Positions 1 through 64,000 of a stretch of DNA of 64,000 nucleotides are shown here, in pieces. Origin of the DNA: Membranipora membranacea (lineage: Eukaryota; Bryozoa; Gymnolaemata; Cheilostomatida; Membraniporidae); assembly GCA_914767715.1 (NCBI GenBank), contig OU612072.1, forward strand, positions 13,702,001-13,766,000, in the 5' to 3' direction. The notes under the pieces were generated by a model. That model worked only from the letters and a program-made list of their open reading frames with translations, was not told the DNA's origin and did not search any database. Position 1 is the stretch's first letter; every line of letters begins with the position of its first letter. A program made the position numbers and the translations under genes.

Positions 1-3000
1 AGGAAGTTGCACTCAGAACTATTGGTCGCCTGATTCGAGATGGAGGGTACACCACCTTCAGCAGTGGGATTCAGATCTTCTTTTGTTGATGGTTTTGACT
101 CTCCAATAGTGAAATAAACAAGGCTTCCTAAATCCTGCTCTATATCTCTGTTCCTGCCTGGATAAGAAATATCAGAGCAATTCATCCATATTACATGTGA
201 AAACATAAATTTGGATTTGTTTTTACTGTCAAAAATTGGTTGTGTATGAGATTGAAATGTGGATGCTTTATTTTACAGCTTCTAAGTAGTCTGTTCCAGT
301 TATCAGGATGTCACAGTCACATATCAGTCACCACATTTGGCTTGGTCACTGTTCATCTATACATCAGTCAAGGCTTTTATAAATTCATGTTAAGGTCATG
401 ATACCAACATCGACAGATTTGCAAATTTCGTATATCATTGGAAAGCTAATCGAACACTGATTCTGAAAATATTGATTTCAGCATGAAGTCATGTCATGGC
501 GTTGTACTATTTGGATACAGGATAATCAGCTTTGGGGAGGATTTTTTAGGACGATGTGGTGCAGAAACAATAATTCATATTGGACTCTCAAATGAATAAT
601 GTCTACAAGAAACCTTTTAAGCACCCACGAGGGCAACCCCTGGATCCCTTGGGGTTGCATCCCGTGGGAACAATAACAATATTTATGAATTGTCTTGTCT
701 TCCGTAGAATTTACTGCTCCTGAGGTATGCAGTTAGGTTCGAGTCAAATTGTGAAGGTGTGACCTTGTTGTTTTGAGTTTACTTCCTTAATTTGGTGAAT
801 GATTTTCAGATTTTTTCTCCGCAATAAACGTTGCTCCAATCCATCAGAGGAAATCACCTCAAAGAAAACATTTAGAAACATAAACTTACCCAGAATATCA
901 ATGCTTTTGATAGCTGTAAAACCCATGTGTGGCATTGGCTGCAAAACTAACTTTTCCATTTTCTTCTTCCTGTCTTCGTGGCCATCAATTACATTCACCT
1001 TTGTTAGAGAGAAGAAGAGGGGGAATTATTTGCACTGTTACTATTGATATGTCCGAAACGAAAACGAAACGAAAATGACTCGCTAAGCCAGCATGCAATT
1101 TTTCTGTTCACTTCATAGTCCCACGTTACCTAACCAAAAAATGCAATCTAGCATAAAGTCACCCCAAAATTGCCAAAAAAAGCTGAGGGCTCAGTAGTAT
1201 GACATCATCATTATCATGTGTCACATCCATTGAATTCCATATCTGGAATAGCATCATTAGCTTTCTTTTGCAAAACAAAGGGCTTGCAAAAATAGCCAGT
1301 CCCTAGTAGCAATCTAGAAATGCCCTAATCATCGACACTGTATGGCATACTGACTCTCGTGATCTGACTGGGCATGTAGATCACTGATAAACTAGGCTAT
1401 CATTACCACAAAGCAGATGTCGTAAGGCTAAGTATGCATAATGCGTGACTTGAATTTGCGCATGTGCAAGAACAATGAGTTTAGTTTGGGTTCTGATTGC
1501 AACTTTGGAAAGGAGAAATGGGATACCCCCTGTATAAACTGTCAATCAAACTCAGCTAATAATGACAAGAGAGGATAACTATTAAAAACAAATCCGCACG
1601 CTTTGGGGAGTATGTCACCAGAGCAGGTAGCCAATCAGATGGCTTCGGAATTCCGAGACTCAATTTTGCAGAGATCAGCTCATGCCCAGAGCTGAGCATG
1701 CGCAGAATGACTGTATGGGGTATAATTACTGTTTGCAATTTTGTAAACAAGACAATTTCTCAGGCTAATTATTCATGCTACTAGGGACAGCCAATCAGAT
1801 AACAGTCAGATGGGTCCCTGTCTTTAGTGTCCTAGCCGTATAACGCTATGATACTATTTCCATTCTAAGAGAAGAATCTAATTCAGTGGTCACATCTTAC
1901 TTTCCATACTTTTGCCCATCATGTGAGCAAGTTTCTGCATTGAACGCCTAATATTGAGGAATATTGGGCTCTCTAACTTATGACTTATTGACCGTAGTAG
2001 AAGTAGCATATTACGTCACAGACGTGTCTTATGGACGATTGGACATATATCATAACACATTAAACTTGTATACACAATGTTTTGTGGCAGTGGGGCTTGA
2101 ATCATCTATACAGTGGACAAAGATTCCTCCACTGGATTACGGGGTCAGATGAAATCTGGGAATCTAAAGATACCATACTAGTTTGGAGGAAATTTGAACA
2201 GCCAAAGAGTTAGCATGATTGATTTGCTTTCTTCTATTTTGTAGTTTGCTTTTTTCAATTCATCGTACACGTTCTTCAAAAGAAGTTAAGACAGCTTTTG
2301 TGTTTCTACATTGTACAATTTTCAACTCACATCGTGGCTGTCTTGAATGAATGTTTCCAGAAGCCTGATGTTGTTCGCTATTTCAGTCTGACTGCCATTT
2401 ACTTGAACCTCTGTAAACCTCTTTATTTGATCCAAAGTCTTACTTCTACTCAATGTTAGGGTGGCGACCAACTGCTGATACTTCTTCTCAATATCTCTCA
2501 GCTAAAAGATTAATTATACCAATATAATATCATTCGAAAGAGTACCATTGTTATGGATGTGCTGCCAAACGCCCTCAAGGATTAAGGTTTTTTTCAGGTT
2601 TTTATCAACTGTGGCCAAATATTTTGATTCCTCGCCATTTTGTGTCCAAAAATATTAGATATAATGTGATGAGGACTTAGTAACTCTATTGTTCATACAA
2701 CACTACCTAAGTGAGATACTTTTACACACAACCTGTAGTAATCAAAATGTTATTTTTCTATTACACTCGACCAAGGCTTTCTGCATTGATAATTACCAGT
2801 CATCATCATAATTACTGAATGTTATTCTCAACTGTATTTATTCAAGTCATTATCTCCTCCAGGCAGTACAATAGCACACTATTTAAGTTAAAATTTGGAA
2901 AAGGTGGCTTGCAAACATTGGTTTAGCTCTGGGAACTGGCGCATTTGGGGCTGTCACTTCTCGGCCTATTGGCTAAGATCAAAGTGTCATGGCCAATGGC

Positions 3001-5914
3001 TGATTAGTGCCTGTTTCAGTTCCTGGCAGCTTGCTGCACACTTACGATTAGGAAGTCCACCATGGCCTCACCTCTAGGATGCATTCTAGTTTACTAGGAT
3101 GTATCACACTCTCAGTACGAGGGCTCCGGGCAACTTGCGTTCCTCTTCAGGGGCAGCCCACCCTCTGTTTTGTCATAAACAGGGGGACACATAGTCAGAA
3201 AACTGACTGGCATTCTGGGATGCCGCTGGCTTAGCCAGAAAACCCATGACTGGTGGTATTCCACTACTTTATCGAGCACACATACAGATGGTTTACAAGC
3301 CATTGCTACTAACTTGCTCACTTAACTGACCTTAACATGGTTACTCAAGGTATTGAATCTATAAGGTGTGAAAAAGGTTTATTCAATGTTTTGCCTCTAG
3401 CAGTAGGTCACTGAGTTTTCTATGCGGCGTTTGTACTGAAGTGGAGAAAGGGGCATTCTCAGTTGGCAATATTTTATGGTGTTGCCATTTTAATCATAGT
3501 TTGAAAGGTTTTTTTAACCCTGACCTCACATGTAACATACACATTCATGTCACAAGTTTCATAAAAGTCATGTCCTGTGGTGTTTCTTCAGCACTGACTC
3601 ATGTCAAAGTAGCCAGTTACGAGTGCATGTTTTGCATGTCCAGTCTAACCTGTTCTGTTTTAGCAGCAGTAATGGCAGTGATCAATGACTCTGTTTCTAC
3701 TTCAAATTCAGACATAATCTGTGAACATTCTTTAGCAAAGTCAGCATATGCCCTTTCTTTAACCGTAGCCATGGATTTCACGTCTTGAAGGCAGGCTCTC
3801 CGTGTACCTGACAGCTTTTTTATTGTAGTGATACGGTGAAATCCTTGGGCTAGAAGTACAGTGCACAAAATTGGTGGTTTGAATATGTGTACTTAATTGA
3901 TTGGTTTATTGTTGATAAGGTAAGATAAGATAATTTCTCAAGGAACAAAATGGTAGACTTGTTAAGGTAATTTGTAATATAAAAGCTGAATACAGGAATG
4001 TGTTTCCTTACCATAGTGCTGAACAGGAAAGAAGAGTCCTTAGGGTATATATTAATTGGCAACACCTTGGAGACTGTTTTTTTATGGCCCAGATATGTAT
4101 AACATGCCTCTAGGCACGCATGTTGATTCTTCGAAAATGAAGGACAGTTTATATATCCCCTGGCAGGCAACAAAGAATATCATGGGTATTCAACAAAAAA
4201 GTTAGATGAATTAATCCACAATTTTCTTACTTAAGTAAGTTTAGGCTCATTGTCAGTTAGCTCACAGAGTAGCGGTCAGCATCATAGAGAATGGCCTGGT
4301 GCGGGTTCATATCATGTTTCACCATTTGAATTGGTTTTACTTTTGACTTACTTTTACCAGGTTCTGCCTTTGGGCACATATCATCAGTGTCATCACAGTC
4401 CTCACAATACTTCTCAAAGCAAATCCTACATATAAGCTTCAATGGTTGTCCTGCATGTTTGAGACAGCATTGAGGGGAGAATTTTTCCTTCTGTTTCGTA
4501 AACTCCCCGATACTGATCACATTGGTATGCTTTGGAAGGAGCTCTTCATGTGTCTTGAAATGTAAATTATGTCCTTTATTATAATCTGTTCCAACCAACA
4601 CCATAAAAACAGGGGGTCTACTGCCTGCTTGTACGCACAATAAGGATCAACCTCTGCCTCCTCACCACCTGACATAGGCCCATTGAATAAGTGTCTTGGT
4701 ATTTTTTGGCTGGGTGGATGGATGTGTGGACGGGTGGATGAGTGGACGGGTGGATGGATGAATGAAACTTTATTTCCTGTCAATACTCGTGAAAGTAAAT
4801 GAGACAGAAATCACAATTAAAATTAGAGAGAAAAAAGACTAAAAGCTTCATGATCAAAATTGCTCCTAATTAAAAGTGAGAAAAAAAAGTTGAAAAATCT
4901 AACAAGTGCGTTTATGATAAAAATGATCTAGTAATGCCTAAAAGTGATCTAGTAGGCATTATGCCTAACAATGTTCGGCTGTAACTTCAGAGATTACGGC
5001 GTTTATTCAGATTTATAGTCTTTCAGGCAGTGCGATGCTGCTTGTGGGCTTTGATTTTCTAATATAGGATGTAGATGTGAATATAGATGAGGTGATTATG
5101 ATAATGATAATTATATAGTTGTAGTGGTAGAATTAAAATGACCAACCTTTTCATGAGTCGCGCACAACTTTTTTGGACATGCCAAACAGTATACCTTTGC
5201 TTTCTCCTTAGTTTTGTCACAAACATCGCAAAGCTCTCCTGAATGCATATTCTCACCTGAAAGATGTACCTCTAAATTCTCAAGGGCCATGTCGAATGCC
5301 TTCCTAGTAAAATGAACCATGAGAATAAGTATAATTAAAGTGGTACTTCATCATTAATAATGGGGACACTCATGAGTATTTTGAACCCATAGCAAGTAAA
5401 ATGACAAACTATTGATTTTGAGGACATTTTCTTGCACCGCATGCCTGGATTCATTAAGTGAGCAAGTTTCAGCTTAAGAATAATAATATTGAGAATGTTA
5501 TGGGCTCTTTGAGGTCAACTAGCTATACATTATATATCATTATACATCATGACCAAAATAATTGCTGTCAGCTTGTTCAGGGGACACTACTTTACCAATT
5601 GAGCTCCGATCAGTTGATCTGATAGTTTGAGATATCAAAATATCTCTGATAGAGAAGCTACTAAAGATCAATCTCGCTTACCTGCATTTAGGACACTGAA
5701 GAATCTTGTTTGCAGCAACATCATCTTCTATGCATTTCAAGCAGTAGACATGACCACATGGTAGCCTTCTAGGATGACTCATCTCACTCTCATTACCGAA
5801 GCAGTAAGCACATTCTAACTCCTCCCCTTCCACTAAACCCTTAGCTGATGCCGCCATGTTATCGCCTTCTCTGCAACGGATGAATTTTTTCGATCGAAAA
5901 GCTGTTACTGACAT
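1..5914 (-). CDS. TRIM-like RING/B-box/coiled-coil protein, 5' part of gene, runs off left edge
   Basis: Seven exons fit with consistent phase: 5914-5682, 5303-5143, 4585-4352, 3849-3650, 2501-2331, 998-890 and 139-1 (continuing left), about 415 residues so far. Exon 1 has a C3HC4 RING finger (ECAYC, LPCGHVYCLKC, CPKC). Exon 2 plus the start of exon 3 make a first B-box (CDVC, YCLACPKKLC, then histidines of NKGHNLH). Exon 3 has a second B-box (CCLKH, LICRICFEKYC). Exons 4 and 5 are charged and helical as in a TRIM coiled coil (IKKLSGTRRACLQDVKSM; LRDIEKKYQQL). This order is the TRIM signature, so an E3 ubiquitin ligase role is inferred from family knowledge. The C-terminal domain that would name the subfamily lies outside. 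An alternative start is Met at 5857. The exon 2 donor (GTCATT) is weak and chosen by phase; exons 6 and 7 are less certain than 1-5. Confidence 0.8.
2954..2986 (+). repeat. U2 snRNA 5'-end-like fragment
   Basis: This stretch matches the 5' end of U2 snRNA as I know it: TTCTCGGCCTATTGGCTAAG followed by ATCAAAGTG, with one substitution and one extra A against the usual form. The rest of U2 (branch-site recognition region, Sm site, stem-loops III/IV) does not follow. It lies in the long intron between exons 4 and 5 of the TRIM-like gene, on the opposite strand. It is either a truncated U2 pseudogene or the head of a snRNA-derived SINE. Confidence 0.6.
4704..4770. repeat. (TGGA)n-type microsatellite with 3'-tail sequence
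   Basis: Degenerate repeats of GGTGGATGGATG / GGACGGGTGGATGAG run for about 60 bp and end in GAATGAAACTTTATTTCCTG. This layout, short repeats followed by a conserved tail, is typical of the 3' end of a non-LTR element, but no coding part is present. It lies in a TRIM-gene intron. Confidence 0.5.
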
Positions 5915-6059
5915 CAGAATGCATGAAAAAAAACTTCCATGGGAAATTTAATTTCTTAATTTCTGCAATTAGAGTATTTTGCATACTTTTATGAAGGTCC
6001 AAAAGGGAACAGGGGATGGAGACAGGTGATTCAAATAGTGGCAAGACCACAGACACAAT

Positions 6060-7183
6060 GTTAAATATAGTAGCGATGGTGCTACCATTGATTTGCAGTC
6101 CATAATCCAGGTATTTTATTGATAAAATGAGTTTTCAACAATAAACCTTGAGTTTTGACTGCATGACAATACGCCAATTCTGCCACACAATTCAATGGCA
6201 GGACACCTCCCACAATAAAGAGCCTCACTTATTATGTATATTGTGTCCTTTGTCTAGGTTTATTATCATTGGTATGGGCATGACTGCTGTATGATTGCTT
6301 AGGTGTTGACATAGGTAGCATGATGCAGCTAGGTGAGTGTGTCTTGCCGTGCTGCTTTGCAAGAATATGATGTGCGCGTTGTGAGGTGATCAGGATGTAA
6401 TTTGAGAGTTGCATGGGTATGAGGACTTAGATAAAACTTAACACATAACATACACTGTACCACCAAAGACATCTATGATTTATTTTTCATAAGATTGCCT
6501 CTACTGCTGCTCCAGAATAGGACTATTGCACTGCATCGCAACTCTCAATAGCTTCAAGGTAATAAAATGCCTGCTAGGGACAGGGGCCATTCTCAGTTCC
6601 TTTCAATTCATGCTAAAAAGGGCTTCTGTCACTCAAGTTCCCATTAGACCTAAAGTGAAATACCTCATTGACTCATTGTGGAGAAATTTGCAGCAAATAA
6701 TCCAAGAGTGTGACATAGACCTACATGACAGGCTGAAACTCTGATTCCTGGTCATCCCTATAGTGTAAAAGCTTTTGCTAAATGCCTACCTGACTAAGGT
6801 TATTAGATTAGTTTGATTGTAGATATGAATAACCTGCTCAAGCATTCACATTGACTGTCCACAAGATGTGATTTCGTCAAAATGAAACTGGATTGTGAAA
6901 TCCAACTACTTTGACTTCGTGATTATTAATCTATACTATGCAATAGAAATGTTGAATAACAGTTGTCTGGGTGACCATATGACATAGATTTACCTCAAGC
7001 TTTTGTGTAGATTGGAAAGATGATTCCACAACAAACAATATCAGATTTTGGTTTTGTGACATAGATGCTATTATGGAAGCAGTGAGTGTCAACTGGTGAG
7101 TCTCTTAAAGTTTTGATCGGTTTATGCTATCAAACTTTGTAGTTGTAGAAGTAAAATCTGATATTGTGGGGTGAAAGTAGATA
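6060..7183. other. Spacer between TRIM-like gene and LTR element
   Basis: I see no gene here. The longest open frames (for example 6526-6744) show no family motif, no splice context and no codon pattern that stands out. The upstream (promoter) side of the minus-strand TRIM-like gene lies at its left end. Confidence 0.4.
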
Positions 7184-7299
7184 GTATATGAGGTAGTTTT
7201 GAGGCTATAAATAATGTAGCGAGCCCAGTAACACGCATTATTGAGGGGACAACTCTTGCTGTCTGCTATTATAATGGATGTATCATGCCTACTAATTTT

Positions 7300-7323
7300 G
7301 AATATTCTAAATATAGAATATTC
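7300..7323 (+). promoter_or_regulatory. Heat-shock-element-like double palindrome in the LTR
   Basis: Two GAATATTC octamers separated by 8 bp form alternating GAA and TTC units; each GAAnnTTC matches the known heat-shock-factor core. The whole is also a near-perfect inverted repeat. An identical copy is in the right LTR at 14698-14721. A role in stress-induced transcription is inference. Confidence 0.4.
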
Positions 7324-7777
7324 AAAGTCAAACAGAGTCATTCTGATGTGAAAAGGGTTATCTACCCTGATTTAAACTGGAACATATTATATTATCAATA
7401 TCATGTAGACGGCTTCAACATATATATATTTATTGCAGAAGCAATCTCACGGACATCATAAATATATATTCTATACACATTTAATCTTGGCAATTATCGA
7501 CATGGAACTTAATATTAAGACGGCTGCACCGTCTTACAGTATTATCACAGACAGTCTATCGCATTTCCAATATTACTCCCAGGAAGTGCGTTTCAGTGTC
7601 CGGTCTGAATATATAGTCAATACACCTCATATAGCTAAGGCTACACAGTCCAGGTTCCGGGTACGTCCCGCGTAATCTGCTCAGAGGGCAAGGTCAGGGT
7701 ACATCTCGCTTCGCAACGTATACTATCAGATATTAATGCACCCGCTACAAGCTCCGCTTGTAAGCTACTCGAGACAC

Positions 7778-8040
7778 CAGCTCTGCTAGGTTGGCTTTGC
7801 CACCAGTACGACCCTCAGTAAACAGCTCTGCTAGGTTGGCTTTGCCACCAGTACGACCCTCAGTAAACAGCTCTGCTAGGTTGGCTTTGCCACCAGTATG
7901 ACCCTCAGTAAACAGCTCTGCTAGGTTGGCTTTGCCACCAGTACGACCCTCAGTAAACAGCTCTGCTAGGTTGGCTTTGCCACCAGTACGACCCTCAGGA
8001 AACAGCTCTGCTAGGTTGGCTTTGCCACCAGTACGACCCT
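7778..8040 (+). repeat. 45-bp tandem repeat, six copies, in 5' LTR
   Basis: Unit starts CAGCTCTGCTAGGTTGGC and ends in CCCTCAGTAAA; six units, the third with a TATGACC variant, the fifth ending CAGGAAA, the last truncated. The right LTR has five units (15176-15393) with the same variant order minus one standard unit, which accounts for the whole LTR length difference. Confidence 0.95.
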
Positions 8041-8207
8041 CTCTAGGCTGAAGATAGCTATCCAGGAATTCTCTACCCAGGAGTTATCCTCTCTCGGCTC
8101 ATTCATGGTGAGTTTGGTTAGCTAGATACTGTTAGCCTGAGAACCAAACCCTAGCCAGGTAACGGCCAGGTGTTCCACCCTTTCGAGATTTCCCGTACCA
8201 CAGCCTT

Positions 8208-8225
8208 TGGCGTCCTCGGGTGGGC
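8208..8225 (+). promoter_or_regulatory. Candidate primer binding site
   Basis: Five bases after the 5' LTR begins TGGCGTCCTCGGGTGGGC. Starting TGG it could pair with a tRNA 3' end (CCA); the TGGCG start would suit a tRNA with a G discriminator base such as tRNA-Ser, which some Mag-type gypsy elements use. The tRNA identity is not established from the window. Confidence 0.5.
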
Positions 8226-8506
8226 ATAATTACAAAGGTACGGAGGTTATCGTTGGTGCGGACTCAGCAAAATCTAAAAGCAAACAAACAATGGCATCAA
8301 ATACAGATCGACCAGTTGCTCAAGGCCAGACAGCACGGCCAAGAACTCAGACTACTAGAAGATCGCAGCCCGCTTGGCTTGCCTCAGCTCTGGAAAGAAC
8401 TGAACAGGTTCAGATACCTAGTCATAAGCTTGCTGGGCAGAGGCAAGGTGCTAACGATACCCGCCCTCAGCCAGGTCGCTTATTCTAACAATCCACTACT
8501 GTCAGT

Positions 8507-9616
8507 TTGACGGACCTGTCAGCCAATTTATCAGCTTCCATTGAGCGGAATCATGGCGAGATGATGGCGGCCATGGAGAGAAATAAGGCACATACAAAAG
8601 AAATACAGGAATACATGGATAGACGGATGACTGACCTGTCATCCATAGTATATGGGTTAGCTAGTGCTGACCATCAGCATTATTCATCGCCTATACATAG
8701 AGAGTCTGACACCGTTTATCAGACTCTTGCACCTAGTTCTGCAAGTCAGCGTCCTGTGCCTGCTCCTAGGAGACGGCCATGTGAAATTCCAGTTGTTGAC
8801 CTGCCAAGAAGAGCCAGAGCTTGTAAACCACTTGGCGACTTGCCTAAGTTTGATGGTTCTGGTGATCTCACCGTATTCAAACTGTTGTTTGCTGAATGTG
8901 TGGAGCTAAACGGCTGGGAGGATGAGAAAATCATCACTCTATGGCTTAAACAGTGCCTAATTGGTGCTGCTAAAGAGTGTATCCTCTATGAGCAGGTCTC
9001 AGATTCAAGGACAGTATTTGAAAACTTAGAGAACAGATATGGTAACCATTTATTGGTGCAAAAATATACAGTGTTGCTAGATAGCCGGAAAAAGGGGCAG
9101 CATGAGTCCATCTCCGACCTAGCCAATGACATAAGGAAGATGGTAGAAGTTGTCTATCATGACTGTGACAAATTTACAAGGGAGAAAATTACCATCAGTA
9201 ATTTCATTCGCTCCTTGCCCAGTGTACATATCAAATATGAGCTGAATCGGGAGTGCCCGAAAACTCTTGAGGAGGCCGTACAGAGAGCTGCCATCCATGA
9301 TGTATGGTACGGTCATGACTCGCCCTTCAGGCGTAATCAGAGTCAAATATCTCAGCCTCCTAGATCCTCGCCAGTTGTGGCACTGTCTACAATAGAGCAA
9401 AAGAATGTATCACCTCCTATCCCAACCGCTGGTACTCAACCAAGAATAACACGACCGTGTAAACACTGTGGTGCGGCTCATATGCCATATGTGTGTCAGC
9501 CTTGTCGACACTGTGGAGCCCCCCATTTGATAACAAGTGTGAGCGCCAGGGAAACGGGTTGCCCATTCCCGGACAATCAATCAGGCAGTAATAGGGAATG
9601 GGATTCAGAAACATAA
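8507..9616 (+). CDS. Gag-like protein of the gypsy element (probably frameshifted near its end)
   Basis: Open frame of about 369 codons between the primer binding site and pol. The middle (around residues 105-260) is helical and acidic/basic like retrotransposon gag capsid (FENLENRYGNHLLVQKYTVL; KMVEVVYHDCDKF). Near the end are two zinc-knuckle-like motifs: CKHCGAAHMPYVC is complete (CX2CX3HX4C); the second, CRHCGAPH, lacks its last cysteine in this frame, while a cysteine at the right spacing lies in the -1 frame just downstream. In-frame ATGs occur at 8291 (upstream of an in-frame TAA at 8486-8488) and inside this ORF, so the true start is uncertain. Confidence 0.7.
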   Translation: MTDLSANLSASIERNHGEMMAAMERNKAHTKEIQEYMDRRMTDLSSIVYGLASADHQHYSSPIHRESDTVYQTLAPSSASQRPVPAPRRRPCEIPVVDLPRRARACKPLGDLPKFDGSGDLTVFKLLFAECVELNGWEDEKIITLWLKQCLIGAAKECILYEQVSDSRTVFENLENRYGNHLLVQKYTVLLDSRKKGQHESISDLANDIRKMVEVVYHDCDKFTREKITISNFIRSLPSVHIKYELNRECPKTLEEAVQRAAIHDVWYGHDSPFRRNQSQISQPPRSSPVVALSTIEQKNVSPPIPTAGTQPRITRPCKHCGAAHMPYVCQPCRHCGAPHLITSVSARETGCPFPDNQSGSNREWDSET

Positions 9617-11300
9617 ACTGTCTGAAAAGCCAACAAAGGAATTATTGTATCAACATGGCTATGATGTGACAAAAACTGATATGTTTGAGGTCACCTCACT
9701 GAAACCTGCTAACATTGTTAGAAGAGTTATACAGGTACTCACCTTGCCATATAGTGAACCAGCAAAGGTCACACAGTTCTGTATTCCTTGTATACATGAT
9801 ACTTCAGAGACTCGATTAGTTGATCATAGTCTTGGTACTTCAGTATCTCAGCAGAGAGCTCAGTCTAAAAAGGTAAACATTGAACCGGCCATTGCTATGG
9901 TTAGTGAGATGGGATCTAAGCTAGCAGAATTAGAATTGGAGTCTAGTAACACAGGTCCATCTCCAGGTTATGTTATACCAGATAAGATTGATTTACCTCC
10001 CACAGAGTTATTGTATCAAAAAGGCTACGAAGTGACAAAAACTGATATGTTTGAGGTCACCTCATTGAAATCTACTAATATTGTTAAAAGAGTAATACAG
10101 GTACTCACTTTGCCTTATAGTGGTCCTGCAAAGGTCACCAGATTTCATGTACCCAGTATGAACGACTCTTCCAGTAGTCCATTAGTGGATCCTGATATGG
10201 ATAACCCAGTAGTTCAGCAGCACGCTCAGTCTGACAAAGTAAACATTGAACCGGCCATTGCTATGGTTAGTGAGATGGGATCTAAGCTAGCAGAATTTGA
10301 ATTGGAGTCTAGCAACACAGGTCCATCTCCAGGTTATGTTAGACCAGATAAGATTGATTTACATGCATCAGGTTTACCTCTTGAAAAAGAGGAGACAACT
10401 CTGAACTTATTATTAGAAGTATTACCATATCAGCAATCAGATCCTTCTGATGATCAATTAATCGATGTAAGAAGAATACGTCGATCAGATTTATACTCAC
10501 CTTATGTACCGGTGGAGGTAAACGGGTACAAAACTGTGTTTTTGCTTGACACGGGTGCTACCACCTCCATATTGAGTAAAGTGCATGCTATCAAGCTAGG
10601 TATCCTAGATGGTCAGTGTGAACCTGGAAAACCGAAGGGTAAAACTGCAACTGGCAGTCCTATATCTTGTTATGGCAAGCATGAGGTGAATGTCAAGTTG
10701 GGCAGTGAAAACTTGCTAGGACTTATGGAGGTGGCTGACATTACTGAAAATGGTTTCATTGGCATGGATTTTCTGGTGGCATTTGGATGTGTACTGGACC
10801 TCAATGAAATGAACCTCAGAATGCTACAGCAATCTATACCTCTAGTGAACAGTAGTGGTGACAGGCTAGCGTGTGCATGCTACTCAGCTCGGTCAGTGAC
10901 CATTGAAGCCTACTCAGAAAGAGTTATACCTATGTATGCTCACACCACCATAGAAGGCGGAGGACTCATAGAGCCAAACTTCAGAGTAGTCGATTCGTAC
11001 AATCTAATTGCATCAAGATGCTACGTGAAAGAGTGTTTGGTACTCAGAGTTGCCAACATAACCGCAGAAGCCATCCACATTGCCCAAGACACCCCAATAG
11101 CTTTCCTCACTGATGGAAACATTATTGATATACATGAACCTGAGGTACTAGACTGGAATGGCACAACCATCCAGAATTGTGATGTCACCATTGACTCAGA
11201 ATCGGTCTTGCCAGACCATGTCAAACCCCTATTCGACACCTTACCTGAATATATCTCAGTTGACAGTAAGTCAAAGATGAGACAACTCCTCGTCAAATAG
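9617..11300 (+). CDS. Pol N-terminal part with aspartic protease, ends at in-frame amber codon
   Basis: Open frame that overlaps the end of gag (open from about 9545) in a different frame, as expected for gag-pol frameshifting. The protease has LLDTGATTSILS (around 10546-10580), the catalytic DTG of retropepsins, and a following flap-like region. Upstream of it is a 122-codon direct tandem duplication (9645-10010 and 10011-about 10370). The frame stops at TAG 11298-11300 and continues open in the same frame into reverse transcriptase, so this is one protein split by a single stop codon. Confidence 0.85.
9645..10370 (+). repeat. 366-bp in-frame tandem duplication within pol
   Basis: Two copies in the same frame, both beginning LLYQ and containing TKTDMFEVTSLK and VIQVLTLPYS. 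The 3' third (from AACATTGAACCGGCCATTGC) is almost identical between copies while the middle has diverged strongly, suggesting local gene conversion or constraint. The repeat lies between gag and protease. Confidence 0.9.
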
Positions 11301-14279
11301 CAGGATGTGTTTTCCAAGGATGCATATGACATGGGTTATTGTGATCTGGTTCCTCATGAAATCACGCTCAAACCTGGCACCCAACCAATCAGGCTTCCTC
11401 CATATAGAGTAGGATATCATGCTAACCTAGAAATAGAAAAGCATGTAGATGAACTATTGAAAAAGGGCATCATTGAACGTACAGTGTCACCATATAGTGC
11501 TCCTGTTCTACTGATAGCTAAGAAAGATGGAACCAGTCGGTTTGTCCAGGACTACCGCAAGCTAAATAAAGCAACTTATATTCCATCACAACCCCTACCA
11601 CGTATTGACGACTCACTAGAGGCACTGAGAGGTTCAACTCTTTTTAGCACATTTGACCTTTTATCTGGTTATTGGCAGTGCTCCTTAAGCCCTGACGCTA
11701 AGGAAATGGTAGCTTTTTGCACCAAAAGCGGAGTCTATACATGGCGTGTACTCGGTATGGGATTGTGTGGTGCTCCAGCCACCTTCGAAAGGTTGATGGA
11801 GAAAGTGTTACAAGGATTGCAATGGCAATCACTACTAGTGTATCTCGACGACATAATTGTCTTCAGTTCAGATGAAGAAACACATCTGACCAGGTTGGAT
11901 ACCATGTTAGAGCGGCTGCAAAAAGCCAATCTAAAAATCAAAGTGTCTAAGACACATTTACTCAAACAGGAAGTTGAGTTTTTGGGCCATATCGTTAATC
12001 AGGATGGTATTCATACAGACCCAGCCAAAGTAAAGGCAATTCAGGAAGTGTCCACTCCTACCTGCATTAAAGAGCTGAGATGTTTCCTTGGTCTCACAGG
12101 GTATTACAGGAAGTTTGTGGAGAGGTTTGCAGAGATTGCAGTCCCTCTGTTCGACCTGTTGAAAAAGAAAAACCAGTCAAGGAAACTTGCGTGGAATGAG
12201 GAATGCCAAAATGCATTCCAGACATTAAAGGACAGTTTAGCGAGTTTCACATCTCTGTCATTCCCAGACTGGACAATACCTTTCATTTTGGACACTGACT
12301 GTAGTGGTGAAGCTATGGGAGCTGTACTGGCTCAGATTGATAAGGATGGGGATGAAAAACCCATTGCTTTCTTTAGTAAAAGACTCTCAGATAGTCAAAA
12401 GAAATATCCAGTGACTAAACAGGAAATGCTAGCACTAGTGTCTGCCGTAAGACATTTCCATACATACCTGTATGGGTCAGAGTTTGTATGTCGGGTTGAC
12501 CATCACTCTCTGATATGGTTACACAATCTCAAGAATCCACAGGGAATTCTAGCCAGATGGTTGGAGGTCCTGGGGACATATAAATTCGATGTGATTCATA
12601 GACCAGGTCGCCAGCACTCTAATGCTGATGCTTTATCTCCACTCCCTTCAGCATCGCAGCAACCTCTCAGCGAGGAACCTGAGGATGAATGTGGTTTCAC
12701 AGTCCGGTCAGTTGACTTCTCCGTTGGTCTATCCACGGATGAACTAGTGCTGGCTCAAGCTGAAGATCCACATCTCATGCCTATCATTCAGAGTCTAAAA
12801 GAGAATAAAAGCATATCACATAAGAACTGCAAGCATTTACCTCGAATTACTCGATTCTATATTGGTAAAATGCCCTCAATGAAATTCCAGGACGGTGTAT
12901 TAATGATCACAACTCATCCTGAGAACGAAGATAAAATTTTGGTGCCGGAATATTACCAGGCAAAGCTGATAAAATCGTTCCATGAGATGGATCACAGTGG
13001 CATGGACAGGACGGAGTCAAGGCTCAGATTATATTATTACTGGCATGACATGCAGTCTGATATCAGATTGTTTGTTAAATCATGTACCAGTTGCCAAATG
13101 AGTAAATTGACTAGAAACCGTGTCAACCATCGGAATCTAGTAGTAGGGACCATTATGGATCAGGTGAGCCTTGATTTCATTGGTCCCCTACAACGGACAA
13201 CGAATGAAAATACATACATATTAATGGCAGTCGAGCACTTTTCTCGTTGGGCAGAGGCATATCCTCTTGCCCAACCTGATGCTGAGTCCTGTGCTAAAAG
13301 TTTATACAAGGGCCTGTTTGCCAATTTTGGCTATAGCCGAGTACTGCATTCGGACCGTGGCAGCGCCTTCATCTCTGAGCTGATGAAAGAGCTGAGCAAT
13401 CTGGGCCAGTGTAAACAAACATTCTCGGCAAGGTATCACCCAATGGGTAACTCCTATGCCGAACGAGTGATTGGGACGGTTACATCGCAGTTACGTACCT
13501 GTGTTGAGCATACCCAACTAGAGTGGGATGATCTCCTAGATACGGTAATGTCCGCCTACAGCGCCACTCCTCACTCTGCTACAGGGTTCTCCCCGAACAT
13601 GGTTATGTTAGGCAGAGAGGTGAGACTTCCAGCTGTGCTCTGTCCTCCAGGTGACAATATACCGGTAACAGATTACGTACGGAAGCTAAATGAAAAGATA
13701 AAGTATGTTTACAGCAAGTGTCTGGGGGCCCCAAACATACAAATGGAGGGTTATGACCACTTGATACACACCCCTCTAAAGGTCGGCGATAGAGTGTTGG
13801 TCAAAAAGATAAATCCCTCCAAGATGGAAACAAAATTTAGTGGACCTCACTCTATCATTAAAGTACTAGATTTTGACACCTATGTACTATCAGAGAAGGG
13901 AAAGGAGGTGATAGAGCATCACAGCAGATTGAAATTATATAGTCCTAACCCGACTGAAGTTGAACCTGACCTGGGTGACTTCATGTCTCAGCATGGGATG
14001 GACCAATCAGATGATGATCTTATCCTAGATCCAGATGATCTGGGTGATGACTTCATGACTACAACTACAACCCAAGATAGATATACTTACGACAATATGG
14101 TGTCCCCAAGGCCTATCATACAGCCTGATGGGTCAGACGATAGCATTCCTCCTGACTCAGGTCAAAACAACACTTCTCAATCACACAATACTAGTCACCC
14201 TGATGGGCCTGCTGTAAGTGTTGGAAGAAGGAGAGAAAGGAGGCTGCCTTCAAGGTATCAAGATTATTTCATGGACTAG
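11301..14279 (+). CDS. Pol: reverse transcriptase, RNase H, integrase
   Basis: Continues the frame of the upstream pol segment. Reverse transcriptase has the conserved YLDDIIVFSS (around 11838). RNase H follows (FILDTDCSGEAMGAVLAQ near 12285; later VDHHSLIW and GRQHSNADALS). Integrase has an HHCC zinc-binding part (HEMDHSGMDRT ... CTSCQMSK, about 12980-13105), catalytic Asp in LDFIGPL, Asp in LHSDRGSAF and Glu in NSYAERVIGTV, then a GPY/F-like module (KFSGPHSIIKVLD) and an acidic, low-complexity tail. No chromodomain is evident. Confidence 0.95.
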   Translation, partial: QDVFSKDAYDMGYCDLVPHEITLKPGTQPIRLPPYRVGYHANLEIEKHVDELLKKGIIERTVSPYSAPVLLIAKKDGTSRFVQDYRKLNKATYIPSQPLPRIDDSLEALRGSTLFSTFDLLSGYWQCSLSPDAKEMVAFCTKSGVYTWRVLGMGLCGAPATFERLMEKVLQGLQWQSLLVYLDDIIVFSSDEETHLTRLDTMLERLQKANLKIKVSKTHLLKQEVEFLGHIVNQDGIHTDPAKVKAIQEVSTPTCIKELRCFLGLTGYYRKFVERFAEIAVPLFDLLKKKNQSRKLAWNEECQNAFQTLKDSLASFTSLSFPDWTIPFILDTDCSGEAMGAVLAQIDKDGDEKPIAFFSKRLSDSQKKYPVTKQEMLALVSAVRHFHTYLYGSEFVCRVDHHSLIWLHNLKNPQGILARWLEVLGTYKFDVIHRPGRQHSNADALSPLPSASQQPLSEEPEDECGFTVRSVDFSVGLSTDELVLAQAEDPHLMPIIQSLKENKSISHKNCKHLPRITRFYIGKMPSMKFQDGVLMITTHPENEDKILVPEYYQAKLIKSFHEMDHSGMDRTESRLRLYYYWHDMQSDIRLFVKSCTSCQMSKLTRNRVNHRNLVVGTIMDQVSLDFIGPLQRTTNENTYILMAVEHFSRWAEAYPLAQPDAESCAKSLYKGLFANFGYSRVLHSDRGSAFISELMKELSNLGQCKQTFSARYHPMGNSYAERVIGTVTSQLRTCVEHTQLEWDDLLDTVMSAYSATPHSATGFSPNMVMLGREVRLPAVLCPPGDNIPVTDYVRKLNEKIKYVYSKCLGAPNIQMEGYDHLIHTPLKVGDRVLVKKINPSKMETKFSGPHSIIKVLDFDTYVLSEKGKEVIEHHSRLKLYSPNPTEVEPDLGDFMSQHGMDQSDDDLILDPDDLGDDFMTTTTTQDRYTYDNMVSPRPIIQPDGSDDSIPPDSGQNNTSQSHNTSHPDGPAVSVGRRRERRLPSRYQDYFMD

Positions 14280-14586
14280 ACTGAGTTGAACATATCTATA
14301 TATATTACTATACATTCATGGCTATTTATCCTTAGATTATTAGGCTATGACTATCTATCTCTCTGTCAGTCATTCAAATGTGTTGCTGAACACATGACAC
14401 ATAGAAAATATTACTCACCTTAGTTATTATCAATTCCCACCAGACCAGTGACCCTCAGGATTCACTTCAGCATGTACAGAGCCACAGTAATGGAATTGGT
14501 AGTTTATGATAGCCAAAGTTCTTATCTGCTGGGCATTAAAATAAAATATATGATGTGTTTCACACATAATTTTATATTGAGGCAGC

Positions 14587-15555
14587 TGAGGTAGTTTTGA
14601 GGCTATAAATAATGTAGCGAGCCCAGTAACACGCATTATTGAGGGGACAACTCTTGCTGTCTGCTATTATAATGGATGTATCATGCCTACTAATTTTGAA
14701 TATTCTAAATATAGAATATTCAAAGTCAAACAGAGTCATTCTGATGTGAAAAGGGTTATCTACCCTGATTTAAACTGGAACATATTATATTATCAATATC
14801 ATGTAGACGGCTTCAACATATATATATTTATTGCAGAAGCAATCTCACGGACATCATAAATATATATTCTATACACATTTAATCTTGGCAATTATCGACA
14901 TGGAACTTAATATTAAGACGGCTGCACCGTCTTACAGTATTATCACAGACAGTCTATCGCATTTCCAATATTACTCCCAGGAAGTGCGTTTCAGTGTCCG
15001 GTCTGAATATATAGTCAATACACCTCATATAGCTAAGGCTACACAGTCCAGGTTCCGGGTACGTCCCGCGTAATCTGCTCAGAGGGCAAGGTCAGGGTAC
15101 ATCTCGCTTCGCAACGTATACTATCAGATATTAATGCACCCGCTACAAGCTCCGCTTGTAAGCTACTCGAGACACCAGCTCTGCTAGGTTGGCTTTGCCA
15201 CCAGTACGACCCTCAGTAAACAGCTCTGCTAGGTTGGCTTTGCCACCAGTACGACCCTCAGTAAACAGCTCTGCTAGGTTGGCTTTGCCACCAGTATGAC
15301 CCTCAGTAAACAGCTCTGCTAGGTTGGCTTTGCCACCAGTACGACCCTCAGGAAACAGCTCTGCTAGGTTGGCTTTGCCACCAGTACGACCCTCTCTAGG
15401 CTGAAGATAGCTATCCAGGAATTCTCTACCCAGGAGTTATCCTCTCTCGGCTCATTCATGGTGAGTTTGGTTAGCTAGATACTGTTAGCCTGAGAACCAA
15501 ACCCTAGCCAGGTAACGGCCAGGTGTTCCACCCTTTCGAGATTTCCCGTACCACA
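14587..15555 (+). repeat. 3' LTR (969 bp)
   Basis: Same sequence as the 5' LTR but with five instead of six 45-bp units (15176-15393). The bases before it (ATTGAGGCAGC) are only weakly purine-rich, so the polypurine tract is poorly defined. Confidence 0.95.
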
Positions 15556-15560
15556 GTATA

Positions 15561-18480
15561 GTAGCTTTTCATGTCATCGAAATGATAAAAAAATTTTTCC
15601 CATTTCAATTATTGTACCACTTCATGTAGCACCATCGACTTGAGAGCATTTAGAAGTGCAGGGTCAGCTGTGATCAACCTGCCCAGAGTTCTGCTTTGAA
15701 GGGAAGGAATTTTCTAATGTCAAATTTTGGTTCTTACATGGATCCATGCATATGATGCTGATTTAAACTTGTAGCTTTCTTAACCAAACTATATTTTTAC
15801 ATCACCCATGTTTTATTGATGATGTCAGGGGAATGCAATTGCTACTAATTGTTTTTGGACACTACATATTATTTCACGCTACTCACCTGAATCGACCCAA
15901 GTCTGCATTGCATGGTGAAAATACAATAAAATGAATTCTTGTATCAAAAACAGTTTTTGTGTTTTCTAGAGACTATTAAAGATGACATGCGGTGGACCCC
16001 AGCGCTTTTAAAGTACCGTTTCAAGGCCAGACAAGGCAACTGTACATTAGTTATTTGTTACGATCACAAAAATCCATGTGAATAATGTGTCTACATCACT
16101 AAAAAACAAAAAATCACTCTGTCACAAAACAGGGGGAACAGAAATTTGTCTTTCTCCAAGCCCAAATTATTCAGCTACAAAATAGGAAGAGAAATTAGCA
16201 TTCTCTCCAAGTCCAAATCACTCAGCTACAAAAACAGGGGAAGAGGAATTAGTGTTTCTCAAATTTCAAATCATTCAGTTATAAAATCAGGGGAAGAAAA
16301 AATATCTGAGCTCTGCTGCCGCAACTTATTCAGCATGGTGGCGTCATCTGATTTATTGTAACACAACAATGGTGTGATATGAATACTTTTACATCACAGC
16401 AACACACCAATGTGGCGAGCAGGTGCCGCATGTGGTATGCCAGGTAATGCACAACTTAGTCACATCTCAGCGCACAACAATGTACTTTTCAACCTGGTAT
16501 CTCAGAGACCTGGATGTTCTCAGTGATGACATAACCACATAAAATATTAAAATTAAGAGTATATGCACGTCACGATTTGACCTCGATGTGGCTTCTCATG
16601 CCCTTACCAAGGTTCCCCATTTTTTTACAGTCGAAAAGCTACTGTATAACTGTATATGCTATTTATTTATTTCGAACTTTAGGGGGCTATTCCAAATGAT
16701 AAAGAAATATATTAGGTGTTGTCTTCTCTTTTACCAAGAGAAGAAAACCACTGTTTCAAAGAATTTACTTTTAGTTGGGTTTCATTGAACGATCTCAGCA
16801 ATAATAACATATTTGTCACCTGCAGCTCACAATTTTCAACATACAGGTTCATCAAAATAAAAAGTTAAACACTTCTAATAACAAGGCGTCAAATCAAATT
16901 TATAATATGCATGTATGGATGGACAGGGTTTGAATCCGTTGAAACCGCTACTTTCCTACTGTTATTATATCAAAAGATTTGTTACGACCACTTATGACCT
17001 CATCTTCATGGCCAAATCTTTTAATCCAACTTTCATATTGAAGACTATTCTTACCATTGGGCGTTTTGGGAGGGGGGGGGAGTTTGAGCCTCTGTAATGT
17101 AATCTAAACTTATTATGAATATCCGATGTCTTCAACATTGGTAGGTATAAGTCGGAAGTCTCTGTGACCTGAAACAAAAGTGCTGTCTTCATTTATTAGG
17201 ACAATTTTTCTGCAGTAATCCCAATCCTTATTCAATACCAGGGCTAGGTAGCCTGTCCAGGCTAAGGGCCAGGCTTGTCAGAGTTTTGTTTATTCTTGAA
17301 AACTAATACTTCATCACTCCTACCAACCATTCAATTGATTGCAGATTTTGCATACATATTTACTAGGATTATCCATCACGCATAGCAACATGAGGATTTA
17401 AAACATCCAAACCCTTACCTCGCACTGCACGCCTTATGAAAAATCAATATGATGACTGCCTTACTCTGTTCCTGAGACTTGAGAGGGAAATGGGACTTAT
17501 TAAAGCAACTAACTGTTTAATGAAGGTACCCTCAGCATATCTAGCCTAAAAATACTCAGCAGTAATGCTAGCCTTACTACTTTAAAAGAGTATACTGACC
17601 AAAATATCTCTTGAAGTACTTGAATCGGGGCAATGGAATGTACATATTTATAACATCGCTTAGATAGATTTGTGTTCAGATTACGTTCCTCTAAGTGCTT
17701 ATGGCTTGTACTTAATATGTCATCCATATAGTGATTAAACTTTTTATATTTTAAATAGCCGGAAGTAGAAGGTATGAATAATATAAGTCTAAGACTGAGC
17801 AGTACAAACGGGTACTTCAAACAGTAGACTGCTATTATCTTCGCACCTGATAAGTGCTCATGCAATGTTGAATGAGACCAAAAGTTTTTTTAATGTTATG
17901 ATAGTTTGCTTGTCTGAACCCTATGTTTTGTTATGTCTTATTTGATTTAAGCGCTGTCTAAACTTCGTCAGCAGACTATTGTCCCTAATATTTGCTTTTA
18001 CTGCATTTAGCAGCTCCGATATCAAAGTTAATGACCAGGGCTCTTTTGTGAGCAATAATTGTTTATCTAAACACTGCGCTGATGTGATTAAAGGTAATCA
18101 ATATCCAAGTGTATCAAGGAGCGTATTGAGATTTATTTCCCCCTTCACATTTTAATACCACAAAATGCAGATTAGTTATCAATTAAGATGATGAAATTAC
18201 CAATTATCAAATCAAAACCTTTGTTATAGAATATTTTTCAAACATAGAATGCCTCAATTCTATAACGCAGCTGAATAATATAAAGAGTCCTATTCATTCA
18301 GTCCGCTCCTGGGAAATTAAGTTTGGCTGATTTCTGTTACTAATGATTGCATAACAGTTCGATAAAATCCAAATAAACTTTGTCAATATCACTTCATAAA
18401 CATATTGTTGATGCTTGGACATATCTGATTTAGTTTTGTTCGTGGTGACGAGTAGTTATCTGTAACTGGATCACTGAAAC
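15561..18480. other. Non-coding region with a short tandem repeat
   Basis: No gene recognised. Open frames such as 17509-17865 on the minus strand lack family motifs. About 16128-16312 is a three-copy degenerate tandem repeat of roughly 52 bp built around ACAGGGGAAGAG ... CTCCAAG..CAAAT..TTCAGCTAC. A G-run lies near 17065-17080. Confidence 0.4.
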
Positions 18481-18943
18481 ATAAGCTCTCACTCTGAAAT
18501 TATTCAATAACATCAGACCAAGAACAGCTAGGCATCCTATGATTCAGTAGCTGCCTCAAAACAGGTAAGTTACTCACATATTACTATATCACTGAGCTGT
18601 CAATAGTTTGGAGCAGGGTTGAACCCCTGCCACTTGTTAGTTGAGAGGGTCGCTAGCCTGGGAGTCAAACTTTCGTCCAGACAGTCGGTAAACTCACAGC
18701 CAACCGTTAATGGTGTTTGAGAATGTTGGGGGTCTTTGAGGCGGCTTTAGGCCAACTACTGTCACCATTTTGAACTGGCTGTGATTAAACTCATGGCCTA
18801 TAGTGCTCACTGCTTTTTAATACTTCTGAATGGGTTCTGTATGAAAGCCCTAGGTCCCCCTGGTATAGCCTTAGTTTTAATTCTAATGCTGAGCCTTGCA
18901 TTTTTTTTGTTTTATCAGGTATATAAATTGAGATAACAACACA

Positions 18944-19887
18944 ATGTCTTCAGCCACTATCCGATCCTCAGTTAGGCCCAAGAGCTCCAAACAGCCATGG
19001 GGGACGATTATAGAGCCTAACTTTGGTATGGGTTATCAGAAGATGACAGGATTTGAGATTGACCAGAGTGTGAACAGGCTATTTCAGGTGAAACAGTACC
19101 GACAGCGGGAGTACCCCAGACCCCCCACCAGAGAGATGAGTTCTACCGAGGTAGAGACTATGGTGAGTTCTGAATAGATATAATCTAACTCCCCAGTGGC
19201 CGAAGTAACGGTTTTTTTCCAAATCCCCTTTAGGCCACTATGGGGAGCTCGGAAAAACCATAATCTGTCTTAGTTGTCTACCTGTGGATTGGTGATAGGG
19301 CTAGATGGCGCAAGGTCGCAATCGGTTAGTGTGACTGCAATTTACTCCCGAGTGATTGGTGCCACAGGAGTTGTTGACTGGCGTCCCACTTGGGGAGCTT
19401 TCAAGGTTGATTGTTCCATCACCCTTGTGTGTATCTCTTTTCGAAAGAAAGTTTAAAATTCTCTTCTGTAGATATACTCACATTATCAAACTAATAATAT
19501 CAGGTCAAATTTTATCCAGTTCGCCTGCATTTAGAGTTGCGGTCAGCCCCTATGTTGTTGAGTTTAGTCGAAATCATACAGGGGTAGCATCTCAAAAACA
19601 AGTGCACTAGATCATACAAGATCTAATCAGATCCATAGCACCGAGCCTAATGCATATAACCCTGCAGAGTAAAGGCGCTTGGAAATTATCAAGTGGGAAG
19701 ATAACTTCCACACTTGTTTTTCTACCATTAATTATTTCTTGTAAGTAAATTATGTCATCTGTTACAGGTTTCAAGGCTCACAGAAAATGGGGGCGACAAA
19801 GCGCCCGACACAAAGAGAACCCAAAAAGACTCAATCTATAAAGAGATGGGACCTGTCAACTCATTTGCCTGGAAAGGATACAACTGA
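18944..19887 (+). CDS. Small two-exon protein, 112 aa, family not recognised
   Basis: Coding exons 18944-19162 and 19768-19887 join in phase 0 (donor ATG/GTGAGT, acceptor TTACAG/GTT) and end at TGA. A probable untranslated first exon ends near 18563 (AAAACAG/GTAAGT), with its acceptor just before the ATG (TTTTATCAG/GTATAT). The protein is basic and polar, with no signal peptide or membrane segment. It has a serine/arginine N-terminus, a middle EPNFGMGYQKMTGFEID, a proline-rich stretch and the end NSFAWKGYN. Splicing restores a continuous conserved-looking frame across the junction (STEVETM/VSRLTENGGDK). Short axonemal proteins have this general character, but I cannot name it. Confidence 0.65.
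19274..19460 (+). repeat. tRNA-type/SINE-like repeat in the intron of the small gene
   Basis: Contains GGGAGCTTTCAAGGTTGATTGTTCCA, here quoted only in part as AGCTTTCAAGGTTGATTG; a related stretch (TTCTTTCAAGGTTGAATATT on the minus strand) occurs near 48010-48060. Two dispersed copies with the same core indicate a repeat family. Boundaries are approximate. Confidence 0.35.
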
Positions 19888-20507
19888 TTGACCCTAACAA
19901 AGTTATTATTCATCGTTTTTAATTTGAATTTGAGACTCTTACTTGTCAATCAACACAGATGCAGTTGTGATTGTTGGGTTCTGATTACGCTTTTGACACG
20001 TGTTTGTTGAATGGTTAGTTGAATTTTCAAGGTATATCTGTAATGAATTACACCAGAACTAATATATTATTGTTTAAGGTCGCTGATCAATATCGGAATT
20101 AGCTTGCTTATTTTTATTGACGAAGAGTTGTAGAGAGCAATTTTACACTTAGCTCACGTTTTAATGTCACCGGTGCTCAATGCTCAAAACTTTTATTTTG
20201 GAAACCGTCCATAATGTTTTCTCATTGCACACGTTTTCAGTCAAGCTAATGAATGTTATTCCAGGAAATTTATTTGAGTAAATTTTATCATATGTAAAAT
20301 AACATTCATTTCTCTTATAATAATGCCAATGTTATCTATAACTGAGGATTATCCTGTTCAACAATGATGTTGACATGGAAAAAATATGAGATCAGAGTTG
20401 ACATTGACATCTTGTCAGCTGTCAAAACATCATACATACTCTCACACTCAAACCTCAAACCCAAACCTCAAACCCAGAACCTGAAACACTCAAGTGTTTG
20501 AGGCCTT

Positions 20508-20650
20508 GGCTTTGAGTCCCACTGCTGACTACTGACTACTGGGTGCTGAGTCCAGGTGTGCTCCGATCTGCCTGCTAACTGTGAGAAACTTGGTGCCGAA
20601 TATGGCGCCACCTATTTTTGTTCAGTCTTCAGACAGAGATAGAAACTCAC
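20508..20650 (+). repeat. Truncated tRNA-derived SINE
   Basis: Begins at the B-box part (TTTGAGTCCCACTGC) and runs through the family body CCAGGTGTGCTCCGATCTGC and TGGTGCCGAATATGGCGCC. The tRNA-like head is missing. Same family as the copies at 21.1, 25.6, 40.2, 56.3 and 63.5 kb. Confidence 0.6.
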
Positions 20651-21007
20651 AACTTTATCTAACATGGTTTGAGTGTCCCTATGTCTTGCACCCATCCAAC
20701 AGCCACACCCCCTCAACCGAGGAATTAAACTTCACCACACATTTACTGGAAGCGAGTTTGTTGCCATTCCATAGCCATCATAGTCATCACATTCACATTT
20801 CATGTGTAATGAGAACAAAGTGTTAGAAAGAGGGGATAATCTGGAAAGGATTTCGCTTCGAATTTTGCTTGTTTCCGCGTTTCACTTCTCGTTGCGTGAG
20901 CACACAACTCCAAAATAATGATTTGTTGAATTCAAAAAATGTATAAATTTCTAACAGCACTAGGGCTGGATACTCTCATCGGAAGCAAAATGTGTGTCAA
21001 TAAAAAA

Positions 21008-21243
21008 AATCAAGTGGTCTTATCACACGCCACACCCCTAAGCCTAGGCAGCGAAATATCCGTTGCATGGAGCTAGGCTGCAATATCTGTGCCAGGTTTT
21101 ATCTTGTTCGCAGGCAGGTTGGAGCACACCTGGGGGCAAACCAAAACTCCAGTAGTCTGTTGACTGGAGGGAGATTCAAACCAATGGCCTTCTACATTTT
21201 TATGCTAAAGTAGCGGCTTTCTAACCAAATGAGCCACCTCCTA
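21008..21243 (-). repeat. tRNA-derived SINE
   Basis: On the minus strand: a head GGAGGTGGCTCATTTGGTTA (A box), then a B-box-like GGTTTGAATC, then CCCCAGGTGTGCTCCAACCT and a tail GGCGTGTGATAAGACCACTT. The head does not fold as a working tRNA acceptor stem. Confidence 0.75.
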
Positions 21244-23331
21244 CACTTATTAGAATCAGACAAAGCACAGAAGTAACACAACCTACATAAGTATCCAGCA
21301 ATATTACAGGAACCTAAAACACCTTTCTCTCAATTGGTGTTAATTGCATCACATCACCAGCACTTTATTGTCATGTGGTGAGTCCCAAGGAACGATCCAC
21401 TCGTTCATTATACTGGTATACTAACCTCAGAAAAAAACCAGGCCTTAATCCGAACGTTCACAAGATATGAGCCCTACCTCCATCATGCACATCATAAAAT
21501 CAACAGTTGTCGATTGTACTGGTGCCAACAAACAAAGTATGTGTGAAGAGCATATGCCATTAGTAGGGTGAAATTCATTTTGATTTTAGGTACTCAAATA
21601 AAATCGGCTTGTTTCCTTATTTCTGCTGTTCAAACAGAGGGTCACATGTTAACTCAGCAAACTACTTGGAGTCAAAGTTGAGAAGTTCTTTGCAATGTGA
21701 TAAGGTTAAAGCTTAGCTCCGATTTTTTTGACCCGATGTTGATTGTTGGAGGTTCTACTTTTATTGTGGGTTCAGGTTTTTTCAAATTACTCTCCGTCCA
21801 CAACCGCTAATTGTTTAGGTTTTCGGATAACTAGGAGTTGTAATACAATTTGACCTATTAGGCAGAAAGAGGCTGTGAAAAGCTACCAGTGAACTGCTAC
21901 CGACAACACAATAGTGTTTTAATGTGAACAAAATAAAAATACATGGTTATAAGACCTTAACTTCACCCAACAACAATGTTCCTACAATACATTTTAGTGA
22001 TCTAGTTTCCAGGAACATCAATACCCAATCTCAACGAGTTGCATTCTGGGATACCATTCAAATCAGACAAACTTTTGTAATTTCAAACTTCTCCCAGGTA
22101 CCCGTTGTCTTGTCTCTGAAAACAGGCTTGCCGAGGTAACAAGTATTAACCCGGGTTTAGGTCTCAAGACCCATAGAACTCAAGCTTTTCATAAAACAAA
22201 GTTTACTCTAGCCTCTTTTTTTCTCAAATCGCCCGGAGGTACGAATTAATTGAAGCAAATCTGAAACTGTGATGCACAACGGCTTTAGCTGCCACCTTTC
22301 AGACTGATTGGCCAAAGAATCCTCGCCTCGCTGCTAGAATTGGTTTCACAGGTTTCAAAGTGAAGGGCTCTGTCTCTGGCTTGACTAGATTTTTGGCAGT
22401 GTTCTTTTTCTGTTAGCTTATGTCATTATAGGTTTACCTTAGATGGCCGTGACCAGTTACAACTGATAGGAGGTGCCCAATACTGGTACCTCAAATTTCA
22501 CATGAGTCATACCAAACACCAGAGTGTAGGTACCAGGATGAGTTTGATTCACAGCTTCGAACCTGGATAGCTACAGTGATGATTATTTACTTGCACACGT
22601 CAACCAGAGGCGGATCTTACTTTGAGCTAGGGGAGATTCTTTTCATTATAGTTTTTAATTTTGACACTTTAATTTTGAACTTACGTAGCAAGAAAGGTGC
22701 ATCGTTATGTATTGATGTGCAGATATTAAAGTAAATTACTCCGCCTTCCTTAGCGATTTTCTTTTTTTGAGGGGGCTCAAATCATTTGAGTCACACCTAG
22801 GACAACCATTGTTTTTGCGACATGGGCAAATAAGATATCAGTACAACAAAATAACAATGACATGAGTTTAAAACTGACAGGTGAGCAGACGTAAGCAGGA
22901 TTCAAAAGGAAATTTTAAAGTAAGTATTCAGGCAGACCAAACTGTTAAAATGAGGTTCAATCTCATTATTGTCATGGTTGTGATTAAGCTTTTTTCATTT
23001 ATATTATGAGTAGTCGAGTGAAGTTAGTTATTTTTATGATTACAAATTGCCATCAATGTGATATTGAGTAAATACAAATGGTAATTGTAAATTTGTTGTC
23101 AATAATTTTTCATTCGTAAAAGACAATTGTCGCAAATTCAGAGCGGCAAGTTCCAGTTTCGTCCATCTTGAAATGTACGTCATGGAAGCTACTGTAGTAC
23201 AGCAAAATGGAGTATCCCACAATGCAAAGCTTTAATTTAATCCTTATATCTAATACACTCATGGCTGAGTTGAACCTGATATGTTTGAAACTAATGAAAA
23301 TTGCATTTTGGGATACTAATTGCATAGCCCA
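21244..23331. other. Non-coding region
   Basis: I see no gene. About 22125-22190 (CTTGCCGAGGTAAC ... GACCCATAGAACTCAAG) resembles 38812-38875 (CTTGCTGAGGTAACTC ... CACCCATAGAACTCATTG), a short dispersed repeat. Confidence 0.35.
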
Positions 23332-23375
23332 TGGACTCTTTTGACATTTCATTTTTTTCCCGATGGCTTTGCAGC

Positions 23376-23466
23376 ATGAATACTCCTACAACAGCTCTCA
23401 TACTCCTAGCCTATGTTCTGGCCGCCATCACAGAGGCACGGGAACTTGTGACTTCCCCAAAACCTG
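23376..23466 (+). pseudogene. Orphan signal-peptide exon, WAP-family type
   Basis: Exon preceded by TTTGCAG/C and followed by donor GTAACT; encodes MNTPTTALILLAYVLAAITE, a clear hydrophobic signal peptide, followed by about 10 residues, leaving in phase 1. It strongly resembles the first exons of the WAP genes at 42.4 and 58.5 kb. I find no downstream WAP exon on this strand before the mirrored copy, so it is probably a relic. Confidence 0.6.
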
Positions 23467-24115
23467 GTAACTCAATAAGTTTTGGGTTTTGATACATTAT
23501 ATCGGGATAATCTGGTTTTCTTATTTAATTTGTTAATTTCTGTTTCACTGACATACACAATTAATTTATTTTGGAGTTTGATTATAGTCTTTGCTAGGTG
23601 ATTTATTTCTGACTTCTTATGGAAAAATTCTTTGAAATGATTAAGGCAGTAAAAAATAAAATCCAAACTAAGTTATGTGGAATGCGGATTCTATTCTCGC
23701 ACATAAAACAGATCACCTAACCTCCTCTTATAAACTTAACAGCATTCTCCTCTTAATTATTTTATCTTGAACCAACCCATGCTTCATTTTGAAAGATTGC
23801 AAAAGACAGTGACCACCAATTATATAAAATAATTGTTTTAAATACACCCAGGAGATCCTCACGAGACCATCCCAATTTTAGACCGTTAAAAGCTTAAACT
23901 GCAAAAAGTGCATTTTAACTTTTTAATAAATTTAATTCAAATCAAAAGGCTGAGCCTTTTTAATTCAAACTACTGTCAGCATTTAAATATCATTGTTACT
24001 ACTAATGATACAGGAATGTAGAAATAGACATAACACAAACATGAAATTAACAACTTAAATAAAAAACCAGAGTATCCCTATATGATGTATCAAGACCCAA
24101 AACTTATTGAGTTAC

Positions 24116-24205
24116 CAGGTTTTGGGGAAGTCACAAGTCCCGTGCCTCTGTGATAGCGGCCAGAACACAGGCTAGGAGTATGAGAGCTGTTGTAGGAGTA
24201 TTCAT
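24116..24205 (-). pseudogene. Mirrored signal-peptide exon with 1-base deletion
   Basis: Minus-strand copy of the exon at 23376. One base is missing in the GGGAACTTG segment, which brings TGA in frame right after the signal peptide, so this copy cannot make the same protein. Confidence 0.65.
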
Positions 24206-24786
24206 GCTGCAAAGACATCGGAGAAAAAATGAAATGTCAAAAGAGTCCACAGTTTTGGTGATGACATGATGCTGGCTGGGTGCATTGAGTAAAGTAACAG
24301 GGATTTGAATAAAAATTTAGCCACTAGCTGGTAGGCACACTGACATCGAGTCTAACTAGTATGAGTACCTAACAAGAATCCGCCCCAGATTACTGAAAAT
24401 TACTGCTGGTCGTCACATCAAATTCCTACTGATGGTACTCGTGCTAAGTGAATTAATTCACTCTCTATCAATCAGAGTTATATACATGCAACAGTAGATC
24501 AAGTGATTACCATGGTAAGGAGGTGTTTTGGCACACACTGAATAGGAGGTACTTTGGGCCATCTACAGAGATAGTGTCTCGGCACAAACAGCACTCAGTT
24601 GTTACCCTGACTGCTCCTCTTTGGCAAAATTGTTGACAGTAAGGCATTTTTTTGACACAACATCTTGAGTTATATCATGTTATACATTATAATATCAGTT
24701 AAGCCTTTGTAAACAATAAATGTATAATTTGTATCTATACACGCTTAGTGGAGGTTATTAAACTTACATAAGTGTGGATCAGGAGT

Positions 24787-24920
24787 CAAGAGTGGTCTAA
24801 TGGTTAAGGGTGCTGGTTTGTGATCTTTGAGGTCCAGGTTCAATTTTCCGCGCCAGCAGTCATTTCTGATTTGGTACTGGCACGCCACTCATCCTAGCCA
24901 GGTCATTCTGTATGGCAACC
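24787..24920 (+). repeat. tRNA-like SINE of a second type
   Basis: AGTGGTCTAATGGTTAAGGG (A-box-like) and GGTCCAGGTTCAATTTTCC (B-box-like) with tRNA-like spacing, then TTCTGTATGGCAACCCCAA. No matching acceptor stem, so a SINE head rather than a functional tRNA. Confidence 0.5.
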
Positions 24921-24990
24921 CCAATATGCTTTAAAACATGGCACACTTAATCATTATTGAAGAAAAAGCAGAAATTCAAATGTGTAATAA

Positions 24991-25446
24991 CTAAATATAC
25001 ATATCCCTCCTTTGTACATAACCAATTATTAATAACCCAGTATACTCTTTGTGAGATGAAGTTATGAGTAGTCTCCTCTCGTCAAAAAAGCAGATAGCTA
25101 CCATGAACAATATAATTAATTCGATCGCAAATTTTAGTAACCAATGAGAAAGCTTGGCAGCTATATCCTGACCCTGATAAAAATATACTGTTTGAAGTGC
25201 ACTGTGATCTGTGGCGAGTATGAATTTGTTGCCGATCAGATACTTTGCAAATTTCTGCAATCCAAACATGATGCTGAGAGCTTCTCTGTGTGTCCGGGTG
25301 AGCTTGAATTCTGCATCTGGTAGTGTGCTACAGGCGTAGGCTATCAGTGTTTCTGAACCATATTCTACTCTACGTGAAATGACGGCCCCAGCACTGTAGG
25401 GACTTGCATCACACTCAATCACTAGCTGTTTTCTAGAGTCAAACAT
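24991..25446 (-). pseudogene. Decayed Ty3/gypsy RNase H fragment
   Basis: An open frame of about 110 meaningful residues matches the gypsy RNase H domain: LVIECDASPYSAGAVISR, YACSTLPDAEFKLTRTHREA and KFILATDHSALQTVYF, where the Asp and Glu positions are recognisable. The reverse transcriptase before it and the integrase after it are absent, and the last part of the frame no longer resembles the family. It is a different, older lineage than the element at 7.2-15.6 kb. Confidence 0.85.
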
Positions 25447-25599
25447 GGTGAGTAGTGCCTGGGCTCACAAATCTCCTTCAGATTGAAAAAAGCTTGCGTG
25501 GCACTCTTTCGCCTATGGTTGCATTTGATGGTTTGGACAACTAAGAACAATTAATGAGATGTATGAAACTTGAATTAGGTAAGAGTAAATATTTTTAGA

Positions 25600-25835
25600 A
25601 GGAGGTAGCTCAGTTGGTTAGAGCAAGGAGTCTTTAACTCCTTGGTTTGAGCGCCTGCCCTCTAAAGCACAAGCGTTGTAAGTCTTTGATTCGAATCCCT
25701 CTGCAGTCTACCGACTACTGGTCTCAATCGACACCCCAGGTATGCGCCGACCTAAGAGCAACATGGCGCCGAATACGGCGGCCACGCTCTTAAGGCACTG
25801 TTTTTTCTCAGTCTTCTAACAGAGACAGACTTGCG
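25600..25835 (+). repeat. tRNA-derived SINE
   Basis: Head GGAGGTAGCTCAGTTGGTTA, B box GATTCGAATCC, body CAATCGACACCCCAGGTATG and CATGGCGCCGAATACGGCGG, ending near TCTTCTAACAGAGACAG. The head contains an extra internal segment (GGAGTCTTTAACTCC hairpin). Confidence 0.75.
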
Positions 25836-26484
25836 ATGTTAACTGTTTAGTGCCTTTAAACTGATTAAATGATAAAATATTTGGATTTTAGAGCTAAGAA
25901 ACTGATGTGAATGGTAAGTAACCAAGTTTGGTGTTGCAAGTGGAGATGGAACTCTATTAATTGTTACACCAAAATCTTTGGTGAGCCAAACAAAAGATGA
26001 ACTAGATGGCTTTCATTGCCCCTATTTAGGCGTATTCATTTGTCCCACCTCAGGCCACTGAATTCTCCAAAGCCTAAATGCGTTCTCCCCATTTCAGGGC
26101 TTGAGAATTCACTGCAAAGCTTCTCCTTGGCTAATCATTACAGGGCTGTTATGGAAAAATCCTTGAGGGCGCATAGTAACACCAGGTGTTGTGACATACG
26201 GTGTCCATGTGATCTGAAGGTACATGGCAAATCTAAATCATAAATGGGCTGATTCTCACATGGGATACTCGATCATAGTGGCTAAGGCCATTTTATTCTG
26301 CTTTCTAGGGGAGGTAGATCCCCTGTCAACTGTCAACTACTGGTTAAAAAATTTCTGCTGCATACCATAATGGACAGTAGTTATCTTCTTGTTTGACAAC
26401 TGGGGACTACTCCTAATTCAACCTATAAGAGTGTACTCTGGATAATTAACTGATTGATAATCTCTCACTACAATATTCTAGTGA

Positions 26485-26615
26485 TTAATAAAAAGAGGAA
26501 GGATTATGCTTGCGCAGGTGACTTCCTACATCATCTTCAATCTCATCAATGAAGTGTGCCATGTCTTTAGATTTTTTGTTTTTGGATAGCCTCTCAAAGA
26601 GCAGCATAAGCTCAT
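26485..26615 (-). CDS. Possible terminal coding exon of an unidentified gene
   Basis: Behind a good acceptor (CACTTCTCTGATTGGTGTAG) a phase-1 frame of 43 codons reads DELMLLFERLSKNKKSKD then MAHFIDEIEDDVGSHLRK and ends at TAA. It is amphipathic and helix-like. I find no matching upstream exon between it and the transposon at 27957, so it may be a leftover exon or chance. Confidence 0.3.
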
Positions 26616-27956
26616 CTACACCAATCAGAGAAGTGATCGTATCATATAAAACAACTCATGCAATAGTGTGCACACCACTGCACAACACACAGGCCTTGAA
26701 CCATGAATCATGCACTGTCTAGAGGCCTTCTATAGTAGGAGGTTCTAATGATCAGCCCAAGTAGCATGAAGGCACCCCCTGTGTGTAAGGAGTATCCCAT
26801 TCCTTACCTTTCATCTCTCAGTGCATATTGTCATTTCAGTTTTTTGACACAATTGTTGGGTTTAGGCCAGGGGGCTGCCAACACTTCTTCACTTCACTTC
26901 ATGATTGGCAGACCCATCCCTCTCATAGCCAAACCAGTACAGGGAGGTCTACTTTCCATTAACTCATTGGTGCAATGTCACATGCAGGGAATCAAAGCAC
27001 CCGCCCCTTGTGACACACTCCAGTACTGAAATTCACCACATCGAGAATTGTCCTCTCTACTTCCCAAGCCATTTTATTGCAACTGATAATACATTTATCT
27101 CAGTTATGAGACGAATTCTCTTGCAGGCTATTATCAAGTATTTATTGTGGCTTGCTCGCATAAAGCAAATATTCTGATGGTACTGATGAGTGAGCATCAC
27201 ACGAGAGAAACAGGATGCTATTGCTTCTCTGGTTACTGTAGACGACACTCCCATTGGCATCCTAATGAGGCATACTGCTGGTATTTAATCTGCCATACAA
27301 TTTAGCTGCAGGTGTTGCTCGACCCAATAAAATCTGTCAGAAACACATTTCAGACTTATGGCATACTCTCTGCATATTGCTGTAGCTGGTGTGCCTAAAC
27401 ACATGATCCAAAGCTGGTCTCCTTCCCACAACCAACCAGATAAAAAACCCAAATATCTAAAATATTCTAATACATGTGCACTAAGGCTGGTTCATAAGCA
27501 CTGGTAGGGGTTTTGTCGAAGGATGGCGGGTAGGTAGCGTCGGTGGTTTGGGTTCCCCTGGTTATCTGGATGAACCAGGGTGGTTTCTGTCTTCTTCAAT
27601 CTGTTGGTCGCCGCTCTAGTCTTGGCTCTCATGCCTAGACAAACAGACCCAACGGCTGCGTTTTTTTTGTTATCATTATTGAAATAATTTTTTCCATTCT
27701 CAATAAGTTATCATTGCAAAGACCTAATACACAACAAAATGTTCTCCTAAAACTTTGCTGGCTAAGCTTAAGTCTAACAGACTATTCTTTCGAGCTGACC
27801 GCAAACTTAAAAGAAATAGGCTCAATAGTATACAATATTACTCTGGCCTGGCCATAGTTTTGGCAAATTGATTACTCAATCCAGCCCACACAGTCCCAGA
27901 GGTTTTAAAAGAGAAGAAGAGAATATCATTTGTTTCATTTTGGCATGATAATTTAA

Positions 27957-28324
27957 ACCGACTGTTCACTTTTGGACAGTCGGAACTTTTCTAATTACCC
28001 AAAAAGTTTCTGTCTGCTGGGTCAATTCAGGTGAGCATCCCTTCAATAAAGCTTCAATGTATTAAAAAATCCAATAATAATAAGACTTATCTGTCCAGAG
28101 GCAAAGAGAGAGCAATCTGAAAAAGGGGTTATTTTGTCACTCTTTTGTGGAGTTGCCTCCTCTTTTGACACTATTTTGCCACAATTCCACTTTTTTGTTA
28201 TCCACTTTTGCACATGTTCCTTGTTTTTCTCTTTCTATATTATTGCACATGCGCAGTTGTATTACTGAAAAACTTCTCCTGTCAAAACAATATACTGAAA
28301 AAGTTTATTTCTGCATGCTGCTGT
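27957..28324 (+). repeat. Left terminal inverted repeat (368 bp)
   Basis: Starts ACCGACTGTTCACTTTTGG. The first 26 bases form their own hairpin (CCGACTGT ... ACAGTCGG). The inner part carries the promoter side of the ballast gene, whose ATG is 53 bp further in. Pairs with 37383-37750. Confidence 0.95.
28240..28258 (+). promoter_or_regulatory. NRF1-like motif inside TIR
   Basis: TTGCACATGCGCAGTTG resembles the NRF1 core GCGCATGCGC with one change. It lies about 120 bp upstream of the ballast-gene ATG; the mirror copy in the right repeat (about 37449-37467) stands at the same place relative to the transposase ATG. Use as promoter is inferred. Confidence 0.35.
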
Positions 28325-28376
28325 TAAATTACTCTAAACTGTTCCTATACTTCTACAATAACTTGATAAATATACA

Positions 28377-29216
28377 ATGGCAAACCGTAGGCCAACTCCT
28401 TATGCCTTTGCACCAACAAAGGATGGGAGAAAGCTTCCATGGGAACTAGGAAGACCTGGTGAGATGAACATTCCTACAGTGCCAAGTGATAGTGATTCAC
28501 ATAGCCACAGTGCTCAGTCCTCTGCAAGTCCCACTCCCCAGAGACCAGTTAGGTTTGAACAATGGTTAGCCCAACGAGAATTTGAGGAGCCAGTTGTACC
28601 AGCCCCAGCAGATGATGTAGCACCACCATCACCGCCACCCCCACAAAGGAGGAGACGCCAGCAGTGTACTTGTGGTGAATGCCCAGCAGAGATGCCAACC
28701 AGAATCGAGATGAAGTGTTGCATGGAAGAGGATTTAACTGCTACACACATTGAGGATTACAATGAGGGTGTGTGCCTCTATAACTGCGAAGAGATAAGGC
28801 ACCTCTTCAATCGCACCTCATTGAGAATTGTCTGGCTGGCTCAGAGGCAATACCTGTGCTACAGGGGTGAAGACCTGAACTTCAGGCACATGGAGACCAA
28901 AAACTTTAGGTATCACGCCTATAGGAGTTATGCACTATATATACACGGACTACTTGGAAAATTTAATAGGAAGGTTATTCCGGCTTGTTTGGTCAAACGG
29001 ATTCGGGATATGTACCCGTCAGATGGAGGATACACAGGATACATTCATGTGGACCCAAACTCGGGCGAAGTAGTACCTCATGACGAGTTAGAGCAGTTGC
29101 AAGTAGAACTTGCCGGTGAGTTGGTGACCCTGTTATGCGGACCTTTTGACCATCATGCAGGCATTAGCATATTCTGTGATGTATTCTACAATGATATGCT
29201 ATTGAAGATTATGTGA
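28377..29216 (+). CDS. P2X7 intracellular (ballast) domain-like protein, 279 aa, transposon cargo
   Basis: A single-exon frame from ATG to TGA. Residues 1-95 are low complexity, rich in Pro, Ser and Arg (PPPPQRRRRQQC). From about residue 96 a cysteine/histidine-rich domain follows: CTCGEC, CC, C in GVCLYNCEE, then FRYHAYRSYALYIHG and KVIPACLVKRIRDMYP, GGYTGY. This matches the C-terminal cytoplasmic domain of vertebrate P2X7 receptors, which binds zinc and guanine nucleotide in the known structure, in cysteine spacing and in the R-x-x-Y-R-Y and IP-x-C-x-x-x-x-IR-x-x-x-P pattern. There is no channel part and no membrane helix. About 50 acidic residues follow. Its role for the transposon is unknown. 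Confidence 0.85.
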   Translation: MANRRPTPYAFAPTKDGRKLPWELGRPGEMNIPTVPSDSDSHSHSAQSSASPTPQRPVRFEQWLAQREFEEPVVPAPADDVAPPSPPPPQRRRRQQCTCGECPAEMPTRIEMKCCMEEDLTATHIEDYNEGVCLYNCEEIRHLFNRTSLRIVWLAQRQYLCYRGEDLNFRHMETKNFRYHAYRSYALYIHGLLGKFNRKVIPACLVKRIRDMYPSDGGYTGYIHVDPNSGEVVPHDELEQLQVELAGELVTLLCGPFDHHAGISIFCDVFYNDMLLKIM

Positions 29217-30943
29217 AATATAAACTACCGAGTGTAAGACTGCCACTCTTACGAGTTTAAGACTGTCACTCTTACTGCCTTGTTTTCATTACCATCAGTT
29301 ATCAGTATCAATCATGAAAACACAAGCTATCAAGTCTTTGCTATCTCACTTATACTTGCCATAAATTTTATGAAACAAGACCAGCCTTGCACAAACTTTG
29401 TGATATTAAAAGAATTATGTAGGCGCTATTTGAGTGAGATGGTGAAATTTCTGTGTCACCTAGAGGTATAAAGCATGAGTAGTGTATGTTGACATGACAA
29501 ATACAGCTGATGACTGTCATCCTCCATACAAAAATGTAACTTCATTGTCTGTGGCAGGATGACTAAAGTCGTAATATTGACATATTATTATGGCGAAACA
29601 TTTTATCAATTGGCTTCAACTGCAAACCAACTGATGATTGTATTTATTTCCGATTCTTGTATTGCAGATATGGAATAATCTAATCACACATGTATGATAC
29701 GTAAGCTGGTGGAAATTCAACAAGGTAAGCATCCTCATGATTGTGCAACTTGACAGAAATTGTATGTAGGGCTAACCGCTCCCCCCCCCCTCAACCTCCT
29801 AAAGTATGAAACATGTATGAAAAAACATGACAAGCATCTAGCCCATCAAGCCAAAAATCATTCAGCAAGTTTTGTTGAAATGTTTACCTCAATGCAAAGC
29901 ATCATCATTGTGGTACGAATAGTGTTATACCATAGCAATAAAGAAGAGTACTCATGCTGCAGTGACCAATAGAGTCATAGACATATCACAGGTACATGAA
30001 CTCTGTTGTTTTGTGATGATAATGTTAGGTTTCCCCACAATGAATATCAATCTTTTAGCTGAGGTATTGCATAGGTTAATTGAAACTTTGGAAAATTGGC
30101 TGCTGAAATCTGGCTATATACTTTTGACCGCATCCCAACTGCAACCACCCTTTGTTGAATTTTGGAATGGTGTTGACAAAATATAACAATTGTGTCTCTG
30201 CTCACTTTACAGCAATCATATACAGTTCAACCCGGATACAGAAATATTCATACTCAACGAGGTCTACTCGTACAACTAATACACATGACATCACCTGGCG
30301 AGATCAAAGACTGATATCATCTCGAACCTCAGGAGGATGGTACCCATATACACTTATAACTGGCAAATTTGCTCTTGAGGTCGAGTTCATTGGTGTAATT
30401 TATAGACTGATCAGTAATACTACAATCCACAAGCACTATTCATTATTCAAAACTATTTTTGACTGGAACATGTATTTTCTATCGTGTGTAGTGTCATACA
30501 GTTTTATAAATAATTCTTATACTCAAGATAACGCATAAAAAAACAAATTGAGTGGTCAAATTATATAAATATCACTAATTCTCCACTGAGACAGCACAGC
30601 GGGGAATTTTGTTCTTGTATTGCACAATAGATGGCTATGTATGAAACCGAAATATTTTAGTATTTTAAAAGCACACGTGATACGCAGCTATATATGAAAC
30701 AATAATTTTATATTTCTTGTTACTATTCTATGTACACTAAGTAATAAATGGCTATACATACACAGCTATATTATGAAATAATAACTTCAGCTATCCAGTA
30801 ATAAGATTCAGAATGACTATAGTCAACTATACTTGTACGCCAACACAATTCTTGGAACACGCTTAGACTTATATTATAAGAAAGATATAATCGCCTATTA
30901 GTCTGTGAATGAGTAAAACTTTATGTCTAGAGTATAATTGTTT
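29217..30943. other. Internal spacer of the transposon between the two convergent genes
   Basis: Holds the 3' ends of both genes. Open frames such as 30152-30538 (+) show no recognised domain, and no third gene can be supported. A C-run lies at about 29782-29791. Confidence 0.4.
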
Positions 30944-33900
30944 TTAAAATCGCCTATATTTCAAATGATCCTTTACGGCAGTATCAAAATCAGGTTTTTC
31001 GACCTCTTTACTGAGACGAGCTCCACGATTCTGGAAACAACAAAAACAACAAGTTCAATATATTATTATTATCATTTTGTGGCAAAGCTCCAGTGAAATG
31101 TTTCAGCATAGAGTTCAGATCATATGTTATCATTGACAATGCATTGTGGGATATCATATGTTGAGTAGCTGACATGTAAACATTTTTCACTCCTAAAACA
31201 GACATTATGAAGCTCAGTGTGGGCATTTCATAGCATTTACAGGTTAGGTATGAGGATAGTTCATTCATATACTTACCGGTAGCATAGGGTTGGGTGGTGT
31301 AGTGTGGACAGCGTCAGCCAGGATATCTTTTAGTAGGTAAGATCTGAATTTGTACGTCTTAGGCTCATAAACAGCTCTTAAACGCCAGCTTTTTGATGAT
31401 TTCGTCCAAACCATTCGTAGTTTAGGAGTAATACCATCTTGTTCTGAAAATATATGAAATAGAATTTTTTGAGTTTATGAAAGACAAATCAGATCATGAC
31501 CCAATAAACCAATTCAATTTTTTTGATCAACCAATTGATAGAAATCATGGGGACCCTACAATACTGGCCCCAATCCATGTCCATAACCTCAAAAAGTTCT
31601 GCAATGCTGAGTTTCCGAAAGTGAAATATTTAATTAGCCACCCTTCAGAAATTGTCCTCCCACTCACGTCTATAGAGATAGGGGAATATGACTCATTTTC
31701 TATGTAACTGTCCTCCCACGTCAAATTGAATTTCATAGGCAGATGTTAATACATTACAGCACTACTTCTCACCTAGTACGGGTCTACGAGAGCAGTTCTC
31801 GTTGTGATCCATCACGGCTAGCTGAATTCTGGCATTGTAGCTCGAGGGGTCATAATCAACACGCTTGCTCACGTAAGCTAGGAACATAGAGTGCAGCACT
31901 TCCAGTCGGCCAGTGTGCACACCATGAGTACATAGGCTCAGCTGATCCATGAAAGCCTTCGATCGTAGGTGCTCTACTAGAACTTTATGGGCAGGATCTC
32001 CGGCCTGTAAAAACTGCACCTGTCTCTCCTCATTTCTACAAAAGCGAATAGTAGTAATTAGTAGTAATAGTGATAAGATAATACCATAAAATCTAGGTGA
32101 TGAAACTAAACAAAGGTTTGGCTGAGTGTTAGACATGAGAAATCCTATCACAATATTCTGTGAGAGATGACTTACTCTGTGATTGCTTCGTGTCGACATT
32201 CTTTAAACTTCTCATGTCCAGGGAAAAAATCATGCCGGTTTACTGTGTGATGGCCCATACTGAGAACCATCTCTCGGAGAAGCTGCGGGTCTTCATCACA
32301 ACTGGCAGCGCTCCACCAAACATGGTTGGTTAGATGCTGTAGCCACGCGAGCAGTGGTTTTTGTAACTACAAGCAAATTTTATATCGTTATGAACTGAGG
32401 CAATGACAACAATCGCAAATGCAATGGGAAGTTGCTTTATACATCTCAAGTAAGTAACTCTTGTGTTATCTATCATATCAACGATGGGTGTGATGAGAAC
32501 AAAATTGTAATTTGAAATTAGGCTTATGGCCCTGTCAGTCAATTATTAACATGTACAACCTATTACAAGGACGAAGTTTAGAAAAATGTTAGGGGAGGCA
32601 AAACTCAGAGGCGAATCCAAAGCAACACCAGTAGGGGTGGTGTAAGCTCCCCTGCAAGCAATTTAAAGCTTATAATTAGCAAATGGAAATCTCCGAGGAG
32701 CTGATTCTGACATGGATTATCCAATTATTGTGTTTTTAGGCCACTGTATTTAGCATTCTAGGGGAGGCAGTGCCTCCCTGCCTCCCCTAAAACTACGGGC
32801 CTGCATTATTTATTTGACGATTCTCAAGCCAACTTGTGAATGTGCTTTAATTGAATACTCACCACAGATTTCGCCTTCTTGGCAAGGTTTTTGGCAAGAT
32901 TTTTGCAGATGTGCCAAATATCCAAACCGTGCTTGACAGCATCTTGTAGTCTCATGAATGCCCGTATCGAGGTGTTTCCATCTGTAGTTATGGAACGGAC
33001 ATTGAAAATAGATGTAGCTGCTTCAAAGACAGCAACAAATGCTTCTTTCTCGCTTGCCACTGCTGATGTACGCGTAGCTGTCTCCAAAGTGAGATTATGG
33101 GTGACTTTACCACTATCCTGAAGGAATAAAAATATACATGTATGGTTGCTAACTTTATATGAACTTGTGCATAATATTTGATATTTGCGCAGCTCAAGCA
33201 AGGCTGAAGACAGAAGAAGAAACCATGACATATGTTGTGGATGTATTGGTCACATTTGCTGAGACATTACATTTCTCTAAACTGAACTCTGGCTATAAAT
33301 ATCACAGTCCGTACATCAATATGAATGATATAAGATAAATTATAACACCCATAAAAACTATCAAAACTATAATCTCAGAGTTATTTATGGTGTATGATAG
33401 CAGTAACGCCTGAAAATGAACCAGCCCACAATTATTTCGTTTCAGAATTGGGGGTGTGAATAATTAGGCAACATTGTTCTAAGAGTAACATTTTTTCACT
33501 TACTGCATCCATAAGTGTGTATGTACAATAACGTGCAGAGTGACCCGGACTGTCATAGCGTCCATCTCCGGCTAGATTTACAGGCTCACCTAGACAAGTA
33601 AGTTAATAAAAGTTGATCGAGTGGCATGTAGTATGTAGTTGCACCATACCTTACATACAAATAATAATGTTGTTTGCGACTGTCATGACAAACAACAAGT
33701 AATGGCCAGCTTGTGCCAGATGACTTAATGTTAGCTAGAACTAAATTTTGGCTAGCAGAGTTGGGAGGCTATATCAAGTCACGAGAGTGGGTAAATGATA
33801 TTTAGCAATGAAATTTATCCAACTAAAACAGTGTGAAATCGAAAATTTTTTCCCATGCCAAGACGAATCACAAAGTATACACGTCAGCTCAGCATTCATC

Positions 33901-36900
33901 GTATGACGGGTTTCACATTGAGACGGCGGGCTTTTAAGACGAATAATTTGGTGAAAAAAAGTAACATGAAGTTTATGTTTTTGATGCGGGGTAGGTTCTC
34001 ACCCTTTGCTATTATCTCCTGTCTTGCTTGTTGGAGAGACAGTTGACAGTGTCTCTGTATCTGGGGCATCACCAGCGTTCTTTGATATTTGTAAAATGAA
34101 GTCCTCCCAACAAACTGCAAGTCTAATAGCCGACACCATTTCTCAATTCCACTGAACATCTGTCCCCTGTGAAATTCAGATAAAGTATGAAATGAGAGCG
34201 TCTACCAGTGAATCACATCAACTATCTTATTTAAGTCAACTCAAAGTGGAGACAATACCAAAATTAGGCAATTTACTGTTTAAATACAGCAGCTCTCTGG
34301 AGTTGTAATGAGTTATAAGTTGTAGATGCAAGTCGGACATGGTGATGACAGGACAGAGTAGAAAAAAACTGGATAACTACGAGCTGAGAACAGAAAGACA
34401 GACCTAACTCTTTTGTCACAGAAGAGATGGTGATATATCCTAAACTTACGTTAGAAACATTGTGGCAATCAATTCCACATTCCCTCTTGCTTTCTGGCCT
34501 AGCTTGGGTTGGCTCCGCCACACATGATTTCTTGAACAGCTGACACACTTGGATCTCAGGATCAGCAGAGAGCCCTTAGTCTCCCCTATTTTCACATTGC
34601 CCAGTCTCTCACCACATTTACAGCGTATCTACAATGTATGGAAAAGTCAATTTCCGCACGACTAAAGATGTATGTGCCTTACATAATTCAATTTTGAAAC
34701 TCAAACACAAAAATTATCATTATACTGTGAAGTGGTAGTGGAGGAGTCACGATACAGGTCTGAAACAGAACTATTGGAGACCATGTTGTATAGCAACATC
34801 AGTATAAGAGAGTGGAACATATATGCCGGTTTTTCATTTTCATCCAAGCTTCCTACCTGTTTGTACAGTTCAAGAAGAGAAGTCTGGTAAACAATATGTT
34901 TTCTTGACTCCCGGACACTAGCAACTTCCTCTTCGCTGTCACTGTCAGAGCTTATGTCGATCCCACTGATGCCACTCATATTGAGCGTGTGATTCAGATA
35001 ATAGTCCTCTGGGTCCTGATCTACAAAAATTAACAGTTGATGTTGGGGAAATGAACTCTACGTAGACAACCCGTTATATACTGATTTGAACAAAATTCAA
35101 GTTTACTCTGTCCAAGTTGACTTAGTAGTAGAAGTAGTAGTAGGCTACTAGTTTACAGTAGTAAAGTACAAGTGTAATTGTTGATTTTAAAGGTCAACAT
35201 GGATCGGAGTTAACATAATCAAATACAGAATAAGACAGGTCATAAGGAGGATATTAGACTTATTATAAAAAACTAGTAAGAATTCTGCAGATGTAATTTG
35301 CAATCGTGCAGAGTCTGGAAAATTTTTGTCAACTTGTGTTGAGACAGTCTTCTTACCATCAGGGTTATCAGAGAGGTCATCTATCACAGGATCTGGGTGT
35401 ATGAGAGAGATCTCTTCCTCCATGGTCTGCACATCTTCACCACCTGAATCAATTAACAGTACACCCCTTTGAATAACCATGTTGGATATCATTTACAGAA
35501 TTGAATAGTGAAATGCACCTGTACCATAGTATAGGTACGGTTACGAGTGCTGCAGTGGTAGAGCAAGTAAAGTGACTCTAGTACATGTGTACCACATAAC
35601 ACTACTTCTTACATCGCAATAGTCAGTAAGGATCAAATTATCTTACCTTCATTGCACTCATCAGCTTCACCTCCGATGCTTGGCTGGAGAATTCCACCAG
35701 CAGTGACATCGTCATTATCACCATCATAGGACCAAATGCGAGTCATTGTTGGTGAAGGACAAGGCCGCACTGGGGAAACTCCGGGAGATAACGAAAGAAT
35801 AGGAGAAGATGAAGATGCCACAGTGGTTGTAGGAGTAGTGGTTGTTGTCATGGTGACACTCTGATGAGTTGTTATCAGCGCTGCCGCTGTAGTAATGCTC
35901 TGGTGGGTTGTAGTTGTTTGTCTGGCAGCTGAGGTCACATGCAGTGGAGAAGTTGGTGGGTCTCTTTCTGCCTCAATAGGTGGAGCTGTAGCAGTGGCTG
36001 CTGGGAAATTTCTTTTTAACTGTGTTCGTGGTAAATATGGTGTGTAGACACCAGGTGGTAGTCTTGGTGTGTAAACTCTCTTCAATTCTGGTGTCTTTAG
36101 TAACAGATTCAGCGGGTTTAGCTTGGACATTTTGTTGTCACCAGTGGGATGTGGCATGTACTTAACCAAGATAGAAGCAGGCGATGCCTTTTTTGCCAAG
36201 ACTTCCTGAACTTCAGCTGGTTGCGGCGATGTTATCTATAAAAAAAAAAGAGTTGGTACATGTAGCCAGTCTTCCTAAAAAATTACAAGCTGATATTGCA
36301 ACCATAATCAGCAAATTGTAAATGCGTTGCAACGTTACATCTGATTCGCAATGTGCAATGTTCACCAGCAATCATCGTCTTGCAGCGTTAAGACATGATA
36401 TTTATACCAATTAATCAATAAAAAAACAATAGATTGTCTAAAATTTTTGTGTTTCCATATTTTGCTGTGAGCACACAACGTCTGGTTTACATGACAACTG
36501 ATAATGAATTATTTAAAATTGGATCAAGCACTGATTGATATGAAAATTTGGCTGTAAACAACTTTCGCTGGTGTGACAGAATAACCCTGATGGACGCATT
36601 CCAATTGGACATGCTAAGTTTGAAAATCTTCGGCCTTACAGTCATAATATTGGATCGATCGCATGAAATATAATTATAGGATGTACAAATATATATTGTA
36701 TTCTGAGAAAAAGACAGCTGGAGGCCTTCTAATTTTAAAGATAATAAGATGGTGAGCAAATTGATGAAGGGCAAAGGCCTTACCTATTGTGAATGGTAGC
36801 ATTCGATATGCTTTTCAGGTTACATATCATCATACCACCTCATACCATGTCATTTCATAGTTGCAGTACCCCCTTAGTTAGGATCTCACCAAAATTAAAC

Positions 36901-37342
36901 ACACAATGGCTACATGCCAGAATTCAGATTTGACTACAGTCTCAAAAATGCCTTACCCCACGAGGCACTCGACATTTATACCAACTAGGTAGTATTCGAG
37001 TGCTCTAAAATATTTGAGGTAAGAATCCTTCCTTACCTTTCTCTTTTCCTTTGGTCTTGGTAAGTTCTGAGTAGGCGTGGTCCCTGGTTTCTTCAGCCTT
37101 CTCCTCAACACTGTGTTGTCCTTCTCATCTAGGGTTTCAGTATATTGCTCCCTGGAGAAATGGTGATGGCAGACCTTGTAACTTTTATACAGACCTGACA
37201 TATAACTGTCATAGTGAATATCACTCCTACGAGCCAAATTGAAAATATCCTGCCTTTCACTGTAAGCAATTGAAAAGTATGAGACTCCTAGTCCTTCAAG
37301 TCTATGACTGCTACTCTTGCATCCATTCATGATACATCTCAT
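30944..37342 (-). CDS. THAP-domain DDE transposase (Kolobok-like), 12 exons, about 845 aa
   Basis: Exons: 37342-37037, 36235-35647, 35443-35357, 35020-34857, 34628-34450, 34166-34003, 33589-33504, 33117-32863, 32366-32176, 32035-31773, 31443-31278, 31030-30944. All junctions are GT-AG, phases agree, and no stop interrupts the frame (exon 11 could be off by one base in my count). Residues 1-90 are a THAP zinc finger (C at 3 and 8, CHHH near 58). Exon 2 is a Thr/Pro/Ser-rich linker. Exon 5 has a zinc-ribbon-like CKC/CVSC and HVWRSQP. Catalytic candidates are Asp in GDGRYDSPGHSARY (about 505-509), Asp in ITTDGNTSIR (about 571) and Glu in HTGRLEVLHS (about 718). LAVMDHNEN follows near 750. These blocks are shared by Kolobok-type transposases. 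Confidence 0.85.
32566..32803 (-). mobile_element. MITE nested in an intron of the transposase gene
   Basis: Relative of the element at 56888-57085 in opposite orientation: ends AAGTTTAGAAAAATGTTAGG and CCTCCCCTAAAACTACGGGC, with internal matches (TTAGGCCACT, CTGATTCTG region, GGCAGTGCCTCCC). It lies in the intron between exons 8 and 9. Flanking duplication is unclear (TATTA left, CATTA right). Confidence 0.7.
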
Positions 37343-37382
37343 ATTGAATTAGTAGTGTGAGAAGCAGATATGTAATAAATTG

Positions 37383-37750
37383 ACAGCAGCATGCAGAAAT
37401 AAACTTTTTCAGTATATTGTTTTGACAGGAGAAGTTTTTCAGTATTACAACTGCGCATGTGCAATAATATAGAAAGAGAAAAACAAGGAACATGTGCAAA
37501 AGTGGATAACAAAAAAGTGGAATTGTGGCAAAATAGTGTCAAAAGAGGAGGCAACTCCACAAAAGAGTGACAAAATAACCCCTTTTTCAGATTGCTCTCT
37601 CTTTGCCTCTGGACAGATAAGTCTTATTATTATTGGATTTTTTAATACATTGAAGCTTTATTGAAGGGATGCTCACCTGAATTGACCCAGCAGACTGAAA
37701 CTTTTTGGGTAATTAGAAAAGTTCCGACTGTCCAAAAGTGAACAGTCGGT
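37383..37750 (-). repeat. Right terminal inverted repeat (368 bp)
   Basis: Reverse complement of 27957-28324 with only a few differences. The transposase ATG is 41 bp inside its inner end, so both genes start from the inner edge of a repeat copy. Confidence 0.95.
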
Positions 37751-37754
37751 TTAA

Positions 37755-39540
37755 ATTTAAGTTGCATAGGTGTGTAACAGCTTAACCTTCCCAGGGTGCA
37801 CAGCATATAGAGCAGATAACTCTGTGCACGGTAGATTGAATGTATGATATTCACCACATCTTGCTAGACTGCCAGCCATACCACATGTACAAAGAGTGGA
37901 TATAGATTTCAGGCCATACGGAGGGGGAGAGCATACATCTGAGGCTGCTAGGGGTTTTAATCAATTTTGGAAGGTCGACAATTAAACAGGGACCGATATC
38001 ACATGCTACATCCATTGGCCCACAGTAGTTATCAATGCAACTCAGTGCCGCACTATATATCTGTGAGAAACGGATCGTTTCCGTGCACACAGCACGGTGT
38101 GGTTGGGTTGCTTCGAGTTTACACTTTTCATGTGTGGTGAACTTTCCACTTCAAACGAGAGTTGTATTGTATATGTATTTAAATGTGATTGCAATATATG
38201 TGGCATTATGAACACCGATTAAAAAATCATTCCTATGGGGCTCTATTATAATTGCTCAAGTGACAAGCCTGTCACAACAGCTACTCACTTAGTAAGGCAA
38301 GCCTTATTATGAGGTGAATGACTATTTCCTTCCCCCTTACACTACATAATATTACTAATTCAAACTTTTGTTTTAACAAGCTGGTGTATTTAAGGTTCAG
38401 CCCCGCTAAAACTTCTGTTAGATACTCTGCTTGGTGCTCAATCCTTCAGATATAAGGGCAGTAGGGAGCAACTGCCTCCACTAGAAAGCAAAATCAGACA
38501 CTGTTATGTATTACAGTTTTGTTATTATTTGTTAGTAGTTTCACTTTGTAAAGTGAAAGTCTTTTATGTTATCTATTACTTGATTGGTATTTCATTATTG
38601 TAAAGGCTCTTTTTATTGGCCTATTTTAATCATTCGTCTGCATCCTTTTTGTTAGTTGTATATTAGATGTTAAACAAAGAAGTTGCTTTGTTTAATAGGT
38701 TAAGAATAAATAAACTTGTTAGCTTAGGGTTTTAAAGCTAGCACAACCAAATAGATGTCCAATCCATGTACAGCTCAGACACTAACGTTGGATAATATCT
38801 TGTCTGAAGGGGCTTGCTGAGGTAACTCAAATCAGCCTGGATCCAGGGCTCAGGCACCCATAGAACTCATTGGTTAATCCGAGTCATCATTACTGCATCC
38901 CTTTGAACAAGACCGTTGTGCTTGATGCAAACAATGTAGTGAATGAGAAAAACCTAGTCTTTTGGAAGGGAGGTGGAGAAAAAGCCCTACTCACATGACA
39001 TCTTTTATAAAAAAAAATGTAAAGCTACAAAAACGTGGCAGGCGCTTGCAACCTATTTCTTTTAGTTGTGAATCATTCTTCACCTGCATGGTTGGCATAC
39101 CAATCCACCATCACTTTCTCAAACCTGGTAATAATGGCGAAACCAGACTACTCAAACGGCATCACATATGAATCGTTTGCGAATAATAACCACTCATTCC
39201 TAGCAACCAAAACTACGGTAACATCCTGTTTTTATCAAGTGATTGTCATTCCACACTACCATCGGATTACTTGTTTTGTGCAAAGCGCAAAACAAAATTT
39301 TGATTGTCGAGCGAATTGACAAATAGGTTAGACTTATCAAAAACAACTGGTAACTCTTTATTTTGGCTGTTGTAAACGTGTGAAGGTGCTCACTAGCAAT
39401 TTTATGTTACATGCCACTTGCACCTCAAAAGCTCTCAGAAGAACAGATATTATGCTTGACTGTGAGTCAACTAAAAAGAAATAGGACCAGCACCTGCGAG
39501 TTTTTGTATTATCAATGCAAGTAATGTAACCATGTACTTA
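37755..39540. other. Non-coding region
   Basis: No gene recognised. The 79-codon minus-strand frame at 37851-38090 has no known motif. 38812-38875 belongs to the same short dispersed repeat as 22125-22190. Confidence 0.35.
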
Positions 39541-39592
39541 AAAATAAACCAAGACAGGAAAATATATACAGCTGAAGTGAGGCACTTTATTA
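39541..39592 (+). repeat. Short repeat shared with 47708-47756
   Basis: AATAAACCAAGACAGGAAAA then TATATACAGCTGAAGTGAGG and CACTTTA; the copy near 47.7 kb reads AATAAACCTAGACAGGACAC and TATATACAGTTGAAGTGAGA. This copy lies about 200 bp beyond the stop of the WAP gene. Confidence 0.6.
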
Positions 39593-39798
39593 GTTTTTTG
39601 CTTTACAGAATTCAATAAGCACACATTTGGCTGTGTGGCAACAGTAGTTTAAAGAGTCGTCAAAGTCACTGCCACTAAGTTTCCTGTGTTCATCAGGAAA
39701 GGAATGAAATAGGAATTGCCTTTATGCTGTTTATTTATATTTCATCTCAAAATGACATACACCAATGCTAGAAAAAGGATAATCAATCAATGTAGCCA

Positions 39799-42399
39799 TT
39801 AAGCTTTGCATCTTTTGCATATAGGAGTGCAGTCTGGTCCATTAGGCCGATAAATCTCTTCCCCTTTCGCACATTTAAGGTTGATTGTAGAGTGAATAGT
39901 GAATGGGCATCCGGCCTTTCCACAAATTTTGAACTGCTGCAATAAAAAACACGGAATGGTTTGCTGGTTTTCTGACCGATATTTGTATGTGGTCCAATAC
40001 AATGTCTTGAGTGATAAAAGCTGATTTTGTTGGTATCTTTACTCTTTGAGTGCCAACGTGGTGATTCCCTGATTTACATCCATGTTGTGAAATCTGCCCA
40101 GTGGCAATGTGTGAGGTTGATTAAAAAATCAGATGTCATATCACATGCCAATTCCCGAAGCATGGACGGCGAAATATTATTTTGCCTTATTGGCAAGGCC
40201 GCAATTTCTGCGCCAGTTTTGTTCTCAGTTTGCAGGCAGGTCGGAACACACCTGGGGGCCAACCAAACCCCAGTAGATGATAGACTTTAGTGGGATTCGA
40301 ACCCACGACCTTCATCACTTGCGTGTTGAAGACGGCGCTCTAACCAACTGAGCTTCCTCCTAATCCTCTGAATGTTGCGATATATTCAAACTGACACTTC
40401 CTCATGACCAAAATGCTGGTGAATATATTCACGATTTTGAACATTTAGTGAACTTTTTGATATACTGCTTTGTCTTAGAATTCACAGCCGTACAGTACAT
40501 CTACCTGTTGAGAAATGTGAGGAGCTTGACTGAGAATCCCTAGCAACTTTTAATCTCACCTTTTTGGGAGCCTCTTTGCATGTTTTGCATATAGGGTAGC
40601 ATTCTGGTCCATTAGGCTGATAAAGCTCCACTCCGAGTTTACAGTTCACTACTGTAGGTTTAGTACATGTCATCTTCCTACACAATTTCGGCTACAACAA
40701 CAAAAAGCATCAACATGATTTATAATCTTACTGACCAATATGTGATTTTGGTTCATTTAAATGATGTCGTTGATTATAACATTAACATACTGGCCACAAA
40801 AATTCTACATTATTGACCACTTTGACCTTTGAGTAAACCATTTGGTTGTGCCCTGCCTTGGGATTGGCAAGCAACTAGTTGCGCTGTGTAAACACGCTAG
40901 TGTCTCAAAAACCAGGCTTCGGCAACCAATCTTAGCAACAGTTTCCAAAAGGAACTCAAGCAATTATTCTTCTCACCTTTCTGGGAGCTTGACATTCTTT
41001 GTAACCACAGTTGATGTTTTTACAGCACTTCTCTTTACCTTCGCATTGAGAGTCATATTTACACCCGACATGGTCCATCATACATGACATTTGTCCAAAA
41101 GGATGAACAGTACCCACTGGGCATCTTCCTGAAGCAATGAAGGAATAAGATTTCAAAACACAATTTTATACAGTCTATACACAATGAAAGTTCATGATGT
41201 AATCTAAATTCCACTGAATATAGAGGGCAATGATATTTCTAAACAAATTTTTATACCACTTATAGACAAAGTTCCATTATCTTACAATCGAAAGTCAACT
41301 AGTTTCCAACATGGTTAAAAGAAATTTCATACCAACTAACTGCAAAAACCGTGAGATACTAGTATAAAGACAGTATTGCACCTACAGAGAGACTACCTAA
41401 CTGAGGAACTGATTCAGATGTGACAGCAGTGGGTAGCTACCGGCGGTACGCTAAAGTCTTTTGACGGGCATTAAGGTCCCAAGGTCTGTGATTGGGACCA
41501 AAGGAAGAGACTGCAGTGTCTGGACATTTATAAACTGTTGCTGGAGCTCACACACGCAAAGTTTCTCGAAGAAACGGAAAAGCGTTATCGAATCGGAAAA
41601 GAATACCAACTAACAAATTTTGTAATATTACTTTACATATGGTGACTCATAGTTAACCTAAGGGTAATTACAATTTTTTGCCAGCTTATGGAGTGTCACT
41701 GGAAGAGCTTACAATCGCGGTCATTTTCGCGTTGAAATCAGTTAGCAGTTATAACATCAAAAGGTTAAGAACAGATTGCCTTACCAGCTTTTCTTTTAGT
41801 CACTAGTCCTTTCTTGCACACTTTAGTTAATCCATACTTGCAGCATCTCTCAGTCTTGATATCACAGTCTCTGTGCCACCTACAGGGAGGGGATGGATCT
41901 ATCATTCCCCAGGGTAAGGGGTATGCAGGGCAACCAAGAGTCTAGAACAGAGCATATATACATCGTAACATCAAAGCATATCTACATTGTAAAATAATTC
42001 TAGATGAAAGAGTAACTAACCAGAATAAAACTAGCTGAAGTGGACATAATGTCAAAAATGACAACAACAATAATAATTGGTTGATACAGCTATTATGCTT
42101 TTAAAAACTTGGCACCTGCATGAGGTATTGTTGCGTTCTCTCAGGTAAGTTGGGCTCATAAACATATAATTATTTTAATGTATTTATATGTATTTATATG
42201 TATTTAAATGTATTTATGTGTAGGTATGTGTCTATATGTTTATGGTTGGGCTACACCCAGTGTCCAATATAGGTTTTACTCACCCTGACAATGGTATCAT
42301 TCTTAAAGACTTACTTACCCAAGGTTTGAAGACTGCTTGCACCTCTGTGATAGCCACAACACAGGCTAGTAGTGTAAGAGCTGATACCAGAGTGTTCAT
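39799..42399 (-). CDS. Secreted protein with two WAP domains and two six-cysteine repeats, about 219 aa
   Basis: Five exons with consistent phase: 42399-42319, 41941-41785, 41128-40977, 40691-40560, 39936-39799. Exon 1 encodes a signal peptide (MNTLVSALTLLACVVAITEV). Exon 2 is a WAP four-disulfide core (LGCPAYPLPWG, CRWHRDCDIKTERCCKYG, CKKG). Exon 3 is a second WAP domain (GRCPVGTV, CKYDSQCEGKEKCC, NCGYKECQAP). Exons 4 and 5 each hold one copy of a six-cysteine unit, spacing C-x4-C-x7/11-C-x13-C-x3-C-x2-C, with YxPNGPxCxPICKxC; I do not recognise this family. WAP proteins are usually secreted protease inhibitors or antimicrobial peptides; that role is inferred. The final exon acceptor could be either of two AGs three bases apart. 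Confidence 0.85.
40112..40361 (-). repeat. tRNA-derived SINE in the last intron of the WAP gene
   Basis: Minus strand: GGAGGAAGCTCAGTTGGTTA, B box GGGTTCGAATCCCAC, then CCCCCAGGTGTGTTCCGACC, CTGGCGCAGAAATTGCGGCC, and TGATATGACATCTGATTTTT. One of the best preserved copies. Confidence 0.8.
42174..42230 (+). repeat. (TGTATTTATA)n microsatellite
   Basis: Five or so units of ATGTATTTATATGTATTTA with drift, upstream side of an intron of the WAP gene (between exons 1 and 2). Confidence 0.8.
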
Positions 42400-42727
42400 G
42401 CTGCAAAGAGAGTGATACCACAAAAAAAGGAAAATGACACCAACATGTCTGAGCAATCAAATTAAACAAGGTCAATTCTCCCGGGTTGTCACTTCTCTTC
42501 GCGATTGTTTTAAAGACGATTCAACCTTAATGATGGATTTTGAGTACAAGTTTAGATATAAATGACAGCAAAATTACGTGAATACACAACACAAAAACTT
42601 GCTAACAAATTGAGGATTTCTAGTTACTTTGCTGTGATTATTGCCTGAGTTCGTCTGTTTCTCCTAGTAGTCTGAGTATGTACACTTGTCACCCGCCAAC
42701 TGATTTTTACACCGTATGAAGGCCCTT

Positions 42728-42740
42728 CTTATACCCAGGT
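42728..42740 (-). promoter_or_regulatory. Candidate TATA box of the WAP gene leader exon
   Basis: Minus strand ACCTGGGTATAAGAAGG. The related gene start at 49.4 kb has ACCAGGGTATATAAGAGG in the corresponding place, and both are followed within about 60 bp by a donor-like GTGA. The start codon of each gene sits just after an acceptor, so a non-coding leader exon starting here is likely. Confidence 0.45.
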
Positions 42741-45700
42741 AAGCGGACGGTTGTTGAGTGCATGAGTCACTTTGTAGACCTGTGCCAACTGCTAACACGT
42801 TTGACATGTTCAGCCAGGGTACCAGTCTCCTTGTTTTCTGCCTTGATTGATTGCCGAATCCTCCAGCAGCCTTGATGTATATTCCTCTTCTGCACATAAC
42901 ACACAATCTAGAACAACCCCTTGTACGTGTGGTATGTGTGGTAGAATACAGCCTAGTTACTGTGTGTATCAGTATTAGTGATCTGATTCATGCCATAGTT
43001 TTTTATTGCAAGCATTTACACAGTTACATCCTGTTTTACTGTCCTTTGACCCTTTGTGGTAATACCTTGTTTTTTGCTATCGCTATCCTTTGTGTGGTCT
43101 CTAGTTCACAAAACCGCACAGGACTAAAAATAACTGTTATCAGGTCAACCTGGGGCCACTTTCAAGCCCGGCAGCAACCAAGTCAGTTGATAAGGTCTGC
43201 TGCTGATTTTATTTCTACAGAACATCATATCCAATATATTATACATTACCTTCTACATGTGTATTAAGCAAACGATTAACATGTAGTTCAGCAATAGCAT
43301 CACGGATTCATGTTTATGCGGAGCATGGCTCTACTCATTCAGTAAGTTTATTCATGCGATTTTGTTTATCTTGTCGTTTAATTTTCTGTGTTTCCTATAA
43401 TCAGTATTCCGATGGCATTGTATTATGGCTTTATATTATATTTCCTTCCTGTTGTCTTTGATCATGAGGATTGTTATGTCCATTTTAATTTTGCTTCACA
43501 ACTCATGTTTTTAATTAACGTAATGTTCTTCAACAGGTGAAGCCACGTTCCAGTATACTCTATCACTATCTAGTACCGCATTATTTAGGCTATGAGAGGG
43601 CAAATATTTTGTAAGTTTAATTATACAACTAGTCTTACTTTCACAGGTTACAGTTTTTCAATATGTGTCCACTTGATTGCTAAGGAATCTATCGGCAACA
43701 TAATTTAAAGTCAACTTAAACATTTTTTGTTACTATTAATTAACAGAGAAACACCCATACTAAGTTTTCATAATTTGTAATATGCATTTTTATGTCACAG
43801 GGTACAAACTTCTAACAATAAAGATAACCGTTGCCGAACCATCTCTCATCCCCTATCGAACATGCTAAACTAGTACACTGTGCATTTAATTCTCAGCTCC
43901 GTTTGTTCCTTGGTCTGTTACCTTTGAAGATTGCAATCCGCCTAAGCAACATATTTCTCAGATATTAATCATGCTAGATAGGCACATTGAGTTGGGTCAA
44001 GGTTGACCTTTCACGAATGAGGTGGCAAAGATTGCTACTCATATCCTTTACTAAATCGAAATTGAAATTTAGCCTATTAAGCGCGTTTCGCACTCAGTAT
44101 ATGTGTTGACGTCTGGTTTGTGTTTTATTTAGTTTGGCTGAGAGAATGATACCACTCTCTAATAAGGAGACACAAATTACATCAATACACAGTCAGAACG
44201 CAGCACGTGACATACGCCTGAAACACCATCATTTTTACATTCAAGTAAACGGCAAGACAACATTCAAACCAATGGTATGTGTCACTAGCTGGCTGATGTG
44301 ACAACCTTCTCTTGCTTACAGTGATCAGGGAATTTATAAATCATCATTTTTATCTCATGACTTGACAGTCTTGACTACCATCAGAATATTTGTCATATGT
44401 GAGCAAACCGCATACAGAATAATTGATAAAAATAATCAGGGACGATTCCTTTAACATCACAAAGGTGAATCTATAGGTATAAGCATAAACATAGAGACTG
44501 GTCGAGGCTCTGATAATGTGACTATGATAATCAAACATCAGATTAGTAGAGATGCACTGTATTAGTACTTCTAGTAAATCAAATCCAAAACATGAGAAAG
44601 TTCACATGTGACCAATACTTACATTGTGCCCTACGATTGCCTTGAACATATTAAGTGTTAAAGTGCCTCGACCGGTATATAAGGGCCAGTCAATGTAAAG
44701 CGATCACCCAGCCATATCAAATTCAAATGGGGTTAGCAGCATTCAAATTCCTCCTGCTTTTTCGGAATTAAGAGGAGAAGCAGTGAATTATTTTTAATGG
44801 GAATCAGACAAGCTGATGCGGAATTGTGTGATACACATGCCCAATAAATTTTCATTCCAATAATGGAATTGGAAAGTGGTGAAAATATGACTGATGTCAT
44901 ACGAAATTGCCCAGTTCCGATGATTTCAAATCATCCGCTTCAAAATATACGAGCTCTTATTGGTCAATTTTGACATTATGATTTATGGTTTTAGAGGTTG
45001 CCTAGATACCGTTGTCAAGATTGAAATTGACCGTTGTAATTAAACCCTATAATCCCGAGTGTGATGAGCCAACACAACAATAGCTATATCATAACTTCTA
45101 TTCAACTTTATTTATGGGTGTCTGCGAATCACAATTTCTTATATAACACACTTGACCACTTGAGAACGCAACGTGGACTGGCTGTTAGAGGCGGAGACCA
45201 AGGCCATTCTCCGCCTCTAATTACATTGATCAGCCAATGGTCTTGCCTGTCACTTCACATGATTAATCCCCGTGCACCCCCTTCGATTCCTACCTCTTTA
45301 ACGGTGATATTGTAATGATTGCTAGTAGATAGAATCAGCTTGATGTTACTACATATTGAAATAAGTGCTGCCACTTGAGATTTCACAAGATACAAGTTTG
45401 ATTTCCGATGCTTGTGTTTTAGCTTTGTTTTGAGTGGCTTGTAGGTTTTGGTTTGTCGTTGTGTCGAGTTGTCTATTCAGTCTGGTTGTTGATGTTTTAG
45501 AACAACAAACCAACATACCTAACCAAATCAAAATATGAGGCCTGAATTCCATTCTTGCAAATGCAGGGTGAGTTATCACAAGGAATTTTATTCAGAGTGG
45601 TACTGAGAGTAGTAAATGAGTAAATATGTGTCTACAACAAATCTGAGGCCAAATAAGATATAATTCTTTTGCTAATTTGTAAACACAGATTGCCATCTAC

Positions 45701-47700
45701 TTACAACAAATGCAGACCCACCTACAAGTTGAAATGTGCGGCTCATGACATCACATCTTATTGAATACCTTGCATATGAACACAGCCTTGTTTTACCTTA
45801 ATTTTGTATGTGTGTTTATTGCTAAATACAAATTTGATAACATAAATAGATAAAGTACATTTCTGTGAGATAACGGCAAAAAGATGAAAACCTGACAGCT
45901 GGCATCTAGCACAAAGGTCAAATACAAGACACACAAACAAAGTCACACAGGCTGCCCTCACAGACAGGGAGCCAGGTTCTTAAGCACAAATTCTCGATTT
46001 AGGACTTAGGTACTTATTGTATCATTCAGGAATCAGGAATAGCTCAGTGCAAGAGGCATCTGATTTGGGAACAAAACATCCTGTATTCGAGTCACATCGG
46101 TGGCAATGTCTTTCTAGTACTACCTGATATGGCTGTCACAGGCGATTCACCCTAGCCGACCTTACACATTTGATGGATGCTTACTGGCGTATTCCCAAAA
46201 ATATTTAAAACTGAAGTGGAATAACTCGGTACAAAACGAAATGAAATGAATAGTGACACTCCAGTGCGCAACAAATACCTCTCAACCTGATTGTTATGAC
46301 TGTGGTTGAAAGTGGTAAAATAGAAGTAAACACAGGTGAACTGCAGAGGTTTCAAATGTATAAAGCCACTATTTTGGCAAAAAATTCCAGCGGCTGCATA
46401 TTATGTAAACTTGGTCAAAGTTCCTAATTGTTATGAATTCATATATCAATGTAAAGCTACTTTCGATCCAATCCCTGGAATAACTTGTCACGCCAGATTA
46501 GATTATGTAATTGCCTCCTCGGAACATGAGAGAACATAACTCTCACAAAAATATGCATCTGAGAGAAGAAAGGGAGGGAATGTGGTGCATATGCTGTTGA
46601 ATCTATCATTCTGTACTCTCCTGCACTCTAGAACTATAAATATACTCTTCACAAATACTGCATATAGGCTGGTATCCATATATGTCATGCTGTCAGCTTC
46701 AACAAGAGATAACAGCGATTTTGACGGCAATAACTTTACAACATTACTTTAGGGAATCATAGCGTTGAATTCTTGCCTCAAAATGTGACCACTGGAATAT
46801 CGAATTTGCTCCTTGTGGGTGGTTGATAGCTTGGACAGTGTAAATGATTGAATTTGAGTTTCAGCGGAAAGTTGCATTCAAGATTGTCTGCAGGTTTGCA
46901 AGAATCCATTCGATAATTCCGAGTTGTGATTGTTGATCTATTTTTACCTGTGGGGCAGAAAAAAACACTGAGGAGTTTTTTAAGCTGAAGTAGGCTTGTT
47001 TTGATAAACGCTCAACATAACATCTGCAATAATTTAATCAGATGAAGACATGACATGGGAAATGATTTTTTTCTCATGTACAGTGCTACCTTGTCTCAGG
47101 CAAAGAAAGGAAAGGAATGCTAATGACCTTTGCCCAACATTAAATATCCTGATGTTCAGCCAATCAGAATTCAGAGTTGCTTCAACAACCAAGCTGTGAG
47201 GAAAGCCTCATTGACCATGAGAAGCCAACTCATAAGTACACAAACAATTTTAACCTAAAAAATCCATTTCTTACAAAATGGTAATTTACTTGAAAAGGCA
47301 CCACAGCAGAGCTTGTCCCTATCTGAGGATGCAATATATGTGTGTAACATTTTTACTTTATAGCCTGCTGCAAATTCGGGTTGTGAAACATATTCATTCA
47401 GTGGTAAAATGTAATTAAAACTACATCTCATTATCGGCTGAAATTTAAGGAGAGACATCATTTCTGTAGACTTACTTCTATGAAAAGTTATGATGGTGAG
47501 ATACTGTGGCACACTCAAACTTATTATGTAAGACACTGGACCCTTCTCATATTTAACTCCTCTGTTTAACTGTGAGCTTTTAACTTACAATATAGAAACT
47601 TTGCAATAATAAGGACCTTCCATCCTATTAATTGTGTGTGCCCCTTACAATAAATCAAATGTGGTAATAGTCCAAATTTACATGCGATGCTGATGCCCAT
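42740..47700. other. Non-coding region
   Basis: No gene supported. It contains a perfect 12-bp hairpin at 45185-45220 and a tRNA-like stretch near 46030-46110 (GGAATAGCTCAGTGCAAGAG ... CTGTATTCGAGTCAC) that may be another SINE head. Open frames (for example 42851-43267) lack motifs. Confidence 0.35.
45185..45220. other. Perfect 12-bp inverted repeat with 12-base loop
   Basis: Stem TTAGAGGCGGAG / CTCCGCCTCTAA, GC-rich inside an AT-rich region. It could be a structured RNA, a transposon end or a recombination scar. Confidence 0.6.
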
Positions 47701-47707
47701 AGACTTA

Positions 47708-47756
47708 ATAATAAACCTAGACAGGACACTATATACAGTTGAAGTGAGACACTTAA
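47708..47756 (+). repeat. Short repeat shared with 39541-39592
   Basis: Same core as the sequence beyond the 3' end of the WAP gene. With the signal exon at 49.4 kb on the same strand this suggests that 47.7-49.4 kb derives from an old duplication of that gene. Confidence 0.55.
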
Positions 47757-48822
47757 TTGTGGGCGGCGTAACGACATTGGAAAGTTTAATAGCATTGGTG
47801 TTATCATTGATTAACTACTGTCCATAATCCAGGTTTTTTGTTCATGACTCGATCAATATTGATCAGATTGTGAGTTTGAAAATTGCTTTACAATCAGCAG
47901 AATCTTGTTATCAACTTGGATGTTATTTCTTCTGCAAAAAAATTGTTTGCGAAAATCTGTATCAACCTCTTCACGACAAACTGCTAAATCTATTGTAATT
48001 TTCAATGGGTGTAGGGGTCTGGAATATTCAACCTTGAAAGAACCCCCAGTGGGACTCAAACCAACAGCACCTGGCGCAATCTCACCATCTCCGAGATAAA
48101 TAATAAATAGTGCACTTTAACCAAGTAGTCCTTACAAAATCTTCTCATATTTTTAAATAAAATATAAGAAATGACAGAATGTTCAGTTCCAATGCCCTTG
48201 CGGTGGAAGAGGGATCGTGAAAGAGACTTCTTATCTATGGCACAAAGGTGTTTGATACCCTCATATTTCCAGTTTCTAGTTCACTTGATCACCTTGATAT
48301 GAATGTCTAGCATCTAAAGTGTCAGTGACTATTATAGTATCAGAACAGATATTATTGTATGTGTCAGATTTGGCACCAGCGTGTTCTGAAGTTTCATAAT
48401 GGCACGCCCATTGACGTGCCTTATTAGGACAAGGATACTGGTGTTTTATCACTGTTTAAGCCCCAAATTTCCTGGTACCCGACCAACGGAGCAAACTACT
48501 TGCAAGGAGTTATCTGTAAAACTGTCAAGATATTTATCATTGACATCATCTAGCTAGAATATGACATGAATGCTCAAATATTTGCACATCAATCTTATGG
48601 CAGATCTATAATATGTGCTAGGGGTTTTTGCAAGTCAGCCTTTTAAAGTTTATTTACTGATTGCCTTTTACTTATGATATAGGTTAGGTTAGGTATATAC
48701 AGTATCAATCTTCAAATTCTGTAAATTTTAATTTTTAATAGTAATACAAAACATCTGATTTGTCTAACAATGTTATGTCTTGCTGCGAGGGGTAGATTTT
48801 GGATTTATGAACAAAATCTTTT

Positions 48823-49103
48823 GGATACAAGTATGCTTCTATATCACATGTAAATTATTTTGGTAGTTTCAGTTATACTTTATTTCTTCAAAGATTGATA
48901 GAAAAAAATATAATCGAAAGTAAGGGTTAGACCAAAGAAGATACTCAAATATATGTGAATATATAATTGCAAGACCTTGGACCCCAAATAGGTTTCAATG
49001 ATGGCAGAATCATCTCCTATTACAAAGATGTCGCTGTCGTTGGTGGCACCACTGAAACATAAATATTGATTATAAGCCTCATTCGAATGCCGAAGCATGG
49101 TAT
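48823..49103 (-). repeat. Inverted duplicate copy 1, 3'-exon-like with polyadenylation signal
   Basis: Minus strand: acceptor-like ATGTTTCAG/TGGTGCCACC, a short frame ending in TGA, then GAAGAAATAAAGTATAACTG with AATAAA. A copy in opposite orientation lies at 52417-52715. The structure resembles the last exon and polyA site of a gene. Confidence 0.6.
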
Positions 49104-49382
49104 TCAGACATACCAGAAATGACCGATTTGACATATTTGCCTGCATTCAGAGCTGTTCAATTAAACTGCAGCGCAACAGCAAATTCTTTACATGTAGGGA
49201 ATCCATTGCAAACATCAGCAAATCGCATCAAAGTTAACAAAAATACTGCATTTTTCAAAATGCAGTATGACAACGAGTTTCCCTTCAAGACTTTCCAGTA
49301 TGAGGAATAACAATAATCTCAAGTTCACAAGTAGCCTAAAACCAATATGCTAGTTAACATTTGTATCAACATTAACACTTAC

Positions 49383-49442
49383 CGCATCTGTGACAGCCAG
49401 TACACAGGCCAGCAGAGTAAGAGTTGGAATCAGAATGTTCAT
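49383..49442 (-). pseudogene. Signal-peptide exon of a WAP-gene relative
   Basis: Preceded by CTTTTCAG/G and followed by donor GTAAGTG; encodes MNILIPTLTLLACVLAVTDA, close to exon 1 of the WAP genes at 42.4 and 58.5 kb. No WAP-domain exon is found downstream on this strand before 47.7 kb. It either lost its body or now joins the 3' exon at about 49063, which would give a very short peptide. Confidence 0.55.
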
Positions 49443-49675
49443 CCTGAAAAGAGAGTGATGAAACGGAAAATTAAACAAAATTTTCTTATTGTATTTATAT
49501 AGATATGAATATTATATCAAAGTTTAAATTATAAATAACTTCAAATGAAATAAATTTGTTATTCAATGAGATATCTTTTGAATTGAAATTCTCACTTGTG
49601 TATGTTTTCCTGGATGTGTTTTCTTCGTCTGTTCACCTGTCAGCTTGAAGTGATATGTTCTAATATCTTTGACCT

Positions 49676-49690
49676 CTTATATACCCTGGT
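49676..49690 (-). promoter_or_regulatory. Candidate TATA box upstream of the 49.4-kb signal exon
   Basis: Minus strand ACCAGGGTATATAAGAGG, followed about 50 bp later by CTGACAG/GTGAAC, a possible leader-exon donor. Matches the arrangement at 42.73 kb and at 58.15 kb. Confidence 0.4.
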
Positions 49691-50007
49691 CAGCTCAGCA
49701 GTGGATCCAGTGGCTGGGTCTATCTCCCCACTCTGTGAGACGGGACATTGTAAAGATATCTATTATTTGTACTGTCCTTCTGTTTTGATATCCTGATTTA
49801 GCATATTCCATTTTATACAGTGAATGCCATTAAGTAAAGGACAATAATTACTAAATAAATTTTAAAAGGCTGACTTGAAAACCCCCTAGCACAAATTATA
49901 AATCCGCCATAGTATAGTTCTGCAAATGCTTGAGCATTTATGTCGCATAGATGATGCCAATGATAAGTATGGATGTTATACAATAACCAGGATGTGTAAC
50001 TAGAAGG

Positions 50008-51775
50008 TATCGTTGTTATGGTAGACATGTCACATTTATCTGATAGGACTTGTTTCAACTGTGATTCTTCCCAGGATAAAGTTGGCACCAACGCAGTTTA
50101 TCTGATTGATAGTTCAAACGGCATTAGTGTAGCATTGTGGGATTCCGGGTTATGGAGTCACCACATTAACTCCCCGCTACTGAGATCTGTGCTCACGAGC
50201 TCGGTATGATGATTCTCACTATATGGCACTGACTTATTTACATAATTGTGATCTCATTTGTTCGAGGTTAAACACTTGACTCAAGAGCATGCCTTTTAAT
50301 TCTTCTCAAGTTTAACATTAAACGCAATTCAACTTAACAATGCACGTCTTATTTCTACAAGTCATGCTCTCTAGTTAATGATGCCATGCATGCTGGGTTT
50401 AATTCATTTAACTCAACTAGATGATGGAATAGATAATCCAACCAAATGTTATACTGTGCCATTATTAAATAATAAGGCAAGTTCTATTTCCCTATAAATA
50501 TCACTGACGTACAATAAAGAAAATATTATAATAATAACTCATAGAACTTTCATTTTTAAAAAAAACTGACCTGTCTCCAAATGAAGTTGCAAACAAAGAG
50601 GCCCTTACATTGGTGTACCATGCTCTTTTATAGCATGGTTCCAGACACCTTAGAAAAACTGCTGACGTACACCAGCAAAAAACAAGAATAAAACACATTT
50701 CTCAATTGCCGCAAAAAGAGGGTTGATCGGCCGCAAGTGATGGTTGGTGTAAGTTACACATCATGCTAATCCTGGATTATCTCTGTTGGCGCCACCTTCA
50801 CTGCATTGTCATGGTTGTCACGGTTCTGGCGTTAAGCTGGCACCGGTGTTAAGAATAGAATTTAGATTTGAATATATTTGCCTGTCCCTGATTCGAGGTG
50901 ATATGCACTAGCTGGTAACTGCGTGTCCTCGAGTCGAGGTTGAGTGTACTGATGATGATGCTAGCTATAATATTGGATGTTCTTATTGCGTCTGATGTTG
51001 ATATAGAAATTATCCTGTTTGCTGCTGTAAATGCGACAGCATGAGAGAGACAGGATAATTTGACATGTTTCTTTGCTCTAGTCTCATCAGATGTCTTGCT
51101 GCAAAAATATTGAGTACATCAAATAATTTCTTTGCATTCTTTCAACTTTATCCATTAGCCTTCCGCAACAGATCTGGTCTGCAAACAATCTGAAGGCATT
51201 CCGACAACATGCATTTCATTTCATGTCATGTCATGTCATCAAGACATAATCACTTCATTGTTAGTCTTAGTTCTTATTTTATTTATGTATTTTTTTGTTT
51301 TGGTACACTCAGAAGAACATCATTTTAATGATGATGATTGTTTGTCAATAAGTTTAAAAATGTCTTAATCTTATGGATTAATACTCACAAGGGGAAGGTT
51401 TTCCGTTATGCACACGCAAGAAATAGCAAAAGTTATGGCTAGCAAAAAATTGCAAATCCTCACTGCTACAGTTAGAATCTCGCCTTAATGGTATCTCTGA
51501 TAGCTTCTACCATAATTATTAACAGCACCTGCACCAAAACTCTGCAACACTATTAAGACCAGCGACCTGATCCCACATCTGATAAGACTAGGGCAAAGCC
51601 ACAACCCACGTTATCTTGTCTCTCTCATGTAATTGACATGCTGCACTTATGTAAGGTTGAACTAACAATCAGATAAACTGCTTTGGTGCCAGTCTTATCT
51701 TGGGAAGAATCACAGTTGAAACAAGCTCGTTCAGATATATGTGACATGTCTGCCATAACAATGATACTGTCTAGT
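50008..51775. repeat. Inverted repeat pair, about 115-bp arms
   Basis: 50008-50117 (+) and 51660-51775 (-) share GTTATGG.AGACATGTCACAT, CTTGTTTCAACTGTGATTCT and GCAGTTTATCTGATTG. The arm reads open (CFNCDSSQDK) in the plus copy but no gene can be built. Spacer about 1.5 kb. Confidence 0.65.
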
Positions 51776-52416
51776 TACTCATGCTGGTATGTTGATTTAC
51801 AAGCTGGGGTGAGTGATATAATAGGTGCGTGATAGATGCAGGTGTCTTATGCAATGTCAGCGTAATATTTTCTTGCTCTTAAATGATGAGATCAAGTACG
51901 TTGGCATTCCAGTAAAAGTAATTTATTGCCTTAACCTTTCATTTGAAGATAAGTTCCAAGCGGATTTCAATGCTGTCAAAGAAATGGTCAACATTTACCT
52001 GGATGCTGTTTTTCAAGACACTCTCTAACACTGCTAAACACTGAAGAAGCAATATGTTAACACCAATATCCCGACAATAGATTGTGCTGAAGAGTTTTAC
52101 TTTGGCCTGAGCGCCATGCGAATAACACCACAATTTGTTTATCAGTTCTGAAAGAATATTTTTACAAGTTGCTAGCAATGAGTGCGTGATGGATCATAAT
52201 ACATGTTGTGGGACAGACCCCGGACATTGTAAGATAGTCTTGAAACTTTTTGAGGGAGTCACAAGACTTTGTGGGACTGTCTTGGGACCTTATGTATAGA
52301 CCCAATCTATCTAACATAAAAAAAAGTACGCAGACAAGACAAGTAGAGTGCTATAAAGGCAGACAAAAAATCTGTTTGTATTAAAACCCAATTTCTTTTG
52401 GGTAACAATGCGAAAA

Positions 52417-52715
52417 AAATACCATGCTTTGTCACTCTAATGAGGCTAATAATCAATGTCTATTTTTCAGTGGTGCCCCCAACTACAGCGACATATGTGT
52501 CAGAGGAGATGATTCTGCCACCAATGAATTATGTATGGGGCCCAAGGTCTTGCAGTTATGTATTCACATATATATGAGTATCTTCTTTGGTCTACCCCAT
52601 ACTATCAAATTATATTTTATTTCTATCAATCTTTGATCTTTGAAGAAATAAAGTACAACTGAAACTGCCAAAATAATTTACATGTGATATAGAAGCAAAC
52701 TTGTATCCCTAAGAG
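52417..52715 (+). repeat. Inverted duplicate copy 2 of 48823-49103
   Basis: Same content in plus orientation: TTTTTCAG/TGGTGCCCCC, TGA, then AGAAATAAAGTACAACTGAA. Differs from copy 1 at roughly one position in eight. Confidence 0.6.
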
Positions 52716-55420
52716 TTTTTACATAAATCCAAGGTGCCTATGTTATTCAACCTTAATTTATACTGCAATCCATATTGTTTGATGATGAAATATCAATCTA
52801 ATTGATATATTTCCGTAAGTAAATGTCTTTATTACATTAACTATATTTTGTCAGCTATAAAACACATTCAATGCATAGTTTTACCCTCAAATTCACAATG
52901 CGAATGTTAAAGGTTTATACTAATGTAAAAGGTTTGTTTCGGCAAAGTTAAACCTCTGCTGCCACAGCTGGGCTTTGCCTAGCAGAGCCACCAGTCAAAA
53001 ATTCAAATAGAAAGTTGTGGCGTCAAAACATATAGCCAGTAGCTTTGCATGGAGTTATATGAGCTCTCAAAATTAGGGAGTATCTTCTTCCCCAGCCATT
53101 AGCCATGAGTGATGACAAAAGTTGACACTGACCAATCAGGAGCCTTTTAATTCTAGCTGAGATCCAACACCTTTATTAGTGGTGGATCTCATCTAGATTT
53201 TAAAGGGATCTAATTGGTACTGTAGTACTGCAAGATGTCACAACATTTACCAACAAGGATCTTTATCAAGTAGACCAGGCTTGATAAGATAATCGTTCTA
53301 CAATATTGGTTGATATTAAGGTATAGTAACGCCTAAAAAAAAGTTGTCCGAATTAGTTGATTTTGGCATATATGGAAGACCATCTAGGTAGGAGTATATT
53401 TCTATGAGAGTCGAGGACGTAACGTCTTTTGGCACGAATATCACGTATTTTGCTGGAGAGGAAACTTTCAGGCAGCTGTAGCATAGAGATGGAATTGGTT
53501 TTCTTATTGATTTTTGAATAGCGGTTTATAAAGAAGGTCAGGTTGAATTATTTATCATCATATTCCTTCAATTTGGCTCCTGAGTGCTTTTTTGTGCACG
53601 ATGAAGTAACGCATAATTTTGTGCCAGACATGAGGTTTCTTATTGGTGTCCTCACAGCTGAATTCTAATCTGACAGCATAAAAAACACTAGTTAACAATT
53701 CTAGAGACTTCAAAATGTATATATATGGAAAAAATATTCTCCTACATAGACTTTGGGAGTGGACACCACCGTGTAAAGGAAAGTAATATTTGCTCATTAG
53801 CTCAACTGTACATTTAGTTATTTATCTAACACAATTTGAGCACCTGACATGATTTATTGTATCTGTTGCATGCATTGACTCCTCATGACAACGGCGTGAC
53901 CAATGTGTAAGTGATAAACAATCATTAATGCTCTACATGCTCTCATTTCTATCAGTAGGGGATGTTTGGTTATTTTCTCAATGACAAAACATGGTATGAT
54001 ATGGAGTTATTTTTCTGAAGATATAGAAGGCCTCAGCCTTGATTGATTGCCAATTATTTTAGTAAACCAACTGATGACAGCGCGTGATGTTGCTCTTCAA
54101 CTTAGCTACCATAGCAACAACTGTATCACCTCTCAAAGTTGACCTACTGAACACAGGACGCAAATCTGCTCTATGGGGGGTGACTCACCTCTTAAATCAC
54201 AATTTGTCACTTATAGAGTCCCCTTTGAATTCCATATTCATATTTCTTGGAAGGTGTGAGTTATGATTTCATCTTTGTTTTATGACGGTTTTTGACGAGT
54301 TTGGACATGTTTATCCAAATCCGTGGCCAATAATACAACATAATCTCCACCCCGGTAATCAGATAATAATTTTTTATGAATGAAACAGAGATGTTTCCGG
54401 TTGACCTAATTTGATGACCAATAATTTGGGAATCAGCAGGATATTTCAACATCAGCTGTAAAAAAGACAGAGTGAATTGTCTTCCTCCTGACATTGAAAA
54501 GACAACTTTGTGCATTTTTTAGCCTGTTCTGTCATATATAAATATCCTATTGTTTCATGATCAATGCTGTCATTATCCTCTGATTGCCATGCCCAAAGCA
54601 GTTGTTTGTGTTATCAGACTGCTATTACACCACCATTTCCAGCTGATAGCTGATTTCACACACTGCTGGTATAGCTCGTTGCGTCATGCGCAAAGTGTGA
54701 ATAATTTCATTCATAAATAATTTTCTCGCGCTCTGTTTCATAGTATTCGTAGTAATTGTAGTAAATACTGTAATTAGCAATAAAAAATAAATCGATGAAG
54801 ATATTGCAAAAAAATTTTTTGTATAACCAATAGTTTCAAATTACCTATCCGACTATAATGGTATTATAAAAATTCACCGACACCGTTACTATACCTTAAG
54901 TAGACCGTTTTCGATATAGGCTATTTTTCTGATGACAATACAGATTAACCGATCATTACCATGTAACTGTTGCCTCCCCATGGTGAATGGGAAGACAATT
55001 ACCATATAAATAGGCGAGCGCTCGATTCTCTGATATCGACCTATCCGTCTTGGAACATAAAATAAAGAAGTGCCAAACTCTGTATTTTGATGATGATCGA
55101 AGAAACCTACAAGCATTTGTAGTGCTAACTCGTCATACAATTATGAATACAACACGATGTTCAGTCACCAGGATAGCTGAAATATGATCTGGCATGTGAT
55201 GTGATGTAATGTAAAGATACCTGTTGAGATAGAGAGTTAGAACTCTGCATAGTCGGGATGCTGGTAATGGCAATCTATTATTATTCACAGGGTAGACTGT
55301 GGACTGAATAATAAAATGCCAAATACTGCAACCTGAGCAGAGTAACAAGCGAACCAACTGTATCCATGAGACTTAAACTAGATAAGGCTGTAGACTGCGG
55401 TCTAAGTCAACATAAACTAC
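52716..55420. other. Non-coding region
   Basis: No gene recognised; open frames at 53558-53797 and 54889-55357 (minus) have no motifs. Confidence 0.35.
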
Positions 55421-55627
55421 CAGGGGGTCTTTCAATTAGAAACAGCCAAAATCGCAATCATATCGCTCACTCAGTGAGTGAGTGATACCTGCTAGGGCTC
55501 CCGTTTTCAGATCACTCACTCAATGATGGAACTATATACATTCTGAGTGAGTGATAATTTTGAGCGAAGTGATAGTGATAACTTGCTTTAGTAATGCATC
55601 GCTCTTTCTGATTGAAAGACCCCCCTG
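55421..55627. mobile_element. MITE with CAGGGGG ends (207 bp)
   Basis: Ends CAGGGGGTCTTTCAATTAGA and, inverted, CAGGGGGGTCTTTCAATCAG; inner part has TCACTCACTCAGTGAGTGAG palindromes. A second copy starts at about 63838. No coding capacity. The target duplication is not clear. Confidence 0.75.
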
Positions 55628-55980
55628 ATTGATAAACAAATCTCACCTCAAAGCATAATTTTCCTGATTGTGTTATGAACCCCTGATGTCACCTTTCTTA
55701 TTTGGCTGCGAGTAATGTAATGTTCACCTTGTATAAATTTGAAATAAAGGGCCTTTGTAATGTTTTGTATACATGGTTAGGTTTACATTGTCCGATTTGA
55801 ATTATTAGCATAGTTAAGGAGCCAGAGGAAATATTTGATTGAACATTAAAAAATGATTATAGGATTCTTTGCTTCTCCTGCTAGTTCTCTACAGATTACT
55901 TTTAATTAACTTATGGGGTAAAAAACCTAGATATAGTCTCAGTTTGTAATTGGAATACTTTGTTATTCTAAGAGAAAGCA

Positions 55981-56022
55981 TTATATTATATATTATATAT
56001 TATATATTATATATACATATTA
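55981..56022. repeat. (ATATT)n microsatellite
   Basis: TATTATATATTATATATTAT repeated over about 40 bp. Confidence 0.9.
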
Positions 56023-56235
56023 TTATAATTGAAGTATCATTGTCCCATCTACACACACAATTTAAAACAAGGTTGCATATGGAAGTGTCCCATTTATGCT
56101 CCTCTCTTTGATTGGTTGAATAGAAAGTGAATAGGTTTTTGTGACTTATTCCAGCTGATTTGACGATGCAGTATCAACACCATGCTATTATTAAAGATGG
56201 AGAGTGGGCTTGTCTTTCTAATTGAAACAAGTAGG

Positions 56236-56470
56236 AGAAGGAGGTAGCTCAGTTGGTGAGTGTGCCTGCCCTCTAGTGAGCAAGTGATGGGGGTCTCGAG
56301 TTACTACTGGGCTCAATCGACGCCCCAGGTGTGCTTCGACCTGTCTGAAAACTGAGAGCAATTTGGCACAGATATCGCGGCCTCGCCATTAAGACAATAA
56401 TACTTCGCCGTCTATGCCTCAGGATGGGCGAGTGATAAGACATCGGATTTTAATCAACCTTTTTTTAATC
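56236..56470 (+). repeat. tRNA-derived SINE
   Basis: GGAGGTAGCTCAGTTGGTGA head, GGGTCTCGAGTTACTACTGG in place of the B box, body CGACGCCCCAGGTGTGCTTC and TTTGGCACAGATATCGCGGC, tail GTGATAAGACATCGGATTTT and a duplicated TTTTTAATCAACC. Confidence 0.75.
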
Positions 56471-56887
56471 AACCTTTAATCACATTCAAAGACAATTAAA
56501 AAATATCTTGAGGGTGCTTAAAAGAGTACCTCTAGAGAAAGCAGACTGAACAAAAAGACCTTATAGCTGCTTATATTTGCTGTTTTGTGACTACGTTAAT
56601 AGTTAGATGATATCCTTCACATACTGAAACCATAATAACAGGAGGAGATAATCTGCAGTGTCCCATTTGACTATATTAAGACTCGGTGAGAGATAGTGGA
56701 TGTGATTTGTTGCATTTCATCAATAGGCCATCGAGAAATACCACTTAGTAGTGTTACGACATAGTTGAAGGCACAACCCGCATATTTAAACAAAGTTACA
56801 AGACCAACAACTATCATACTACAATCTAAAGAAGGGCAATACCAGTATACATAACTTTTATGGGTTAACAAGTTGTATAAGATATCT

Positions 56888-57085
56888 CAGGGCCGTAGTT
56901 TTAGGGGAGGTAGAGAGGCACTGCCTCCCCTAGACAGCTAAATAAAGTGGCCTAAAAACACTATAATTATATTTCCATTTGCTTATTATATGCCTCAATT
57001 TGCTCGGGGAGGAGATTACTGGTGATGCCTCAGACACGGCTCACACTTTTGCCTCCCCTACAACTTTTTCTAAACTACGGCCCTG
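56888..57085 (+). mobile_element. MITE with CAGGGCCGTAGTTT ends and TATCT target duplication
   Basis: Inverted ends CAGGGCCGTAGTTTTAGG and, reversed, CAGGGCCGTAGTTTAG; flanked by TATCT at 56883-56887 and 57086-57090. 198 bp, no coding capacity. The relative at 32566-32803 lies inside the Kolobok-like element. Confidence 0.8.
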
Positions 57086-57219
57086 TATCTGAACGAGACA
57101 TGGGGGGGGGATTGATGTATACTATGATAATGATGATGTATTTGAGTGCAATGTGGTCAGACTGTCCACACAGATTTATTAACAATTTGGGATGTTTCAT
57201 GGATGTGAGGCAGGTTTAA

Positions 57220-58140
57220 TGCTGGTATTATATGTTCTTTCGTCATAGTTTCCTGATCCTAATGATTGATATCAATCCTGATGCTTGTCTGATCAAAGTC
57301 TGACTAAACCTATATTTGTTTGTGCGAGATGAAAGCCCTGGCTTACCTTAGAGAAGGCTAAAAATATAAGTCCTTGCTTAGCAGACAAGTTGGCAGGCAG
57401 CAAAGGAGTTTTGCATAGGGAGTTAATACTTGAATGGTTTGGAAATAAAGGTTTGAATGTCAATTAGGCATTTCAGCTATGAGCCATTTTCAAATTGAAT
57501 GAAAATATCACCATGTAATGATCAGTTCTAAAAATAGAAACGGGCAAATTTGAACGAATGAAACTGAAATTTATGGAGTTGCGGCTTTATATATCCAATC
57601 TGGGACGATGACGAATAGAAATAATCCTTTGATTGTCATAGACAAAGTTGGTAGTGATGGAGTTGGAAGTGGTAAGGCTATGAAAAACTAAACAGTTCAT
57701 CAAAACTAACATAGTGGTGCCTGTTTTGCTTGGCTCTGTGGCTTCTTAGAGTTGAATATCCGGCGCTTTGATGTCATTTGCAGTTTCATCAAATTTAATT
57801 TATAATCACCAGTACCTGTTTCCGCAAAAGAGAAAACCACATCATTGACATCAACTTATCACTAGTATACCACAGTCATGTTCTATTAACCTTTGCTAGT
57901 GGACGCTATGGAGGGATCTAGTTTTCTGTGCTAGGGGGGAAAAGCTTTCTTCTAGCCAAAACAATTAGGTAACCTATGACATTGGAGAGAGTTAGGAATT
58001 GGTACCGTACACCAACAGTATAGGTACGAAAATCTTAAGAAGGATGCACTAAAACGAGTTTCTGAAGCTTTTGCTTTTAGAAAGGGGTAGGAGCGCACTT
58101 TATCTAGCCACCCCTTGAACCACGATCAAATGATCTATAG
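57220..58140. other. Non-coding region upstream of the second WAP gene
   Basis: No gene or strong repeat is seen. Confidence 0.35.
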
Positions 58141-58146
58141 ATATTG

Positions 58147-58156
58147 GTATAAATAA
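58147..58156 (+). promoter_or_regulatory. Candidate TATA box of the second WAP gene
   Basis: GGTATAAATAAGTC, followed about 60 bp later by AAAGACAG/GTGTAG, a possible leader-exon donor; the next acceptor is CTCTTTGCAG directly before the ATG at 58505. Confidence 0.4.
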
Positions 58157-58504
58157 GTCTCGCAGCATGGTGAAAGGATCACTTGAACTCAACCAAAGAG
58201 ACTCAAAAGACAGGTGTAGGACTCCAAACACAAGTTAGTACTACAATTTAGCTAGTAGTTGTTAAATGAAGTTGAAAATGCATAAAACTGATTTCATGCT
58301 CATTTTTTTCTGTTGTTCATATTTAACACTGCTCAAGCTAAATTAATAAGGTAAAATTTCACTTCTTGATAATCACCATTAGACGATTGGATCATTGGAT
58401 TCCAGTCTTCCAGTCTTCCTGGTTCAACTGTTATGGCTTTATCAAATCGGGGAGTGGGAATTTGAGCGCCTCACAAAGTTTGATTTTTACCCTCTCTTTG
58501 CAGC

Positions 58505-61500
58505 ATGAATATTCTGACATCTACTCTCACACTACTAACCTGTGTTGTGGTTATCACAGAGGCAAGAAGACCAAAGGTGAGACCAGCAGTGAGTTTATAT
58601 CGAAGTTAGAAAAACGACTTTACTATCATCCAGCAAATCTAGGCTGTCTTATAGTTTATTCACAACTCGCAAGCACAAATCTCAAAATCCCTAACTTCCC
58701 TACAAGACATGCTAAGTGATGATGCTACCCCTAAATTGTCAATTGAATTTTGCCCTAGCGCAGCAAATGGGGACAAGTCATAAGCTGTGGCAACTGTATT
58801 CACTTTGTGACGAATGACAATTCCTTGCTAGTCGGAAGTTGCTTTTCCAATCTGACATTGCTGAATGTTGTGCATGATGTTCACGTCCTTCACAATGTAC
58901 ACAATTTTAATGATGTTCATGACAACTTTGATGTAAACATTGTTCACGATATACATGTATGTACACAATGTACAATATCTACATGATGTACATGATATAG
59001 ATGATGTACACGATGTACATGGTAAACATCATGTAAGTGATTATATACATGATGATACATGATGTACATGAAAAACATTGTTTACAAGATGTACATCATG
59101 TTCATCATGATATATATTATTTACATGACGTACATTGTACAATAGAAACTTTATATTTACAATATACTCGGATGTATTTGATTTATCTTTACTCTGAAGG
59201 TACACAATGTACAATAAGAACATTTGATATGCAATATACTTGGATGTATATGATGTATTTTTACTCTGATGGTAGGATCTCGCTTGTCCTGACTACAACT
59301 TCCCGTGGGAGATCGAAGATACAGATCCAATCTGTAAAGATGATACAGACTGTGCTGCCGATGAGAAATGCTGCCCTTATGCCACTACAACTCTCAGGTG
59401 CAAAAAGGGAAAATTGAGCACCCGAAAACCAGGTTAGCAATACAAACCTTTTTGTTATGCGTTTTTTACTTACTATAATAACTCGAATAAGTAGAATGGT
59501 ATTAAGGGTATGTAAAAAGTACAAAGGCAATGTGAGAGTCAGATAGCACGAAGCTTGAACATAGACTGCCTGACAAGAACACTCAACGTCACACTCGCCT
59601 GCCGGTGTAGTATTGTAAACTGTCCCCAGCGCGCAAAAAACTCCGGGACACTTTACAATATTGTAAACTGTCCAGGGGACACTTTACAATAAAAACAAGC
59701 CTATTGTAAACTGTCCCCCCTATTGTAAACTGTCCCCCCCTATTGTAAACTGTCCCCCCCTATTGTAAACTGTCCCCCCTATTGTAAACTGTCCCCCCTA
59801 TTTATGACTGTCCATTTCAAGGGCCCAGCTGTTTATTATCATTCTAAATGGGTCAGATCATCTAACTGGATCAGATCATGATGTTCTGGCTGCCACTATG
59901 ATGGCCCAAGCTGTACCATGGGATGGTGGTCGTATCTCACTGACATTATGAATGAGTGTATAAAGCCTCTTTTTCATATAGTATTAGTATATACGATGCA
60001 CTTGGAACCCCTTCAAGCAGGATGTTTTGCCTGTTTTACGGCTAAAAATCACCCGTAAGTCAGGCAAATTACCTGACATTGCCTGAAATATTGTCTGCAG
60101 GATACGTGAACAACTGTCTGCAGGCAATCGAGTGTTTTGCAGTAAACACTCCGCGTATTTGTATTGAACCAGCATAATTTTGCCTGTGATGTAGGAATGC
60201 TAAAAAAACAAGTAAAAACTCTCTGCGGTGATAACATAACCAAGGAAATAATGTTGATCACCACTTCTGAGGGTAGCCTTTTAAGCAGACTTTCTTGCCT
60301 GTTTTCGGTTAAAATCACCTGTTTTACGGCTAAAAATCCCCCGTAAGTCATAGGGCTTGGACCAGGTTAGTTTCTAATGAATGATTACTATGCAGACAAT
60401 AAGCTTTTGAACAATATAATATCAGATCTTCAATCAAGTGTTTTGTCATACAACTTTATTTTCAATATCAATGAAACTCATGTACATAACAAACGATTGC
60501 ATCAGTCCTGCGAGCATTCTCAATCTTCTTTACAGTAGAAAATTCACAGTAGGTCTGAATAATTACGGTAATACATGTTCAGACATGTTTGATCCTGTTC
60601 CATTCTGCCAAGACATGTTCGTCATAAGGCAACTTGTCAACATGTTTTTTGTGATTGCTGGAGCTGCAGCGAATAAGTCCCTGGTTAGAAGCTCAATCAC
60701 TGAGAATATTAAAAGCAAAAGAATGTACAAAGCGTACTGTTTCCGCTTTAGTCTATCAATCCATCGTACTGATAAACTTGAATCATGTGAGTTTCTGCGG
60801 ACAGTGTTGTCATGGGAAGACTGCAGATGACGGCTCTTTCCACTATTTTTGTTGGTAATTTGACATTGAGACTGATCTTTGTTGCGGAGCATTCCCTTAA
60901 CTAAGGTCTCATGTGTTCCCTGGGCATCCATCTTGTTGGGTAGAGGGATGTGATGTTAATGATCATACTGACTGAGTGAACTCGAAGTTAAACATGCTAT
61001 TTAGGCATTGCTTTAATCATATTGCAAGACACGAAGGAGGAAAGTTAAACATGACCATGGCCCCACCTTGATATATTTCTTGAGATTTGTTATCAAACAG
61101 GATGAATACCAGACAAATTACTGTACTGGAGGAATGGCAAAAAACCGACAATAACAACTTTCTGCGGTGATAGCTCAACCAGAGTAAATGTTGTCATCAC
61201 CATCTCTGAGGGTAGCCGCTACCATGATAAAATCATATACAGGGATTTTAGTATTACTAGAAATTTTCGAGAGATCTATAAACCAACGCTTCCAACTACA
61301 TACAAATAACTATGCTTGATCCATGGAAAAGAAGCTAGGGTGGTGAAAGTTGCTGACGTGTTTGAATGTGGCAAAATTGAGATGACAGAGTCAGTACTCT
61401 TTAAGCCTTGGATCATTAATTTGACACACAACATCATCTTCCTTCAAACCTAAATGAACGTAATGACTGAACTTTATTCTTCGCAAACCAGACATCTCAA

Positions 61501-63827
61501 AATCATAGGAGCTTCAAATAACAACTAGTGTTTGCGAAAAATAGATCTACAAAGTACCATATGAAAAAGACGCTTTATACACTCATTCATAATGTCAGTG
61601 AGATACGACCACCATCCAATGGTAAAGCTTGGGCCATCATAGTGGCAGCCAGAACATCATAGTTTGCTCTAGTTAGATGATCTGACCCATAGAATGATAA
61701 TAAACAGCTGGGCCCTTGAAATGGACAGTCATAAATAGGGGGGGGGGGGTGTTTACAATAGGGGGGACAGTTTACAATAGGCCTGTTTTTATTGGAAAGT
61801 GTCCCTGGGACAGTTTACAATTGTAAAGTGTCCCGGGGTTGTTTTCGCGCGGGGAACAGTTTACATTACTACACCGGAAAGACAGAGCGAAACATCTGCA
61901 ACCTGCAAACAATCAGACCGCCTCCCACAAGCACGCCACCAGGCCACACAAGGAACCACACTGAATATATGTCCCCACTCCCAAAAGGTCCTTGTTGTAC
62001 AGATTGACACCATGGCATGACAGGGACCTCTCATCTAGCTTGTTTTTGGCAATTTTTGGTCGTAAACTGTTTGCTCTGGTGTGATAGTCATGGTCTGATT
62101 TTAGAGAGTTGATATATTCATTGGAAACTGTTCTCAAAAAAAGTCCCAGAGAGCAGTATTGGAATAACATATTCAAAGGCATTATATTTAAAGTTTGAAA
62201 AAGAGTTGAAACATGATCTCTTGATTTTTCTTTAAAATTACTCCCACTCAAGCCTTTTTTTTACTCGTTTTAAATTGTCTGTAGAGGATATGACCCCAGA
62301 ACTCTATTCAATAGAGTATTGAGGGTAGTAAAATGAGTAATATAGTTCAATCATTGTTTTTTCGTCATTATTTCATCATCATTATCAAAACCAAAATTCA
62401 ATTTTTTGCTTAATTCATTTACGTGTGATTTAAAGTAAGATTTAAATCAAGGATATAACCTAGTTACAAGGGTGTTAGTATTAAGTTTCATGACATGATC
62501 ATCAGTTCTGATAGCTTTTCTTGGTGATTTAAAAATTACCTGAAAAGGTTCGGAAAAGTTACGAACAAGTTTATTAGCTAAGCACCAGTTTTCAACTTTG
62601 TTCGATTCTTTTCTTGAAATCTTATGGTCTGTACAAAATATATTAGTTTCGTCGTCGTCGTAGGGCAATACACACACTTAATATCACCTCAATCAAAACC
62701 TGGTGAGTTAAAGAAGAAGTTTATGAAGGAATCAGGCTTTTTGTAACATTCTTGTGTTCTCAGGCTAATTTAGGAAATTGCTACAAGGTTCCTGAACAAC
62801 ATTTTGTTCAGTTTCAACTGATTTTCACACAGATAGGAAATGTGAAGCCTTCGCATTACAAATTTGTGTTAAAATAGCACCTCTTGGTACTATTTTAATG
62901 AGAGTATATAAAAAATAGCACCTTATTAGTACCTTCAAATCTCAACTTTGAATGAAAACTAGTTCAAACTGGGCAGTTTACGGGATTAGACTGAGAACTC
63001 TAGAATGATACCAAAAACCTGAATCCTTCACGATCACTTTAGGAGTTACTCGAAACTTGATAAATAAAGACCGCCCTGACACCCGGTTTGATTTAACATC
63101 TGTTCTATCAAGACAAAAAAAAATTAAAAATTAATAGTATCCCCAAAACCTGGAGATAAAAGACAACTCCAAAATCATATTTGTTGAGACAACCCCATAC
63201 CTTATTTTTCTTGATAAGATCAGGTCTGATTTGAAATGTGAACACCTGTGAGAATCCTAAATCAGAAAAAAATATATTGTCTGACAGTCTCAATCTTACC
63301 ATCCTTTAAAGTAGCAATGTTTGAATTGTTCTGTGATTCGCCCTGCTCATAACCATGCATTTTACATTGTATATTAACTCTTTAGTAGTAGGAGGTGGCT
63401 CAGTTAGTTAGAGCGCCGTAGCTTTAGCATGCGAATGCTTGAAGGTCGTTGGTTCTAATCCCACTGCAGTCCAACAACTACTGGGGATCGCTTGGTTTGT
63501 TTTGTTGGTTTGGTGTGCTCTGACCTGCCTGCAAACAGAGAGCAACCTGGCGCTGATATTGCGGCCTGGCCACTAAGGCAGTGGATTATGCCACCTATGT
63601 TTCAGGATGTGGCGTGTGACAAGACATCTGATTTTCTTTAATCAATTTTTAATCAACCTTTATTTTCTATTACAAGAACATGCCCAGTTGGTACTGTGGT
63701 TGATTTCTTAGACGCTGACTGCATACAGGATAGTACTGAGTGTCAGTTTGACTCTGACTGCAAAGGTTCAGAGAAATGCTGCTACAACATCAACTGTGAA
63801 TACAATGACTGTCAGGCACCCAAAGAG
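58505..63827 (+). CDS. Second secreted WAP-domain gene, runs off right edge
   Basis: Exon 1 58505-58576 encodes a signal peptide (MNILTSTLTLLTCVVVITEA). Exon 2 59276-59432 (157 bp, the same length as exon 2 of the other WAP gene) is a WAP domain: LACPDYNFPWE, CKDDTDCAADEKCCPYATTT, then RCKKGK. Exon 3 63677-63827 is a second WAP domain (TCPVGTV, CQFDSDCKGSEKCCYN, NCEYNDCQAPKE). Exon 2 leaves in phase 1, but exon 3 as written needs phase 2, so an unseen exon, a different donor or a small lesion must be present. Later exons, perhaps six-cysteine repeats, would lie beyond the window. Function (protease inhibition or defence) is inferred from the family. Confidence 0.75.
58860..59270. repeat. Degenerate minisatellite in intron 1 of the second WAP gene
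   Basis: Many drifting copies of 10-13-bp words such as GATGTACATGAT, ACACAATGTACA and GATGTTCATGA, ending just before the acceptor of exon 2. Also two longer copies of ATTTACAATATACTCGGATG / ATGCAATATACTTGGATG. Confidence 0.75.
59696..59805 (+). repeat. CTATTGTAAACTGTCCCCC minisatellite in left arm
   Basis: Five tandem units with 5-7 C per unit. The right arm (about 61738-61782) has two to three units in reverse. Outside the array the arm has further copies in alternating orientation (GGGACACTTTACAAT / ATTGTAAACTGTCC). Confidence 0.9.
60219..61235 (+). repeat. Direct repeats inside the foldback-like element
   Basis: 60219-60290 and 61161-61235 share TCTGCGGTGATA ... TCTGAGGGTAGCC, each holding an imperfect hairpin (GGTGATAAC / GTTGATCACC). 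A second pair, 60029-60062 and 60317-60350, shares TGTTTTACGGCTAAAAATC and CCCGTAAGTCA. Confidence 0.6.
60563..60931 (-). CDS. Possible small membrane protein in the foldback-like element, 122 aa
   Basis: ATG to TAA frame with a polar, basic N-terminal 65 residues, one hydrophobic segment (YALYILLLLIFSVIELL) and a short tail with NMSW and NGTG glycosylation-type sites, so a type II membrane topology is possible. No family is recognised; the complementary strand is also open, so coding status is doubtful. Confidence 0.25.
   Translation of the reverse strand: MDAQGTHETLVKGMLRNKDQSQCQITNKNSGKSRHLQSSHDNTVRRNSHDSSLSVRWIDRLKRKQYALYILLLLIFSVIELLTRDLFAAAPAITKNMLTSCLMTNMSWQNGTGSNMSEHVLP
61878..63385. 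other. Rest of intron 2 of the second WAP gene
   Basis: No exon recognised, though a missing exon is expected from the phase mismatch. AT-rich, with no clear repeat. Confidence 0.3.
63386..63660 (+). repeat. tRNA-derived SINE just upstream of WAP exon 3
   Basis: AGGAGGTGGCTCAGTTAGTT head, B box GTTGGTTCTAATCCCAC, body TGGTGTGCTCTGACCTGCC and CTGGCGCTGATATTGCGGCC, tail GCGTGTGACAAGACATCTGA and TTTAATCAACC. It ends about 17 bp before the exon 3 acceptor. Confidence 0.8.
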
Positions 63828-63837
63828 GTTTGTATTC

Positions 63838-64000
63838 TGGGGGGTCTTTCAATTAGAATGGGTGACGCTTTACTAAATCAAGTTATCGGTATCACATCGC
63901 TCAAAATTAGCATTCACTTGGTCATTCAATAAGACTAATTCGCTTGGCAATTGCTCTCAGAATATATATACTTTTATCCTCAATCTACAATCTTCTTTAG
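63838..64000 (+). mobile_element. Second CAGGGGG-type MITE, cut by window end
   Basis: Begins CTGGGGGGTCTTTCAATTAG, matching the left end of 55421-55627, and continues with ACATCGCTCAAAATTAGC. It starts about ten bases after the donor of WAP exon 3. Confidence 0.65.

Follow-up and report, generated by a model that had tools for sequence, protein, structure and literature searches.

A Kol0-type Kolobok transposon of the bryozoan Membranipora membranacea and the recurrent pairing of its transposase with KolX, a P2X7 ballast-domain protein

A 64,000-nucleotide stretch of the Membranipora membranacea genome (hereafter the window) contains an apparently complete and young Kol0-type Kolobok transposon, in which a THAP transposase gene and a gene for a stand-alone P2X7 ballast domain converge, each starting just inward of a terminal inverted repeat (TIR). 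The ballast domain is the zinc- and nucleotide-binding C-terminal end of the vertebrate ATP receptor P2X7. It is near certain that the element belongs to the Kol0 type and that its ballast gene is KolX. That transposons are source and vehicle of the domain has already been inferred in print: KolX has been described as the second Kol0 protein, with the P2X7 ballast fold, and P2X7 itself traced to a fusion with KolX (Kojima & Bao 2022; PMC9587614). With this pairing in print since 2022, the element adds a good example to a known class and is no discovery in itself; what the present analysis contributes is that, within a single genome, Kolobok families that have diverged widely still hold both genes together in convergent orientation. 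The element and its parts are as follows (positions within the window).

27957-37750: whole transposon, TTAA-flanked
27953..27956, no strand: left target-site duplication TTAA, letters inspected directly
27957..28331, plus strand: left TIR, 375 bp, first letters ACCGACTG; the KolX ATG lies 46 bp beyond its inner end
28377..29216, plus strand: KolX-like gene, 279 aa, single open frame (P2RX7_C, P2X7 PDB chains, relatives)
28617..29042, plus strand: ballast domain, residues 81-222 (profile match and alignment to P2X7)
30944..37342, minus strand: gene model of the transposase, 845 aa in 12 exons (open frames; 11/11 introns GT-AG)
37342-37037, 36235-35647, 35443-35357, 35020-34857, 34628-34450, 34166-34003, minus strand: transposase exons 1-6
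33589-33504, 33117-32863, 32366-32176, 32035-31773, 31443-31277, 31030-30944, minus strand: transposase exons 7-12
37037..37342, minus strand: THAP exon (Pfam THAP)
33504..33589, minus strand: exon of the first catalytic D (GDGRYDSPGHSARYC, D505)
32863..33117, minus strand: second catalytic D (D571) and DxxH motif (D591-H594)
32176..32366, minus strand: putative H2CH zinc finger (H650, H655, C667, H669; invariant alignment columns)
31773..32035, minus strand: exon of the catalytic E (HTGRLEV, E719)
37376..37750, minus strand: right TIR; the transposase ATG lies 34 bp beyond its inner end
37751..37754, no strand: right target-site duplication TTAA

A search of 26500-39500 returned one inverted-repeat pair (27950-28331 and 37376-37757; 382 nt, 99% complementary), in which the outermost 7 bases per arm belong to flank and target site. 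The remaining arms agree at 371/375 positions. The 4-bp TTAA duplication is that of Kolobok elements. Kolobok termini are reported in two papers to read 5'-RR ... YY-3', as a contrast to piggyBac, whereas the window element has AC, as do the examined copies of its family after the TTAA; a related element with an identical two-gene layout (L037) has AGGG at this position. We assign the element to Kolobok despite its AC termini because transposase, TTAA, and KolX fit. A promoter scan of the TIR, during which a short palindrome was noted at the TIR end, gave a single promoter-like match at chance level, from a prokaryotic model that is uninformative for animal promoters.

The window KolX combines an N-terminal PTPYAFAPTK motif with a C-terminal ballast domain. 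The 279-aa ORF matched Pfam P2RX7_C (PF20478) at E 1.8e-9 (38.2 bits, cut-off 23.5) and solved P2X7 chains in the PDB (best E 8.7e-5, others weaker), and five relatives were found at 45-62% identity. The seven zinc cysteines (C97, C99, C102, C114, C115, C133, and C204) are all common to rat and human P2X7, and together with the profile match they give the resemblance to the P2X7 ballast region that marks the second gene of Kol0. In the alignment, R178 and R210 of KolX correspond to R546 and R578 of P2X7, and Y550, P570, and F/Y581-P582 of the vertebrate ballast or ZCD region (PMC7016195, PMC9859053) are likewise shared, whereas H547 and K583 are absent from the window KolX. In P2X7 the ballast forms the tail of a channel gated by ATP, while the window KolX is a free protein with an N-terminal motif of its own. 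In standing alone it resembles zebrafish Nanor (PMC9587614, PMC7016195), which Kojima & Bao read as a domesticated KolX (PMC9587614). The zinc module gave a sub-threshold match to zf-Paramyx-P, a viral zinc-binding domain (E 0.023; 14.6 bits, cut-off 25), and the Pfam scan found no nucleic-acid-binding family at cut-off in KolX. AlphaFold2 models of KolX had a mean pLDDT of 36.5 with a 6-row alignment, too poor for use, and of 52.5 with 34 rows. The 14 best PDB matches of the latter model were all P2X7 (best E 0.04); these matches are weak and not independent of P2X7, because P2X7 and P2X7-like sequences make up many of the rows. No KolX relatives turned up when viral contigs were scanned, and in the literature we found neither a measured function for KolX nor its N-terminal YxFxP motif.

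The 12-exon transposase, exon joins included, is a predicted model. Above cut-off it matched Mutator (E 1.3e-11) and THAP (E 1.2e-5), with AAR2 sub-threshold; in the single-ORF scan, THAP was found at the end of the element opposite KolX (E 4.8e-7). Residues 385-845 have seven relatives at 27-35% identity, with which D505, D571, D591-I-W-H594, and E719 align (one relative stops short of the E), and H650, H655, C667, and H669 are invariant across the eight sequences. A THAP DNA-binding domain with an H2CH zinc finger characterizes Kolobok transposases in the available text of PMC6004289, and in Kolobok the finger sits between DxxH and E (PMC9587614); the window transposase carries both THAP and finger. 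With Kol0 of the Kolobok-1_XT type (PMC9587614), judged by its described features, the window element shares a DDD/E transposase, a KolX with P2X7 ballast similarity, TTAA, and the DxxH motif and zinc finger preceding the last E, but Kol0 has RR termini where the window's 375-bp TIRs have AC. Xenopus XKol, as far as the available text of PMC6004289 describes it, has the same THAP, DDE, H2CH, and TTAA but AG termini, and KolX goes unmentioned in that text.

The preliminary description had proposed a Kolobok-like transposon with a P2X7-ballast gene, and TIRs, TTAA, P2RX7_C, and the transposase model bear this out. The TTAA flanks it gave are present at 27953-27956 and 37751-37754; the TIR pair stands, at 375 bp with 4 mismatches and not at the 368 bp first reported. 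Its claim that the 279-aa protein carries the P2X7 C-terminal domain, for which it had suggested an HMM search of 28377-29216 with lack of a match as the refuting outcome, is upheld by the significant P2RX7_C hit and the P2X7 chains. The THAP transposase it placed beside the ballast gene is recovered as an 845-aa THAP/DDE model with Kolobok hallmarks. It also put forward a hypothetical function, in which the domain would serve the element by binding zinc or nucleotides.

Two other assignments were rejected. KolobokP elements encode a His-Me finger nuclease and have long direct repeats at their termini; no direct repeats were found in 26500-39500 with the settings used, and the nine ORFs scanned contained no nuclease at cut-off, a restriction-enzyme match (RE_BanI, E 0.059) being sub-threshold. 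The piggyBac family has a DDE transposase with a Pfam model of its own; above cut-off, the transposase here matched only Mutator and THAP.

A TIR search of the genome gave 42 matches, the window's own two among them, from which nine two-ended and six single-ended copies, window included, were examined; outside this set lie several weaker matches, among them some on C1, C3, and C6 and, at C5:26.69-27.79 Mb, four inverted pairs of short length. TTAA stands on both sides in eight of the nine two-ended copies (TTAT/TTAA in the remaining one) and at the inspected end of all six single-ended copies. KolX sequence is present in 9/9 two-ended copies, and the TIR-KolX junction is repeated on several chromosomes. 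The preliminary description had asked whether other TIR copies keep both genes and named full-length copies with a transposase and no ballast gene as counterevidence: a transposase core without KolX was seen in none of the nine. Derivative copies have lost most of the KolX gene, and non-autonomous copies carry the KolX end at both termini, an arrangement that we did not find in the literature. When an empty site, in which the flanks would be joined, was looked for, only the window's own two flanks matched.

Pairing extends beyond this family. KolX lies within 8 kb of 31 of the 53 transposase loci detected in the genome, that of the window included, and the orientation is convergent in all 31 pairs; random placement (500 trials) gave a mean of 0.216 pairs and a maximum of 2. 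No KolX was detected within 8 kb of the other 22, of which two (L069 and L070) were inspected; both are fragmentary, and the 9.9 kb inspected showed no pair of TIRs bounded by TTAA. Seven diverged KolX loci, picked by hand and inspected, all have a convergent Kolobok-like transposase beside them, and the paired transposases range down to only distant likeness. Seven of 25 KolX loci in this genome retain at most 3 of the 7 zinc cysteines, and all seven keep R178, R210, and Y182. The P2RX7_C score is 45.7 bits for the L037 KolX, and the cysteine-poor L038 KolX scores 23.5 bits, just at cut-off. As judged from these aligned proteins, conservation is steadier at the two putative guanosine-site arginines than at the zinc cysteines. 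Cysteine-poor KolX adjoins a Kolobok transposase at both loci inspected (n = 2), and the zinc module is therefore not the indispensable part. We found no earlier account of a cysteine-poor KolX class keeping both guanosine-site arginines beside a Kolobok transposase.

These data are best explained, in our view with high confidence, by a Kol0-type Kolobok that encodes a THAP-DDE transposase and KolX; KolX is probably an accessory or regulatory subunit in trans. The near-identical TIRs would hold the promoters of both genes, so that both proteins would be made together; the transposase would bind the element ends through THAP and cut and join DNA, while KolX would act in trans through a zinc-stabilised fold bearing two guanosine-site arginines. 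Counted against this explanation are the AC rather than RR termini, the lack of detected KolX near 22/53 transposase loci, and the differences between the two intact KolX copies, which comprise 8 nonsynonymous and 0 synonymous codons, against expected purifying selection; this last comparison therefore gives no sign of such selection over a short time.

Could the ballast gene instead be host cargo, acquired once by the window element and without a role in it? The exclusively nonsynonymous differences and the loss of most of KolX in derivatives would suit such cargo, but the convergent pairing recurs at 31/53 transposase loci and at all seven diverged KolX loci, with transposases down to distantly alike, and KolX has been reported as a protein of Kol0 elements (PMC9587614). 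Because the pairing recurs, we regard cargo as largely refuted and very improbable. Still less credible is a host ballast gene lying by chance within flanking repeats, for which we found no support: the 46-bp spacing from the TIR and the junction repeated on several chromosomes speak against it, and it is refuted because the repeated copies have TTAA on both sides. A role in regulating the host response or element expression (as a repressor or anti-silencing factor binding nucleic acid through the zinc module), and not as a transposition cofactor, is a real if minority possibility. It would accord with a separate gene that has a start of its own close to the TIR, with a cysteine-rich module resembling zf-Paramyx-P below threshold, and with transposase loci near which KolX went undetected, but cysteine-poor KolX still adjoins a Kolobok transposase at two loci, and no nucleic-acid-binding family reached cut-off.

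KolX likely has a role in transposition; guanine-nucleotide binding as the means is rather improbable. GTP is a cofactor of the P element transposase, which like that of the window joins THAP to DDE and, in the available text of PMC7776569, has its GTP-binding domain inside the RNase H fold, 228 residues separating D303 from E531. In the window transposase, D571 and E719 are 148 residues apart, which gives a P-type insertion less space, and a nucleotide site, if any, would be in a separate protein. The persistence of the R546/R578-aligned arginines in KolX that has lost most zinc cysteines is also in keeping with a nucleotide role. On these sequence comparisons, KolX may be a guanine-nucleotide-binding subunit provided in trans, its THAP transposase partner having no GTP-binding insertion like that of the P element; we put this proposal forward as speculative, with rather low odds.

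The ballast domain of P2X7 has been claimed in print to be a transposon protein, and the analysis gives this claim independent, whole-genome support. In the cysteine-poor KolX class the arginine pair occurs apart from the zinc cage, which directs attention to the nucleotide site. If KolX is a guanine-nucleotide-binding subunit, the unexplained GDP/GTP site of the P2X7 tail would be the relic of a transposition cofactor, and should KolX turn out to act in transposition in a nucleotide-dependent way, evolution would account for the puzzling GDP site of a major drug target.

An inverted-repeat search of the window found a single pair of long inverted repeats between positions 26500 and 39500. These TIRs, each 375 bp, differ by only 4 mismatches, suggesting that the insertion they bound is young. 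The features of the element and of its surroundings are as follows:

27957-37750, transposon with TTAA on both sides
28377-29216, plus strand, KolX, a 279-aa open frame whose start lies 46 bp in from the left TIR
28377-28406, YxFxP-type motif at the N-terminus of this KolX
Ending at 30944, minus strand, transposase model of 12 exons and 845 aa with GT-AG introns, starting 34 bp in from the right TIR
8489-14279, plus strand, open frames resembling those of LTR retrotransposons, with domains for protease, reverse transcriptase, RNase H and integrase
24991-25464, minus strand, short open frame resembling, by eye, the RNase H portion of a further retroelement

In the transposase model, whose exon boundaries are predicted from sequence alone, a THAP domain scores E 1.2e-5 and Pfam Mutator E 1.3e-11. 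Seven relatives of residues 385-845 were found at 27-35% identity, two of them uncharacterized proteins of named species, one a frog and one a fish. Residues D505, D571 and D591-x-W593-H594 are invariant in the alignment, as is the set H650/H655/C667/H669, and E719 lies within an HTGRLEV motif; such features are those given for Kolobok transposases in PMC9587614 and PMC6004289. Both papers describe Kolobok termini as purine-purine, a hallmark absent from the window family, whose first bases next to TTAA are AC in those copies that were read. We therefore assign the element to Kolobok by its transposase, its TTAA flanks and KolX, treating the terminus as a departure. At the very end of the transposon (27958-27983), a 26-bp, 11-pair palindrome (CCGACTG ... 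CAGTCGG) is mirrored in the right TIR.

The preliminary description had matched the C-rich domain of the 279-aa protein, here KolX, to the ballast domain of P2X7, and this was borne out by a match of 28377-29216 to Pfam P2RX7_C (E 1.8e-9); a phmmer search of PDB sequences returned P2X7 chains, from E 8.7e-5. Seven cysteines align with all seven of rat and human P2X7. The P2X7 positions were located by counting back from the human C-terminus. In the alignment, KolX also matches P2X7 at R546, Y550, R578, P570 and P582 and differs at the H547 and K583 positions (residue numbers after PMC7016195). Structure prediction for KolX was weak.

Rump et al. (2020), in the accessible part of PMC7016195, describe the ballast domain across animals, mostly as short proteins; that text contains no word beginning with "transpos." Kojima and Bao (2022; PMC9587614) ascribe a ballast fold to KolX of the Kol0 lineage, derive P2X7 from a P2X4-like gene fused with KolX, and list vertebrates, annelids, cnidarians and sponges as Kol0 hosts. 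In the literature searched, with subscription journals mostly outside its scope, one paper used the term KolX and one combined ballast, P2X7 and transposase; P2X7 and Kolobok co-occur in two, the second being PMC9319628.

Association of KolX with the transposase recurs throughout the genome. Searching for KolX yielded 106 matches, clustered into 94 loci; the corresponding search with the transposase core yielded 110 (110 of 301 candidates scored), clustered into 53. Among these 53, KolX lay within 8 kb of 31, the window's included, and all 31 pairs were convergent; random placement of the transposase loci on the 11 contigs holding matches averaged 0.216 and never exceeded 2 in 500 trials. Same-family copies are non-independent events. 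From the KolX side, 32 of the 94 loci had a transposase match among the matches listed. Some unpaired KolX loci are truncated derivatives or neighbors of transposases too diverged for the query. At seven hand-picked diverged KolX loci (L036, L037, L038, L059, L060, L061 and L062), for which mainly the KolX-downstream side was fetched, a convergent Kolobok-like transposase lay on the opposite strand in every case. The L037 element has TTAA flanks, starts with AGGG and shares the two-gene layout. No KolX was detected at 22 transposase loci, and the two of these that were read were both fragmentary. Eight Kolobok transposase loci lie on one strand in C1:36092133-36660568, spaced roughly 60-130 kb apart; the one read, L070, is fragmentary, with no KolX detected. 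In the rest of the window, six stretches 6.5 to 9.9 kb long matched neither transposase nor KolX.

The window TIR has 42 matches in this 339-Mb genome; nine two-ended copies (including the window's) and six single-ended ones were read, the remaining matches being mostly weaker. Both genes were checked in these copies, as had been proposed. The transposase core is present in two of the nine, the window element and L009, and KolX is open in both; thus, no two-ended copy read keeps the core without KolX. In the other seven, KolX is reduced to 5' pieces, and six also keep residual sequence of the final transposase exon. The second core-bearing copy is located as follows:

C8:25571262-25579165, L009
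C8:25571157-25571261 and 25579166-25579270 (L009:396-500 and 8405-8509), flank duplication of L009

Small gaps aside, L009 differs from the window element only in lacking a single internal segment (element positions 2980-4921), and with it transposase exons 9-12 and the last part of exon 8. Its flanks form a perfect 105-bp inverted duplication, TTAA included, as if one flank had been duplicated and inverted by insertion or repair. Four nonautonomous copies (L010, L011, L012 and the C10 copy, L013 plus L014) have the same breakpoints: in each, the left end extends to about position 814 and then runs into the left half repeated in inverted orientation, placing TIR and KolX start at both termini. 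Inverted pairs of KolX start matches occur in other families (e.g., C5:5439572+ and 5441424-), hinting that two-KolX-end derivatives may arise repeatedly.

Conservation was scored in 25 distinct KolX loci besides the window's (26 rows, of which L031 and L036 represent a single place). All seven cysteines are present in 14; three or fewer in 7, including L048, whose frame is too short for all sites; and five or six in 4, two of which stop before C204. R178 and R210, which align with P2X7 R546 and R578, are kept in 24 of 25 loci and in 20 of the 23 covering the site, respectively, and both are kept in all seven cysteine-poor loci. L038, L050, L052, L057, L046 and L047 have lost most zinc cysteines and keep R178, Y182 and R210. 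The KolX starts examined (window, L009, P0001-P0004, L036, L037, L038, L046, L050 and L057), cysteine-poor ones included, have in common a YxFxP motif close to the N-terminus, in most cases PYAFxP; it is absent from P0005, and we know of no name for it. Cysteine-poor L038 and L059, which coincides with L046, adjoin Kolobok transposases; the available text of PMC9587614 mentions cysteine-poor KolX relatives in piggyBac families only.

Two convergent genes starting beside near-identical TIRs, together with their recurrent association, suggest a mechanism in which the TIRs would drive expression of both genes, the THAP domain would recognize the element ends, and KolX would assist or regulate. 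According to PMC7776569, P element transposase, another THAP-DDE enzyme, requires GTP and binds it through an insertion domain within its RNase H fold, in which it is called unique among transposases. Its D303-E531 spacing is 228 residues, whereas D571-E719 of the window transposase spans 148, part of which is a zinc-finger region. The P2X7 ballast binds GDP/GTP, for a purpose described as unknown in PMC9859053. That KolX, as a separate protein, supplies a putative guanine-nucleotide site to the THAP transposase is a possibility we consider rather unlikely; it would reconcile the GTP need of the P element, the shorter D-E spacing and the nucleotide binding of the ballast.
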